DNA of 39,910 nucleotides, from contig JASJCU010000019.1 of assembly GCA_030065815.1 (NCBI GenBank), positions 1-39,910 on the forward strand, written 5' to 3'. The stretch's first letter is position 1. Every line of letters begins with the position of its first letter. A program made the position numbers and the translations under genes. This DNA comes from Gammaproteobacteria bacterium. Lineage in GTDB: Bacteria > Pseudomonadota > Gammaproteobacteria > Chromatiales > Chromatiaceae. The notes beneath the pieces were generated by a model. The model worked only from the letters and a program-made list of their open reading frames with translations, had not been told where the DNA came from and did no database searches. This document shows, one piece after another, positions 1 through 39,910 of the stretch.

Positions 1-125
1 TGCCGCCGGCGCAGCGCCTGCGGTTGCCGATGCGCGCCGGGCAGCGCAGTCTCAACCTGTCCAATGCGGTCGCCGTCGTCGTCTACGAGGCGTGGCGCCA
101 GGCGGCCTTCGACGGCGCGCGCTAG
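1..125 (+). CDS. trmL: TrmL tRNA 2'-O-methyltransferase, C-terminal end (partial)
   Basis: The window opens inside this gene. The frame starting at base 3 runs to TAG at 123-125 and gives the last 40 residues. They contain [19 protein letters not shown], the knotted C-terminal motif of SPOUT methyltransferases, in the form typical of TrmL (YibK). TrmL 2'-O-methylates the wobble nucleotide of certain leucine tRNAs in the cytoplasm, using S-adenosylmethionine. Another SpoU-family member cannot be fully excluded from the tail alone. In many gammaproteobacteria trmL sits beside gpsA/secB in the same orientation. Here gpsA is 30 kb away and on the opposite strand. Confidence 0.8.
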
Positions 126-135
126 CGCGCGCCGT
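112..135. repeat. 24-bp perfect palindrome over the trmL stop codon
   Basis: Bases 112-123 (ACGGCGCGCGCT) are the exact reverse complement of 124-135. The TAG stop of trmL lies at the centre. In RNA it would form a very GC-rich hairpin, but no T-run follows on either side, so it is not a classical terminator. It marks the edge between trmL and the long accessory region. Confidence 0.8.
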
Positions 136-431
136 GCGGCGGTGACGGCCGGCGACGGGAATGCATCTGAGACTGCTTCTTGTTGGCGTCTGCGGCGGGC
201 GATCGGGAGGCGTTCTCGGGCGCCCCGGCGCGCGTGCGGCAGGCATTGCGCGGCGACCGAATACGACATAACACAAGCGATCGGACGATACCGGCAATGA
301 ACGGCGGACTGTTTAACGCAGGTCAATGGAATTTGTCGTTTAGTCTGCTTTTATACAAAGCCACGAAAAAATAAATGGCGCACCCTGCAGCACCGGATGT
401 GCCGAGAATGGACATCGACCTGGAGGACAAC
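126..431. other. Intergenic region upstream of the cytochrome cluster
   Basis: I find no convincing gene in these 306 bases; the short open frames here lack ribosome sites and recognisable sequence. The stretch from about 305 to 372 is clearly A/T-rich against a GC-rich background and holds TTTTATACAAA at 349-359. TATACA at 352-357 could be a -10 box, but I see no good -35 at the usual distance. This is the likely promoter region of the respiratory cluster, possibly activator-dependent. Confidence 0.45.
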
Positions 432-1697
432 ATGAAGTTGCGTATCACCCGTTGGTTCGTGGGCCTGGGCACGGCCCTGTATCTGACCTCCCCGGCGTTC
501 GCGGCCGATACCTCGGTACAGCACGTCGAGGCCAAGGCCTGCAAGCAGTGCCACGAGGAGATCTATCAGCAGTGGGCAGGCTCCATGCATGCCAACAGCT
601 CGGCGCTCAAAGACCCGATCCACGGCGCGTTCTACAAGAACGTCATCGGCGATCCGACCGCCGAGGGCGTCAAGACCAAGAAGGGCACCTACCCGGTGTG
701 CCTGAAGTGCCACGCCCCGGTCGCGGCGATGGAGGGCAAGACCAAGCTCGACGCCAAGCCGGCCTATGCCGACGGCATCAGCTGCACGACCTGCCACTCG
801 TTCGCCAAGTTCAAGGGCACCGACGCGGCCAACGGCAAGCCGCTGTACGGCATCGACGCCTACGAACTCGATCCGAAAAGCCTGTACGGGCCGTCGGGCA
901 TCACCTACACGACAGAACGCGTGCCGGAAGGCGCCCAGTGGCCGACGCCGGTCCACCACCCGGTGCCGCTGCAGGGCAACCGTGCCGACCTGTTCAAGAG
1001 CAACGACGCCTGCATGGGCTGCCACGAGAAGCGCAGCAACTTCCACGGCACGCCGCTGTGCCGCACCGGCAACGAGTACCGCATGGCGAAGAACTTCGTC
1101 AGCTGCCAGGCCTGCCACATGTCGATCGTGACCGTGCCGAAGATCAAGGACGGTAAGGTCGTCGACGGCGAGTTCGTCAGCATCCCCGACCACAGCATGG
1201 CCGGTGGTCACGACGGCAAGATGATCACCCGCGGGCTGGCTATGACGATGCAGACTGAGCGCGACGGCGACAAGCTGCGCGCGACGATCACGGTACGCAA
1301 TCGCCTGCCGCACGCCTATCCGACCGGCGCACCGTTCCGCAACTTCTTCATCCGCATCGCGACCTACGACAAGGACGGCAAGCAGCTGTGGAAGAACTAC
1401 AAGGTACACCCGATCAAGGACGACCCGCAGGCCGCGTTCTGGCTGACCCTCGGCGACAAGGAGGGCAAGCCGACGATCCCGCCGAAGGCGACGCAGATCC
1501 TCAAGGACTCGCGCCTGGCGCCGAACGAGGTGCGCACGCTCAAGTACGAGATCCCGTTCACCGGAGCGACGACGATCGTCCGCGCCGAGGCGCTGTACGA
1601 TCTGATGCTGCCGCCGATCAAGGCGAAGATGAAGGGCAAGCTGCCGGACGAGCTGCTGACGCCCAAGCTCGCGGCTTCCGCGGAAGTCCGCCTGTAG
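432..1697 (+). CDS. Pentaheme periplasmic cytochrome c, c554-like
   Basis: A secreted electron carrier of 421 residues. A Sec signal peptide ends near residue 24 (SPAFA-A). Five c-type heme sites follow: CKQCH 37-41, CLKCH 90-94, CTTCH 118-122, CMGCH 194-198 and CQACH 225-229. The spacing and the motif around the first heme (ACKQCHEEIYQQW) resemble the cytochrome c554 family, which usually has four hemes. The C-terminal 190 residues have no heme and look beta-rich. I chose ATG 432 because TGGAGG lies just upstream at 421-426 and a signal peptide follows directly; an upstream in-frame ATG at 375 would bury it. It is first in the respiratory cluster, 31 bp before the tetraheme protein. The natural electron partner is unknown; the DsrOP-like pair downstream is the best candidate. 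Confidence 0.88.
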   Translation: MKLRITRWFVGLGTALYLTSPAFAADTSVQHVEAKACKQCHEEIYQQWAGSMHANSSALKDPIHGAFYKNVIGDPTAEGVKTKKGTYPVCLKCHAPVAAMEGKTKLDAKPAYADGISCTTCHSFAKFKGTDAANGKPLYGIDAYELDPKSLYGPSGITYTTERVPEGAQWPTPVHHPVPLQGNRADLFKSNDACMGCHEKRSNFHGTPLCRTGNEYRMAKNFVSCQACHMSIVTVPKIKDGKVVDGEFVSIPDHSMAGGHDGKMITRGLAMTMQTERDGDKLRATITVRNRLPHAYPTGAPFRNFFIRIATYDKDGKQLWKNYKVHPIKDDPQAAFWLTLGDKEGKPTIPPKATQILKDSRLAPNEVRTLKYEIPFTGATTIVRAEALYDLMLPPIKAKMKGKLPDELLTPKLAASAEVRL

Positions 1698-1728
1698 GCG
1701 GCGTCGAGGCCGCACGGAGCACGCCGCC

Positions 1729-2592
1729 ATGCTGCGTCGCAGCAAACGGGCCGCTCTGATCGGGATCCGGCTCGCGGCGTGCGCGTTGCTCGCGGCGGCC
1801 GCCGCGCCCGGGCTGGCCAGCGACGACTGGGACTGGGACGCCGTCGAGGCGATCGACGACGCCCCGGTCACGAAGACGCCGGCCGCCGGCGCGCCCGCGA
1901 AGACCGACGCCACGGCGCCAGCCGCACCGCGCGCTGCCGAGAACGCGCTGCCGGATTTCGCCGCCGAGCCGGTCACGGTGCTCGCGATGTTCGACGGCGT
2001 CGCGCCGTTCGAGGTCGTGCCGAGCCAGCGAGACGACGAGATGCACCCGTGCGCCAACTGCCACCAGTGGGCGACCAGCAACCCCGAGCCACGCCGGCTG
2101 CTGACCCCGCACGACAACTTCGAGCTGCAGCACGGCCTGCACGGCAAGGGTGGCTTCTGGTGCTTCACGTGCCATGACGTCGACAACAACTTCTCGCTGA
2201 AGACCCTCGAGGGCGAGCCGGTCGAGTTTGCGCACGCCTACGTCGTCTGCAGCCAGTGCCACGCGCAGCAGGCGCGCGACTGGGCGCACGGCGCGCACGG
2301 CAAGCGCGTCGGCAACTGGCAGGGCCGGCGCCAGGTGTTCAACTGCACCGCCTGTCACTACCAGCACCGGCCGGCGCTGAAGCCGCGCGAGCCGCTGCCC
2401 GGCCCGACCATGCGGGTCGGCCTGCCGCGCCCTGACCACTGGGTCGCGGCCGGTCAGCGTCCCGATCACGGCGCCGAGCGGCAGCGCGACTGGCAGCGCG
2501 ACATCGAGCGCCGCCGCGAATCCGTCGAACGCGACGACACATCGGACACCGCGGCCTCAGGCCGCGTGCCAGCAGACGATGCAGAATCCTGA
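1729..2592 (+). CDS. Tetraheme periplasmic cytochrome c
   Basis: A secreted protein of 287 residues with a signal peptide (Arg-rich start, hydrophobic run, cleavage near GLA-S at 30). A low-complexity Ala/Pro/Asp linker covers about 35-70. Four heme sites follow: CANCH 108-112, CFTCH 145-149, CSQCH 174-178 and CTACH 206-210. Histidine-rich stretches around them (HGLHGKGG, HGAHGKR) could supply distal ligands. The last 65 residues are charged and look disordered. It lies between the pentaheme cytochrome and the Fe-S subunit, and its end overlaps the next gene by 14 bases, which implies coupled translation. I infer that it passes electrons between the Fe-S/NrfD pair and the pentaheme protein. 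I cannot name the exact family. Confidence 0.85.
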   Translation: MLRRSKRAALIGIRLAACALLAAAAAPGLASDDWDWDAVEAIDDAPVTKTPAAGAPAKTDATAPAAPRAAENALPDFAAEPVTVLAMFDGVAPFEVVPSQRDDEMHPCANCHQWATSNPEPRRLLTPHDNFELQHGLHGKGGFWCFTCHDVDNNFSLKTLEGEPVEFAHAYVVCSQCHAQQARDWAHGAHGKRVGNWQGRRQVFNCTACHYQHRPALKPREPLPGPTMRVGLPRPDHWVAAGQRPDHGAERQRDWQRDIERRRESVERDDTSDTAASGRVPADDAES

Positions 2593-3514
2593 CGACGACA
2601 AGCCGAACGGCGTCAGCGACCTCGCACGCCGACGCTTCCTCAAGGGCCTCGCGGTCAGCGCCGGCGCCGCCGGCGCGGTGTCGGCGAGCGGCGGCGCCTG
2701 GGGCGGCAGCACGCTGTCGGACGCGTTCGCCGACTTCTTCCAGCAGCACTACCAGCGCATGTCCGCCGACGAGATCGCGACGACGATCGAACGTATCGAG
2801 CGCAAGGCCAAGCGACGCTACGGCGTCGACATCACGTGCGCCAACACGCCGCCGCAGGACGGCGTCGTGTTCGGCTACGCGATCAACATCTCGAAGTGCC
2901 GCGGCTACCGCGATTGCGTGCACGCCTGCGTCGAGGAGAACAACCTCGGCCGCGACACCCAGTACATCCGCGTCGTCGAACTCGACCGCGGCAGTACCGA
3001 CCTGCACCACGCCGACCACTACTATGACCACGCCGAGGTGCCGCGTCCGGGCAAGGACTACCTGCCGATGCAGTGCATGCACTGCGACAACCCGCCGTGC
3101 GTCAAGGCCTGCCCGGTCGAGGCCACGTGGACCGAGCCGGACGGCATCGTCGTCGTCGACTACGACTGGTGCATCGGCTGCCGTTACTGCATGGCGGCCT
3201 GCCCGTACCAGGCGCGCCATTTCAACTGGGGCACGCCGGAGATCCCGGCCGCCGAACTGAACCCCGACACGCATTACCTCGGCAACCGCCCGCGCCCGCG
3301 TGGCGTGGTCGAGAAATGTCACTTCTGCGTGCAGCGCACGCGCACCGGCCGTCAGCCGGCCTGCCAGGAGGCCTGCCCGACCGGTGCGCGGGTGTTCGGC
3401 AACCTGCTCGATCCGAACAGCGAGATCCGCTACGTGCTCGAGAACAAGGCCGTATTCAGGCTCAAGGAAGACCTCGGTACCGAGCCCAAGTTCTGGTACT
3501 ACCGCGATGCCTGA
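2579..3514 (+). CDS. Tat-exported 4Fe-4S subunit, DsrO/HybA-like
   Basis: Electron-transfer subunit of 311 residues. The twin-arginine signal ARRRFLKG (17-23) predicts folded export to the periplasm. Four ferredoxin-type cysteine groups are visible: I C107-C113-C117, II C166-C169-C174-C178, III C198-C201-C204-C208, IV C247-C250-C262-C266. Groups II-IV are complete. In group I the expected second cysteine (110) is a tyrosine (CRGYRDC), so that cluster may be altered or lack a ligand; I believe related proteins share this, but cannot check. The C-terminal ACPTGARVFGNLLDP segment is typical of DsrO, HybA and QrcC relatives. It overlaps the tetraheme gene by 14 bases and the NrfD-type gene by 8, so the pair very probably forms a membrane-bound quinone-reactive module. 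Confidence 0.9.
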   Translation: MQNPDDDKPNGVSDLARRRFLKGLAVSAGAAGAVSASGGAWGGSTLSDAFADFFQQHYQRMSADEIATTIERIERKAKRRYGVDITCANTPPQDGVVFGYAINISKCRGYRDCVHACVEENNLGRDTQYIRVVELDRGSTDLHHADHYYDHAEVPRPGKDYLPMQCMHCDNPPCVKACPVEATWTEPDGIVVVDYDWCIGCRYCMAACPYQARHFNWGTPEIPAAELNPDTHYLGNRPRPRGVVEKCHFCVQRTRTGRQPACQEACPTGARVFGNLLDPNSEIRYVLENKAVFRLKEDLGTEPKFWYYRDA

Positions 3515-4802
3515 GCAAGCGATGACAGCAGCGCCGGCGCCGAGACCGACACTGGTGCGCTTCGTGTTCTCGAGCGTCGGCCACCTGTTCCGCGGGCCGC
3601 CGCTGTACTGGCTGTGGGTGTTGCTGCTGCTCGCGCTGATCGCGCTCGGCGGCTGGCACTACTGGCTGCAGCTGCGCGACGGCCTGGTCGTCACGAACAT
3701 GACCAACCAGGTGTCGTGGGGCTTCTACATCGCCAACTTCACGTTCCTGGTCGGCGTAGCCGCGGCCGCGGTGATGCTGGTCGTGCCGGCGTACATCTTC
3801 CACCGCCGCGACATCAAGGACGTCGTGCTGATGGGCGACACGATGGCGATCGCCGCGGTGACGATGGCGATCCTGTTCGTCGTCGTCGACCTCGGCCGCC
3901 CCGACCGCTTCTGGCACCTGATCCCGGGCATCGGCCGCTTCAACTTCCCCGAGTCGATGCTGGCCTGGGACGTGATCGTGCTCAACGGCTACCTGCTGCT
4001 GAACCTCGGCATCTCGTTCTACATCGTCTACCACCACTACCGCGGCGAGGACCCGAAGGCGTCGCGCTACTTCCCGTGGGTGCTGCTGGCGATCTTCTGG
4101 GCGATCTCGATCCATACCGTGACCGCGTTCCTGTATGCGGCCAACAGCGGCCGGCCGTACTGGCACAACGCGCTGCTCGCGCCGCGCTTCATCGCGTCGG
4201 CGTTCGCGTCCGGCCCGGCGATGATGGCGCTGGGCCTGCAGATCATCCGCGCGATCAGCGACTACCCGATCCGCCAGAGCGTGATCAACCACCTCGCGCT
4301 GGTCGCGACGATCGCACTGCAGGTGACGCTGTTCTTCCTGCTCGCCGAGCTGTTCACCGAGTTCTACAACGAGGGCGAGCACGCGGCGTCGGCGCGCTAC
4401 CTGTTCCTCGGCCTCGACGGCCACAGTGGACTGACGCCGTGGATCTGGACCGCGGTCGTGCTGCTGTCGATCGCGGTCGTGATCCTGATGATCCACCCAC
4501 TGCGCCACAACCCGCTGACGATGAACATCGCGTTCGTGTTGATCATCGTCGGCGTGTGGATCGAGAAGGGGATGGGGCTGATCGTGCCGGCGTTCGTGCC
4601 GACACCGATCGGCGAGATCTACGAATACACACCCAGCCTGACCGAGATCATGGTGTCGGTCGGGATCTGGGCGATCGGCCTGCTGTTGTTCACGTTGCTG
4701 GCCAAGGCCGCGCTGCCGGTGCAGTGCGAGTTCCTGCGCCGGCAACGCGCCAGTGAGCAGCAGAGCTGGGACGGCGTCGAACGCCGGCACAACGCCGCGT
4801 GA
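3507..4802 (+). CDS. NrfD-family membrane subunit, DsrP/HybB-like
   Basis: Polytopic inner-membrane protein of 431 residues with about ten hydrophobic segments. It is a quinone-binding partner of the Fe-S subunit encoded just upstream. The segments NQVSWGFYIANFTFLVG, DLGRPDRFW and the late IEKGMGLIVPAFVP are hallmarks of the long NrfD subfamily (DsrP, HybB, ActC). The start at 3507 uses an ATG overlapping the previous stop; a second ATG at 3522 is an alternative. The longer open frame upstream of 3507 is a shadow of the Fe-S gene. This family links quinones to periplasmic Fe-S proteins and some members conserve energy. The direction of electron flow here cannot be told from sequence. Confidence 0.9.
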   Translation: MPEQAMTAAPAPRPTLVRFVFSSVGHLFRGPPLYWLWVLLLLALIALGGWHYWLQLRDGLVVTNMTNQVSWGFYIANFTFLVGVAAAAVMLVVPAYIFHRRDIKDVVLMGDTMAIAAVTMAILFVVVDLGRPDRFWHLIPGIGRFNFPESMLAWDVIVLNGYLLLNLGISFYIVYHHYRGEDPKASRYFPWVLLAIFWAISIHTVTAFLYAANSGRPYWHNALLAPRFIASAFASGPAMMALGLQIIRAISDYPIRQSVINHLALVATIALQVTLFFLLAELFTEFYNEGEHAASARYLFLGLDGHSGLTPWIWTAVVLLSIAVVILMIHPLRHNPLTMNIAFVLIIVGVWIEKGMGLIVPAFVPTPIGEIYEYTPSLTEIMVSVGIWAIGLLLFTLLAKAALPVQCEFLRRQRASEQQSWDGVERRHNAA

Positions 4803-4825
4803 GTCGACACCGCGCCGGTGTGGAC
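4803..4825 (+). other. Intercistronic hairpin before the triple-rhodanese gene
   Basis: ACACCG at 4807-4812 pairs with CGGTGT at 4816-4821 around a 3-base loop. GTC/GAC flanks extend the stem to 4803-4825 with one mismatch. It lies directly after the NrfD-type stop codon, at the only gap above 50 bp inside the cluster, and has no T-run. It may be an RNA processing or stability element that sets different expression of the two halves. Confidence 0.5.
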
Positions 4826-4893
4826 GCAGCAGATGCCGCCGTGCATCGTGCGTACACGGGCACAACCACACAGCACCGTGAAGAGAGGCGAAC

Positions 4894-6183
4894 ATGAAAA
4901 GGCTGATAGTGCTAATCATCGCGGCCGCGTTGGCCGGTATCGTGCAGGCAGAGACCGTCAAGGGCCGGATCGCCGTCGTGTCGAAGCAGGCGGGGACGAT
5001 CCAGATCGACGTCAAGGGCAAAGACAACAAGGTCACCAAGGTGGTCGTGCGCACCGACGCCAAAACCGCCTACGACGGTGCGGCCGGGCTCAAGGACCTC
5101 GGTCCGCCCGACCTGATCGAGGTGCAGCGCGAGCCCGGCAAGCCGGCCAGCAGCATCAAGAAGATCGTGTTCGGCCTGCCGCCGGGCGTCGAGATCGGCG
5201 TCCAGGAGCTGGTCGGCATCATGACCGGCGGCCAGCCCTACCACCTGTTCGACGCCCGCCCCGGCAAGCGCTTCGGCGGTGGCCACGTACCGGGTGCGAA
5301 GTCGGCGTTCCCGAAGGACAAGGACTTCCTCGACCGGCTGCCGGCCGACAAGGACGCGCTGCTGGTGTTCTACTGCGGCGGCCCGACCTGCCCGTACACC
5401 GGGGTCGCGGTCAAGAAGGCGCAGGCCGCCGGCTACAGCAATCTAAAGGGCTTCCAGGCCGGCCTGCCCGGGTGGAAGAAGGGCAAGCTGCCGGTGCACT
5501 CGGAGGCCGGCTGGCTGGCCAAGAAGCTCAACCCGCAGCACGTGATCCTCGACGTGCGTGACCGCGCGGCGAGCGCCCAGGCGCACATCCCCGGTGCGGT
5601 CGCGCTGCCGACCGCCGAGCTGCAGGCGTTGACCCAGCAGTTCATCGCCGACAAGACCGTCGCCGAACTGCCCGGCGTGTCCGACCAGCGCGCGCCGGTC
5701 ATCGTCTATGCCGACAGCCACACGTCGCCCGAGGCGCTGCTGGCCTACAAGGAGCTGCGCAACTGGGGCTACGGCAAGACCACGATCCTCAACGGCGGCC
5801 TCAGCAACTGGCAGGCCAAGGGGATGCCGGTCGAGAGCGGCGCGGCCGCGACGCAGATCGTCTACATCAAGAAGCTCGCCCCCGGCGCGATCGCACCCAA
5901 GGAGTTCGTCGCACTGCAGCAGTCCGGTGACGGCGTCGTGCTGATCGACGTGCGCACCGCCCAGGAGGCGGCCGCCGGCGTCATCGACGGCGCGCTGCAC
6001 ATGCCGCTGGAACAGCTCGAGGACCGCCTCGCCGAGCTGCCGGCCGACAAGGAGGTGCTGATCTACTGCGCCAACGGCATCCGTGCCGAGATGGCGCACC
6101 AGACGCTGACCGCGAAGGGCATCCGCAACCGTTACCTCAACGAGACGGTGACGATCGCGAAGGACGGCAGTTACAAGATCTGA
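4894..6183 (+). CDS. Periplasmic triple-rhodanese protein
   Basis: Secreted sulfurtransferase-like protein of 429 residues. A signal peptide (about 1-19) is followed by a small beta-rich domain (20-95) and three rhodanese folds. Domain 1 (about 100-200) has the loop FYCGGPTCPYTG with candidate catalytic Cys161 and a second Cys166. Domain 2 (about 205-318) has VYADSHTSPE, so the catalytic Cys is replaced by Ala273. Domain 3 (about 325-429) has LIYCANGIRAE with Cys392. Two of the three domains could therefore carry persulfide sulfur. GAGAGG-like bases precede the ATG. Rhodaneses such as Sud of Wolinella carry polysulfide sulfur to PsrA, and this gene directly precedes a PsrA-like gene. I infer that it is a sulfur carrier or buffer for that enzyme. 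The substrate is unproven. Confidence 0.87.
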   Translation: MKRLIVLIIAAALAGIVQAETVKGRIAVVSKQAGTIQIDVKGKDNKVTKVVVRTDAKTAYDGAAGLKDLGPPDLIEVQREPGKPASSIKKIVFGLPPGVEIGVQELVGIMTGGQPYHLFDARPGKRFGGGHVPGAKSAFPKDKDFLDRLPADKDALLVFYCGGPTCPYTGVAVKKAQAAGYSNLKGFQAGLPGWKKGKLPVHSEAGWLAKKLNPQHVILDVRDRAASAQAHIPGAVALPTAELQALTQQFIADKTVAELPGVSDQRAPVIVYADSHTSPEALLAYKELRNWGYGKTTILNGGLSNWQAKGMPVESGAAATQIVYIKKLAPGAIAPKEFVALQQSGDGVVLIDVRTAQEAAAGVIDGALHMPLEQLEDRLAELPADKEVLIYCANGIRAEMAHQTLTAKGIRNRYLNETVTIAKDGSYKI

Positions 6184-6200
6184 GCGACGGTCAGTAGCGC

Positions 6201-8405
6201 ATGAATCGACGCGAGTTCCTCAAGGTCTCGGCCGCGCTCGGCGCCGGGACCGCGGTCCCGGCCATGCTCGGCGGCTGCGCGACGCGCCCGCTGCCGGGCA
6301 GCGGCGAGGTCACGACCACGCCGACGGTCTGCAACATGTGTTTCTGGCAGTGCGCCGGCACGCTGTACCAGGAGGACGGCAGGCCGTGGAAGGTCGTCGG
6401 CCACCCCGACGACCCGCACTGCGACGGCCGGCTGTGCACCCGCGGCACCGGCGGCATCGGCGCCTACGACGACCCCGACCGGCTGCGCCAGCCGCTGTTG
6501 CGCGTCGCCGACGGCGACGGCCAGCGCTTCGAGGCGGTCAGCTGGGACGAGGCGCTCGACTTCATCGCCCGGCGCATGACCGCGATCGGCGAGCAGCACG
6601 GCAAGGACCGCCTCGCGCTGTTCTCGCACGGCGACGGCGGCAAGCACTTCCAGCGCCTGCTGCAGGCGTTCGGCTCGCACGCCTATGCGCACCCGTCGTT
6701 CGCGCAGTGTCGCGGCCCGCGCGAGACCGCGTTCGGCCTGACCTACGGCGAGGGCGTCGGCTCGCCCGACCGCACCGACATGGCCAACTCGCGCTGCATC
6801 GTGCTGATCGGCTCGCACCTCGGCGAGAACCTGCACAACAGCCAGGTGCAGACCTTCACCCGTGCGATCGACAACGGCGCGACCGTGATCACGGTCGACC
6901 CGCGCTTCTCGGTCGCGGCGTCGAAGTCGCAGCACTGGCTGGCGATCAAGCCCGGCACCGACATGGCGCTGCTGCTCGCCTGGACCAACGTGCTGGTCAA
7001 CGAGGGCCTCTACGACCGCGACTATGTCGCGCGCTACTGCAGCGGCTTCGACAAGCTGACCGCGCACGTGCAGCCGTACAACCCGGAATGGGCCTACCTC
7101 GAGACCGGCATCGAGCCGGCCGTGATCCGCGCGACCGCGCGCGTCATGGCCGGCAACGCGCCGGCGACGCTGGTCCACCCGGGCCGCCACGTGACCTGGT
7201 ACGGCGACGACACCCAGCGCAGCCGGGCGATCGCGATCCTGAATGCGCTGCTCGGCTCGTGGGGGCGGCCCGGCGGGTTCTACCGCCAGGAGAAGGTCAA
7301 GCTGCCGGCGTTCCCGGCGCCGCCGCTACCGAAACCGTCGAGCGACTGGAAGCAGACCGTGCAGGGCGATTTCCCGCTGGTCTCGACCGGGATCAGCAAC
7401 CGCCTGGTCGAGCACTCGATCGGCGACGACGCGTTCATCAAGGGCTGGTTCGTCTACGCGACCAACCTGCCGTTGACCCTGCCCGGCGCGACCGAGCAGA
7501 TCAAGGCCGCCGCCGAGTCGCTCGAGCTGATGGTCGTCGTCGACACGATGCCGGCCGAGATCACCGGCTACGCCGATGTCGTGCTGCCCGAGTGCACCTA
7601 CCTCGAACGCTACGACGACCTGCGCAACAAGGCCGAGCGCACGCCGACGCTGGCGCTGCGCATGCCGGCCTTCGAACCGCGCCAGCAGAGCAAGCCGGCG
7701 TGGTGGATGGCCAAGCAGCTCGCCGAGAAGCTCGGCCTCGGCCGCTACTTCCCGTGGCCGGACTACACCTTCGTGCTCGACTGGCAGCTCAAGCAGGTCG
7801 GTTCGTCGCTGGCCGAGATGCAGCGCCTCGGCGTCAAGCGCTTTGCGCGCAAGACCAGGCCGTACTTCGACGACGGCGAGGCGATCAGATTCAACACGCC
7901 GAGCGGCCGGATCGAGCTGTGGTCGAGCCTGCTGGCCGAGGTCGGCCAGGACCCGCTGCCGCGTTACACGCCGCCGGAGCGCCCACCGCCGGGCTTTTAT
8001 CACCTCAACTACGGGCGTGCGCCGGCGCACACCTTCGGCCGCACGATCAACAACCCGCAGCTGTTCGAGCTGATGCCTGAGAACACGGTCTGGGTCCATC
8101 CCAGCGCCGCCGCCGTACACGGCCTGGTCAGCAGCGGCTACGTGCGCATGGAGAACCCGAACGGCCGGCGCAGCAACGGCGTGCGCGTGCGCGTCACCGA
8201 GCGCATCCGCCCCGACTCGATATTCATCGTCCACGGCTTCGGCCACAGCGACGAGCGCCAGCGGCTCGCGCGCGGCGTCGGCGCCGACGACGCCGCGCTG
8301 ATGCACAACGTCAAGATCGACCCGGTCATGGGAGGCACCGGCATGCGCGCGAGCTTCGTCAGGCTGGTCGATGACGACGCCGCACCGCAAGGGGGCCTGA
8401 CGTGA
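6201..8405 (+). CDS. Molybdopterin oxidoreductase catalytic subunit, PsrA/PhsA-like
   Basis: Catalytic subunit of 734 residues in the DMSO-reductase superfamily, with a bis-MGD cofactor expected. A Tat signal starts at RREFLK (3-8); LGGC at 23-26 resembles a lipobox, so it could even be a Tat lipoprotein. An N-terminal 4Fe-4S site is formed by C44-C47-C51-C79. Cys170 in AQCRGPRE is the likely molybdenum ligand. The length matches polysulfide and thiosulfate reductases (about 750-770) better than TtrA, SoeA or ArrA, which are longer. It is followed by Fe-S and NrfD subunits in PsrABC order and flanked by rhodanese genes, so a sulfur compound is the likely substrate. The enzyme could work as a reductase or an oxidase. 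The stop overlaps the next start in GTGA. Confidence 0.88.
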   Translation: MNRREFLKVSAALGAGTAVPAMLGGCATRPLPGSGEVTTTPTVCNMCFWQCAGTLYQEDGRPWKVVGHPDDPHCDGRLCTRGTGGIGAYDDPDRLRQPLLRVADGDGQRFEAVSWDEALDFIARRMTAIGEQHGKDRLALFSHGDGGKHFQRLLQAFGSHAYAHPSFAQCRGPRETAFGLTYGEGVGSPDRTDMANSRCIVLIGSHLGENLHNSQVQTFTRAIDNGATVITVDPRFSVAASKSQHWLAIKPGTDMALLLAWTNVLVNEGLYDRDYVARYCSGFDKLTAHVQPYNPEWAYLETGIEPAVIRATARVMAGNAPATLVHPGRHVTWYGDDTQRSRAIAILNALLGSWGRPGGFYRQEKVKLPAFPAPPLPKPSSDWKQTVQGDFPLVSTGISNRLVEHSIGDDAFIKGWFVYATNLPLTLPGATEQIKAAAESLELMVVVDTMPAEITGYADVVLPECTYLERYDDLRNKAERTPTLALRMPAFEPRQQSKPAWWMAKQLAEKLGLGRYFPWPDYTFVLDWQLKQVGSSLAEMQRLGVKRFARKTRPYFDDGEAIRFNTPSGRIELWSSLLAEVGQDPLPRYTPPERPPPGFYHLNYGRAPAHTFGRTINNPQLFELMPENTVWVHPSAAAVHGLVSSGYVRMENPNGRRSNGVRVRVTERIRPDSIFIVHGFGHSDERQRLARGVGADDAALMHNVKIDPVMGGTGMRASFVRLVDDDAAPQGGLT

Positions 8406-8944
8406 CGACCTACGCGATGGTCATCGACACCCGCACCTGCATCGGCTGCGGCGACTGCGTCGTCGCGTGCAAGAACGAGAACAAGGTGCCGGTAGGGCTC
8501 AACCGCGACTGGGTCGTCGAGGCGACGCGCGGCGAGTACCCGAACCTCGAGACCGAGTTCCGTTCCGAGCGCTGCAACCACTGCAGCCACGCGACCTGCG
8601 TGACCAGCTGCCCGACCGGCGCCAGCCACCACTGGAAGGACAGCAACATCGTGCTGGTCGCGGCCGAGAAGTGCACCGGCTGCAAGGCCTGCATCGCCGC
8701 GTGCCCGTACGACGCGCGCCTGATCATGCACCCCGACGGTTATGTCGATAAGTGCACCTTCTGCCATCACCGCGTCGACCAGGGCCTCGACCCGGCGTGC
8801 GTGTCGAGCTGCCCGACGCACTGCATGCACTTCGGCAACCTCGACGACCGCGACAGCGTCGTCAGCCGCCTGCTGCGCGAACGCCGCCACAAGGTGCTGA
8901 TGCCCGAGACCGGCAACCAGCCACACGTCTACTACCTGACATGA
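8402..8944 (+). CDS. Four-cluster ferredoxin-type subunit, PsrB/DmsB-like
   Basis: Electron-transfer subunit of 180 residues with sixteen cysteines arranged for four 4Fe-4S clusters: C13-16-19-23, C58-61-66-70, C91-94-97-101 and C118-121-133-137. It has no signal of its own, as is usual for subunits co-exported with a Tat-signalled catalytic partner. The GTG start lies in a GTGA overlap with the molybdopterin gene; an internal ATG six codons in is an alternative. Unlike the ferredoxin encoded at 2579, all four motifs are complete. Its stop overlaps a 15-codon micro-ORF in ATGA. Confidence 0.93.
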   Translation: MTTYAMVIDTRTCIGCGDCVVACKNENKVPVGLNRDWVVEATRGEYPNLETEFRSERCNHCSHATCVTSCPTGASHHWKDSNIVLVAAEKCTGCKACIAACPYDARLIMHPDGYVDKCTFCHHRVDQGLDPACVSSCPTHCMHFGNLDDRDSVVSRLLRERRHKVLMPETGNQPHVYYLT

Positions 8945-8988
8945 CAACGATGACGACGACACTGCCGATGGCCGGGGGTGCGCGATGA
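8941..8988 (+). CDS. 15-codon micro-ORF bridging the Fe-S and NrfD genes
   Basis: ATG at 8941-8943 overlaps the Fe-S stop (TGA 8942-8944) as ATGA. The frame reads MTTMTTTLPMAGGAR and stops with TGA at 8986-8988, which overlaps the NrfD start ATG (8985-8987), again as ATGA. The frame thus fills the 40-bp gap exactly and would let a ribosome finishing the Fe-S subunit re-initiate twice to reach the membrane subunit. The product has no recognisable function; the role, if any, is translational coupling. It could be chance in a short gap. Confidence 0.4.
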   Translation: MTTMTTTLPMAGGAR

Positions 8989-9980
8989 TCGAAGAGGTCC
9001 TCGCGACCGCGCGTTACAACGACAAGATCGACCCGTCGCTCGGCATCTGGACCTGGGAGATCGCGTTCTACCTGTTCCTCGGCGGCATGGCTGCCGGGAT
9101 CATGCTGTTCGCGGCCTGGGCGGTGCTCGGTGGCCGGCGCGACACGCTGCCGTTCGCCCACGACCGGTTCGCGCTGTGGGCGCCGATCGCGCTGTCGCTC
9201 GGCATGACCACGCTGTTCCTCGATCTCGAGTACAAGATCCACGTGTTCCGCTTCTATACCGCGTTCGAGCCGACCTCGCCGATGTCGTGGGGCGCCTGGG
9301 TGCTGGTGCTGATCTACCCGCTGATGGTCGCGCAGATCCTGTCGACGCTGCGCGCCGGCTACCCGCTGCTCGCCGGCTGGCTGGAGCGGCTGCCCGGCGG
9401 CGCCTGGCTGCTCGACCTGTGCGAGGGGCGGCGCCGCCTGATCGCGTGGCTGGTGATCCCGCTCGCGGTCGGCCTCGGCATCTACACCGGCGTGCTGCTC
9501 AGCGCGTTCAGCGCGCGGCCGTTCTGGAACTCCGGCATGCTCGGTCCGCTGTTCCTGGTCTCGGGCATGTCGACCGCGGCGGTGTTGCCGCTGCTGGCCG
9601 GCGTCGCTGGCGGCGAGAAGAAGTTCTTCGAGCGCACCGACCTCGGCCTGATCGCGATCGAGCTGACCCTGATCGCGCTGTTCCTGATCAGCCTGGCGAC
9701 CGGTGCCGCGCAGCACATGCAGGCCCTGCAGCTGGTCTGGGGCGGCGAGTACACGGTGCCGTTCTGGCTGTGGTTCGTGCTGCCGGGCCTGGTGATCCCG
9801 CTGCTGCTCGAGATCATCGCGGTGCGCGGCAACCGCCAGGCCGCGATCACCGCGGCGGTGTTGGTCGTCGCCGGCGGCTTCATGCTGCGCTACCTGATGG
9901 TCGAGATCGGCCAGGTGAGTACCTGGAGTCAGTACGCGATACAATTCGATCCGCAGCTGTTGCAGAGACTTGTGCCATGA
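8985..9980 (+). CDS. NrfD/PsrC-type membrane anchor subunit
   Basis: Integral membrane protein of 331 residues with about eight hydrophobic helices. It is the quinone-reactive anchor of the molybdopterin complex encoded just before it. The start SLGIWTWEIAFYLFLGGMAAG, and the pattern of a short N-terminus followed by a Gly-rich first helix, are typical of PsrC/NrfD. It differs from the longer DsrP-like protein at 3507, so the cluster encodes two distinct quinone modules. GGGGG at 8973-8977 precedes the ATG. Its TGA overlaps the ATG of the rhodanese lipoprotein. Confidence 0.9.
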   Translation: MIEEVLATARYNDKIDPSLGIWTWEIAFYLFLGGMAAGIMLFAAWAVLGGRRDTLPFAHDRFALWAPIALSLGMTTLFLDLEYKIHVFRFYTAFEPTSPMSWGAWVLVLIYPLMVAQILSTLRAGYPLLAGWLERLPGGAWLLDLCEGRRRLIAWLVIPLAVGLGIYTGVLLSAFSARPFWNSGMLGPLFLVSGMSTAAVLPLLAGVAGGEKKFFERTDLGLIAIELTLIALFLISLATGAAQHMQALQLVWGGEYTVPFWLWFVLPGLVIPLLLEIIAVRGNRQAAITAAVLVVAGGFMLRYLMVEIGQVSTWSQYAIQFDPQLLQRLVP

Positions 9981-10777
9981 CCCGATTCCTGCCGATGACG
10001 ATCCTGCTGCCGGCGCTCGCCGGCAGCGTGCTTTCCGGCTGCAGCGAGCCGACCGGGTTCGACCGCACCGGCGCCGCCGCGGCGCTGGCCAAGACCATCG
10101 CCACCGAGGGCGACCACGTCACGGTCGCCGAGCTGTCCGACTGGATCATCAAGGACCGGCGCGACTTCACGCTGCTCGACATCCGCGACGCCGGCGATTT
10201 CGCCGCCGGGCATATCGACGGGGCCCGCAACGTGCCGCTCGCCGGGCTGATGGCGGATGCGTCGCTCGACGCGCTGCCGGGCGGACGCAAGGTTGTCGTC
10301 TACTCCAACGGCACCGCGCACGCGGCCCAGGCGGCGCTGCTGCTGCGCCTGGTCGAGCGCGACGCCTACGCGCTGCTCGGTGGTTTCAACCACTGGCAGG
10401 CCTATCTGAACGATCCGCAGGTCGCCGGTGTCGCCGCGATGGACCCGAAGCAGCGCGCCGCGTACCAGGCCGTCGCGTGCCGCTTCGCCGGTGACTATGT
10501 CGCCGCTGCCGGCCTGACGCCGCAGGCAGCAGCGAGTGCACCCGCGCCGGCCCCGGCCGCGCCGGCCGCCGACCCGCTCGGCCTGGGCCTCGGCCTCGGT
10601 CTGGGCAGCCCGGCGGTGCAGCAGGCCGCGCCGGCCGCCGCGCCTGCGGCCCCGGCCGCCGATCCGCTCGGTCTCGGCCTTGGCCTCGGGCTCGGCAGCG
10701 ACGAGGTCAAGGGCGCGCAGCCGCCGGCCGCGGCGCCGCCGGCGAGCGGCCGCCTGTTGATCAAGGCCGAGTGCTGA
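9977..10777 (+). CDS. Rhodanese-fold lipoprotein with Gly-Leu repeat tail
   Basis: Predicted lipoprotein of 266 residues. The signal ends in the lipobox VLSGC. A single rhodanese fold occupies about 40-145 (LLDIRDAGDFAAGHIDGARNVPL). The active loop reads VVYSNGTAHA, so serine stands where the catalytic cysteine belongs; thiosulfate-cyanide chemistry is not expected. An Ala/Pro-rich tail carries two near-identical 30-residue units, each with PLGLGLGLGLGS (200-211 and 230-241). The ATG lies in an ATGA overlap with the NrfD gene, and a longer open frame upstream is only its shadow. Being lipid-anchored and last in the PsrABC-like group, it may bind a sulfur species or partner without turnover, or organise the complex. 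That role is inference. Confidence 0.82.
   Translation: MTRFLPMTILLPALAGSVLSGCSEPTGFDRTGAAAALAKTIATEGDHVTVAELSDWIIKDRRDFTLLDIRDAGDFAAGHIDGARNVPLAGLMADASLDALPGGRKVVVYSNGTAHAAQAALLLRLVERDAYALLGGFNHWQAYLNDPQVAGVAAMDPKQRAAYQAVACRFAGDYVAAAGLTPQAAASAPAPAPAAPAADPLGLGLGLGLGSPAVQQAAPAAAPAAPAADPLGLGLGLGLGSDEVKGAQPPAAAPPASGRLLIKAEC
10559..10699 (+). repeat. Two in-frame Ala-Pro/Gly-Leu coding repeats
   Basis: Units at 10559-10609 and 10649-10699, 90 bases apart, encode the same peptide block ending in PLGLGLGLGLGS. Several synonymous codons differ between the units, so the protein sequence rather than the DNA appears conserved. They lie in the tail of the rhodanese-fold lipoprotein. Confidence 0.85.
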
Positions 10778-10956
10778 CGCCGCGTGGCGGCGCCGGCAGC
10801 GCCCGTGTCGTGGTCATGTTCCGGTCAACGCGCCGGGCCGCGCGCCAGCGCCGCGGACGACCGCCGGCCGATGTGCTATTGATCCAGTTTCCCAAAGCTT
10901 CCAAACCGCGTTCGGACCACCGGACCGCCACCCGTGAGTGATAAGGAGTTGAGTGA

Positions 10957-11517
10957 ATGGCAATGCCCGAAATAACCGAAGAGATGATTTTTGAGTGTTT
11001 CGCCGCCGCGCAGCAGTCGACCGCAGGCAGCGCGACCGCCGAGTCGTTCGTCGACGTCGAGGAGTACGAGAACCAGATCATGTACCCCGAGTTCGCGCGC
11101 TGGGCGGAGAAGGCCGGCTACCCGCAGCTGGCGACGCTGTTCCGCAAGGTCGCCGGCGAGGAGAAATTGCACGCGGTCTGGCTGCGCGAGCTGTACGCCG
11201 ATATCGGCGTGCCGAGCCGTGGCGAGGACACCCAGCGCGCGATCGACGCGCTGACGACGATCCGCGCCAACTGCGACGCGCTGATCGACATGAACCCGGA
11301 CGGCGTCGTCGAGAAGGCGCTGCGCGTCGCGATCTCGGTCGAGGAGCGCGAGTACCAGGACATCTATCCGCGCTTCCGCGACCAGGCCAGGGCCGAGGGG
11401 CGTGATGCCGAGGCCGCGGTCTACCAGCGCGTCGTCGACTCCGAGGCGCAGCATGCCGACTGGTTCCGCGCCGCACTGGCCGAGTTCGAGGCCGGCAGGG
11501 TCGCCGCCGTGCACTGA
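10957..11517 (+). CDS. Rubrerythrin-like ferritin-fold protein without rubredoxin domain
   Basis: Cytoplasmic protein of 186 residues built of two ferritin-like helical hairpins. Candidate di-iron ligands include Glu in EEYENQIMYPEF, EKLH in the second helix, EEREYQDIYP, and SEAQH near the C-terminus. It lacks the C-terminal CxxC pairs of a rubredoxin domain, so it needs an external electron donor if it reduces peroxide like rubrerythrin. AAGGAG at 10943-10948 sets the start. It follows the respiratory cluster after a 179-bp gap, probably as its own transcript, and a terminator follows. Peroxide or oxygen protection of the Fe-S-rich complexes nearby is a reasonable inference. Confidence 0.82.
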   Translation: MAMPEITEEMIFECFAAAQQSTAGSATAESFVDVEEYENQIMYPEFARWAEKAGYPQLATLFRKVAGEEKLHAVWLRELYADIGVPSRGEDTQRAIDALTTIRANCDALIDMNPDGVVEKALRVAISVEEREYQDIYPRFRDQARAEGRDAEAAVYQRVVDSEAQHADWFRAALAEFEAGRVAAVH

Positions 11518-11535
11518 CGCGGTCGTCGCGCGCGA

Positions 11536-11590
11536 CGGGCGTCACACGCCCGACACCACAGGGCCGGTCCGCCGTGGGGCCGGCCTTTTT
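11536..11590 (+). terminator. Double hairpin with T-run after the rubrerythrin gene
   Basis: A perfect 7-bp stem (CGGGCGT 11536-11542, ACGCCCG 11546-11552) is followed by a second stem, GGGCCGG 11561-11567 pairing with CCGGCCt 11580-11586 (last pair G-T), and TTTTT at 11586-11590. The second part has the form of a Rho-independent terminator for the plus strand. Confidence 0.75.
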
Positions 11591-11728
11591 CGTGCGCCGG
11601 CCGCGGCCGCCGCCGACCCGAATCCGCGTCCCATGCCGCGTCGCGCCGATCAAGAACGGCCGCGCCGCGCCGATGCAATGCGAGTGTGGGCGACGAGCGC
11701 GCGCCGCCGCCCGGTGTCCGGAGACCAC

Positions 11729-13687
11729 ATGCAGCAGACGGCCAAGCAGCGCCTCGGCGACGGCATCGCGCCGGCGGAAGGACCCGCCCCGATCGTGGAG
11801 CGGGCGGCGCCGTGGCGTTGGCTGGCGTCGCGACCGCACGCCCGGCTGACCGAGGAGCAGGGCCAGGCCCTGGCACGCATCGCGCTGGCCGCGGTCGGCA
11901 CCCTGTTGTTCTTCGCGACGCTGTCCGCAGGCGGTGGCGCGACGCCGTTCCTGGTCACGCTGGTCTACCTGCTCGGCAGCGTGCTGTACCTGTCGTTCGT
12001 GACCCGGCACCGCAGCGGCTTCCTGTGGCGCCGTTACCTCGTGATCCTGCTCGACCTCGGTGTCGCGACCTTCCTGACCGCGTATTTCTCCAGCGCCGGC
12101 GTCGCGTTCTACCCGCTGTTCCTGTGGGTCATGATCGGCAACGGCATCCGATACGGCCAGCATTACATGCAGTTCGCGACGCTGTTCGGTCTGCTCGGGT
12201 TCAGCGGCGCGATGGCCGGCAACGGCTTCCTGTGGGATCAGCCCGGCACCTACATCGGCCTGATGTTCGGCCTGGTGCTGATGCCGAAGTTCTTCCTCGT
12301 GCTGATCCACCGGCTCGCCGATGCCAACGTCAAGCTGCAGGCGCAGCGCGACGAGGCCGAGTACATGGCCACCCACGACGTGCTGACCGGCCTGCCCAAC
12401 CGCGCCTACCTGCACACCCGGATGCAGCAGTCGCTGGCACGCGCCAAGCGCGCCGGGCGCGAGGTCACGGTGGCGTTCATCGACCTCGACTCGTTCAAGT
12501 CGATCAACGACACCTACGGTCACGAATACGGCGACTTCCTGCTCGCCCAGGTCGCCGATGCGATGAAGTCGGTCGTGCGCGAGAGCGACACCGTGTCGCG
12601 CCTCGGCGGTGACGAGTTCGTCGTCGTCATCGAGGACAGCGACGCCGGACCCGGTGCGGACACGCTGATCGAGCGCCTGTTCTCGTGCGTCGGTCGCTAC
12701 TACTCGATCGGCGACTACGAGACCTACGTGACCTGGAGCTGCGGCGTCGTCGTCTACCCGCGCGACGGCGACGACGTGCACACCCTGCTCAAGCATGCCG
12801 ACACGGCGATGTACGCGGCCAAGGAGCGTGGGCAGAACCGCTACGCCTTCTATGACCCGAGCATGTCGACGTCGGTGTCCGAACAGCTGGCGCTGCGCGA
12901 CGACATGCGCGTCGCGCTGCGGCAGGGCCAGTTCGAGGTCTACTACCAGCCGATCATCGACGCGCGCAACGGGCGCGTCGCCGCGGCCGAGGCGCTGCTG
13001 CGCTGGCACCACCCGCAGCGCGGCACGTTGTCACCGTCGAATTTCATCGCCGTCGCCGAGCACAGCGGCCTGATCAGCGAGATCGGGCGCTGGGTCGTGC
13101 GCGAGGCGCTGGACACCGCGGCGCACTGGCAGCGGCTCACGGCCGGCGCGGTCAGCATGCATGTCAACGTATCCGCGCACCAGCTGCGCCAGGACAGCTT
13201 CGTCGCCGAGATCGACGGCCTGATCGCGCAGAGCGGCCTGCCGTCGCAGGTCCTCGACCTCGAGATGACCGAGAGCGCGCTGCTCGAGGACACCGAGCGC
13301 GCCGAGAAGCTGCTGCGCGACCTCAAGCGCATCGGTGTCAGTATCGCGCTCGACGACTTCGGCACCGGGTTCTCGTCGCTGTCGTACCTGAAGCGCCTGC
13401 CGGTCGACCTGATCAAGATCGACAAGTCGTTCATCGACGAGATACCGCGCGACGTGCGCGACTGCGCGCTGGTCGACGCCGTGCTGACGCTCGGCGGCCG
13501 CCTCGATCACGCGATCGTCGCCGAGGGCGTCGAGACCGAGCTGCAGCGCGACTGGCTGGTCGGCCACGGCTGCCGCTACCTGCAGGGCTACCTGTTCAGC
13601 CGGCCGCTGCCGCGTGCCGACTTCCTCGCGCTGAGCGGTCGGCGTTTCGCCACCGGGCCGTCATACGGCAGCAGCATCGGCTTCTGA
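11729..13687 (+). CDS. Membrane GGDEF-EAL protein (c-di-GMP turnover)
   Basis: Bifunctional-looking c-di-GMP protein of 652 residues. The N-terminus has about five to six membrane helices (50-195) with the motif FYPLFLWVMIGNGIRYG, similar to input regions of RpfC-type sensors. The GGDEF domain (about 213-375) has an intact GGDEF at 293-297 and an RESD inhibitory site five residues before it. The EAL domain (about 395-645) has EALLRW at 421 and retains LEMTES, DDFGTG, KIDKSF and AEGVE. Both activities could be functional. ATG 11729 is chosen because the hydrophobic domain begins soon after; the open frame upstream overlaps the rubrerythrin gene and terminator. The last 27 bases overlap the convergent small gene. 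Confidence 0.9.
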   Translation: MQQTAKQRLGDGIAPAEGPAPIVERAAPWRWLASRPHARLTEEQGQALARIALAAVGTLLFFATLSAGGGATPFLVTLVYLLGSVLYLSFVTRHRSGFLWRRYLVILLDLGVATFLTAYFSSAGVAFYPLFLWVMIGNGIRYGQHYMQFATLFGLLGFSGAMAGNGFLWDQPGTYIGLMFGLVLMPKFFLVLIHRLADANVKLQAQRDEAEYMATHDVLTGLPNRAYLHTRMQQSLARAKRAGREVTVAFIDLDSFKSINDTYGHEYGDFLLAQVADAMKSVVRESDTVSRLGGDEFVVVIEDSDAGPGADTLIERLFSCVGRYYSIGDYETYVTWSCGVVVYPRDGDDVHTLLKHADTAMYAAKERGQNRYAFYDPSMSTSVSEQLALRDDMRVALRQGQFEVYYQPIIDARNGRVAAAEALLRWHHPQRGTLSPSNFIAVAEHSGLISEIGRWVVREALDTAAHWQRLTAGAVSMHVNVSAHQLRQDSFVAEIDGLIAQSGLPSQVLDLEMTESALLEDTERAEKLLRDLKRIGVSIALDDFGTGFSSLSYLKRLPVDLIKIDKSFIDEIPRDVRDCALVDAVLTLGGRLDHAIVAEGVETELQRDWLVGHGCRYLQGYLFSRPLPRADFLALSGRRFATGPSYGSSIGF

Positions 13688-14056
13688 CACGACGGCGATC
13701 GCGGCACGCCCGTCGGCGCGCGCTATCTCGACCCGCAGCTCCGCATAGGCCGGCGATGCCGCCGGGTCGTCGTGACAGCTGCAGCCGCCGACCAGCTCGG
13801 CGAAGAACACCCCGATCCGCGCAACGACGTGGGTCGGCGTCGCGTGGCTGCCGACCAGGCTGATGCCGAGTGGGCGGTCGTCGACGATGCCGCCCTGCGT
13901 GCACGCCGCCTGCAGCGGCAGCGCACCGTTCGGCAGCCGGCGCAGCGCAGCGAGCAGGCGTGCGCCGTCGACGGTGGCGGCGTCGTCGGCCAGGCAGTGG
14001 TGCAGATCGAGCGTCAGCATGCCATCACCCGGCCGGATGTGTGCCGCGCGGGGCAT
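13661..14056 (-). CDS. Small conserved hypothetical protein with GCSCHDD motif
   Basis: About 131 residues if started at ATG 14056; ATG 14020 (MLTLDLHH) is an alternative that removes 12 residues. The segment RIGVFFAELVGGCSCHDDP and the pattern ALRRLPNGALPL look like a family of small uncharacterised proteobacterial proteins I have seen, but I know no function. Two cysteines and a histidine in GCSCHDD could bind a metal. The open frame extends upstream to 14359, but that part is antisense to dodecin and should be discarded. It reads away from the dodecin gene, with a shared upstream region of about 58 bases, and its end overlaps the GGDEF-EAL gene. Confidence 0.6.
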   Translation of the reverse strand: MPRAAHIRPGDGMLTLDLHHCLADDAATVDGARLLAALRRLPNGALPLQAACTQGGIVDDRPLGISLVGSHATPTHVVARIGVFFAELVGGCSCHDDPAASPAYAELRVEIARADGRAAIAVVSEADAAAV

Positions 14057-14114
14057 CGCCGCCAATCTGCTAACTTTAGGGATGCGAAGCAACAACGAAC
14101 CAAAGGAGACCCCG

Positions 14115-14318
14115 ATGTCTGTCGCAAAAGTCACTGAAATCATCGCATCGTCGAAGGACGGTTTCGACGATGCCGTCGCCAAGGGCGTCAAGCGCGCGTC
14201 GAAGACGCTGCAGGGCGTCACATCGGCCTGGGTCCAGGACCAGCAGGTCGTCGTCAAGGACGGCAAGGTCAAGGAATACCGTGTCAACCTGAAGGTCACG
14301 TTCGTCCTCAAGGATTGA
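14115..14318 (+). CDS. Dodecin, flavin-binding protein
   Basis: A 67-residue protein matching dodecin over its full length: KVTEIIASSKDGFDDAV, the flavin-stacking tryptophan in SAWVQDQ, and the end YRVNLKVTFVLKD. Dodecins form hollow 12-mers that bind flavin dimers and buffer free flavin in the cytoplasm. AAGGAG at 14103-14108 gives a clear ribosome site. It is a single gene, divergent from the small unknown at 13661-14056. Confidence 0.95.
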   Translation: MSVAKVTEIIASSKDGFDDAVAKGVKRASKTLQGVTSAWVQDQQVVVKDGKVKEYRVNLKVTFVLKD

Positions 14319-14473
14319 CCCACCGCGGCGGCCAGGCCTGGTCGCCGCCTCCACGACACCCGGCAGCGCAGGGCACGGTCGTGTGCCCCGGCCGGGGCAT
14401 TCGCCGCGCCGGGTGCGACGCCGGTCGCGCAACAGGGTGGCGGCCGGCCGGGCCCGCTCGGGCGACCCGTCGA

Positions 14474-15046
14474 TCAGCCGGTAAACGCCTCTTTCGACGC
14501 CAGGTACGCGAGCTCCGCGGCGCTGCTCTCGCGGCCGAGGATCGCGTTGCGGTGCGGAAAACGGCCGAAGCGCCGGATCAGGTCGCGGTGGTGCTCGGCG
14601 AAACGCAGGTTCTCACCGAGACCGGCCGCGGCATACAGGCGCACCGATTCGTCCTGGTCGGCAAGGTCCTCGCTGTGCATCAGTGGCATGTACAGAAAGG
14701 CCTTCTGCGCACCGTGCAGTGCTGCGTCGTGGCCGCGCTTGACCGCCTGTCGCGCGACCCGTATCGCATCACCCTCGGTCGTGAACGCCTTGGCGGTGCC
14801 GCGGTACATGTTCAGCGGAAACTGGTCGAACACGATCACCAGGGCCAGCGAACCGTCCGGCGAGTCCTCCCAGGCGTGCAGGCGGCCGCCGGCCGCGGCC
14901 TGCCACATCGGTTCGAAGCGCTCACGGATCTCGGCGTCGAGTTCCGGCGTCGCGCGGAACCAGCGCTTCTCCATGCCGGCGGCGAACCAGAACTTGATGA
15001 CCTGGCAGACGTGCATGTCACGGGTGCTGTCGGCTGGTGTCGTCAT
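14474..15046 (-). CDS. DUF924 family protein
   Basis: 190 residues from ATG 15046 (MTTPADSTRDMH). It matches the DUF924 family: VIKFWFAAGMEKRWF near the start, ALVIVFDQFPLNMYRGTAKAF in the middle, and RFGRFPHRNAILGRESS at the end. The family is alpha-helical and uncharacterised. The open frame continues upstream to 15226 with Arg/Pro-rich sequence of no family likeness, so I trimmed it. No operon partner is evident. Confidence 0.88.
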   Translation of the reverse strand: MTTPADSTRDMHVCQVIKFWFAAGMEKRWFRATPELDAEIRERFEPMWQAAAGGRLHAWEDSPDGSLALVIVFDQFPLNMYRGTAKAFTTEGDAIRVARQAVKRGHDAALHGAQKAFLYMPLMHSEDLADQDESVRLYAAAGLGENLRFAEHHRDLIRRFGRFPHRNAILGRESSAAELAYLASKEAFTG

Positions 15047-15336
15047 CGGCGCATGATCGCGGAAATCGCGCCGCGTTGCAGCCGTGGCCACGCCGCCGCG
15101 CGGCGCACCCGGGGCGGTGCGGTCGGCGATGTCGGTGTGCCCTGCCGGTGGGCGACGGCGCGCCACGGCACGCGCGCCGGGCATCGTCATGCCGGCGTTG
15201 CGGAACCCGCTGGTCGCACCGGCCACGGTAGCGGTCGGTCGGGCACACGGCAGCGGACAGGCGGAACTCGACGGATAGCGCCGCCCGCGGGTCCGGTAGC
15301 GTCGCGCGGCCGACGTGCCCTGCGCGTCGCGCCGGT
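15047..15336. other. Intergenic stretch without a recognised gene
   Basis: These 290 bases lie between the start of the DUF924 gene and the stop of the DUF302 gene. They are very GC-rich. I see no plausible gene, RNA or clear promoter, although the promoter of the DUF924 gene should be here. Confidence 0.5.
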
Positions 15337-15819
15337 TCAGTCAGCGGTGATCGGATCCGTGCCGACGGCGCTGTCGGTCAATGCCTCGAGCGCGTTGGCA
15401 AACCCCTGCACGTCGCCGGCCGGATAATCGAGCCCATGGCGGGCGAACAGCGTTTCGTACAGATACGTGGCGCTGTTGTAGGCGAGCCAGACCCGGCCGT
15501 CGGCGTCGGCGTAGACCAGCGCGCGCGGCGGGAAGTCGATCGCCGCCTGCGGGTTGTCGAGCATGAACGGCGTGCCGTAGCGCGGGTTGCCGAACGCGAC
15601 GACGACCGCGTCGGGCATGGCGAGCCCGAACTCGCGCGCCGCGGCGGCGTGATCGACGCGCGGAAACACCTTGAGCCCCTTGGCGCGCACCGCGGCCTCG
15701 AAGCGTTCGACCGTGGTCGCGACCGAGTGCGGGCTCGGCTTGCGCAGCAGGCCGTCGGCCGCGAACGTCGACAACGACAGGGCGCAGCACAGCGCCGCGG
15801 TCAGCCAGCTTGCGTACAT
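15337..15819 (-). CDS. Secreted DUF302 protein
   Basis: 160 residues from ATG 15819, preceded by GGGAGA. A signal peptide ends near STFAA (about residue 21). The rest is a DUF302 domain: PHSVATTVERFEAAVRAKGLKVFPRVDHAAAA, then FGNPRYGTPFMLDNPQAAIDFPPRALVY. DUF302 proteins have no settled function; many are secreted and some occur with heavy-metal or sulfur-oxidation genes. It lies 106 bp downstream of cusA on the same strand and may be the last member of the copper operon. Confidence 0.85.
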   Translation of the reverse strand: MYASWLTAALCCALSLSTFAADGLLRKPSPHSVATTVERFEAAVRAKGLKVFPRVDHAAAAREFGLAMPDAVVVAFGNPRYGTPFMLDNPQAAIDFPPRALVYADADGRVWLAYNSATYLYETLFARHGLDYPAGDVQGFANALEALTDSAVGTDPITAD

Positions 15820-15925
15820 TGCGATCTCCCGAAGCCGTTGCGGACCCCGATTCTCGCGCGGCGCGGCGCCCGACGGTTCAGGCCTTGGCCGCGCACCGGC
15901 CGGGGTTTGGGCCCGGCCGACGGCG

Positions 15926-18900
15926 TCAGTCGCCGCGCCGCGGCGCCTGCGCCGGCGCATCGATCGCGGTGTTGTCGATACCGCTGGTCTCGCCGCCGGC
16001 CGGCGCTTCGGGCAGCGGCGCCGGTTCGCTGAGGCCGTGGCCCTTCCACAGCAGGTAGATCACCGGGATCACGAACAACGACAGCAGCGGCGCCGTGATC
16101 ATGCCGCCGATCATCGGCGCCGCGATGCGGCGCATGACCTCCGAGCCGGTGCCGTCGCCGAGGAAGATCGGCAGCAGGCCGGCGAAGATCGTCGCGACCG
16201 TCATGACCTTCGGGCGTACGCGCAGTACCGCACCCTCCATGATCGCGTCGCGCAGTATCGCCGGTGTCAGCGGCCCGCGGCGTTCGTGGTCGCGCAGCGC
16301 GTTGTCGAGGTAGACCAGCATCACGACGCCGAACTCGGCGGCGACCCCGGCCAGCGCGATGAAACCGACGCCGACCGCGACCGACAGGTTGAAGTCGAGC
16401 AGGAAGATCAGCCAGAAGCCGCCGACCAGCGCGAACGGCAGCGACGCCATGACGATCAGCGCTTGGCCGGCATGGCGGAAGGTCAGGTACAGCAGCACGA
16501 AGATCACGACCAGCGTCAGCGGCACGACCTGGCCGAGGCGCTGTTGGGCGCGCAGCATGTACTCGTACTGGCCCGACCAGGTGATCGAATAGCCGGCCGG
16601 CAGCTCGACCTGCTCGCGCACCGTCTGCTGTGCGGTCGCGACATAGCTGCCGAGGTCGACGCCACGGATGTCGACGAAGGTCCAGCCGTTGAGGCGACCG
16701 TTCTCGCTCTTCAGCATCGGTGGGCCGTCGACGATCTGCACGTCGGCGACCTGGGCGAGCGGGATCTGCGCGCCGGTCGGCGTGACCAGCGGCAGCGCGC
16801 GCAGCTTGTGGATGTCGTCGCGGCGCTCGCGCGGGAAGCGCAGGTTGACCGGGTAGCGCTCGAGGCCCTCGACGGTCTGCGTGATGTTGAGGCCGCCGAC
16901 CGCGGCGGCGATGACCTGGTTGAGGTCGTCGATGTTGAGACCGTAGCGCGCGGCGGCCATGCGGTCGGGCACGATGTCGATGTAGCGCCCGCCGGCGACG
17001 CGCTCGGAGTAGGCCGACGTCGTGCCCGGCACGCCCAGCACGACCTGCTCGATGTCGCGGCCGATGCGCTCGATCTCGCCCAGGTCGGGCCCGGAGACCT
17101 TGATGCCGACGGGGGTCTTGATCCCGGTCGCGAGCATGTCGATGCGGGTCTTGATCGGCATGACCCAGGCATTGGTCACGCCGGGGTACTGCACCATGGC
17201 GTCGAGCTCGGCGATGATCTTCTGCGTCGTCATGCCGTCGCGCCACTGCTCGCGCGGCTTGAGCTGAATCACGGTCTCGATCATCGTCAGCGGCGCCGGG
17301 TCGGTCGCGGTGTCGGCACGTCCGATCTTGCCGAACACCTGTTTGACCTCGGGCACCTGCCGGATCAGCCGGTCGGTCTGCTGCAGCAGCTCCTGGGCCT
17401 TGCCGATCGACAGCCCGGGTAGCGTCGTCGGCATGTACATCAGGTCACCCTCGTCGAGTTCGGGCATGAACTCCGAACCCAGGCCGTCGGCGAAGCGCGC
17501 CAGCCACGGCGTGTCGCGGAACGTGCGCTTCCAGTCCTGGCGCAGGTCCTGCTGCATCTGCTCGATCTGCGCGATCGCCGGCTGCGGCTCGCCGGTCGCC
17601 GCCTCGATCGCGTGGAACGGCCATTTCAGCGGGGCCAGGTAGGCGCTGATGCCGGCGATCGGGATCACCAGCGTCAGTACGACCAGCAGCGTGTTGACCA
17701 GGGTCCACTTGGGCCAGCGCATGACCGCGTTGAGCAGCGGCCGGTACAGCCAGATCAGCGATGCGTTGAGCGGGTTTTTGGTCTCGTCGGGGATGCGGCC
17801 GCGGATGAAGTAGCCCATCAGCACCGGCACCAGCGTGACCGCGAGCCCGGCCGCCGCGGCCATCGCGTAGGTCTTGGTGTAGGCCAGCGGCGCGAACAGC
17901 CGGCCCTCCTGGGCCTCGAGCGTGAACACCGGCAGGAAGCTCAGCGTGATGATCAGCAGCGAGTAGAACAGCGCCGGGCCGACCTCGGCGGCCGCGGTCG
18001 TGACCACGTCCCAGTGCTCGGCGCCGGTTGGCGAACGGCCGTGCTCGTGGCGGTAGCGTTCGAGGTGCTTGTGCGCGTTCTCGATCATGACGATCGCCGC
18101 GTCGACCATCGCGCCTATCGCAATAGCGATGCCGCCCAGCGACATGATGTTGGCGTTGATGCCCTGCTGCTGCATGACGATGAACGACGCGAGGATGCCG
18201 AGCGGCAACGTGACGATCGCGACGAACGCCGAGCGCAGGTGAAACAGGAACACCAGGCACACCAGCGCGACGACGATCAGTTCCTCGACCAGCTTGTCCT
18301 TGAGGTTGTCGACGGCGCGCTCGATCAGCGCCGAGCGGTCGTAGGTCTCGATGATCTCGACGCCTTCGGGCAGGCCCTGGCGCAGCTGTTCGATCTTCTC
18401 CTTGACCCGCGCGATCGTCGCCAGCGCGTTCTCGCCGTAGCGCATCACGACGATGCCGCCGGTGACCTCGCCCTCGCCATCGAGGTCGGCGACGACGCGG
18501 CGCATCTCCGGGCCGATCTGGATGCGCGCGATGTCGCGCAACAACACCGGCGTACCCATATCGGTGACGCCGATCGGGATCGCCTCGAGATCGGCCAGGC
18601 CGCGCACGTAGCCGCGCGTGCGTACCATGTACTCGGCCTCGGCGAGCTCGACGACCGAGCCGCCGACGTCGCGGTTGGCGGCGCGTATCGCATTGCTGAC
18701 CCGCGCCAGCGTGAAGCCGTAGGCGCGCAGCTTCTCCGGGTCGACGACCACCTGGTACTGGCGCACCATGCCGCCGACGGTCGCGACCTCGGACACCCCC
18801 GGCACGCTCTGCAGCTCGAACTTGAGGAACCAGTTCTGCAGGCTGGTCAGCTGCGCCAGGTCGTGCCGCCCGCTGCGGTCGACCAGCGCATAGTTGTAGA

Positions 18901-19315
18901 CCCAGCCGACCCCAGTCGCGTCGGGCCCGAGCCGTGGCTGCACGCCGTCGGGCAGGTCGGCGGCGGCCTGGTTCAGGTACTCGAGCACGCGGGCGCGCGC
19001 CCAGTACAGGTCGGTACCGTCCTCGAAGATCACGTAGACGTAGCTGTCGCCGAAGAACGAGTAGCCGCGCACGACCTGCGCACCCGGCACCGACAGCATC
19101 GTCGTCGTGATCGGGTAGGTGACCTGTTCCTCGACGACGCGCGGCGCCTGGCCCGGGAAGCTGGTCTTGATGATGACCTGCACGTCCGACAGGTCGGGGA
19201 TCGCGTCGAGCGGCGTCTTCTGCAGCGCGACCCAGCCCCAGCCCGTGAGCACCAGCGTCGCGAGCAGCACCAGGAAGCGGTTGCGCACCGACCAGACGAT
19301 GACGTTCTTGAGCAT
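15926..19315 (-). CDS. cusA: CusA-type heavy-metal RND efflux pump (Cu/Ag)
   Basis: Inner-membrane RND pump of 1129 residues. The signature [16 protein letters not shown] at about 401-416 is that of the Cu(I)/Ag(I) subgroup (CusA/SilA), not the zinc/cobalt CzcA form. The three periplasmic methionines that bind copper in E. coli CusA (573, 623, 672) correspond to Met628, Met678 and Met727, with the 50- and 49-residue spacings kept. The constant offset of 55 fits one insertion of about 55 residues before the first Met (roughly 557-612, [14 protein letters not shown] onward). It exports Cu(I)/Ag(I) from periplasm or cytoplasm by proton antiport, together with CusB. cusB lies 10 bp upstream. No outer-membrane CusC gene is present in the cassette. 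Confidence 0.94.
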
Positions 19316-19325
19316 GGCCGTGCCC

Positions 19326-20648
19326 TCAGTGTTCGCTGTGCGCGCTCATCGTCGCGTCGGTCGCGTCGGCGGGCGCGGCCGGCGGCGCCGCCTCGTCCAT
19401 GCGCAGGAAGCTGGCCTGCAGGCTCGACTCGGAGTCGATCAGGAACTGCCCGGACACGACGACCTCGTCGCCGGCATCGATGCCGCTGAGGATCTCGGTC
19501 ATGTCGTTGGCGGTCATGCCGGTCACGACGTCGACCGGCTGGAAGCGGCCGTCGCCGAGTGCGAGCACGACCGACGAGCGCTGGCCGGTCTCGATGACCG
19601 CCTCGCTGGGCACCGCGAGCACGTCGCGCTTCGGCCCGCCGTAGATCGCGACCTCGGCGAACATGTTCGCCTTGAGCAGGCCGTCCGGGTTGTCGAACGC
19701 GAGGCGCACCTTGAGCGTGCGCGACGTCGGATCGAGCTCCGGGTAGATGTACTCGACCGCGCCCTCCCAGACCCGGCCCGGGTACGCCGGTACCCGGATC
19801 ACGGCGCTCAGGCCCTCGGCCAGCCAGTCGATCTGGTGCTCGTAGACATCCACCAGCACCCAGATACGACTGAGGTCGGCGATCGTGACGATCTCCATGC
19901 TCGGCGTCACGTACATGCCCTGGCGTGCGCCGAGCATGGTCACGACGCCGTCGGCCGTCGACACCACCGGCACCGTGTTGAACGACTCGCCGCGCCTCTG
20001 GATCGCGTTGATCGTGCCCTCGGTGACGCCGAGCAGGCGTAGGCGGTTGCGCGCCTTCTCGATCTTCACCGCGCTGTTCGACTGGTCGAGCGCGATCAGG
20101 AAATCGACCTGCGCCGACAGGATCTCCTCGGAGTACAGGCGACCGATCAGCTGGCCGCGCTCGATCGGTTCACCCTCGGCACGCAGCTTGAGCTGCTCCA
20201 TCCAGCCGGCGGCGCGCGGGTGCACGTGGGCGACGCGGGTCTCGTCGTAGTCGATGCGGCCGACCGTCTCGATGAACTTCCACAGCGTCGTGTTGCGCGC
20301 CGGCGACGTGCGCACACCCATGCTGTTGATCACGGCGTTGCTGATCTGCACGGTCGGGTGCTTGCCGGCGTTTGGATCGATCAGTTTCTCGACCAAATCC
20401 ATGCCGCAGATCGGGCAACTGCCTTCCTCGTCGCGCACGATCTGCGGGTGCATCGGGCAGACGTACTTCGGGTCGAGGTGCTTGCGCGCGTGTTCCAGCG
20501 CGCTGTCGTCCATGGCCTCGGCCAGCGTCTCGCTCGGCGCGTCGGCGTTCGGCTTGTCGGCGCTGAGACAGCCGCCGAGCAGCACCGCGACGAACAGCAC
20601 CGGTATCGACAGCACGGGGAGGGCAACGGTCGGTTTGTGAGTCTTCAC
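19326..20648 (-). CDS. cusB: CusB-type periplasmic adaptor lipoprotein
   Basis: Membrane-fusion adaptor of 440 residues. I place the start at a GTG (20646-20648), because the hydrophobic signal and lipobox LLGGC (Cys27) follow at once and no suitable ATG exists; the frame upstream overlaps the CopL-like gene. A heavy-metal-binding module follows: YVCPMHP with [10 protein letters not shown] (C64, H67, C78, C81). Then come the barrel-sandwich, helical hairpin and beta-barrel regions typical of CusB ([48 protein letters not shown]). It delivers periplasmic Cu/Ag to CusA and links it to an outer-membrane channel. Confidence 0.92.
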
Positions 20649-20725
20649 TTTTCGATTCCCGCGAACGTTCTGAAAGACGGGCCGTCCACAGGCGCACGGC
20701 CCGGTGGCGGACGGCAGCGACGGCG

Positions 20726-21163
20726 TCAGCGGGAGGCGATCGGCGGGCGGAACGGGCGGTCGCTTCGCGACGCCGGCAAGGGATCGGGCAGGGTGGCACG
20801 GTAGTGCGTGCCATCGGTGATACGGTGCAGGTTGGCCGTCGCCAGCAGCGCCACGCCGGACGGCGCCGCGTGGTCGCCGCACTGGCACTGGTTGGGCGGC
20901 GCGTCGCCGTTGCAGTGCGGGCAGTCGGCGTGTTGCAGCGGGTCGTCGGCCGTCGCGGCGTCGTGGCACGGCATCGTCGCGTGGAGGTGCGCGGCGGCGC
21001 CGTCCGTGACCGTCGCCGGCACGTGGTCCGCAGCGGCCATCAGCAGCGGCTGTGCGGCCGCGAGCAGCGGCGTGCACGCCAGCAGCAGCGCGAGCAGCAC
21101 GCGCAGCGCGCTGCCGCGGCGGTGTGCGCTCGGTGTCCGGCTTGGCGGTGGTAACTCGCTCAC
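20726..21163 (-). CDS. Small secreted CopL/DUF2946-like protein
   Basis: 145 residues with an N-terminal hydrophobic signal (LRVLLALLLACTPLLAAAQ). The mature part has His/Cys clusters that could bind copper: HLHATMPCHD, DCPHCNGD and QCQCGDH. The end (SRSDRPFRPPIA) resembles CopL/DUF2946 proteins, which often precede copper-resistance genes. It sits between the HMA protein gene (10 bp) and cusB (77 bp). I infer a periplasmic copper-binding or accessory role. Family assignment is by general likeness. Confidence 0.68.
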   Translation of the reverse strand: MSELPPPSRTPSAHRRGSALRVLLALLLACTPLLAAAQPLLMAAADHVPATVTDGAAAHLHATMPCHDAATADDPLQHADCPHCNGDAPPNQCQCGDHAAPSGVALLATANLHRITDGTHYRATLPDPLPASRSDRPFRPPIASR

Positions 21164-21172
21164 GGGCTGTCG

Positions 21173-21469
21173 TCAGGTGTCCTTGTCGTTGATGGCGTTG
21201 TCGATGCGCCCGATCGCGCAGCTGACCACCGACTTGGCCTTCGCGGCCGCGGCTTTGACGCCCTCGACCGACCCAACCTCAGGATAGCCGATCTTCGCCA
21301 GGGCCTCGACGACCTGCTCGCGCCACGCCGGGTTGCCGTCGACATGCACCTCGCCCTGCGCGACGTCGACGTCGACGGCCTGCGCCAGCTGCTGCTCGAC
21401 CAGGCGGCTCTTGATGCTGTTCGCGCAGCCACCGCACTTGATGTTCTCGACCGCGATCGTGTAGCTCAT
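21173..21469 (-). CDS. Heavy-metal-associated (HMA) copper-binding protein
   Basis: 98 residues from ATG 21469, preceded by GGGAGAG. An HMA fold occupies the first 65 residues, with the metal site IKCGGCANSIK (Cys12, Cys15), in place of the more usual GMTCxxC. A helical tail (about 70-98, VKAAAAKAKSVVSCAIG) contains one further cysteine and is unusual for simple CopZ chaperones. The start overlaps the stop of the regulator gene in ATGA, so both are translated together. It probably carries Cu(I) in the cytoplasm, for example to the regulator or to an exporter. Confidence 0.88.
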   Translation of the reverse strand: MSYTIAVENIKCGGCANSIKSRLVEQQLAQAVDVDVAQGEVHVDGNPAWREQVVEALAKIGYPEVGSVEGVKAAAAKAKSVVSCAIGRIDNAINDKDT

Positions 21470-21897
21470 GTCGGCTCTCCCGCGGCCGTGTGGCCGCAAG
21501 CGGCATTATCCATTCGACCAATGATCGGGCAGTCGCGTTCACTCGCCCGGCAGGCCGTGATCAGCCCGGCGAGTTCGTCGCGCAGGCCGCTGAGCGCCCC
21601 GATCCGCGCCTCGATCGCGGCCAGCTTGTTCTCGGCCAGCGCGCGCACGTCGCTGCGGACGTCGCCGTCGGCATCGCGCAGCGCGAGCAGCTTGCCGATC
21701 TCGTCGAGGCTGAAATCCATCGCCTGGGCGCGCCGGATGAAGCCGAGGCGGGCGATCTGCCGCGGGCCGTAGCGCCGCTGGCCGCCGCGGTTGCGCGTGA
21801 CGCCCGCGAGCAGGCCGATGCGCTCGTAGTAGCGCAGTGTGTCGACGCTGACGCCGGTCGTGCGGCTGGTCTCACCGATGCTGAGATGGTCTGTCAT
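21466..21897 (-). CDS. cueR: MerR-family copper regulator, CueR-like
   Basis: 143 residues from ATG 21897. The N-terminal winged helix reads LSIGETSRTTGVSVDTLRYYERIGLL. A dimerisation helix follows, then a metal loop with Cys116 and Cys123 (CRASERDCPI) and another cysteine at 134. CueR has the same Cys pair before Pro-Ile with one more residue between them, so Cu(I)/Ag(I) sensing is likely. It leads the operon and lies under a MerR-type promoter at 21926-21956, so it should autoregulate. Longer frames upstream cross the promoter and are rejected. Confidence 0.87.
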   Translation of the reverse strand: MTDHLSIGETSRTTGVSVDTLRYYERIGLLAGVTRNRGGQRRYGPRQIARLGFIRRAQAMDFSLDEIGKLLALRDADGDVRSDVRALAENKLAAIEARIGALSGLRDELAGLITACRASERDCPIIGRMDNAACGHTAAGEPT

Positions 21898-21925
21898 GCG
21901 GACCCCGGTGTTGGTTGATGACGCA

Positions 21926-21956
21926 AAGATAAAACCTTGAGTTGACTCCAGGTCAA
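21926..21956 (-). promoter_or_regulatory. CueR/MerR-type promoter with 19-bp spacer
   Basis: On the minus strand the -35 is TTGACC (21951-21956) and the -10 is TATCTT (21926-21931), exactly 19 bp apart. The spacer holds the imperfect dyad ACCTGGAGT-CA-ACTCAAGGT. The over-long spacer with a central dyad is the signature of promoters activated by MerR-family metal sensors. It faces the cueR-like gene and so drives the copper cassette. Confidence 0.9.
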
Positions 21957-22250
21957 GCCCATCGGTGACGCGAATTGGCCGGCGGCGGCAGCCGCGGTGG
22001 GATTCCGCGACCCAGGTCGCACGGTTGCGAATGCGCAATGCGTCGGCAGCCGCCGACCCGCTAGCATGGGTGCTGTCAGACGCTGCCGGGCGGCGCTAAA
22101 GTCTTTGCGATTCAGGTCGATAGCTATTGCATCAGAAAATGCTAATAAACTGAACTTAGGACGAGACCGCACGTCAAAACTTGTAGAGACCGCGCCGCCG
22201 CGGCGAGGCGCCGCGGCAGCGACGAAATCGAGACTAAACGGAGCAGTACC
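21957..22250. other. Intergenic region upstream of a small secreted protein
   Basis: These 294 bases lie between the copper promoter and the gene at 22251. The part from about 22095 to 22190 is A/T-rich for this genome (ATTGCATCAGAAAATGC, TAATAAACTGAAC) and probably contains the promoter for the plus-strand genes. I could not place a -35/-10 pair with confidence. Confidence 0.45.
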
Positions 22251-22502
22251 ATGTTTAGACACCTGATGACCCTGGCCGCGCTGGCGGCATCCGGCCTGGC
22301 CGCCGCCGCGGCGCCGGGCCCCGACCCGAGCGACGACACGGCCGCGGCACGCGCCGGCGTATCCGCGCTGCACGTGCTCGACCCGCGGGCCTATGTGCAG
22401 AGCGAGCTCGACTGGCGCTCGTACTACGTCAACCGCTTCGCTGCCGCGCGCGCCGGCGACGCCGCCGGGCGCGCGTCGCCGACGACCGGCAGCGGCAGCT
22501 GA
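22251..22502 (+). CDS. Small secreted hypothetical protein
   Basis: 83 residues. A signal peptide (about 1-22, ending in LAAAAAP) is followed by a short polar region with DPRAYVQSELDWRSYYVNRFAAARAG. CGGAG lies about 8 bases before the ATG. I do not recognise a family. It is 16 bp upstream of the next gene and probably co-transcribed with it. Confidence 0.58.
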   Translation: MFRHLMTLAALAASGLAAAAAPGPDPSDDTAAARAGVSALHVLDPRAYVQSELDWRSYYVNRFAAARAGDAAGRASPTTGSGS

Positions 22503-22518
22503 GCGGGGAGGCGATAGC

Positions 22519-22980
22519 ATGCGACAGACCCATCATGAGACCGCCGACCGCCCGCCGCTGGACGGCGTCAGCGACGTCGTCGAGCTCGACGACCTGTTCG
22601 CCGAGCCGCAGCGCGTAGCGCGCGCGCTCAATGTGGTGCCGCCGACCGCCGGTGACCGCTACGACACCCACACCCACGAGCTCAGCGACGCTGCCGCCGA
22701 GGCCGTGTCGCGGCTGCTGATCCGGGTCGTGCCGCTGGCCTACGGCGGCCTGCTCGGCTGGCTCGCCGACATGACCCCGTTCGGCCTGCTGCTCGGTGCG
22801 GCGGCGTCGGCGGCGTTCGATGTGCACATGGCGCAGCACTCGCTGCTGCGGCGCGGCGTGCGCTGGGTGCGGCACGACCTGTGTCCGCGCCTGCAGCGTG
22901 CCGGCCAGGGCATCGCGCGGCTGGCCGCACGTCTCGGCGTGGCGCTGCCGCGGGCACTGCGTCGCCTGCCGTGCGCCTGA
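22519..22980 (+). CDS. Hypothetical protein with a membrane hairpin
   Basis: 153 residues from ATG 22519, with GGGGAGG just upstream. The N-terminal 65 residues are acidic and soluble. A hydrophobic region at about 72-100 (RVVPLAYGGLLGWLADMTPFGLLLGAAASAA) could form one or two membrane helices. The Arg/His-rich C-terminus would face the cytoplasm or bind nucleic acid or lipid. No known domain is recognised. It likely forms a unit with the small secreted protein just upstream. Confidence 0.6.
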   Translation: MRQTHHETADRPPLDGVSDVVELDDLFAEPQRVARALNVVPPTAGDRYDTHTHELSDAAAEAVSRLLIRVVPLAYGGLLGWLADMTPFGLLLGAAASAAFDVHMAQHSLLRRGVRWVRHDLCPRLQRAGQGIARLAARLGVALPRALRRLPCA

Positions 22981-23033
22981 GCGCGCAGGCGCGCTATGCT
23001 GGGGCCGAGCGTCACGACAGCGGAGGTACCCAG

Positions 23034-23594
23034 ATGTCCAGACAGTCCGCCCGCGGGGCGCCCCTAGCCGCGCTGCTGACGGTATGGCTGGCGGGCGCGC
23101 TGACGCCACCGGCCGGCGCCGACGCGCTGTACCGCTGGATCGACGCCGATGGCCGGGTGCACTTCAGTGACCGACCGCCGATGCCCGGCGCGCCGGCCAG
23201 CGTCGAGCGCCTGCCGACACCGCGCTACGCCGATCCGGGGATCCCGTCCGGCCACTACTCGGTGACCGAGCAGCTGCAGCGCCTGCAGGCCGAGCGCCTG
23301 GCGCGCGAACAGCAGCGCCGCGAACGCCAGCGCGAGGCCCGCGAGCAGGCACTGCGCGAGCGCGAGGTCGCCGCGGCCGAGCGGGCCGCCGAGCAGGCCG
23401 CGGCCGCGCCGGCGCTGCGCACCCCGGTCTGGGTGACGCCGCGGCTGCGACCACCGACCTACCGCCACGGCCACCATCCGCGTGGACCGGCGCCCGCGAC
23501 GCCGTACACCGGGCTGTGGAAGCCCGACCACCCGGCCTACCGGCCGCCGCAGCGCCGGCCGAAACCGGCGTCGGCGATGCGCGACGGCCGGTGA
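23034..23594 (+). CDS. DUF4124 secreted protein with Arg-rich coiled coil
   Basis: 186 residues from ATG 23034 with CGGAGG upstream. A signal peptide ends near PAGA. A DUF4124 domain follows at once: ALYRWIDADGRVHFSDRPP. Next comes a strongly charged Glu/Arg/Gln helix (about 80-130) that should form a coiled coil, and then a Pro/His-rich tail. DUF4124 domains are common in gammaproteobacterial envelope proteins of unknown function. Confidence 0.83.
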   Translation: MSRQSARGAPLAALLTVWLAGALTPPAGADALYRWIDADGRVHFSDRPPMPGAPASVERLPTPRYADPGIPSGHYSVTEQLQRLQAERLAREQQRRERQREAREQALREREVAAAERAAEQAAAAPALRTPVWVTPRLRPPTYRHGHHPRGPAPATPYTGLWKPDHPAYRPPQRRPKPASAMRDGR

Positions 23595-23628
23595 TGCCGG
23601 CCGCCCGGCCGTGCGGTGGCGCCGGCGC

Positions 23629-23656
23629 TTGACTTGACCGACCGGTCTACTACAAT
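23629..23656 (+). promoter_or_regulatory. TetR gene promoter with internal operator
   Basis: TTGACT (23629-23634) and TACAAT (23651-23656) form a good sigma-70 promoter with a 16-bp spacer, 6 bp before the TetR start. The 16-base sequence ACCGACCGGTCTACTA (23637-23652) fills the spacer and centres on the palindrome GACCGGTC. It recurs exactly before the target gene at 24302-24317. Binding here would block RNA polymerase, so autorepression is expected. Confidence 0.85.
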
Positions 23657-23662
23657 CCGGCC

Positions 23663-24274
23663 ATGAGCCCGAGCAGCGACACCCGCGAGCGCATCGTCGC
23701 GTCGGCGCGCGAACTGATCTACACGCGCAGCTACGCCGATGTCGGCGTCGCGCAGATCTGCGACGCCGCCGACGTCAAGAAGGGCAGCTTCTATCACTTC
23801 TTCCCGAGCAAGCGCGAGCTGACGCTGGCGGTGCTCGACGAGACCTATGCCGACGCCAAGACGCGCATGCTCGACCGCGCGTTCGACCCGCAGCTGCCGC
23901 CGTTGCAGCGGCTGCACCGCTTCGTTGAGCTCAATGCGCAGATCCAGGCCGAGCTGTTCGCCGAGACCGGCGTCGTGCCGGGTTGCCAGTTCGGCAACCT
24001 GGCAGCCGAGCAGGCCACGCAGGATGCGGTGCTGCGCGCCCGGGTCGGCGTCATGCTCGATCGCCTGCAGGCCGAGATCCGGGTCGCGCTGGGCGACGCG
24101 CTCGCCGCCGGCGAGGTCGCCGCGATCGACGTCGACGCGACCGCGGCGGCGATGCTCGCGTATTTCGAGGGCGTGCTGCTGATCGCCAAGTCGCACAACG
24201 ACCCGGGCGTCGTCGCCCGGCTGCTGCCGGCGCTGCCGGACATCCGAATCGCGCCGGCCGCCGCGGCCGGGTAG
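23663..24274 (+). CDS. TetR/AcrR-family repressor, NemR-like
   Basis: 203 residues. The N-terminal helix-turn-helix spans about 8-55 (ADVGVAQICDAADVKKGSFYHFFPSK). The ligand domain contains PGCQFGNLAAE with Cys108, matching the position and context of the reactive Cys106 of E. coli NemR, which senses electrophiles and hypochlorous acid. The two downstream genes encode redox enzymes, as in the nemRA system. It probably represses itself and them through the repeated 16-bp operator. A short start region makes ATG 23663 clear. Confidence 0.86.
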   Translation: MSPSSDTRERIVASARELIYTRSYADVGVAQICDAADVKKGSFYHFFPSKRELTLAVLDETYADAKTRMLDRAFDPQLPPLQRLHRFVELNAQIQAELFAETGVVPGCQFGNLAAEQATQDAVLRARVGVMLDRLQAEIRVALGDALAAGEVAAIDVDATAAAMLAYFEGVLLIAKSHNDPGVVARLLPALPDIRIAPAAAAG

Positions 24275-24288
24275 CCGCCACATTTTTT
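24263..24288 (+). terminator. Possible terminator at the end of the TetR gene
   Basis: GCGGC (24263-24267) and GCCGC (24274-24278) form a 5-bp stem around the TAG stop codon, and TTTTTT follows at 24283-24288 after four bases. The stem is short and the T-run is offset, so it is at best a weak terminator. It fits the presence of a second operator just downstream. Confidence 0.4.
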
Positions 24289-24301
24289 CGCCGGCCGCTA
24301 A

Positions 24302-24317
24302 ACCGACCGGTCTACTA
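24302..24317 (+). promoter_or_regulatory. Second TetR operator
   Basis: Exact copy of the 16-base ACCGACCGGTCTACTA found in the TetR promoter, here 28 bases before the carboxymuconolactone-decarboxylase-like gene. A match of 16 of 16 bases in both control regions strongly suggests one repressor binding both. The promoter boxes at this site are not clear to me. Confidence 0.85.
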
Positions 24318-24345
24318 GCCCACACTGCCTGACAGGAGAGACACG

Positions 24346-24900
24346 ATGACCACCCCCACTGCCGCACTGCTCGATCCGACCCCGCCACCCGGCACCGAGG
24401 CGCGCGTCGACGCCGTGTTCACGATGGCCGAGGACATGCTCGGCTTCGTCCCCGCCGGCATGCGCCTGTATGGCGCCAGTCCCGAGCTGCTCGAGCTGTT
24501 TGCCGGCACGGTCGGTTACTTCCGCACCGGCACGGCGCTGTCGCCGCGCCTGACCGCGATGATCCGCTACCTGGTCTCTGAGCGCGCCGCCTGCCGCTTC
24601 TGCATAGACCTCAACGAGGGCATCCTGGCCGGCCTCGGTGCCGACCTCGAGCGGGTGCGCGCCGCGCGCGACGACCTCGCCCGGGCCCCGGTCGACGACG
24701 CCGAACGGCCGCTGCTGGCGCTCGCGCTGCACGCCGTCAGCTCGCCCGGCGCCGACGCCGCGCCGCTGGTCGCCGCGGCGCGCGCCGCCGGCTGGGGCGA
24801 GCGCGAGATCTTCGACGCGGTGTTGCAGGCGGCGTCCAACCGGGCGTTCAATCTGGTCCTGAAGACCTTTAACGTCGAGACCCAGGACGCCTTCGTCTGA
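24346..24900 (+). CDS. Carboxymuconolactone decarboxylase/AhpD-family protein
   Basis: 184 residues with an all-helical AhpD-like fold. The catalytic motif of AhpD-type peroxidases is CxxC followed by xxxH. Here it reads CRFCIDLN (Cys83, Cys86, Asn90), so both cysteines are present but the usual histidine is asparagine. It may act as a thiol-dependent peroxidase or electrophile-scavenging enzyme with altered chemistry. CAGGAGAG precedes the ATG. It stands directly under the TetR operator and 29 bp before the nitroreductase, so the two form the regulated operon. Confidence 0.85.
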   Translation: MTTPTAALLDPTPPPGTEARVDAVFTMAEDMLGFVPAGMRLYGASPELLELFAGTVGYFRTGTALSPRLTAMIRYLVSERAACRFCIDLNEGILAGLGADLERVRAARDDLARAPVDDAERPLLALALHAVSSPGADAAPLVAAARAAGWGEREIFDAVLQAASNRAFNLVLKTFNVETQDAFV

Positions 24901-24929
24901 CCCGACCCCGAGCCAAGGAGATACCCGAG

Positions 24930-25535
24930 ATGCAAGTTACCGAGGCCGTGCAGCGCCGCCGAGCCGTCAAGTGGTTCGACCCGGACCACCGCATGCCCGA
25001 TGAGACCTTCGCGACGCTGATGCAGCACGCGCTGCTGTCGCCGACCGCGTTCAACATCCAGAACTGGCGCTTCGTCCGCGTCACCGATCCGGCGCAGCGC
25101 CGGGCGATCCGCGCCGCGGCCTGGGACCAGGCCCAGGTCGAGGAGGCCTCCGAGCTGCTGGTGCTGTGCTTCGACAACAATGCCTGGGACCGCGAACCGG
25201 CGCGCTACTGGCGGCTGGCGCCGCAGGAGGTCCAGGACTTCCTGGTGCCGGCGATCGGCGAGTACTACCGCGACAAGCCGCAGGTGCAGCGCGACGAGGG
25301 TATGCGTTCGTGCGGGCTGGTCGGCCAGAACCTGATGCTGGTCGCACAGCAGCTCGGTTACGACAGCTGCCCGATGGACGGCTTCGACTATGCCGCGGTC
25401 GGCGACATCATCGGCCTGCCCGACGACCACGGCATCGCGTTCATGCTGGCGATCGGCAAGGGGGTCAAGGAGGCGTGGCCGCGCCCCGGCCAGCTCGCCC
25501 TCGACGCGGTCATGGTCGAGAACCGCTTCGGCTGA
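24930..25535 (+). CDS. Nitroreductase-family FMN oxidoreductase
   Basis: 201 residues matching the nitroreductase family: an RRRAVKWFDP start (FMN phosphate contacts), SPTAFNIQNWRFV (the S/P-x-N-x-Q-W pattern), DNNAW in the middle, and a C-terminal VENRFG. Such enzymes reduce nitroaromatics, quinones or enals with NAD(P)H. AAGGAGAT gives a strong ribosome site. Together with the upstream protein and NemR-like regulator it suggests an inducible defence against reactive electrophiles. Confidence 0.92.
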   Translation: MQVTEAVQRRRAVKWFDPDHRMPDETFATLMQHALLSPTAFNIQNWRFVRVTDPAQRRAIRAAAWDQAQVEEASELLVLCFDNNAWDREPARYWRLAPQEVQDFLVPAIGEYYRDKPQVQRDEGMRSCGLVGQNLMLVAQQLGYDSCPMDGFDYAAVGDIIGLPDDHGIAFMLAIGKGVKEAWPRPGQLALDAVMVENRFG

Positions 25536-25541
25536 GCGCGG

Positions 25542-25573
25542 CACCCGGCGGCGCCGGCGCGCGTCACCGGGTG
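25542..25573 (+). terminator. Inverted repeat after the nitroreductase gene
   Basis: CACCCGG (25542-25548) is complementary to CCGGGTG (25567-25573) across an 18-base GC-rich loop. No T-run follows. It may be a Rho-dependent or weak stop; evidence is limited to the pairing. Confidence 0.3.
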
Positions 25574-25590
25574 TGCCGTCGGCCCGCGCC

Positions 25591-26028
25591 ATGGACCGCC
25601 AGCCCGAGATCCAACCCGCCGACCCGGCGGCGCGCCGGCGGGCGCTGCGCTGGCTGCTGGTCGCGACCGCGCTCGGCGCCCTGCTGCTGTCCCTGGTCGA
25701 CGGCGTGACCCGGCAGATCGACGACCCGCTGCAGGCCGAGCGCTGGCTCTACCTGCTGATCGGTCTGCTCGCGCTGGCCGGCCTGCTGATGCTGTGGCCG
25801 TTGCGCCGGCTGTGGCGGATCGGCGGCGACGCCATCCACAGCCGGCGTTTTCCGCCGCCGGGCCTGGCCGTGGTCCGCGCGACGCCGGTATTGCGCGACG
25901 CCGCGGCCCGAAGGCGCGGACGCCAGCTGCAGCTGTTCGCGCTCGCGATGGCGCTGATCGTGCTGTTGATCCCGGTGCTGCTGGCGTGGATGGTGCTCCG
26001 CCTTGTCGGCACGGCTGGCGCCGGCTGA
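25591..26028 (+). CDS. Hypothetical membrane protein
   Basis: 145 residues from ATG 25591. Three hydrophobic helices are visible: WLLVATALGALLLSLVDGV, YLLIGLLALAGLLMLWPL and LFALAMALIVLLIPVLLAW. A basic loop between the second and third holds HSRRFPPPG. No clear ribosome site precedes the ATG. I recognise no family. It lies 55 bp after the nitroreductase gene but may be independent. Confidence 0.6.
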   Translation: MDRQPEIQPADPAARRRALRWLLVATALGALLLSLVDGVTRQIDDPLQAERWLYLLIGLLALAGLLMLWPLRRLWRIGGDAIHSRRFPPPGLAVVRATPVLRDAAARRRGRQLQLFALAMALIVLLIPVLLAWMVLRLVGTAGAG

Positions 26029-26124
26029 CCGCAGGACCACGCGATCACCGGCAGGCGGGGGCCGCAGCGCCAGAATTCCTGTCAGCCTGTGACGGCCCCG
26101 CCGGACTAAAGTAACGCCGCGCGG

Positions 26125-26174
26125 TCCCGTTATCGGGAACAAGATGCCCAGGCCCGGCCGCCTATGTTCCCGAT
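26125..26174 (+). promoter_or_regulatory. Competing hairpins at the start of the signalling operon
   Basis: TCCCG (26125-26129) can pair with CGGGA (26134-26138) around a TTAT loop. Alternatively ATCGGGAAC (26132-26140) can pair with all nine bases of GTTCCCGAT (26166-26174), which includes the G of the start codon at 26164. The two hairpins share bases and exclude each other. The second would bury the start region. No strong ribosome site is visible, so folding could control translation. Confidence 0.45.
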
Positions 26175-27147
26175 CCCCCGTATCCTCCGTAGCGCCCGTC
26201 CCGCAGCCGTTTGGCTGCTGTGTCTGGTGCTGCCATGGATCGCGGCGTGCGAGGTTCAGGAGCGCCGCCCGTTTCGCGTCGGCACCAACGTCTGGCCCGG
26301 CTACGAGACCCTGTACCTGGCGCGCGAGCTCGGCGCCTACCGCAACAGCGACATCAAGCTGGTCGAGCTGCCAAACGCGTCCGAGGTGATTCAGGCGCTG
26401 CGCAACGGCACCCTCGAGGCGGCCGCGCTGACCCTCGACGAGGCACTGTCGGTGGCCCAGGACGGTTACGACCTGCGGGTCGCGCTGATCATGGATTTCT
26501 CGCGCGGCGGTGATGCGTTGATCGGTGGTGCCGACGTGGCCACGCTGGGCGATATCCGCGGCCGCCGTGTCGGAGTCGAGAGCACCGCCGTCGGTGCGAT
26601 ACTGCTCGACGCGGCGCTGCGCAGTGCCGGCATGTCAGTGGCCGATGTCGAGCTGGTGCCGCTGACCGTCGACGAGCACTACGACGCATTCGCGTCGCGC
26701 GAGGTGGACGCCGTGGTGACGTTCGAGCCGGTGCGTACACGCCTGCTGGACGCCGGTGGATCGCCGTTGTTCGACAGCTCGCGTATCCCCAACAGGATCG
26801 TCGACGTCCTCGTGGTGCCGGCGGACGTGGCACAACGGCGGCCTGACAGTCTGCGCACGCTGCTGCACGGGCATTTCATGGCGCTCGACTACATGCGCGC
26901 GGACACCGACGAGGCGATGCGAATCATCGCCGCGCGCATGCACCTGGAGCCGGATGCACTCGCGCAGCTGTTTGCCGGCCTGTTCCTGCCAGGTCTGGTC
27001 GACAATCATCACCTGCTGGCCGCGGGCCAGGCCGGCCTGCAGCGCTCGCTGGCCGAGCTGGTCGAGTTGATGCATGCACGTGGCATGCTGCACCGCAAGC
27101 CGGACACCGCCGGCATGCTGTCCGCCAGCTGGCTGCCGGCACGATGA
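26164..27147 (+). CDS. Solute-binding lipoprotein (NMT1/SsuA/ThiY-like)
   Basis: Periplasmic binding protein of 327 residues. The signal ends in the lipobox WIAAC (Cys29). The fold is that of ABC substrate-binding proteins: FRVGTNVWPGYETLYLARELGAY, IQALRNGTLEAAALTLDEAL, LGDIRGRRVGVESTAVG and REVDAVVTFEPVRTRLL. Family members bind sulfonates, nitrate, taurine or thiamine precursors; the ligand here is unknown. No ABC permease or ATPase gene is near. Instead its stop overlaps the start of a GGDEF-EAL sensor gene in ATGA. I infer that it is a sensor component that reports ligand to that protein and not an uptake protein. Confidence 0.88.
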   Translation: MFPIPRILRSARPAAVWLLCLVLPWIAACEVQERRPFRVGTNVWPGYETLYLARELGAYRNSDIKLVELPNASEVIQALRNGTLEAAALTLDEALSVAQDGYDLRVALIMDFSRGGDALIGGADVATLGDIRGRRVGVESTAVGAILLDAALRSAGMSVADVELVPLTVDEHYDAFASREVDAVVTFEPVRTRLLDAGGSPLFDSSRIPNRIVDVLVVPADVAQRRPDSLRTLLHGHFMALDYMRADTDEAMRIIAARMHLEPDALAQLFAGLFLPGLVDNHHLLAAGQAGLQRSLAELVELMHARGMLHRKPDTAGMLSASWLPAR

Positions 27148-29798
27148 GCGGCGCGCACCTGCGACCACCGCCGCTGCGGCGTGCCCTGGCCCTGACCCTG
27201 ATCGTTCTGGTGGCGGTCGGGTTCGTGCTCGCGACGGTCCTCAACGTCGTGCTGCACGAGATACCGCGCGCAGAAGATCGCCAGACGCAGATCGCCAGGC
27301 AGCTGCTCGACACCATCCAGCAATCGATCGGCAGGGACCTGGTCGTCGGTGACGCACGGCACGCCGAGAGCATTCTGGCCCTGTACGGCACCTACCCGGA
27401 TATCGACCTCGTGGTTGCCACCGACGCGGCCGATACGGTGGTGTTGTCGACACGGTTTGCGTACCGTGGCCGGGCTGCTGCCGAGGTCGCCGATGGGCTC
27501 GACACGGCGGCACTGGGCATGGTGCGCAAGAGCCGCCGACCGCTGTTGCAGCGCACCGGGGACGGCAGCGCGATCGTCGCCTACGCGCCATTGACACTGG
27601 CCGCGCGACCCGGGCAGCTGCGCCCGGCAGAGGTCGGTGTGCTGTACCTGCGCTACGACCTGCGCCGTGCCCGGGCGAATGCCTGGCGCACCGTGCTCGC
27701 TCCCGGTTACTGGACCGGGGTGCTGCTGGCGGTCGCGGTCAGCGGGCTGGTGTTGATCGGGTTGCTCAATCACTGGGTGTCGAACCCGTTACGCCACCTC
27801 GGTCAGCGGGTCGACCGGCTGGCGGCCGGCGATTTCGATGTTCGCTCCGGCCTGCAGGGCAACAGCGAGCTGGGCCGCCTCGGCCAGGGCTTCGACCGCA
27901 TGAGCGCGCAGATCAGCGCATCGCGGCTGGCCCTGGAGCACGCCAATCGCGATCTCGAGGACCAGGTCCGCGAGCGCACCCGACACCTCGAGGAAGAGGT
28001 CCAGGTGCGACGCACCGTCGAGCGTGCGCTCAAGGCCGGTCAACGCCAGCTGCACAGCGTGCTTGAGGCGCTCGGCGAGGGCGTGGCGCTGTGGGATGCC
28101 GCGGGCGCCCTGCGTTACGCCAACCCGTCGCTGCATCGGCTGTGGCCGGGACAGGCGCTGGTCGCCGGCGAGACCTGCCTCGCCCAGGTCCTGACCGGGT
28201 TGCGCGACAAGGCCGGGAAGCCGCTGGCGTTTCATGCGCAACTGCCGGTGGCGATCCTGGAGCACCGCGCCGTACGCGACGGCCTGCTGGTGCGCTTCGA
28301 CGAGGCGGGTACGGCGACCCGCTGGTTCAGTCTCGTGCTTGCCCCGCTCGACGCCGGCAAGCCGTCGTCGTCGGCCGGGCTGGTCCTATCGCTGAACGAC
28401 GTCACCGACATCCAGTCACACAGCGAGTCGCTGGCGCGGCTGGCCAACTACGACCGGCTGACCGGCCTGCCCAACCGTAACCTGTTGCACGACCGCATGG
28501 CGGTTTCGCTGGCTCACGACCGCCGCACCGGCCGCGAGACGGCCGTCTGCTACGTCGATCTCGACGGTTTCAAAGACGTCAACGACGCGTTTGGCCACGA
28601 GGCCGGTGATGCTCTGCTGCAGGAGGTCGCGCGCCGCCTGAGTGGCGAGATGCGCAGCGAGGACACCGTCGCGCGGCTCGGTGGCGACGAGTTCGTGCTG
28701 CTGCTCGGCGACCTGACGCAGCGCTGGGACTGCGAACCGGTGTTGCAGCGCGTGCTGGATTCGCTGAGCGAGCCCTACCGGATAGACGGCGAGCTGGTCG
28801 ACGGCATCACCGCCAGCATCGGCGTGACCCTGTGTCCGAACGACGACAGCGATCCCGACACCCTGCTGCGGCACGCCGACCACACGATGTACGCGGCCAA
28901 GCGCGCCGGCAAGAACCGCATCCGCTGGTTCAACCCGGACCACGAGCGGCGCGCCGAGGCCAGTGAACAGACGCTCGGTGAGATCGCCCACGCGCTGCGC
29001 GTCGGTGACCTGGTCCTGCACTTCCAGCCCAAGGTCGACTGTCGGGCGGGCAGCGTGGTCGGCGCCGAGGCGCTGCTGCGCTGGCAGCATCCGGTACTGG
29101 GGATGCTGCCGCCGGCCCATTTCGTGCCGTTGATCGAGGACAACGAACTGGCTGTCGCGGTCGGCGATTTCGCGATCCGCGAGGCCCTGGCGCAGATCTG
29201 CGAATGGCGCCAGGCCGGTTACCAGCTGACGCTCAGCGTCAACGTGTTCGTCCGCCAGCTGCAGCAGGCCGATTTCGTCGACAAACTGGCGGCGCAGATC
29301 GCCGACAGCGGCTGCGGCGAGCGCGTCGACCTCGAACTGGAGATAATCGAGAGCGCGGCGCTCGAAGGGGTCGCCGATATCGGCAGTCTGGTCGAGAGCT
29401 GCCGCAAGCTCGGCGTGAGCTTCGCCCTCGACGACTTCGGTACCGGCTACTCGACGCTCGATCACCTGCTGCGCATACCGGCCGGGGTGCTGAAGATCGA
29501 CCGGACCTTCGTCCGCGACATGCTGAGCGACCCGCATGACCGCACCCTGGTGCAGGCGATCATCGGCCTCGGTGAGTCGTTCGACCTGTCGATCGTCGCC
29601 GAGGGCGTCGAGGCGCGCGAGCAGGCGCTGTGGCTGCTGCGCAGCGGTTGCGACGTCATGCAGGGCTCCTACTTCGCCGAACCGATGGCGGCGGACCAAT
29701 TCATTGCCTGGGTCGACGGCTATGCGCCGGACCCGGCGTTCGCGCATCCGGACCAGGAACCCGAACCACATGGACAGCGGACCCGCGCTCGCGTTTGA
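27144..29798 (+). CDS. HAMP-PAS-GGDEF-EAL membrane sensor
   Basis: 884 residues. Helix 1 (about 13-37) and helix 2 (about 189-211) bracket a periplasmic domain (38-188). Then follow HAMP (about 212-265), a coiled coil (255-295), PAS (about 297-420), GGDEF (about 430-595, motif 513-517, with an RSED inhibitory site five residues before) and EAL (about 605-860, EALLRW at 642, DDFGTG, KIDRTF, AEGVE). In the EAL the usual LEITES reads LEIIES; both glutamates are kept. Both domains look able to act. It would make or break c-di-GMP in response to the binding protein upstream or a periplasmic signal. It overlaps the hemerythrin gene by 29 bases. Confidence 0.92.
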   Translation: MSGAHLRPPPLRRALALTLIVLVAVGFVLATVLNVVLHEIPRAEDRQTQIARQLLDTIQQSIGRDLVVGDARHAESILALYGTYPDIDLVVATDAADTVVLSTRFAYRGRAAAEVADGLDTAALGMVRKSRRPLLQRTGDGSAIVAYAPLTLAARPGQLRPAEVGVLYLRYDLRRARANAWRTVLAPGYWTGVLLAVAVSGLVLIGLLNHWVSNPLRHLGQRVDRLAAGDFDVRSGLQGNSELGRLGQGFDRMSAQISASRLALEHANRDLEDQVRERTRHLEEEVQVRRTVERALKAGQRQLHSVLEALGEGVALWDAAGALRYANPSLHRLWPGQALVAGETCLAQVLTGLRDKAGKPLAFHAQLPVAILEHRAVRDGLLVRFDEAGTATRWFSLVLAPLDAGKPSSSAGLVLSLNDVTDIQSHSESLARLANYDRLTGLPNRNLLHDRMAVSLAHDRRTGRETAVCYVDLDGFKDVNDAFGHEAGDALLQEVARRLSGEMRSEDTVARLGGDEFVLLLGDLTQRWDCEPVLQRVLDSLSEPYRIDGELVDGITASIGVTLCPNDDSDPDTLLRHADHTMYAAKRAGKNRIRWFNPDHERRAEASEQTLGEIAHALRVGDLVLHFQPKVDCRAGSVVGAEALLRWQHPVLGMLPPAHFVPLIEDNELAVAVGDFAIREALAQICEWRQAGYQLTLSVNVFVRQLQQADFVDKLAAQIADSGCGERVDLELEIIESAALEGVADIGSLVESCRKLGVSFALDDFGTGYSTLDHLLRIPAGVLKIDRTFVRDMLSDPHDRTLVQAIIGLGESFDLSIVAEGVEAREQALWLLRSGCDVMQGSYFAEPMAADQFIAWVDGYAPDPAFAHPDQEPEPHGQRTRARV

Positions 29799-30231
29799 CG
29801 ATGCCTTCGTCACCGGGATCGAGGTGATCGACGTGCAGCACCGCAACCTGATCAACCTCGCCAACGAGGCCGCCGAGGCCCTGTCCGCCGACCCGTCGCC
29901 GGCGCAGGTGCGGTCGCTGGTGCGCGAGCTGCTCAGCTACGCGATCTACCACTTCCGCACCGAAGAACAGCTGATGCAGGAGTACGGCTACGTCGGCGCG
30001 GAGTCGGAAAGCCACATCGCACGCCACCGTGACTTCTCGGCCCGCGTGGTCGACGTTCAAGAGAAACTGCAGCGTTGCGAGTACGTCGACACCGGGGAAC
30101 TGGTGGAATTCCTCGCCGACTGGATCCGCCACCACATCCTCGGCACCGACCAGGACCTCGCGGCGCATATCCTGCGTTGCCGCGCCGAGGCCGCACACCA
30201 GGCGGCTACTCCGCTTTCGCCTCGCGACTGA
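29770..30231 (+). CDS. Bacteriohemerythrin
   Basis: 153 residues with all seven expected di-iron ligands: His24 (DVQHRN), His61 and Glu65 (HFRTE), His82 and His86 (SHIARH), His122 and Asp127 (HILGTD). Such proteins bind O2 at a non-heme di-iron centre and serve in oxygen sensing, storage or delivery. ATG 29770 lies inside the end of the GGDEF-EAL gene, so the three genes from 26164 form one overlapping operon. An oxygen input to c-di-GMP signalling is the natural inference. Its last 26 bases overlap the convergent gpsA gene. Confidence 0.93.
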   Translation: MDSGPALAFDDAFVTGIEVIDVQHRNLINLANEAAEALSADPSPAQVRSLVRELLSYAIYHFRTEEQLMQEYGYVGAESESHIARHRDFSARVVDVQEKLQRCEYVDTGELVEFLADWIRHHILGTDQDLAAHILRCRAEAAHQAATPLSPRD

Positions 30232-31207
30232 GCAGGTTGGTGACCGCCGCGGCCGGCGCCAGGCCCTGGTACAGCACCCGGTAGGTCTGCTCGGTGATCG
30301 GCATCTCGACGCCGAGCGCCGCCGCCTGGGCGCGCACCTCGCGCGCGGTGCCGACGCCCTCGACCTCCTGGCCGATCTCGCGGCGCGCGCTCGCGATGTC
30401 GAGTCCGCGCGCCAGTGCCAGGCCCATGCGCCGGTTGCGTGACTGGTCGTCGGTGCAGGTCAGCGCGAGGTCGCCGAGCCCGGCCAGGCCCATGAAGGTG
30501 TCCGGACGCCCGCCGAGCGCGCGGCCGAGGCGCATGATCTCGTGCAGGCCGCGGGTGATCAGCGCGGCGCGCGCGTTGGCGCCGAAGCCGAGCCCATCGG
30601 AGATCCCGGCGGCGATCGCCATGACGTTCTTGCTCGCGCCGCCGACCTGCACGCCGACCAGGTCGTCGCTGGTGTAGGCGCGGAAGTTCTGCCCGTGCAG
30701 GTAGCCGGCGACGCGCTCGCCGTGGATCGCGTCGTCGGCGGCGACCGTGATCGCGGTCGGCAGGCCGCGCGCGACCTCGCCGGCGAAGGTCGGCCCGGAG
30801 ACCACGGCGCGGCCGCAGTCGGGCAGGCGGGCGGCGGCGACGTCGCTGAGCAGGCCGCCGCTGTGCGGGTCGAAGCCCTTGGTCGCCCAGCTCAGGGTCG
30901 CGAGGCCGGGGCGGAGGTCGGCGACGCGGTCGACGACGGCGGCGAACGCGTGGCTTGGGACAACGACCAGTACCTCGTCGGCGTCGCCGACGCACGCGGC
31001 GAGGTCGCTGGCGGGCGTCAGCCCGGCGGGCAGCGCGACGCCGGGCAGGTAGTGGCGGTTCTCGCCGTCGCGCTCGAGCGCGTCGACCTCGGCCGGGTCG
31101 TGGCCCCACAGCGCGACCCGCGCGCCGTTGCGCGCCAGCTGGATCGCCAGCGCCGTGCCCCAGGAGCCGGCGCCGAGGACCGCGAGACGGGGCGGCGCCG
31201 ACGACAA
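30206..31207 (-). CDS. gpsA: Glycerol-3-phosphate dehydrogenase [NAD(P)+]
   Basis: 333 residues. It makes sn-glycerol-3-phosphate from dihydroxyacetone phosphate for phospholipid synthesis. The N-terminal Rossmann motif is AVLGAGSWGTALA. Also visible are SWATKGFD, VVSGPTFAGEVARGLPTA, the catalytic lysine region GASKNVMAIAAGISDGLGFGANARAALITRG, and MGLAGLGDLALTCT. The start is a TTG (31205-31207), one base after the secB stop; no ATG or GTG fits between it and the Rossmann motif. It is translated directly after secB, as in many gammaproteobacteria. Confidence 0.96.
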   Translation of the reverse strand: MSSAPPRLAVLGAGSWGTALAIQLARNGARVALWGHDPAEVDALERDGENRHYLPGVALPAGLTPASDLAACVGDADEVLVVVPSHAFAAVVDRVADLRPGLATLSWATKGFDPHSGGLLSDVAAARLPDCGRAVVSGPTFAGEVARGLPTAITVAADDAIHGERVAGYLHGQNFRAYTSDDLVGVQVGGASKNVMAIAAGISDGLGFGANARAALITRGLHEIMRLGRALGGRPDTFMGLAGLGDLALTCTDDQSRNRRMGLALARGLDIASARREIGQEVEGVGTAREVRAQAAALGVEMPITEQTYRVLYQGLAPAAAVTNLLSREAKAE

Positions 31208-31208
31208 C

Positions 31209-31682
31209 TCAGTGCGCGGCGCCGGCGTCGCCCTCGGGCTGCTGCGCGGCGCGGGCCTGGCGCTGCTGCGCGTACAGGGCCTCGAAGTTGACCGGTTGCA
31301 GCACGAACTGCGGAAAGCCGCCGCGCGAGACCAGGTCGGAGACGGTCTCGCGGGCGTACGGGAACACGACGTTCGCGGCGCCGATGCTCATGACCGCCTC
31401 GGTCTCCTCGTCGCTGAAGCCCTGGACGACGAACAGGCCACCCTGCACGACCTCGACCAGGAACACGGTCTTGCCGTCGTGCTTGGCGTCGACCGTGACC
31501 TTGAGCGCGAGCTCGAAGTGGTTGTCGCCGGCACGCTGGATCTGGGTGTTGAGGCCGACGTTGATCTCCGGCGTCCAGTTCTCCTGGAAGATCGCCGGCG
31601 AGTTCGGTGCCTCGAACGACAGGTCCTTCGTATAGATGCGTTGCACCAGGAACTGGCGCTGCGGTTCTTGCTGATCGGTCAC
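31209..31682 (-). CDS. secB: SecB protein-export chaperone
   Basis: 157 residues matching SecB along its length: FLVQRIYTKDLSFEAPNSP, WTPEINVGLNTQ, VFLVEVVQGGLFVVQGF and FPYARETVSDLVSRGGFP. SecB tetramers keep preproteins unfolded and pass them to SecA. It lies between the YibN-like rhodanese and gpsA. The grxC gene that often stands between the rhodanese and secB is absent. Confidence 0.97.
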   Translation of the reverse strand: MTDQQEPQRQFLVQRIYTKDLSFEAPNSPAIFQENWTPEINVGLNTQIQRAGDNHFELALKVTVDAKHDGKTVFLVEVVQGGLFVVQGFSDEETEAVMSIGAANVVFPYARETVSDLVSRGGFPQFVLQPVNFEALYAQQRQARAAQQPEGDAGAAH

Positions 31683-31728
31683 GGCGATACTCCGACGGGT
31701 GGGCGTGTTGCGGCGGCGCGCACGGCGC

Positions 31729-32154
31729 CTACTTGCGCTGGACCGGCAGGTTGGCGTTCTCCCACGCCAAGATGCCGCCGCGCAGGTTCCTGACGTTGTC
31801 GAAACCGCTCTTGCGCAGCGCCTTGCAGGCCGCGCCCGAGCGCGACCCGCTGCGGCACACGGCGACGATCGGGCGGTCGCGGTATTTCTCCAGCTGTTTG
31901 ACGTTGTTGGCGAAGCCGTTCAACGGGATGTTGATCGCGTTGACGATATGGCCGTCCTTGAACTCGGCGATCGAGCGCACGTCGACGACCACGGCGTCCT
32001 CGTGGTTGATCAGCGCGGTGGCGCCGGCCGGGTCGATCGCATGCTTGCCGCCGGGGTCGGCGACCAGGTTCCAGATCAGCGCCGACAGCACGATCAGGAA
32101 GGCCGACACCAGCAGCGTGTGGTTGCCGGCGAATTCGATCAGTTGTTCGCTCAT
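31729..32154 (-). CDS. Membrane-anchored rhodanese, YibN-like
   Basis: 141 residues: one N-terminal membrane helix (about 12-31), then a rhodanese domain with the active loop VAVCRSGSRSG (Cys100 intact). YibN-type proteins are found beside secB/gpsA in gammaproteobacteria, facing the cytoplasm. Unlike the lipoprotein at 9977 it keeps the catalytic cysteine. It is read after the ArsR gene with a 110-bp gap that includes a strong hairpin. Confidence 0.92.
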   Translation of the reverse strand: MSEQLIEFAGNHTLLVSAFLIVLSALIWNLVADPGGKHAIDPAGATALINHEDAVVVDVRSIAEFKDGHIVNAINIPLNGFANNVKQLEKYRDRPIVAVCRSGSRSGAACKALRKSGFDNVRNLRGGILAWENANLPVQRK

Positions 32155-32191
32155 GTCTCTACATCCACGCCAGACCCGGGCCTCGAAACGC

Positions 32192-32222
32192 AGAGACGGG
32201 CGGTCCGGTCCCGCCCGTCTCT
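32192..32222. terminator. Strong 12-bp hairpin between the ArsR and rhodanese genes
   Basis: AGAGACGGGCGG (32192-32203) and CCGCCCGTCTCT (32211-32222) form a perfect 12-bp stem with a 7-base loop. It lies downstream of the minus-strand ArsR gene and upstream of the rhodanese start. No T-run follows on either strand, so it may attenuate or stabilise transcripts instead of ending them outright. Confidence 0.45.
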
Positions 32223-32264
32223 ACACGCAGTCTGTCGGTGCGTCGGCCGCCGGCAGGCGGCGGA

Positions 32265-32621
32265 TCAGTGCTCGTGGGAACAGAACACCTCGCGCATCAT
32301 GCAGATCAGCCGCAGGGTCCGGTTGTCGCTGACCCGGTAGAAGACCCGATTGGCGTCTTTGCGCGACGTGAGGATACCCTTATCGCGCAGGATCGCAAGG
32401 TGCTGGGAGATGTTGCTCTGCGAGGTCCCGACCTGGTCGACGATGTCCTGCACACTGACCTCCTCATCACCGAGCGTGCACAGGATCTTCAGCCGCAGCG
32501 GGTGCGACATCGCCTTCAATGACCGCGACGCGCGGTCGATGTCCTCGTCTCCCTCGAGCAGGGAGAGTTCCTGATCAAATTCGTCGTGCATGGAAACTAC
32601 TTTCTTTTCGTGAAGATTCAC
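32265..32621 (-). CDS. ArsR-family regulator, possibly a persulfide sensor
   Basis: 118 residues with a winged helix (SVQDIVDQVGTSQSNISQHLAILRDKG). Cysteines occur at 48 (KILCTLG), 107 (LICMM) and 114 (EVFC). A cysteine in the second helix and one in the C-terminal helix are also the redox pair of the persulfide sensors SqrR and BigR; equivalence is inferred, not shown. The start is probably GTG 32621, with AGGAGG upstream; ATG 32591 is an alternative. Upstream lies an A/T-rich dyad suited as its operator. The rhodanese next door supports a sulfur role; a metal-sensing ArsR is the alternative. Confidence 0.85.
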   Translation of the reverse strand: MNLHEKKVVSMHDEFDQELSLLEGDEDIDRASRSLKAMSHPLRLKILCTLGDEEVSVQDIVDQVGTSQSNISQHLAILRDKGILTSRKDANRVFYRVSDNRTLRLICMMREVFCSHEH

Positions 32622-32924
32622 TACTACTCACTCCTCCTGAAGTCGGGCTATTAATTAGCCTCTAATCTAATAATAGACCCACATTGGAACAGGAAGTTGT
32701 ATCGGCCGCCTAGCTTTTTTTCTTCACGTCGGCGCAAAAATCTTTTATGACCCGACGGCCGGCCCGCCGTCCGCCGCTGTCGCAGCTGGTAGAATGGCCC
32801 GGTGCGCGCGCCGCTACAGGCGCCGGGACAGGCGCCGGATGCCTGGAGGTTTTCCTGATTTTACAAGAGGTTATTTGGTCGGCAACCGGTTGAGCAGGCA
32901 TCCGGGCCGAGTCACAATCTGGCG
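32622..32924. other. Divergent control region between the ArsR gene and gpmI
   Basis: These 303 bases hold the promoter of the minus-strand ArsR gene, in the A/T-rich part around 32645-32690. For gpmI, TAGAAT at 32790-32795 with TG one base before it could be an extended -10; no clear -35 is seen. TTTTTTT at 32716-32722 has no stem. I see no gene or structured RNA that I can name. Confidence 0.45.
32648..32676 (-). promoter_or_regulatory. A/T-rich dyad, candidate ArsR operator
   Basis: CTATTAATTAG (32648-32658) and CTAATAATAG (32667-32676) are near-perfect inverted repeats, differing by one inserted base. ATTAG-CCT-CTAAT (32654-32666) is a smaller perfect repeat inside. It lies about 27-55 bases upstream of the ArsR start, where a repressor would cover the promoter. 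Confidence 0.55.
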
Positions 32925-34475
32925 ATGAGCAACAGGGTACGTCCAGCAGTTCTCCTCATCTTCGACGGCTGGGGCATGAGCGACAATACCGACCACAACG
33001 CCATCGGCGCGGCCGCCAAACCGGTCTGGGACCGGTTGTGGAGCAGCTACCCGCACACGGCGATCGCGACGTCCGGCTCGGCCGTCGGCCTGCCCGGTGG
33101 GCAGATGGGCAACTCCGAGGTCGGCCACCTGAATCTCGGTGCCGGGCGCGTCGTCTACCAGGAGTTCACGCGCATCGGGCGCTCGATCCGCACCGGCTCG
33201 TTCTTCACCAACCGCACGCTGACCGACGCCGTCGATCTCGCCGTCGAGCGCGGCAGCGCCGTGCACATCCTCGGCCTGCTGTCGCCGGGCGGCGTGCACA
33301 GCCACGAGGACCACATCCACGCGATGGCCAGGCTGGCGGTCGAGCGTGGCGCGCCGCAGGTCTACCTGCATGCCTTCCTCGACGGCCGCGACATGCCGCC
33401 GAAGAGCGCGGCGCCGTCGCTCGAGAAGATGGACGCGGTGTTCGCCGGGCTCGGCCGCGGCCGCATCGCGACCATCGTCGGCCGTTTCTACGCGATGGAC
33501 CGCGACCACCGCTGGGACCGCATCAAGTGCGCCTACGAACTGATCACCGAGGGCACGGCCGTGCACTGTGCCGCCAGCGCGGTACAGGCCCTCGAGGATG
33601 CCTATGCGCGCGGCGAGAGCGACGAGTTCGTCGCCGCGTCGTGCGTCGGCGAGCCGGTCCGGGTCAACGACGGCGACGTCGTGATCAACATGAACTACCG
33701 CTCCGACCGCGCGCGGCAGATCACGCGTGCGTTCATCTTCGACGATTTCGGCAGCTTCGCGCGCAACGTCACGCCGAAGCTGTCGGCGTTCGTGTCGCTG
33801 ACCGAGTACAGCAAGGACTTCGACATCCCGGTCGCGTACCCGCCGGAGCGTCTCGAGAACACCTTCGGCGAGTACATCGCCAACCTCGGGCTGCACCAGC
33901 TGCGCATCGCCGAGACCGAGAAGTACGCCCACGTGACGTTCTTCTTCAACGGCGGCATCGAGGCGCCGAACGAGGGCGAGGAGCGCATCCTGGTACCGTC
34001 GCCCAAGGTCGCGACCTATGACCTGCAACCGGAGATGAGCGCGCGCGAGGTCACCGACGAGCTGGTCGCGGCGATCGCCAGCGGCCGTTTCGACGCGATC
34101 ATCTGCAACTACGCGAACGGCGACATGGTCGGCCATACCGGCAACTACGACGCCGCGGTGCAGGCCATCGAGGTGCTCGACGAGTGCCTCGGCCGGGTCA
34201 GCGGCGCGGTGCTAGAGGCCGGCGGCGAACTGCTGATCACCGCCGACCACGGCAACGCCGAGCAGATGATCGACCCCGTGGCGCAGCAGGCGCACACCGC
34301 GCACACGACCAACCCGGTACCGCTGATCTACGTCGGCGGACGTGCGTCGGCGCTGATGGACAACGGCGCGCTGTGCGACATCGCGCCGACGCTGCTGCAG
34401 ATCATGGGGCTCCACCAGCCGGCCGAGATGACCGGCCGCTCACTGCTGCTCGCCGCCGACGCCGACGCCGCCTGA
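32925..34475 (+). CDS. gpmI: 2,3-bisphosphoglycerate-independent phosphoglycerate mutase
   Basis: 516 residues, full length. It interconverts 3- and 2-phosphoglycerate in glycolysis, using manganese and a phosphoserine. Visible: [12 protein letters not shown] (first metal site), Ser64 in [17 protein letters not shown] (catalytic), [33 protein letters not shown], and the metal-binding [14 protein letters not shown] 32925 begins just before the conserved start. It opens the plus-strand run gpmI-envC-ctp-yibQ that is common in gammaproteobacteria. Confidence 0.97.
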
Positions 34476-34525
34476 CGCGGCAGCGCGCAGCGGCAACGAC
34501 GACCAATCACCCGCGCGGAGGTGCG

Positions 34526-35692
34526 ATGCGTCTGCCTGCCCTGATCCTCGTTGCCGCCGCCCTGGCCGGGGCGGGCCTGCCGGCATGGGGCGCGTCGGGC
34601 GCCGAGGAGCAGCGCGCCGAGCTCGACACGGTGCGCGAGCGGATCAGCGGTCTGCGCGCACAGATGCGCGATACCAGCGGCGAGAAGTCGGCGCTGACCG
34701 ACCGGCTGCAGAGCGCCGAGCAGCAGATCGGCCGCCTGGCGCGCAAGCTGCGCGTGCTCGACGGCCGCCTGACGCGCCAGCGCCAGCGCCTCGCCAACCT
34801 GGATACCGAGCGCCAGGCGCAGCAGCGTGCGCTCGAGGGCCAGCGCGCGGCACTGGTCAGCCAGGTGCGCGCGGCCTACGCGATGGGCCGCCAGGAGCGC
34901 CTGAAGATCCTGCTCAACCAGCAGGACCCGGCCACGGTCAGCCGGGTCATGGCCTACTACGACTACCTCGGCAGGGCGCGCGCGCAGAAGATGCAGGTGA
35001 TCCGCGACCAGCTCACGGCGATCGCCGCGACCGAGCGCGAGATCGGCGCCGAGCAGCGCAAGCTGGCCGCGCTGCGCGACGAGCAGGCCGGCGAACTCGC
35101 GGCGCTGGAGCGCTCGCAGGCGCTGCGCCGCGACGTCGTCGCCAAGCTGACCCGCGAACTCAACGACCAGAGCCGCCGCCTCGACCGCCTGCAGAGCGAC
35201 GAGCGCGAGCTCGAGACCCTGATCAGCGGCATCGAGGAGGCGCTCGCCGACATCCCGGTCGGCGACGCCCAGCAGGTCGCGTTCGCCGGGCGCCGCGGCC
35301 AGCTGCCGTGGCCGGCGCGCGGCCGCATCGTCAACCGCTTTGGCGCGCCGCGTCTCGGAAGCCTCGATTGGGACGGTGTTATGATCGCCGCACCCGAAGG
35401 ACGCGAGGTGCGTGCGGTACACCATGGCCGGGTCGCGTTCGCCGACTGGCTGCGCGGTTTCGGCCTGCTGCTGATCGTCGACCATGGCGACGGCTACATG
35501 ACCCTGTACGGCCACAACCAGAGCCTGTTCAAGGAAGTCGGCGACTGGGTCGATGTCAATGAACCGGTTGCCCTGGTCGGCAGCAGTGGCGGCCGCGAGC
35601 AGGCGGGTGTGTACTTCGGTATCCGCCACCAGGGGCGTGCGGTCGACCCGGCCAAGTGGTGTCGCCGGGCGAACGGCCGAAACGTGGGCTAG
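34526..35692 (+). CDS. envC: EnvC-like murein hydrolase activator
   Basis: 388 residues from ATG 34526 with GGAGG upstream. A signal peptide (1-22) is followed by a long coiled coil (about 25-250, Gln/Arg/Leu-rich) and a C-terminal LytM (M23) domain (about 270-385, NRFGAPRLGSLDWDGVMIAAP, VDHGDGYMTLYGHN, YFGIRHQG). The zinc ligands HxxxD and HxH are not kept, as in E. coli EnvC. EnvC acts with FtsEX at the septum to switch on the amidases AmiA and AmiB. It lies 50 bp after gpmI. Confidence 0.92.
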   Translation: MRLPALILVAAALAGAGLPAWGASGAEEQRAELDTVRERISGLRAQMRDTSGEKSALTDRLQSAEQQIGRLARKLRVLDGRLTRQRQRLANLDTERQAQQRALEGQRAALVSQVRAAYAMGRQERLKILLNQQDPATVSRVMAYYDYLGRARAQKMQVIRDQLTAIAATEREIGAEQRKLAALRDEQAGELAALERSQALRRDVVAKLTRELNDQSRRLDRLQSDERELETLISGIEEALADIPVGDAQQVAFAGRRGQLPWPARGRIVNRFGAPRLGSLDWDGVMIAAPEGREVRAVHHGRVAFADWLRGFGLLLIVDHGDGYMTLYGHNQSLFKEVGDWVDVNEPVALVGSSGGREQAGVYFGIRHQGRAVDPAKWCRRANGRNVG

Positions 35693-35773
35693 CGCGCATC
35701 TGCGCCGCGCGCTGCGCCACGACGCGCGGGCCTGCGTCGCTTTCCCGGCCCATTGGCCTATTCTGAGGTTGTT

Positions 35774-37090
35774 ATGAAACAGATTCCCTTCGCGGCCGTG
35801 CTCGCCGCTGTCCTGGTCCTCGCCGTGGCGCTGCCCGGCGATCGCAGGCTGCATGCCGAGGCGGCGAACGAGACCGCGAGCGGCCTGCCGCTCGAAGAGC
35901 TGCGCGTGTTCGCCGAGGTGTTCGGCCGGGTCAAGAACGACTACGTCGAGCCGGTCGACGACCGCAAGCTGCTCAAGTACGCGATCGAGGGCATGCTCAG
36001 CGGCCTCGATCCGCACTCGGCGTATCTCGACGAGGAGGACTACCGCGACGTGCGCGTCGGCACCAGCGGCGAGTTCGGCGGCCTCGGCATCGAGGTCGGC
36101 ATGGAGAACGGCTTCGTCAAGGTGATCTCGCCGATCGACGACACCCCGGCGCAGCGCGCCGGCGTGCTCGCCGGCGATGTCATCGTCCGCCTCGACGAGA
36201 AGCCGGTGAAGGGCATGACGCTCGACGAGGCGGTCAAGCTGATGCGCGGCAAGCCGGGCACCGAGCTGAAGCTGACGATCGTCCGCGACGGCGTCGACAA
36301 GCCGCTCGAGATCGTCGTCGTGCGCGACATCATCAAGACCGTCAGCGTCAAGCACCGCATGCTCGATCCGGGCTTCGGCTATGTGCGCCTGTCGCAGTTC
36401 CAGGCGCGCACGCCAGAGGACATGCTGACCGGCATCGGCGCCCTGAAGCGCCAGGCCGGCGGTTCGCTGAAGGGCCTGGTGCTCGACCTGCGCAACAATC
36501 CCGGCGGCGTGCTCAACGCCGCGGTCGCGATCAGTGACGCGTTCCTTACCGGCGGCACGATCGTCTACACCGAGGGTCGGATCAAGGACTCGCAGCTCAA
36601 GTTCAAGGCGGCACCCGATGACGTGCTCGAAGGCGCGCCGATCGTCGTGCTGGTCAACGGCGGTTCGGCATCGGCGTCGGAGATCGTCGCCGGTGCGCTG
36701 CAGGACCACAAGCGCGCCGTGATCATGGGCCAGGAGACCTTCGGCAAGGGCTCGGTGCAGACCATCGTGCCGGTCAACGAGCGCACCGCGGTCAAACTGA
36801 CGACGGCACGCTACTTCACGCCCAACGGCCGCTCGATCCAGGCCGAGGGCATCGTGCCCGACATCGCTCTCGCCAACGTGCGCCTGACGCGCGGTGACGA
36901 CAGCGCCACCCAGCTCAAGGAGTCCGACCTCGCCGGGCACCTGCAGAACACCGAGAACGGCGACGGCGATGCGACCGGCGACGCCGCCGACGATGCGGCC
37001 GGCGACGCCGCCACGGCCGACGACTACGCGCTCAACGAGGCGCTGAATCTGCTCAAGGGCCTGGCGATCCTGCGGCCCGGGGCGGCATGA
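35774..37090 (+). CDS. S41 carboxyl-terminal processing protease (Ctp)
   Basis: 438 residues from ATG 35774. A signal peptide (about 1-28) is followed by an N-terminal helical part, a PDZ domain (about 92-180) and the protease core. The catalytic Ser300 lies in NGGSASASEIVAG and Lys325 in ETFGKGSVQT, the Ser/Lys dyad spacing of CtpA. The acidic Gly-Asp-Ala tail (GDGDATGDAADDAAGDAA) precedes a final helix. It trims periplasmic proteins and often regulates cell-wall hydrolases, which fits its place after envC. The stop overlaps the next start in ATGA. Confidence 0.94.
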   Translation: MKQIPFAAVLAAVLVLAVALPGDRRLHAEAANETASGLPLEELRVFAEVFGRVKNDYVEPVDDRKLLKYAIEGMLSGLDPHSAYLDEEDYRDVRVGTSGEFGGLGIEVGMENGFVKVISPIDDTPAQRAGVLAGDVIVRLDEKPVKGMTLDEAVKLMRGKPGTELKLTIVRDGVDKPLEIVVVRDIIKTVSVKHRMLDPGFGYVRLSQFQARTPEDMLTGIGALKRQAGGSLKGLVLDLRNNPGGVLNAAVAISDAFLTGGTIVYTEGRIKDSQLKFKAAPDDVLEGAPIVVLVNGGSASASEIVAGALQDHKRAVIMGQETFGKGSVQTIVPVNERTAVKLTTARYFTPNGRSIQAEGIVPDIALANVRLTRGDDSATQLKESDLAGHLQNTENGDGDATGDAADDAAGDAATADDYALNEALNLLKGLAILRPGAA

Positions 37091-37878
37091 ACCGGCTGCT
37101 CGGCCTGATCTGCCTGCTGGCCGCGTGGCCGCTGGCGGCGGCCGAGCCGGCGCGCATCGCGATCATCATCGACGACCTCGGTAACCACCGCACGCTCGGC
37201 CACCGCGCGCTGGCGCTGCCCGGCGCCCTGACCTACTCGGTGCTGCCACGGCGCCCGCACAGCGCCGACATCGCGCGGCGCGCCCACGCCGCCGGCAAGG
37301 AGGTCATGCTGCACCTGCCGATGCAGACCAGCGACGGCCGGCGCATGGGCGGCGGCGGCCTGTCGCTGAGCATGGACCGCCGCCAGTTCATGTACGCGCT
37401 GCGCGACAGCCTGGCCTCGGTGCCGCACGTCGTCGGCGTCAACAACCACATGGGCAGCCTGCTGACCCAGCACCCGGGCGCGATGCGCTGGCTGATGGAG
37501 GACCTGGCCTGCTACGACCGCCTGTACTTCGTCGACAGTCGCACCGACGTGCGCACCGTCGCGCGTCGCCAGGCCCGCGCGGCCGGCCTCGCGAACGCCG
37601 AGCGCGACGTGTTCCTCGACAATCGGCAGGAGCCGGAGTACATCCGTGGCCAGCTGCATCGCCTGATCGCCGAGGCGCGCCGGCACGGTAGCGCGATCGG
37701 CATCGGCCACCCGTATCCGGCGACGCTGGCCGTGCTGGCTGAAGAATTGCCGCGATTGGCCGAACAGGGTATTCAACTGGTGCCGGTCTCGCGACTGGTC
37801 GAACGACAAAGGAATGACCGCCTATGGCACGCGTCCTCGTCCCCCTTGCGAACGGCTGCGAAGAACTCGAAGCCGTAA
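37087..37878 (+). CDS. Divergent polysaccharide deacetylase, YibQ-like
   Basis: 263 residues with a signal peptide (1-19). The NodB-like fold of the YibQ (DUF610) family is shown by RIAIIIDDLGN, EVMLHLPMQT, VVGVNNHMGSLLT, LYFVDSRTD and GSAIGIGHPYP. The exact enzymatic activity is not settled; a role in envelope polysaccharide or peptidoglycan remodelling is assumed from its constant position after envC and ctp. Its 3' end overlaps the DJ-1 gene by 55 bases. Confidence 0.91.
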   Translation: MNRLLGLICLLAAWPLAAAEPARIAIIIDDLGNHRTLGHRALALPGALTYSVLPRRPHSADIARRAHAAGKEVMLHLPMQTSDGRRMGGGGLSLSMDRRQFMYALRDSLASVPHVVGVNNHMGSLLTQHPGAMRWLMEDLACYDRLYFVDSRTDVRTVARRQARAAGLANAERDVFLDNRQEPEYIRGQLHRLIAEARRHGSAIGIGHPYPATLAVLAEELPRLAEQGIQLVPVSRLVERQRNDRLWHASSSPLRTAAKNSKP

Positions 37879-38375
37879 CCATCATCGATCTGCTGCGCCG
37901 CGCCGGCGTCGAGGTCGTGACCGCCGGCCTCGCCGACGGCCCGGTGACCGCGAGCCGCGGTGTCGTGCTGCTTCCCGACCAGCCGCTCGACGCCGTGCTC
38001 GGCGAGGATTTCGACATGATCGTGCTGCCCGGCGGACTGCCGGGCGCCGACCATCTCGACGCCGACCCGCGGATCCATACGCTGCTGCAGCGCATGGCCG
38101 AACAGGGCCGCTACACCGCGGCGATCTGCGCCGCGCCGAAGGTGCTGCTGAACGCCGGCCTGCTCGACAACCACAAGGCGACCGCCTACCCCGGCGTCAT
38201 CGATGCCAGCGACGCGATCGGCGCGCAGCTGCTCGACGACCCGGTGGTCAGCGACGGCAACGTGGTCACGTCGCGCGGCCCGGGCACGGCGATGGATTTC
38301 GCGCTGACGTTGATCGAGCGGCTGCTCGGCGCCGAGCAACGCCGCGCCGTCGAACAACCGTTGCTGCGACCGTGA
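37824..38375 (+). CDS. DJ-1/PfpI family protein, YajL-like
   Basis: 183 residues matching DJ-1 proteins: VLVPLANGCEELEAV (with the conserved glutamate), MIVLPGGLPGA, and AAICAAPKVL with nucleophilic Cys102. DJ-1/YajL proteins protect against oxidative and carbonyl stress; the biochemical activity is debated. The ATG lies inside the end of the YibQ-like gene, 55 bases before that gene stops, so translation is probably coupled. Confidence 0.93.
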   Translation: MARVLVPLANGCEELEAVTIIDLLRRAGVEVVTAGLADGPVTASRGVVLLPDQPLDAVLGEDFDMIVLPGGLPGADHLDADPRIHTLLQRMAEQGRYTAAICAAPKVLLNAGLLDNHKATAYPGVIDASDAIGAQLLDDPVVSDGNVVTSRGPGTAMDFALTLIERLLGAEQRRAVEQPLLRP

Positions 38376-38397
38376 CGCGTCGCTGAGGAAACCTGCC

Positions 38398-39708
38398 ATG
38401 TCCCGTACCGGCAAAATCGCCCTGATCGTACTGATTCCCGTCGTGCTCTACGGCGTCGCCAAGGGCCTGCTCTACTACCAGGCCAAGAGCACCGTCGACG
38501 ACATCGTCACCGCCGCGTCGAACCACGCCGATATCCGCTACGCCGACATCGCGACCGACCTGCGCGGCGCGGTCACGGTCAGCCAGATCACTGTGCAGCC
38601 GCGCGGCTCGGCGGACACGCTGGGCATCGACACGCTGCGCATCAGCAGCGACGGCCCGCTGTTCTTCTTCGAGAGCGCCAACTGGAAGCCGGGACAGAAC
38701 GCGCCGCCGTCGCGCCTCGCGTTCGACATCCGCGGCGTCAAGCTGCCGCTGAACGCCGAGATGCTGCGCAAGCCGGTGCCGGTGATGCCGCCGCAGGGCG
38801 CGGACGCGAATCCGTGCAGCGCGGGCCTGGAGCTCGATCCGGAGCTGCTGCAACAGATCGGTTTCGCCGAGCTGCACATCGACATCGGCGGCCGCTACCA
38901 CCTCGACGAGGACCGCCAGACGCTCGACGTCGGCATGGAGTTCGACGTCCACGACATCCAGTCGATGTCGCTCGGCCTGACGCTCGCCGATGTCGATGTC
39001 CAGGCGCTCAATGCCGGCGCCCCGCCGGCGCTCAACCTGGATACCTTCAGCGTCAGCATGCGCATTGATCCGGCGTTCGGTCGCCAGTTGCTGAAGACCT
39101 GCGCGATCGGCAGCGACCAGCCGGTGCAGGCGTGGAGCGACCACCTCGCCGAGCGCGCGCTGCAGCAGTTCGAGCTGCAGGGCGTGTCGCTCGGCGGCGG
39201 CCTGCGCCGCGCGCTGCGCGACTTCTACCGCGATTGGGGTGAGTTCACGATCGAGGCCAGGCCGAGCAACCCGATCGGTCTGCTCAGCCTGATGTTCCTG
39301 CCGCCCGACCAGCTGGCACCGGCGCTCGGCCTGCGCATGCGCCTCAACGACCAGCCGATCGCCGATACCAGCTTCGACTGGCAGCAGCCGGACGCGCAGC
39401 GCCTCGCCGCGCTGTTGAGTGGCGAGGTCCCCGCCGAGGCGATCGAGCAGCAGCCGGCGGCAGCCAGCCGGATCCTCGTGCGCCGCCAGTACGAGCGCGT
39501 CGACGTCGCCGACATCGACGCCTATGTCGATCACAAGGTGCGCGTGAAGCCGCGCGGCCAGCCGATGCGCGAGGGGGTGCTCAAGGGCATCGTGCGCGGC
39601 GAGGCCGAGGTCGAGCAGGCGCTGCACGGTGGCAAGTACACGGTCTATGTACCGCTCGCCCAGATCGAGAGCCTGCAGGCGCTGATGCAGCGCCAAATCA
39701 CCAACTAG
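38398..39708 (+). CDS. Membrane-anchored protein of unknown function
   Basis: 436 residues. One N-terminal helix (about 6-25, IALIVLIPVVLYGVAKGLLYY) anchors a large, beta-rich periplasmic part with repeated amphipathic strands (ADIRYADIATDLRGAVTVSQITVQP; LHIDIGGRYHLDEDRQTLDVGMEFDVHD). This pattern recalls AsmA-like or DUF945/YdgA-like proteins, but I cannot assign it. Two cysteines (about 140 and 239) could form a disulfide. It begins 22 bp after the DJ-1 stop. The last codons and stop are duplicated: ATCACCAACTAG is followed at once by ATCACCAACTGA. Confidence 0.8.
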   Translation: MSRTGKIALIVLIPVVLYGVAKGLLYYQAKSTVDDIVTAASNHADIRYADIATDLRGAVTVSQITVQPRGSADTLGIDTLRISSDGPLFFFESANWKPGQNAPPSRLAFDIRGVKLPLNAEMLRKPVPVMPPQGADANPCSAGLELDPELLQQIGFAELHIDIGGRYHLDEDRQTLDVGMEFDVHDIQSMSLGLTLADVDVQALNAGAPPALNLDTFSVSMRIDPAFGRQLLKTCAIGSDQPVQAWSDHLAERALQQFELQGVSLGGGLRRALRDFYRDWGEFTIEARPSNPIGLLSLMFLPPDQLAPALGLRMRLNDQPIADTSFDWQQPDAQRLAALLSGEVPAEAIEQQPAAASRILVRRQYERVDVADIDAYVDHKVRVKPRGQPMREGVLKGIVRGEAEVEQALHGGKYTVYVPLAQIESLQALMQRQITN

Positions 39709-39910
39709 ATCACCAACTGACGCTGCGCCCGCGGTCCGCCGCGCACCACGGCAGGCGACGCTGCACGCCGCGGCGGCGCGCACGGCGCCCGGTCGCGCCG
39801 GGCCCGGCCGGTGGCTTTTCCCGGCATGCGCAGCGCCATCGCCATGGCGCGAGTAGGCCCAGCCGCGGCGGGCGAGAAACCGCAGGCGTCGGATTCACGC
39901 AGCGCCGGGC
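39709..39910. other. Downstream end region with a weak terminator-like hairpin
   Basis: No gene is visible in these 202 bases. GCCCGG (39787-39792) pairs with CCGGGC (39798-39803), and TTTT follows at 39816-39819 after further GC-rich sequence. This could be a weak stop for the plus-strand transcript, but the T-run is short and distant. Confidence 0.3.

Follow-up and report, generated by a model that had tools for sequence, protein, structure and literature searches.

How insoluble or chain-like sulfur is delivered to the Mo site of a Psr enzyme is, to our knowledge, not settled. Of the experimentally studied systems, the nearest parallel to the locus reported here is in Desulfurivibrio dismutans, whose Psr operon (RS06465-06490), as here, combines Psr genes with one for a secreted triple-rhodanese sulfurtransferase, and which the available text of its report describes as strongly upregulated in sulfur disproportionation and assigns to the reducing branch; set against our locus by that description, it differs in that its triple rhodanese is a predicted lipoprotein and no pentaheme, tetraheme or DsrOP-like genes are named there (PMC12142623). 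The accessible parts of the report on SrrABCDEF of Bacillus selenitireducens likewise describe Mo, Fe-S and membrane subunits accompanied by the rhodanese-domain proteins SrrE and SrrF (srrE, srrF), whereas that system, compared here by description, acts on selenite, includes a chaperone gene and has no cytochromes named (PMC12481199). As both triple-rhodanese Psr operons and the rhodanese-bearing Srr have been published, the Mo half of our locus is a variation on an already described kind. Two clusters to which the part of the source at hand gives a proposed role in sulfur disproportionation, YTD and MOLY (PMC12998232), were also weighed by description, and the available text of PMC10100899 places PsrA, PhsA and the selenite reductase SrrA in one lineage, so that the substrate of a Psr-type enzyme is not assignable by sequence.

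Layout and recurrence of the nine-gene block

The window (the whole 39,910-nucleotide stretch analysed) belongs to a relative of purple sulfur bacteria and carries a rare block of nine genes, whose ORFs were all confirmed as collinear on the + strand at 432-10777, in agreement with the initial annotation, by ORF calls, heme motifs and Pfam/NCBIfam matches. The ORF of the first gene is open from 375, with 432 the plausible start, and the junctions measure, in order, 31, -14, -8, 91, 17, -4, 40 and -4 bases, so that the description “mostly overlapping or within 40 bp” is apt for seven of the eight, the exception being the 91 bp between 4802 and 4894. The identical gene order recurs in five further genomes (G001, G003, G008, G010 and G419), which makes it more than a chance arrangement; the proteins are 48-93% identical across these genomes, save for the lipoprotein RhdL (34-39% in G419 and G010), and in G001 a rubrerythrin gene is inserted into the order. 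Rubrerythrin (Rbr, 10957..11517, +, by Pfam/NCBIfam) starts 179 bp past gene nine in the window, is linked to the cluster in four of the six genomes with the full order and is a probable accessory to it. A gene for an octaheme-tetrathionate-reductase-family protein adjoins the cluster divergently in G003.

Scanning of genome contigs revealed at least two orthologous loci among the 25 listed (L023, which is that of G001, and L025), while none of 406 plasmid records reached 60% identity, the best 60 of them being matches of 25-34% to PhsA and further Mo enzymes. A phylum sample of 397 other genomes yielded no additional ortholog and two PhsA-type matches at 32-34%, and a promoter and terminator scan of the locus gave no signal exceeding that of shuffled sequence.

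The molybdopterin subunit and the two rhodaneses

The Tat-type, PsrA/PhsA-like molybdopterin subunit (Mo, 6201..8405, +; Mo oxidoreductase model, TAT_signal and Fe4S4 domain) has PhsA (NF012032) as its best NCBIfam model, at 449.8 bits and thus under the cut-off of 694, and aligns over 723 of 734 residues with PsrA of Thermus thermophilus PsrABC (PDB 2vpw, E 1.8e-192), sharing with it the Tat signal, the Fe4S4 site (C44, C47, C51 and C79) and the conserved Mo ligand C170 (C173 of 2vpw), and differing in the clade of its own, in R171 and in the added rhodaneses and cytochromes. R171, beside the ligand, is specific to the clade (10/10 rows covering the position; T, A, L, P, V and P in six PsrA/PhsA relatives compared) and could point to another anionic substrate. 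The distinct clade foreseen for this subunit was indeed recovered, as 11 orthologs formed a tight and rare group (support 100) within the PsrA/PhsA group (97) as sister to T. thermophilus PsrA (98), with DmsA, a QrcB-like protein, NapA and formate dehydrogenases outside; it is this position next to PsrA that upholds reading Mo as a sulfur enzyme. The tree comes from a rapid search whose branch support is SH-aLRT only, in which four long-branch rows, none within the clade discussed, were flagged; its reference rows are other than SrrA, Wolinella PsrA or any known TtrA or SoeA, its ortholog rows other than L171 (the window's own gene), L173 and L002-L006, L172 gave no Mo match, and the partial L159 was kept and left uncounted at positions absent from it. 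In the Mo-positive genome G238, a Sulf_transp gene (PF04143, YedE-type) lies immediately upstream of Mo and was counted for the sulfur reading.

Two partner subunits follow, both identified by Pfam/NCBIfam: the PsrB/NrfC-type 4Fe-4S protein FeS2 (8402..8944, +) and the NrfD-family membrane quinone subunit NrfD2 (8985..9980, +). The latter had been called “PsrC-like”, and its family holds, whereas the resemblance to PsrC was generous, as the sequence matched no solved structure, not even that of T. thermophilus PsrC, at E 0.001.

Upstream of Mo, the apparently secreted Rhd3 (4894..6183, +; apparent Sec signal, read by eye) consists of an N-terminal beta domain and, as annotated, three rhodanese domains (Pfam), the middle one of which turned out to lack a catalytic cysteine. 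Its only cysteines lie at CGGPTC (domain 1) and CxNGxR (domain 3), both present in 10/10 aligned rows, and no row (0/10) has a cysteine in domain 2, so that active-loop catalytic cysteines occur in domains 1 and 3 throughout and never in domain 2; the row of L018 is partial, its first fragment, interrupted by an N run, having been left out. Foldseek returned E 3e-14 at a TM-score of about 0.2 and therefore matched the domain type only, not the arrangement.

The last gene encodes RhdL (9977..10777, +), whose lipobox (read by eye) and single rhodanese fold (Pfam) are in keeping with its description as a lipoprotein rhodanese, although it is unable to hold sulfur on the rhodanese cysteine as had been supposed, since none is present there in 10/10 orthologs. 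What all ten do have is an internal cysteine (C168 in the window) and a cysteine as the very last residue (C266), spaced 41 to 103 residues apart, beyond which only the lipobox (9/10) supplies a cysteine; the tenth sequence (G419, L202), retrieved once the pattern was known, agreed with it. In the structure model, the rhodanese fold is confident and pLDDT falls below 50 from residue ~179 onwards, and a terminal cysteine on a disordered tail of variable length suggests a swinging sulfur-carrier arm. An open-access literature search found no paper combining a rhodanese lipoprotein, a C-terminal cysteine, sulfane sulfur and a swinging arm; judged from that literature, the putative arm and the fixed gene combination appear to be new. 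The expectation that the clade always carries both rhodaneses failed, with Rhd3 found at E 1e-15 in 8/11 Mo-positive genomes (not in G229, G238 and G032) and RhdL absent beside Mo in G096.

The cytochrome half and its association with the Mo half

The periplasmic pentaheme cytochrome cytA5 (432..1697, +; five CxxCH, Pfam Cytochrome_C554) fits the family of Thermochromatium tepidum cytochrome c552 (PDB 5ze8), with which it is homologous over nearly the full length (residues 15-418, E 4.4e-99), and an invariant non-heme cysteine (C210 in P0001 numbering) is kept along with the five hemes in 25/25 aligned cytochromes of this type, L113 being left out. The T. tepidum-type gene (L114, G439), by comparison, has eight-heme and four-heme neighbours, and the 19.9 kb seen around it hold no Psr gene. 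Next come the tetraheme cytB4 (1729..2592, +), whose four CxxCH are all conserved across 12 aligned rows, the Tat-type, DsrO-like Fe-S protein FeS1 (2579..3514, +; best model DsrO, 196.8 bits, just under the cut-off of 200), whose first cluster has three cysteines only (CxGYxxCxxxC) in 12 aligned rows, and the DsrP-like membrane quinone subunit NrfD1 (3507..4802, +; NCBIfam), which exceeds the DsrP equivalog cut-off (400.4 vs 350 bits); the row counts for cytB4 and FeS1 exclude, through an ORF-overlap filter, the FeS1 of L019 and the NrfD2 of the window.

As far as the available text of PMC8076601 goes, the Fe-S, NrfD and multiheme cytochrome layout is shared with both DsrMKJOP and NrfABCD. 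Membership of FeS1 and NrfD1 in a Dsr complex was rejected, as neither DsrMK nor the triheme DsrJ is among the ten genes scanned, which hold a tetraheme protein instead; NrfABCD, for its part, has the pentaheme NrfB where the tetraheme cytB4 stands here, and cytA5 as NrfA was discarded, its gene encoding five CxxCH and zero CxxCK hemes. A NrfD1/FeS1/cytB4 unit also lies near NapA (1008 vs a 904-bit cut-off) in a Gemmatimonadetes genome (L031), and this half is therefore probably a general quinol-to-periplasm electron module.

With the cytochrome half scored by its NrfD1 ortholog, the sampled genomes comprised 8 with both halves, 3 with Mo only, 4 with the cytochrome half only and 450 with neither (Fisher p 1.6e-12), or 5/3/4/268 with one genome per genus (280 genera, p 4.9e-7). 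The NrfD1 ortholog was not found at E 1e-60 in Mo-positive G238, G096 and G032 (82% complete), nor the Mo ortholog at E 1e-75 in G330, G297, G132 and G082 (88% complete), and no cytochrome half was found beside the Mo half on contig L025, whereas in G168 the halves remain neighbours despite the inversion of one. The two halves are thus associated far above chance, yet separable units, and of the conserved co-occurrence initially proposed the association stands and the inseparability does not. An 11-heme cytochrome, a relative of Geobacter ExtM, is apparently a missing tenth partner, as judged from its sequence and distribution: at E 1e-15 it occurs in 6/11 Mo-positive genomes vs 0/24 others, among 35 hand-picked genomes (11 that are Mo-positive, 4 that have just the cytochrome half and 20 further family members) that also served for the Rhd3 test, and it accompanies not only the full cluster but also the Mo half alone (G238, G096). 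Its gene was not seen in the window.

Proposed function and competing explanations

From the observed gene order, protein families, cysteine pattern, clade and co-occurrence, we infer a periplasmic Psr-type sulfur-respiration system with a quinol-fed cytochrome arm, to which we would give a probability of roughly 45%, the substrate, the direction, the function of the arm and contact between the halves all being parts of that inference, and polysulfide reduction the likeliest substrate chemistry. Sulfane sulfur from polysulfide or thiosulfate would be loaded onto the two cysteine sites of Rhd3 and accepted by RhdL, lipid-anchored to a membrane, on the terminal cysteine of its flexible tail, which would hand it on to the PsrA-like subunit, at whose Mo site it would be reduced to sulfide with electrons from quinol via NrfD2 and FeS2. 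NrfD1, FeS1 and cytB4 would form a general quinol-to-periplasm electron exit, a role supported by the NapA neighbour in L031, charging the pentaheme cytA5 and, where the carrier is not of the window's genus, the 11-heme cytochrome as well; this second, low-potential pool of cytochrome electrons might feed that same chemistry, or act on sulfur lying beyond the inner membrane. Counting against this explanation, the halves are separable, some Mo-positive genomes gave no Rhd3 or no RhdL next to Mo, and the 11-heme gene was not found in the window's own genus (four carriers, E 1e-15). As a conserved lipoprotein in which the rhodanese fold is dead, the final residue a cysteine and the tail freely variable in length, RhdL would be a concrete candidate for the carrier. 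The second quinone module and the many-heme cytochrome that regularly go with the enzyme suggest that sulfur respiration has a cytochrome branch in some Gammaproteobacteria.

A serious rival to polysulfide is selenite or tellurite, reduced to elemental selenium or tellurium by an Srr-like Mo/rhodanese unit with Ext-like cytochromes, a respiratory reductase that we nevertheless regard as unlikely. According to the available text of PMC5877670, the Geobacter extHIJKLMNOPQS cluster, tied to selenite and tellurite reduction via an extI mutant, encodes a rhodanese-like protein, the pentaheme ExtKL, the 12-heme ExtM and the 4-heme ExtS, and thus resembles the present locus in its rhodanese-like protein, its penta-, tetra- and many-heme cytochromes and its membrane electron-transfer unit, whereas it has a Rieske/cytochrome b pair (ExtO, ExtP) and a porin, and that text names no Mo enzyme. 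ExtM is the best NCBIfam model of the 11-heme partner (135-197 bits in three sequences, cut-off 800), ExtKL the sole model of cytA5 at E 1e-5 (57 bits, cut-off 250), and Rhd3 touches ExtH (30 bits, cut-off 200); as all of these fall well under the curated cut-offs, membership in the Ext cluster was rejected and Ext kept as a functional rival, the closest characterised Mo subunit in the tree, which has no SrrA row, being PsrA.

It is similarly doubtful that the nine genes and the 11-heme cytochrome form one machine respiring a chalcogen in the zero-valent state, be it stored sulfur, extracellular sulfur or perhaps selenium, in which Rhd3 would pass sulfane sulfur covalently to RhdL, a pseudo-rhodanese tethered to the membrane, at its terminal cysteine, the tail of RhdL would swing the sulfur into the Mo site, and two separate quinone sites would feed that site and a multiheme wire; RhdL would then presumably be functionally like SoxY or DsrC, with an unrelated fold. 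Two independent units sharing one transcription unit, namely a Psr of the ordinary kind assisted by rhodaneses, and a quinol-cytochrome module for other acceptors (e.g., an octaheme reductase), would suit the finding of either half without the other, the 91-bp gap between them, the divergent neighbour in G003 and the spread of the pentaheme cytochrome, which occurs in 104/194 family genomes (E 1e-20) and has both an eight-heme gene and a four-heme gene next to it in 7/18 non-cluster loci examined (the single pair scanned being HAO-type PF13447 and NapC-type), but this seems improbable in view of the co-occurrence, the halves kept adjacent in G168 and the 11-heme gene following the Mo half and the full cluster alike. 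An oxidase mode, in which sulfide or polysulfide would be oxidised at the Mo site or the cytochromes, Rhd3 and RhdL loaded with sulfur and quinone reduced by both NrfD proteins, is less probable still, even though the Chromatiaceae, to which the host belongs, are known mainly for sulfur oxidation and rhodanese carriers and PsrABC are able in principle to run in both directions. The NrfD-type complex Qrc, which moves cytochrome electrons to quinone in the part of PMC8076601 available, also speaks for it, whereas the tetraheme/DsrOP-like unit beside NapA, a reductase, favours quinol oxidation, and the nearest experimentally studied parallel, in Desulfurivibrio, has its reducing assignment as noted above from the text available.

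The NapA neighbour further points to an exchangeable tetraheme/DsrO/DsrP-like quinol-exit module, which model-based annotation would call Dsr. The DsrP model is also passed by a DsrP-like protein of a different cluster (L161, 359.4 bits), which, with L162, represents a separate paralog within the family, encoded with a three-heme protein; a histidine kinase and a sigma-54 regulator are also found in the L161 cluster, and L162 is a second DsrOP-like copy elsewhere in the genome of G010.

Locus and molybdenum subunit

The nine genes initially annotated at 432-10777, all on the plus strand, were recovered there by ORF and profile searches, on a contig that is complete at 39,910 bases and comes from a 3.89 Mb draft genome (98.9% complete). 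Their tight spacing holds for seven of the eight junctions, which overlap or span at most 40 bp, but not for the one between the cytochrome half (pentaheme cytA5, tetraheme cytB4, FeS1 and NrfD1) and the Mo half (Rhd3, Mo, FeS2, NrfD2 and RhdL), which measures 91 bp. A promoter scan found no promoter-like site at the locus, and terminator-like sites there showed no excess over shuffles. The next gene 3' encodes a rubrerythrin (10957-11517), which recurs with the system: it lies 3' of the cluster in G003 (contig L019) and G419 (L202) as well, within it in G001 (L018), close to the cytochrome half in L155 and to an octaheme cluster in L111. Further observations downstream are two GGDEF-EAL proteins (11402-13687 and 27144-29798) and, a few kb away on the minus strand, a CusAB-type RND efflux pump pair (15926-21077; AcrB family plus an adaptor with a heavy-metal-binding domain).

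Thermus thermophilus PsrA was matched along the length of the Mo subunit, and alignment places the Mo ligand Cys, H143 and R329 in agreement with PsrA, the latter two positions being residues that we take to line the pocket; an Arg immediately after the ligand Cys, present in all ten clade rows covering it, is clade-specific among the rows compared. The PsrA-like annotation was borne out in a 39-row tree (quick search), where the 11 Mo orthologs form a single clade (support 100), sister to T. thermophilus PsrA (98), with a deltaproteobacterial PhsA-like protein next out (99), E. coli-type PhsA in a neighbouring group, and DmsA, a QrcB-like protein, NapA and formate dehydrogenases outside the PsrA/PhsA group. 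Identity to the window's Mo protein is 63-82% among the orthologs and at most 36% among the next relatives found. The orthologs occur in 7/194 family and 5/274 class genomes, the window's own being included in both counts; the phylum sample, with 397 other genomes, yielded none. The locus is real, conserved and rare; its Mo-rhodanese half is a variant of an already published kind, and searches of the open-access literature found no description of this half combined with DsrOP-like and multiheme partners into one system.

Rhodaneses and proposed substrate

Pfam assigns three rhodanese domains to Rhd3, which also has a beta domain and, as read by eye, a Sec-type signal; its predicted model (pLDDT 91) has solved rhodaneses among its structural matches. 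Apart from the N-terminal end, its Cys number three in 10/10 rows, namely the CGGPTC pair in domain 1, C161 and C166 in the window's protein, and the one in CxNGxR of domain 3, C392, domain 2 having none in any row. The designation of RhdL as a rhodanese lipoprotein stands as regards the fold (Pfam stretch 50-142; predicted model) and the lipobox (9/10), but the catalytic Cys is replaced by Ser in nine sequences and by Gly in one. Other than the lipobox Cys (9/10), RhdL has only an internal Cys about 25 residues past the Pfam stretch, C168 in the window's protein, and a Cys as its very last residue, C266 there, both in 10/10, including the sequence from G419, which was fetched after the pattern had been noticed and conformed to it. 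From residue ~179 no structure is predicted, and the distance between the two Cys varies from 41 to 103 residues; an invariant terminal Cys on a tail of such free length is hard to explain except by function, and, judging from these sequences, we infer that the tail Cys may serve as a covalent carrier arm. No description of such a terminal-cysteine pseudo-rhodanese was found in the open-access literature.

Reduction of polysulfide or sulfur is the best-supported reading of the system, because the Mo subunit is sister to PsrA and because in Desulfurivibrio a Psr operon that includes a triple rhodanese is strongly upregulated in sulfur disproportionation (PMC12142623). A serious alternative is the reduction of selenite or tellurite, since the gene sets are parallel, rhodanese-type proteins being paired with the reductase in the Bacillus selenitireducens selenite reductase Srr (PMC12481199) and with multiheme cytochromes in the Geobacter Ext cluster (PMC5877670), and since PsrA, PhsA and SrrA make up a single lineage (PMC10100899). 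It is also possible that a system of this kind, read here as a polysulfide or sulfur reductase, runs in the oxidative direction.

Linkage of the two halves

One set of 465 genomes was scored both for NrfD1 orthologs, which have at least 57% identity in these samples (next group at most 45%), and for Mo orthologs: both occur in eight (G000, which is the window's own, G001, G003, G008, G010, G419, G168 and G229), Mo alone in three (G032, G096, G238), NrfD1 alone in four (G330, G297, G132, G082) and neither in 450 (Fisher p 1.6e-12, kinship uncorrected). Keeping one genome per genus, the only kinship correction, leaves 5, 3, 4 and 268, respectively (p 4.9e-7). The full nine-gene order is found in six of the eight double carriers, a rubrerythrin gene being interposed in G001; in G168 the halves are divergent and Rhd3 is present twice, and in G229 they sit on separate contigs. 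Contig L025 carries the Mo half at 60-94% identity, the cytochrome half being absent from 6.8 kb upstream and 7.6 kb downstream of it, and the Mo-only G096 has a 55%-identity pentaheme elsewhere in its genome. The halves, initially annotated as one machine, are therefore not independent in most genomes, yet neither are they inseparable; that they are merely neighbouring units is possible, the single carriers speaking for it and the co-occurrence against.

Multiheme partners and the cytochrome half

An 11-heme cytochrome, for which ExtM is the best model (135-197 bits against a cut-off of 800; three sequences scanned), is encoded, at E 1e-15, in 6/11 Mo-positive genomes and in 0/24 of the others tested (p 2.8e-4). 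Its gene is divergent from the neighbouring cytA5 in G419, G010 and G168, adjoins the Mo half in G238 and has another location in G096 and G229. This distribution suggests a putative tenth partner, absent at the same E-value from the window's genus (four carriers) and from G032. In G003 its place is taken by a 15-heme protein (L019:15968-18874, divergent from cytA5), whose octaheme-tetrathionate-reductase domain (568.6 bits against a cut-off of 375) is fused to a further multiheme part. Among side observations, G238 has a Sulf_transp gene (PF04143, YedE-type; L157:4520-5440) directly upstream of Mo, in the usual place of Rhd3, and a menD-type gene on the far side of the 11-heme gene; G168 encodes a 6-heme protein and then a 9-heme protein fused to a PhsC-like cytochrome b (L198:4347-7722), followed by a further Rhd3 relative (43%), part of the L198 record being N.

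NrfD1 clears the DsrP model and FeS1 falls just short of the DsrO one; the first cluster of FeS1 has only three Cys, with Tyr in the fourth's place (12 rows aligned), resembling QrcC, for which one 3Fe-4S cluster is listed (PMC8076601). Homologs of cytB4 (41%), FeS1 (61%) and NrfD1 (52%) lie 3' of NapA, which scores above its model cut-off, and another four-heme protein on a Gemmatimonadetes contig, and the three genes are read as what may be an exchangeable quinol-to-periplasm unit. That arrangement (L031:4164-10390; NapA, two four-heme proteins and the DsrO/DsrP-like genes) is a possible unusual electron supply to periplasmic nitrate reduction. Homologs of cytA5 occur in 104/194 family genomes (E 1e-20), so this gene is not specific to the nine-gene system; its non-heme Cys is kept in 25/25 aligned sequences. 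A protein of G439, from the same family, matches the solved cytochrome c552 of Thermochromatium tepidum (5ze8) along all 435 residues of the chain (1022.8 bits), which points to Chromatiaceae as the family. This c552, Geobacter ExtKL and cable-bacteria cytochromes are related by structure (PMC11976967). Pentaheme c552 adjoins eight-heme and four-heme genes in seven of the 18 non-cluster loci examined (L100, L101, L102, L103, L111, L114 and L206), the only pair scanned, that of L111, being PF13447 and NapC-type. Another DsrO-DsrP-triheme cluster, which is not that of the window, was seen in G424 (genus g8; L161:8188-11344), where it adjoins monoheme proteins and a regulatory pair of histidine kinase and sigma-54 regulator, and in G010 (L162:8347-11480).
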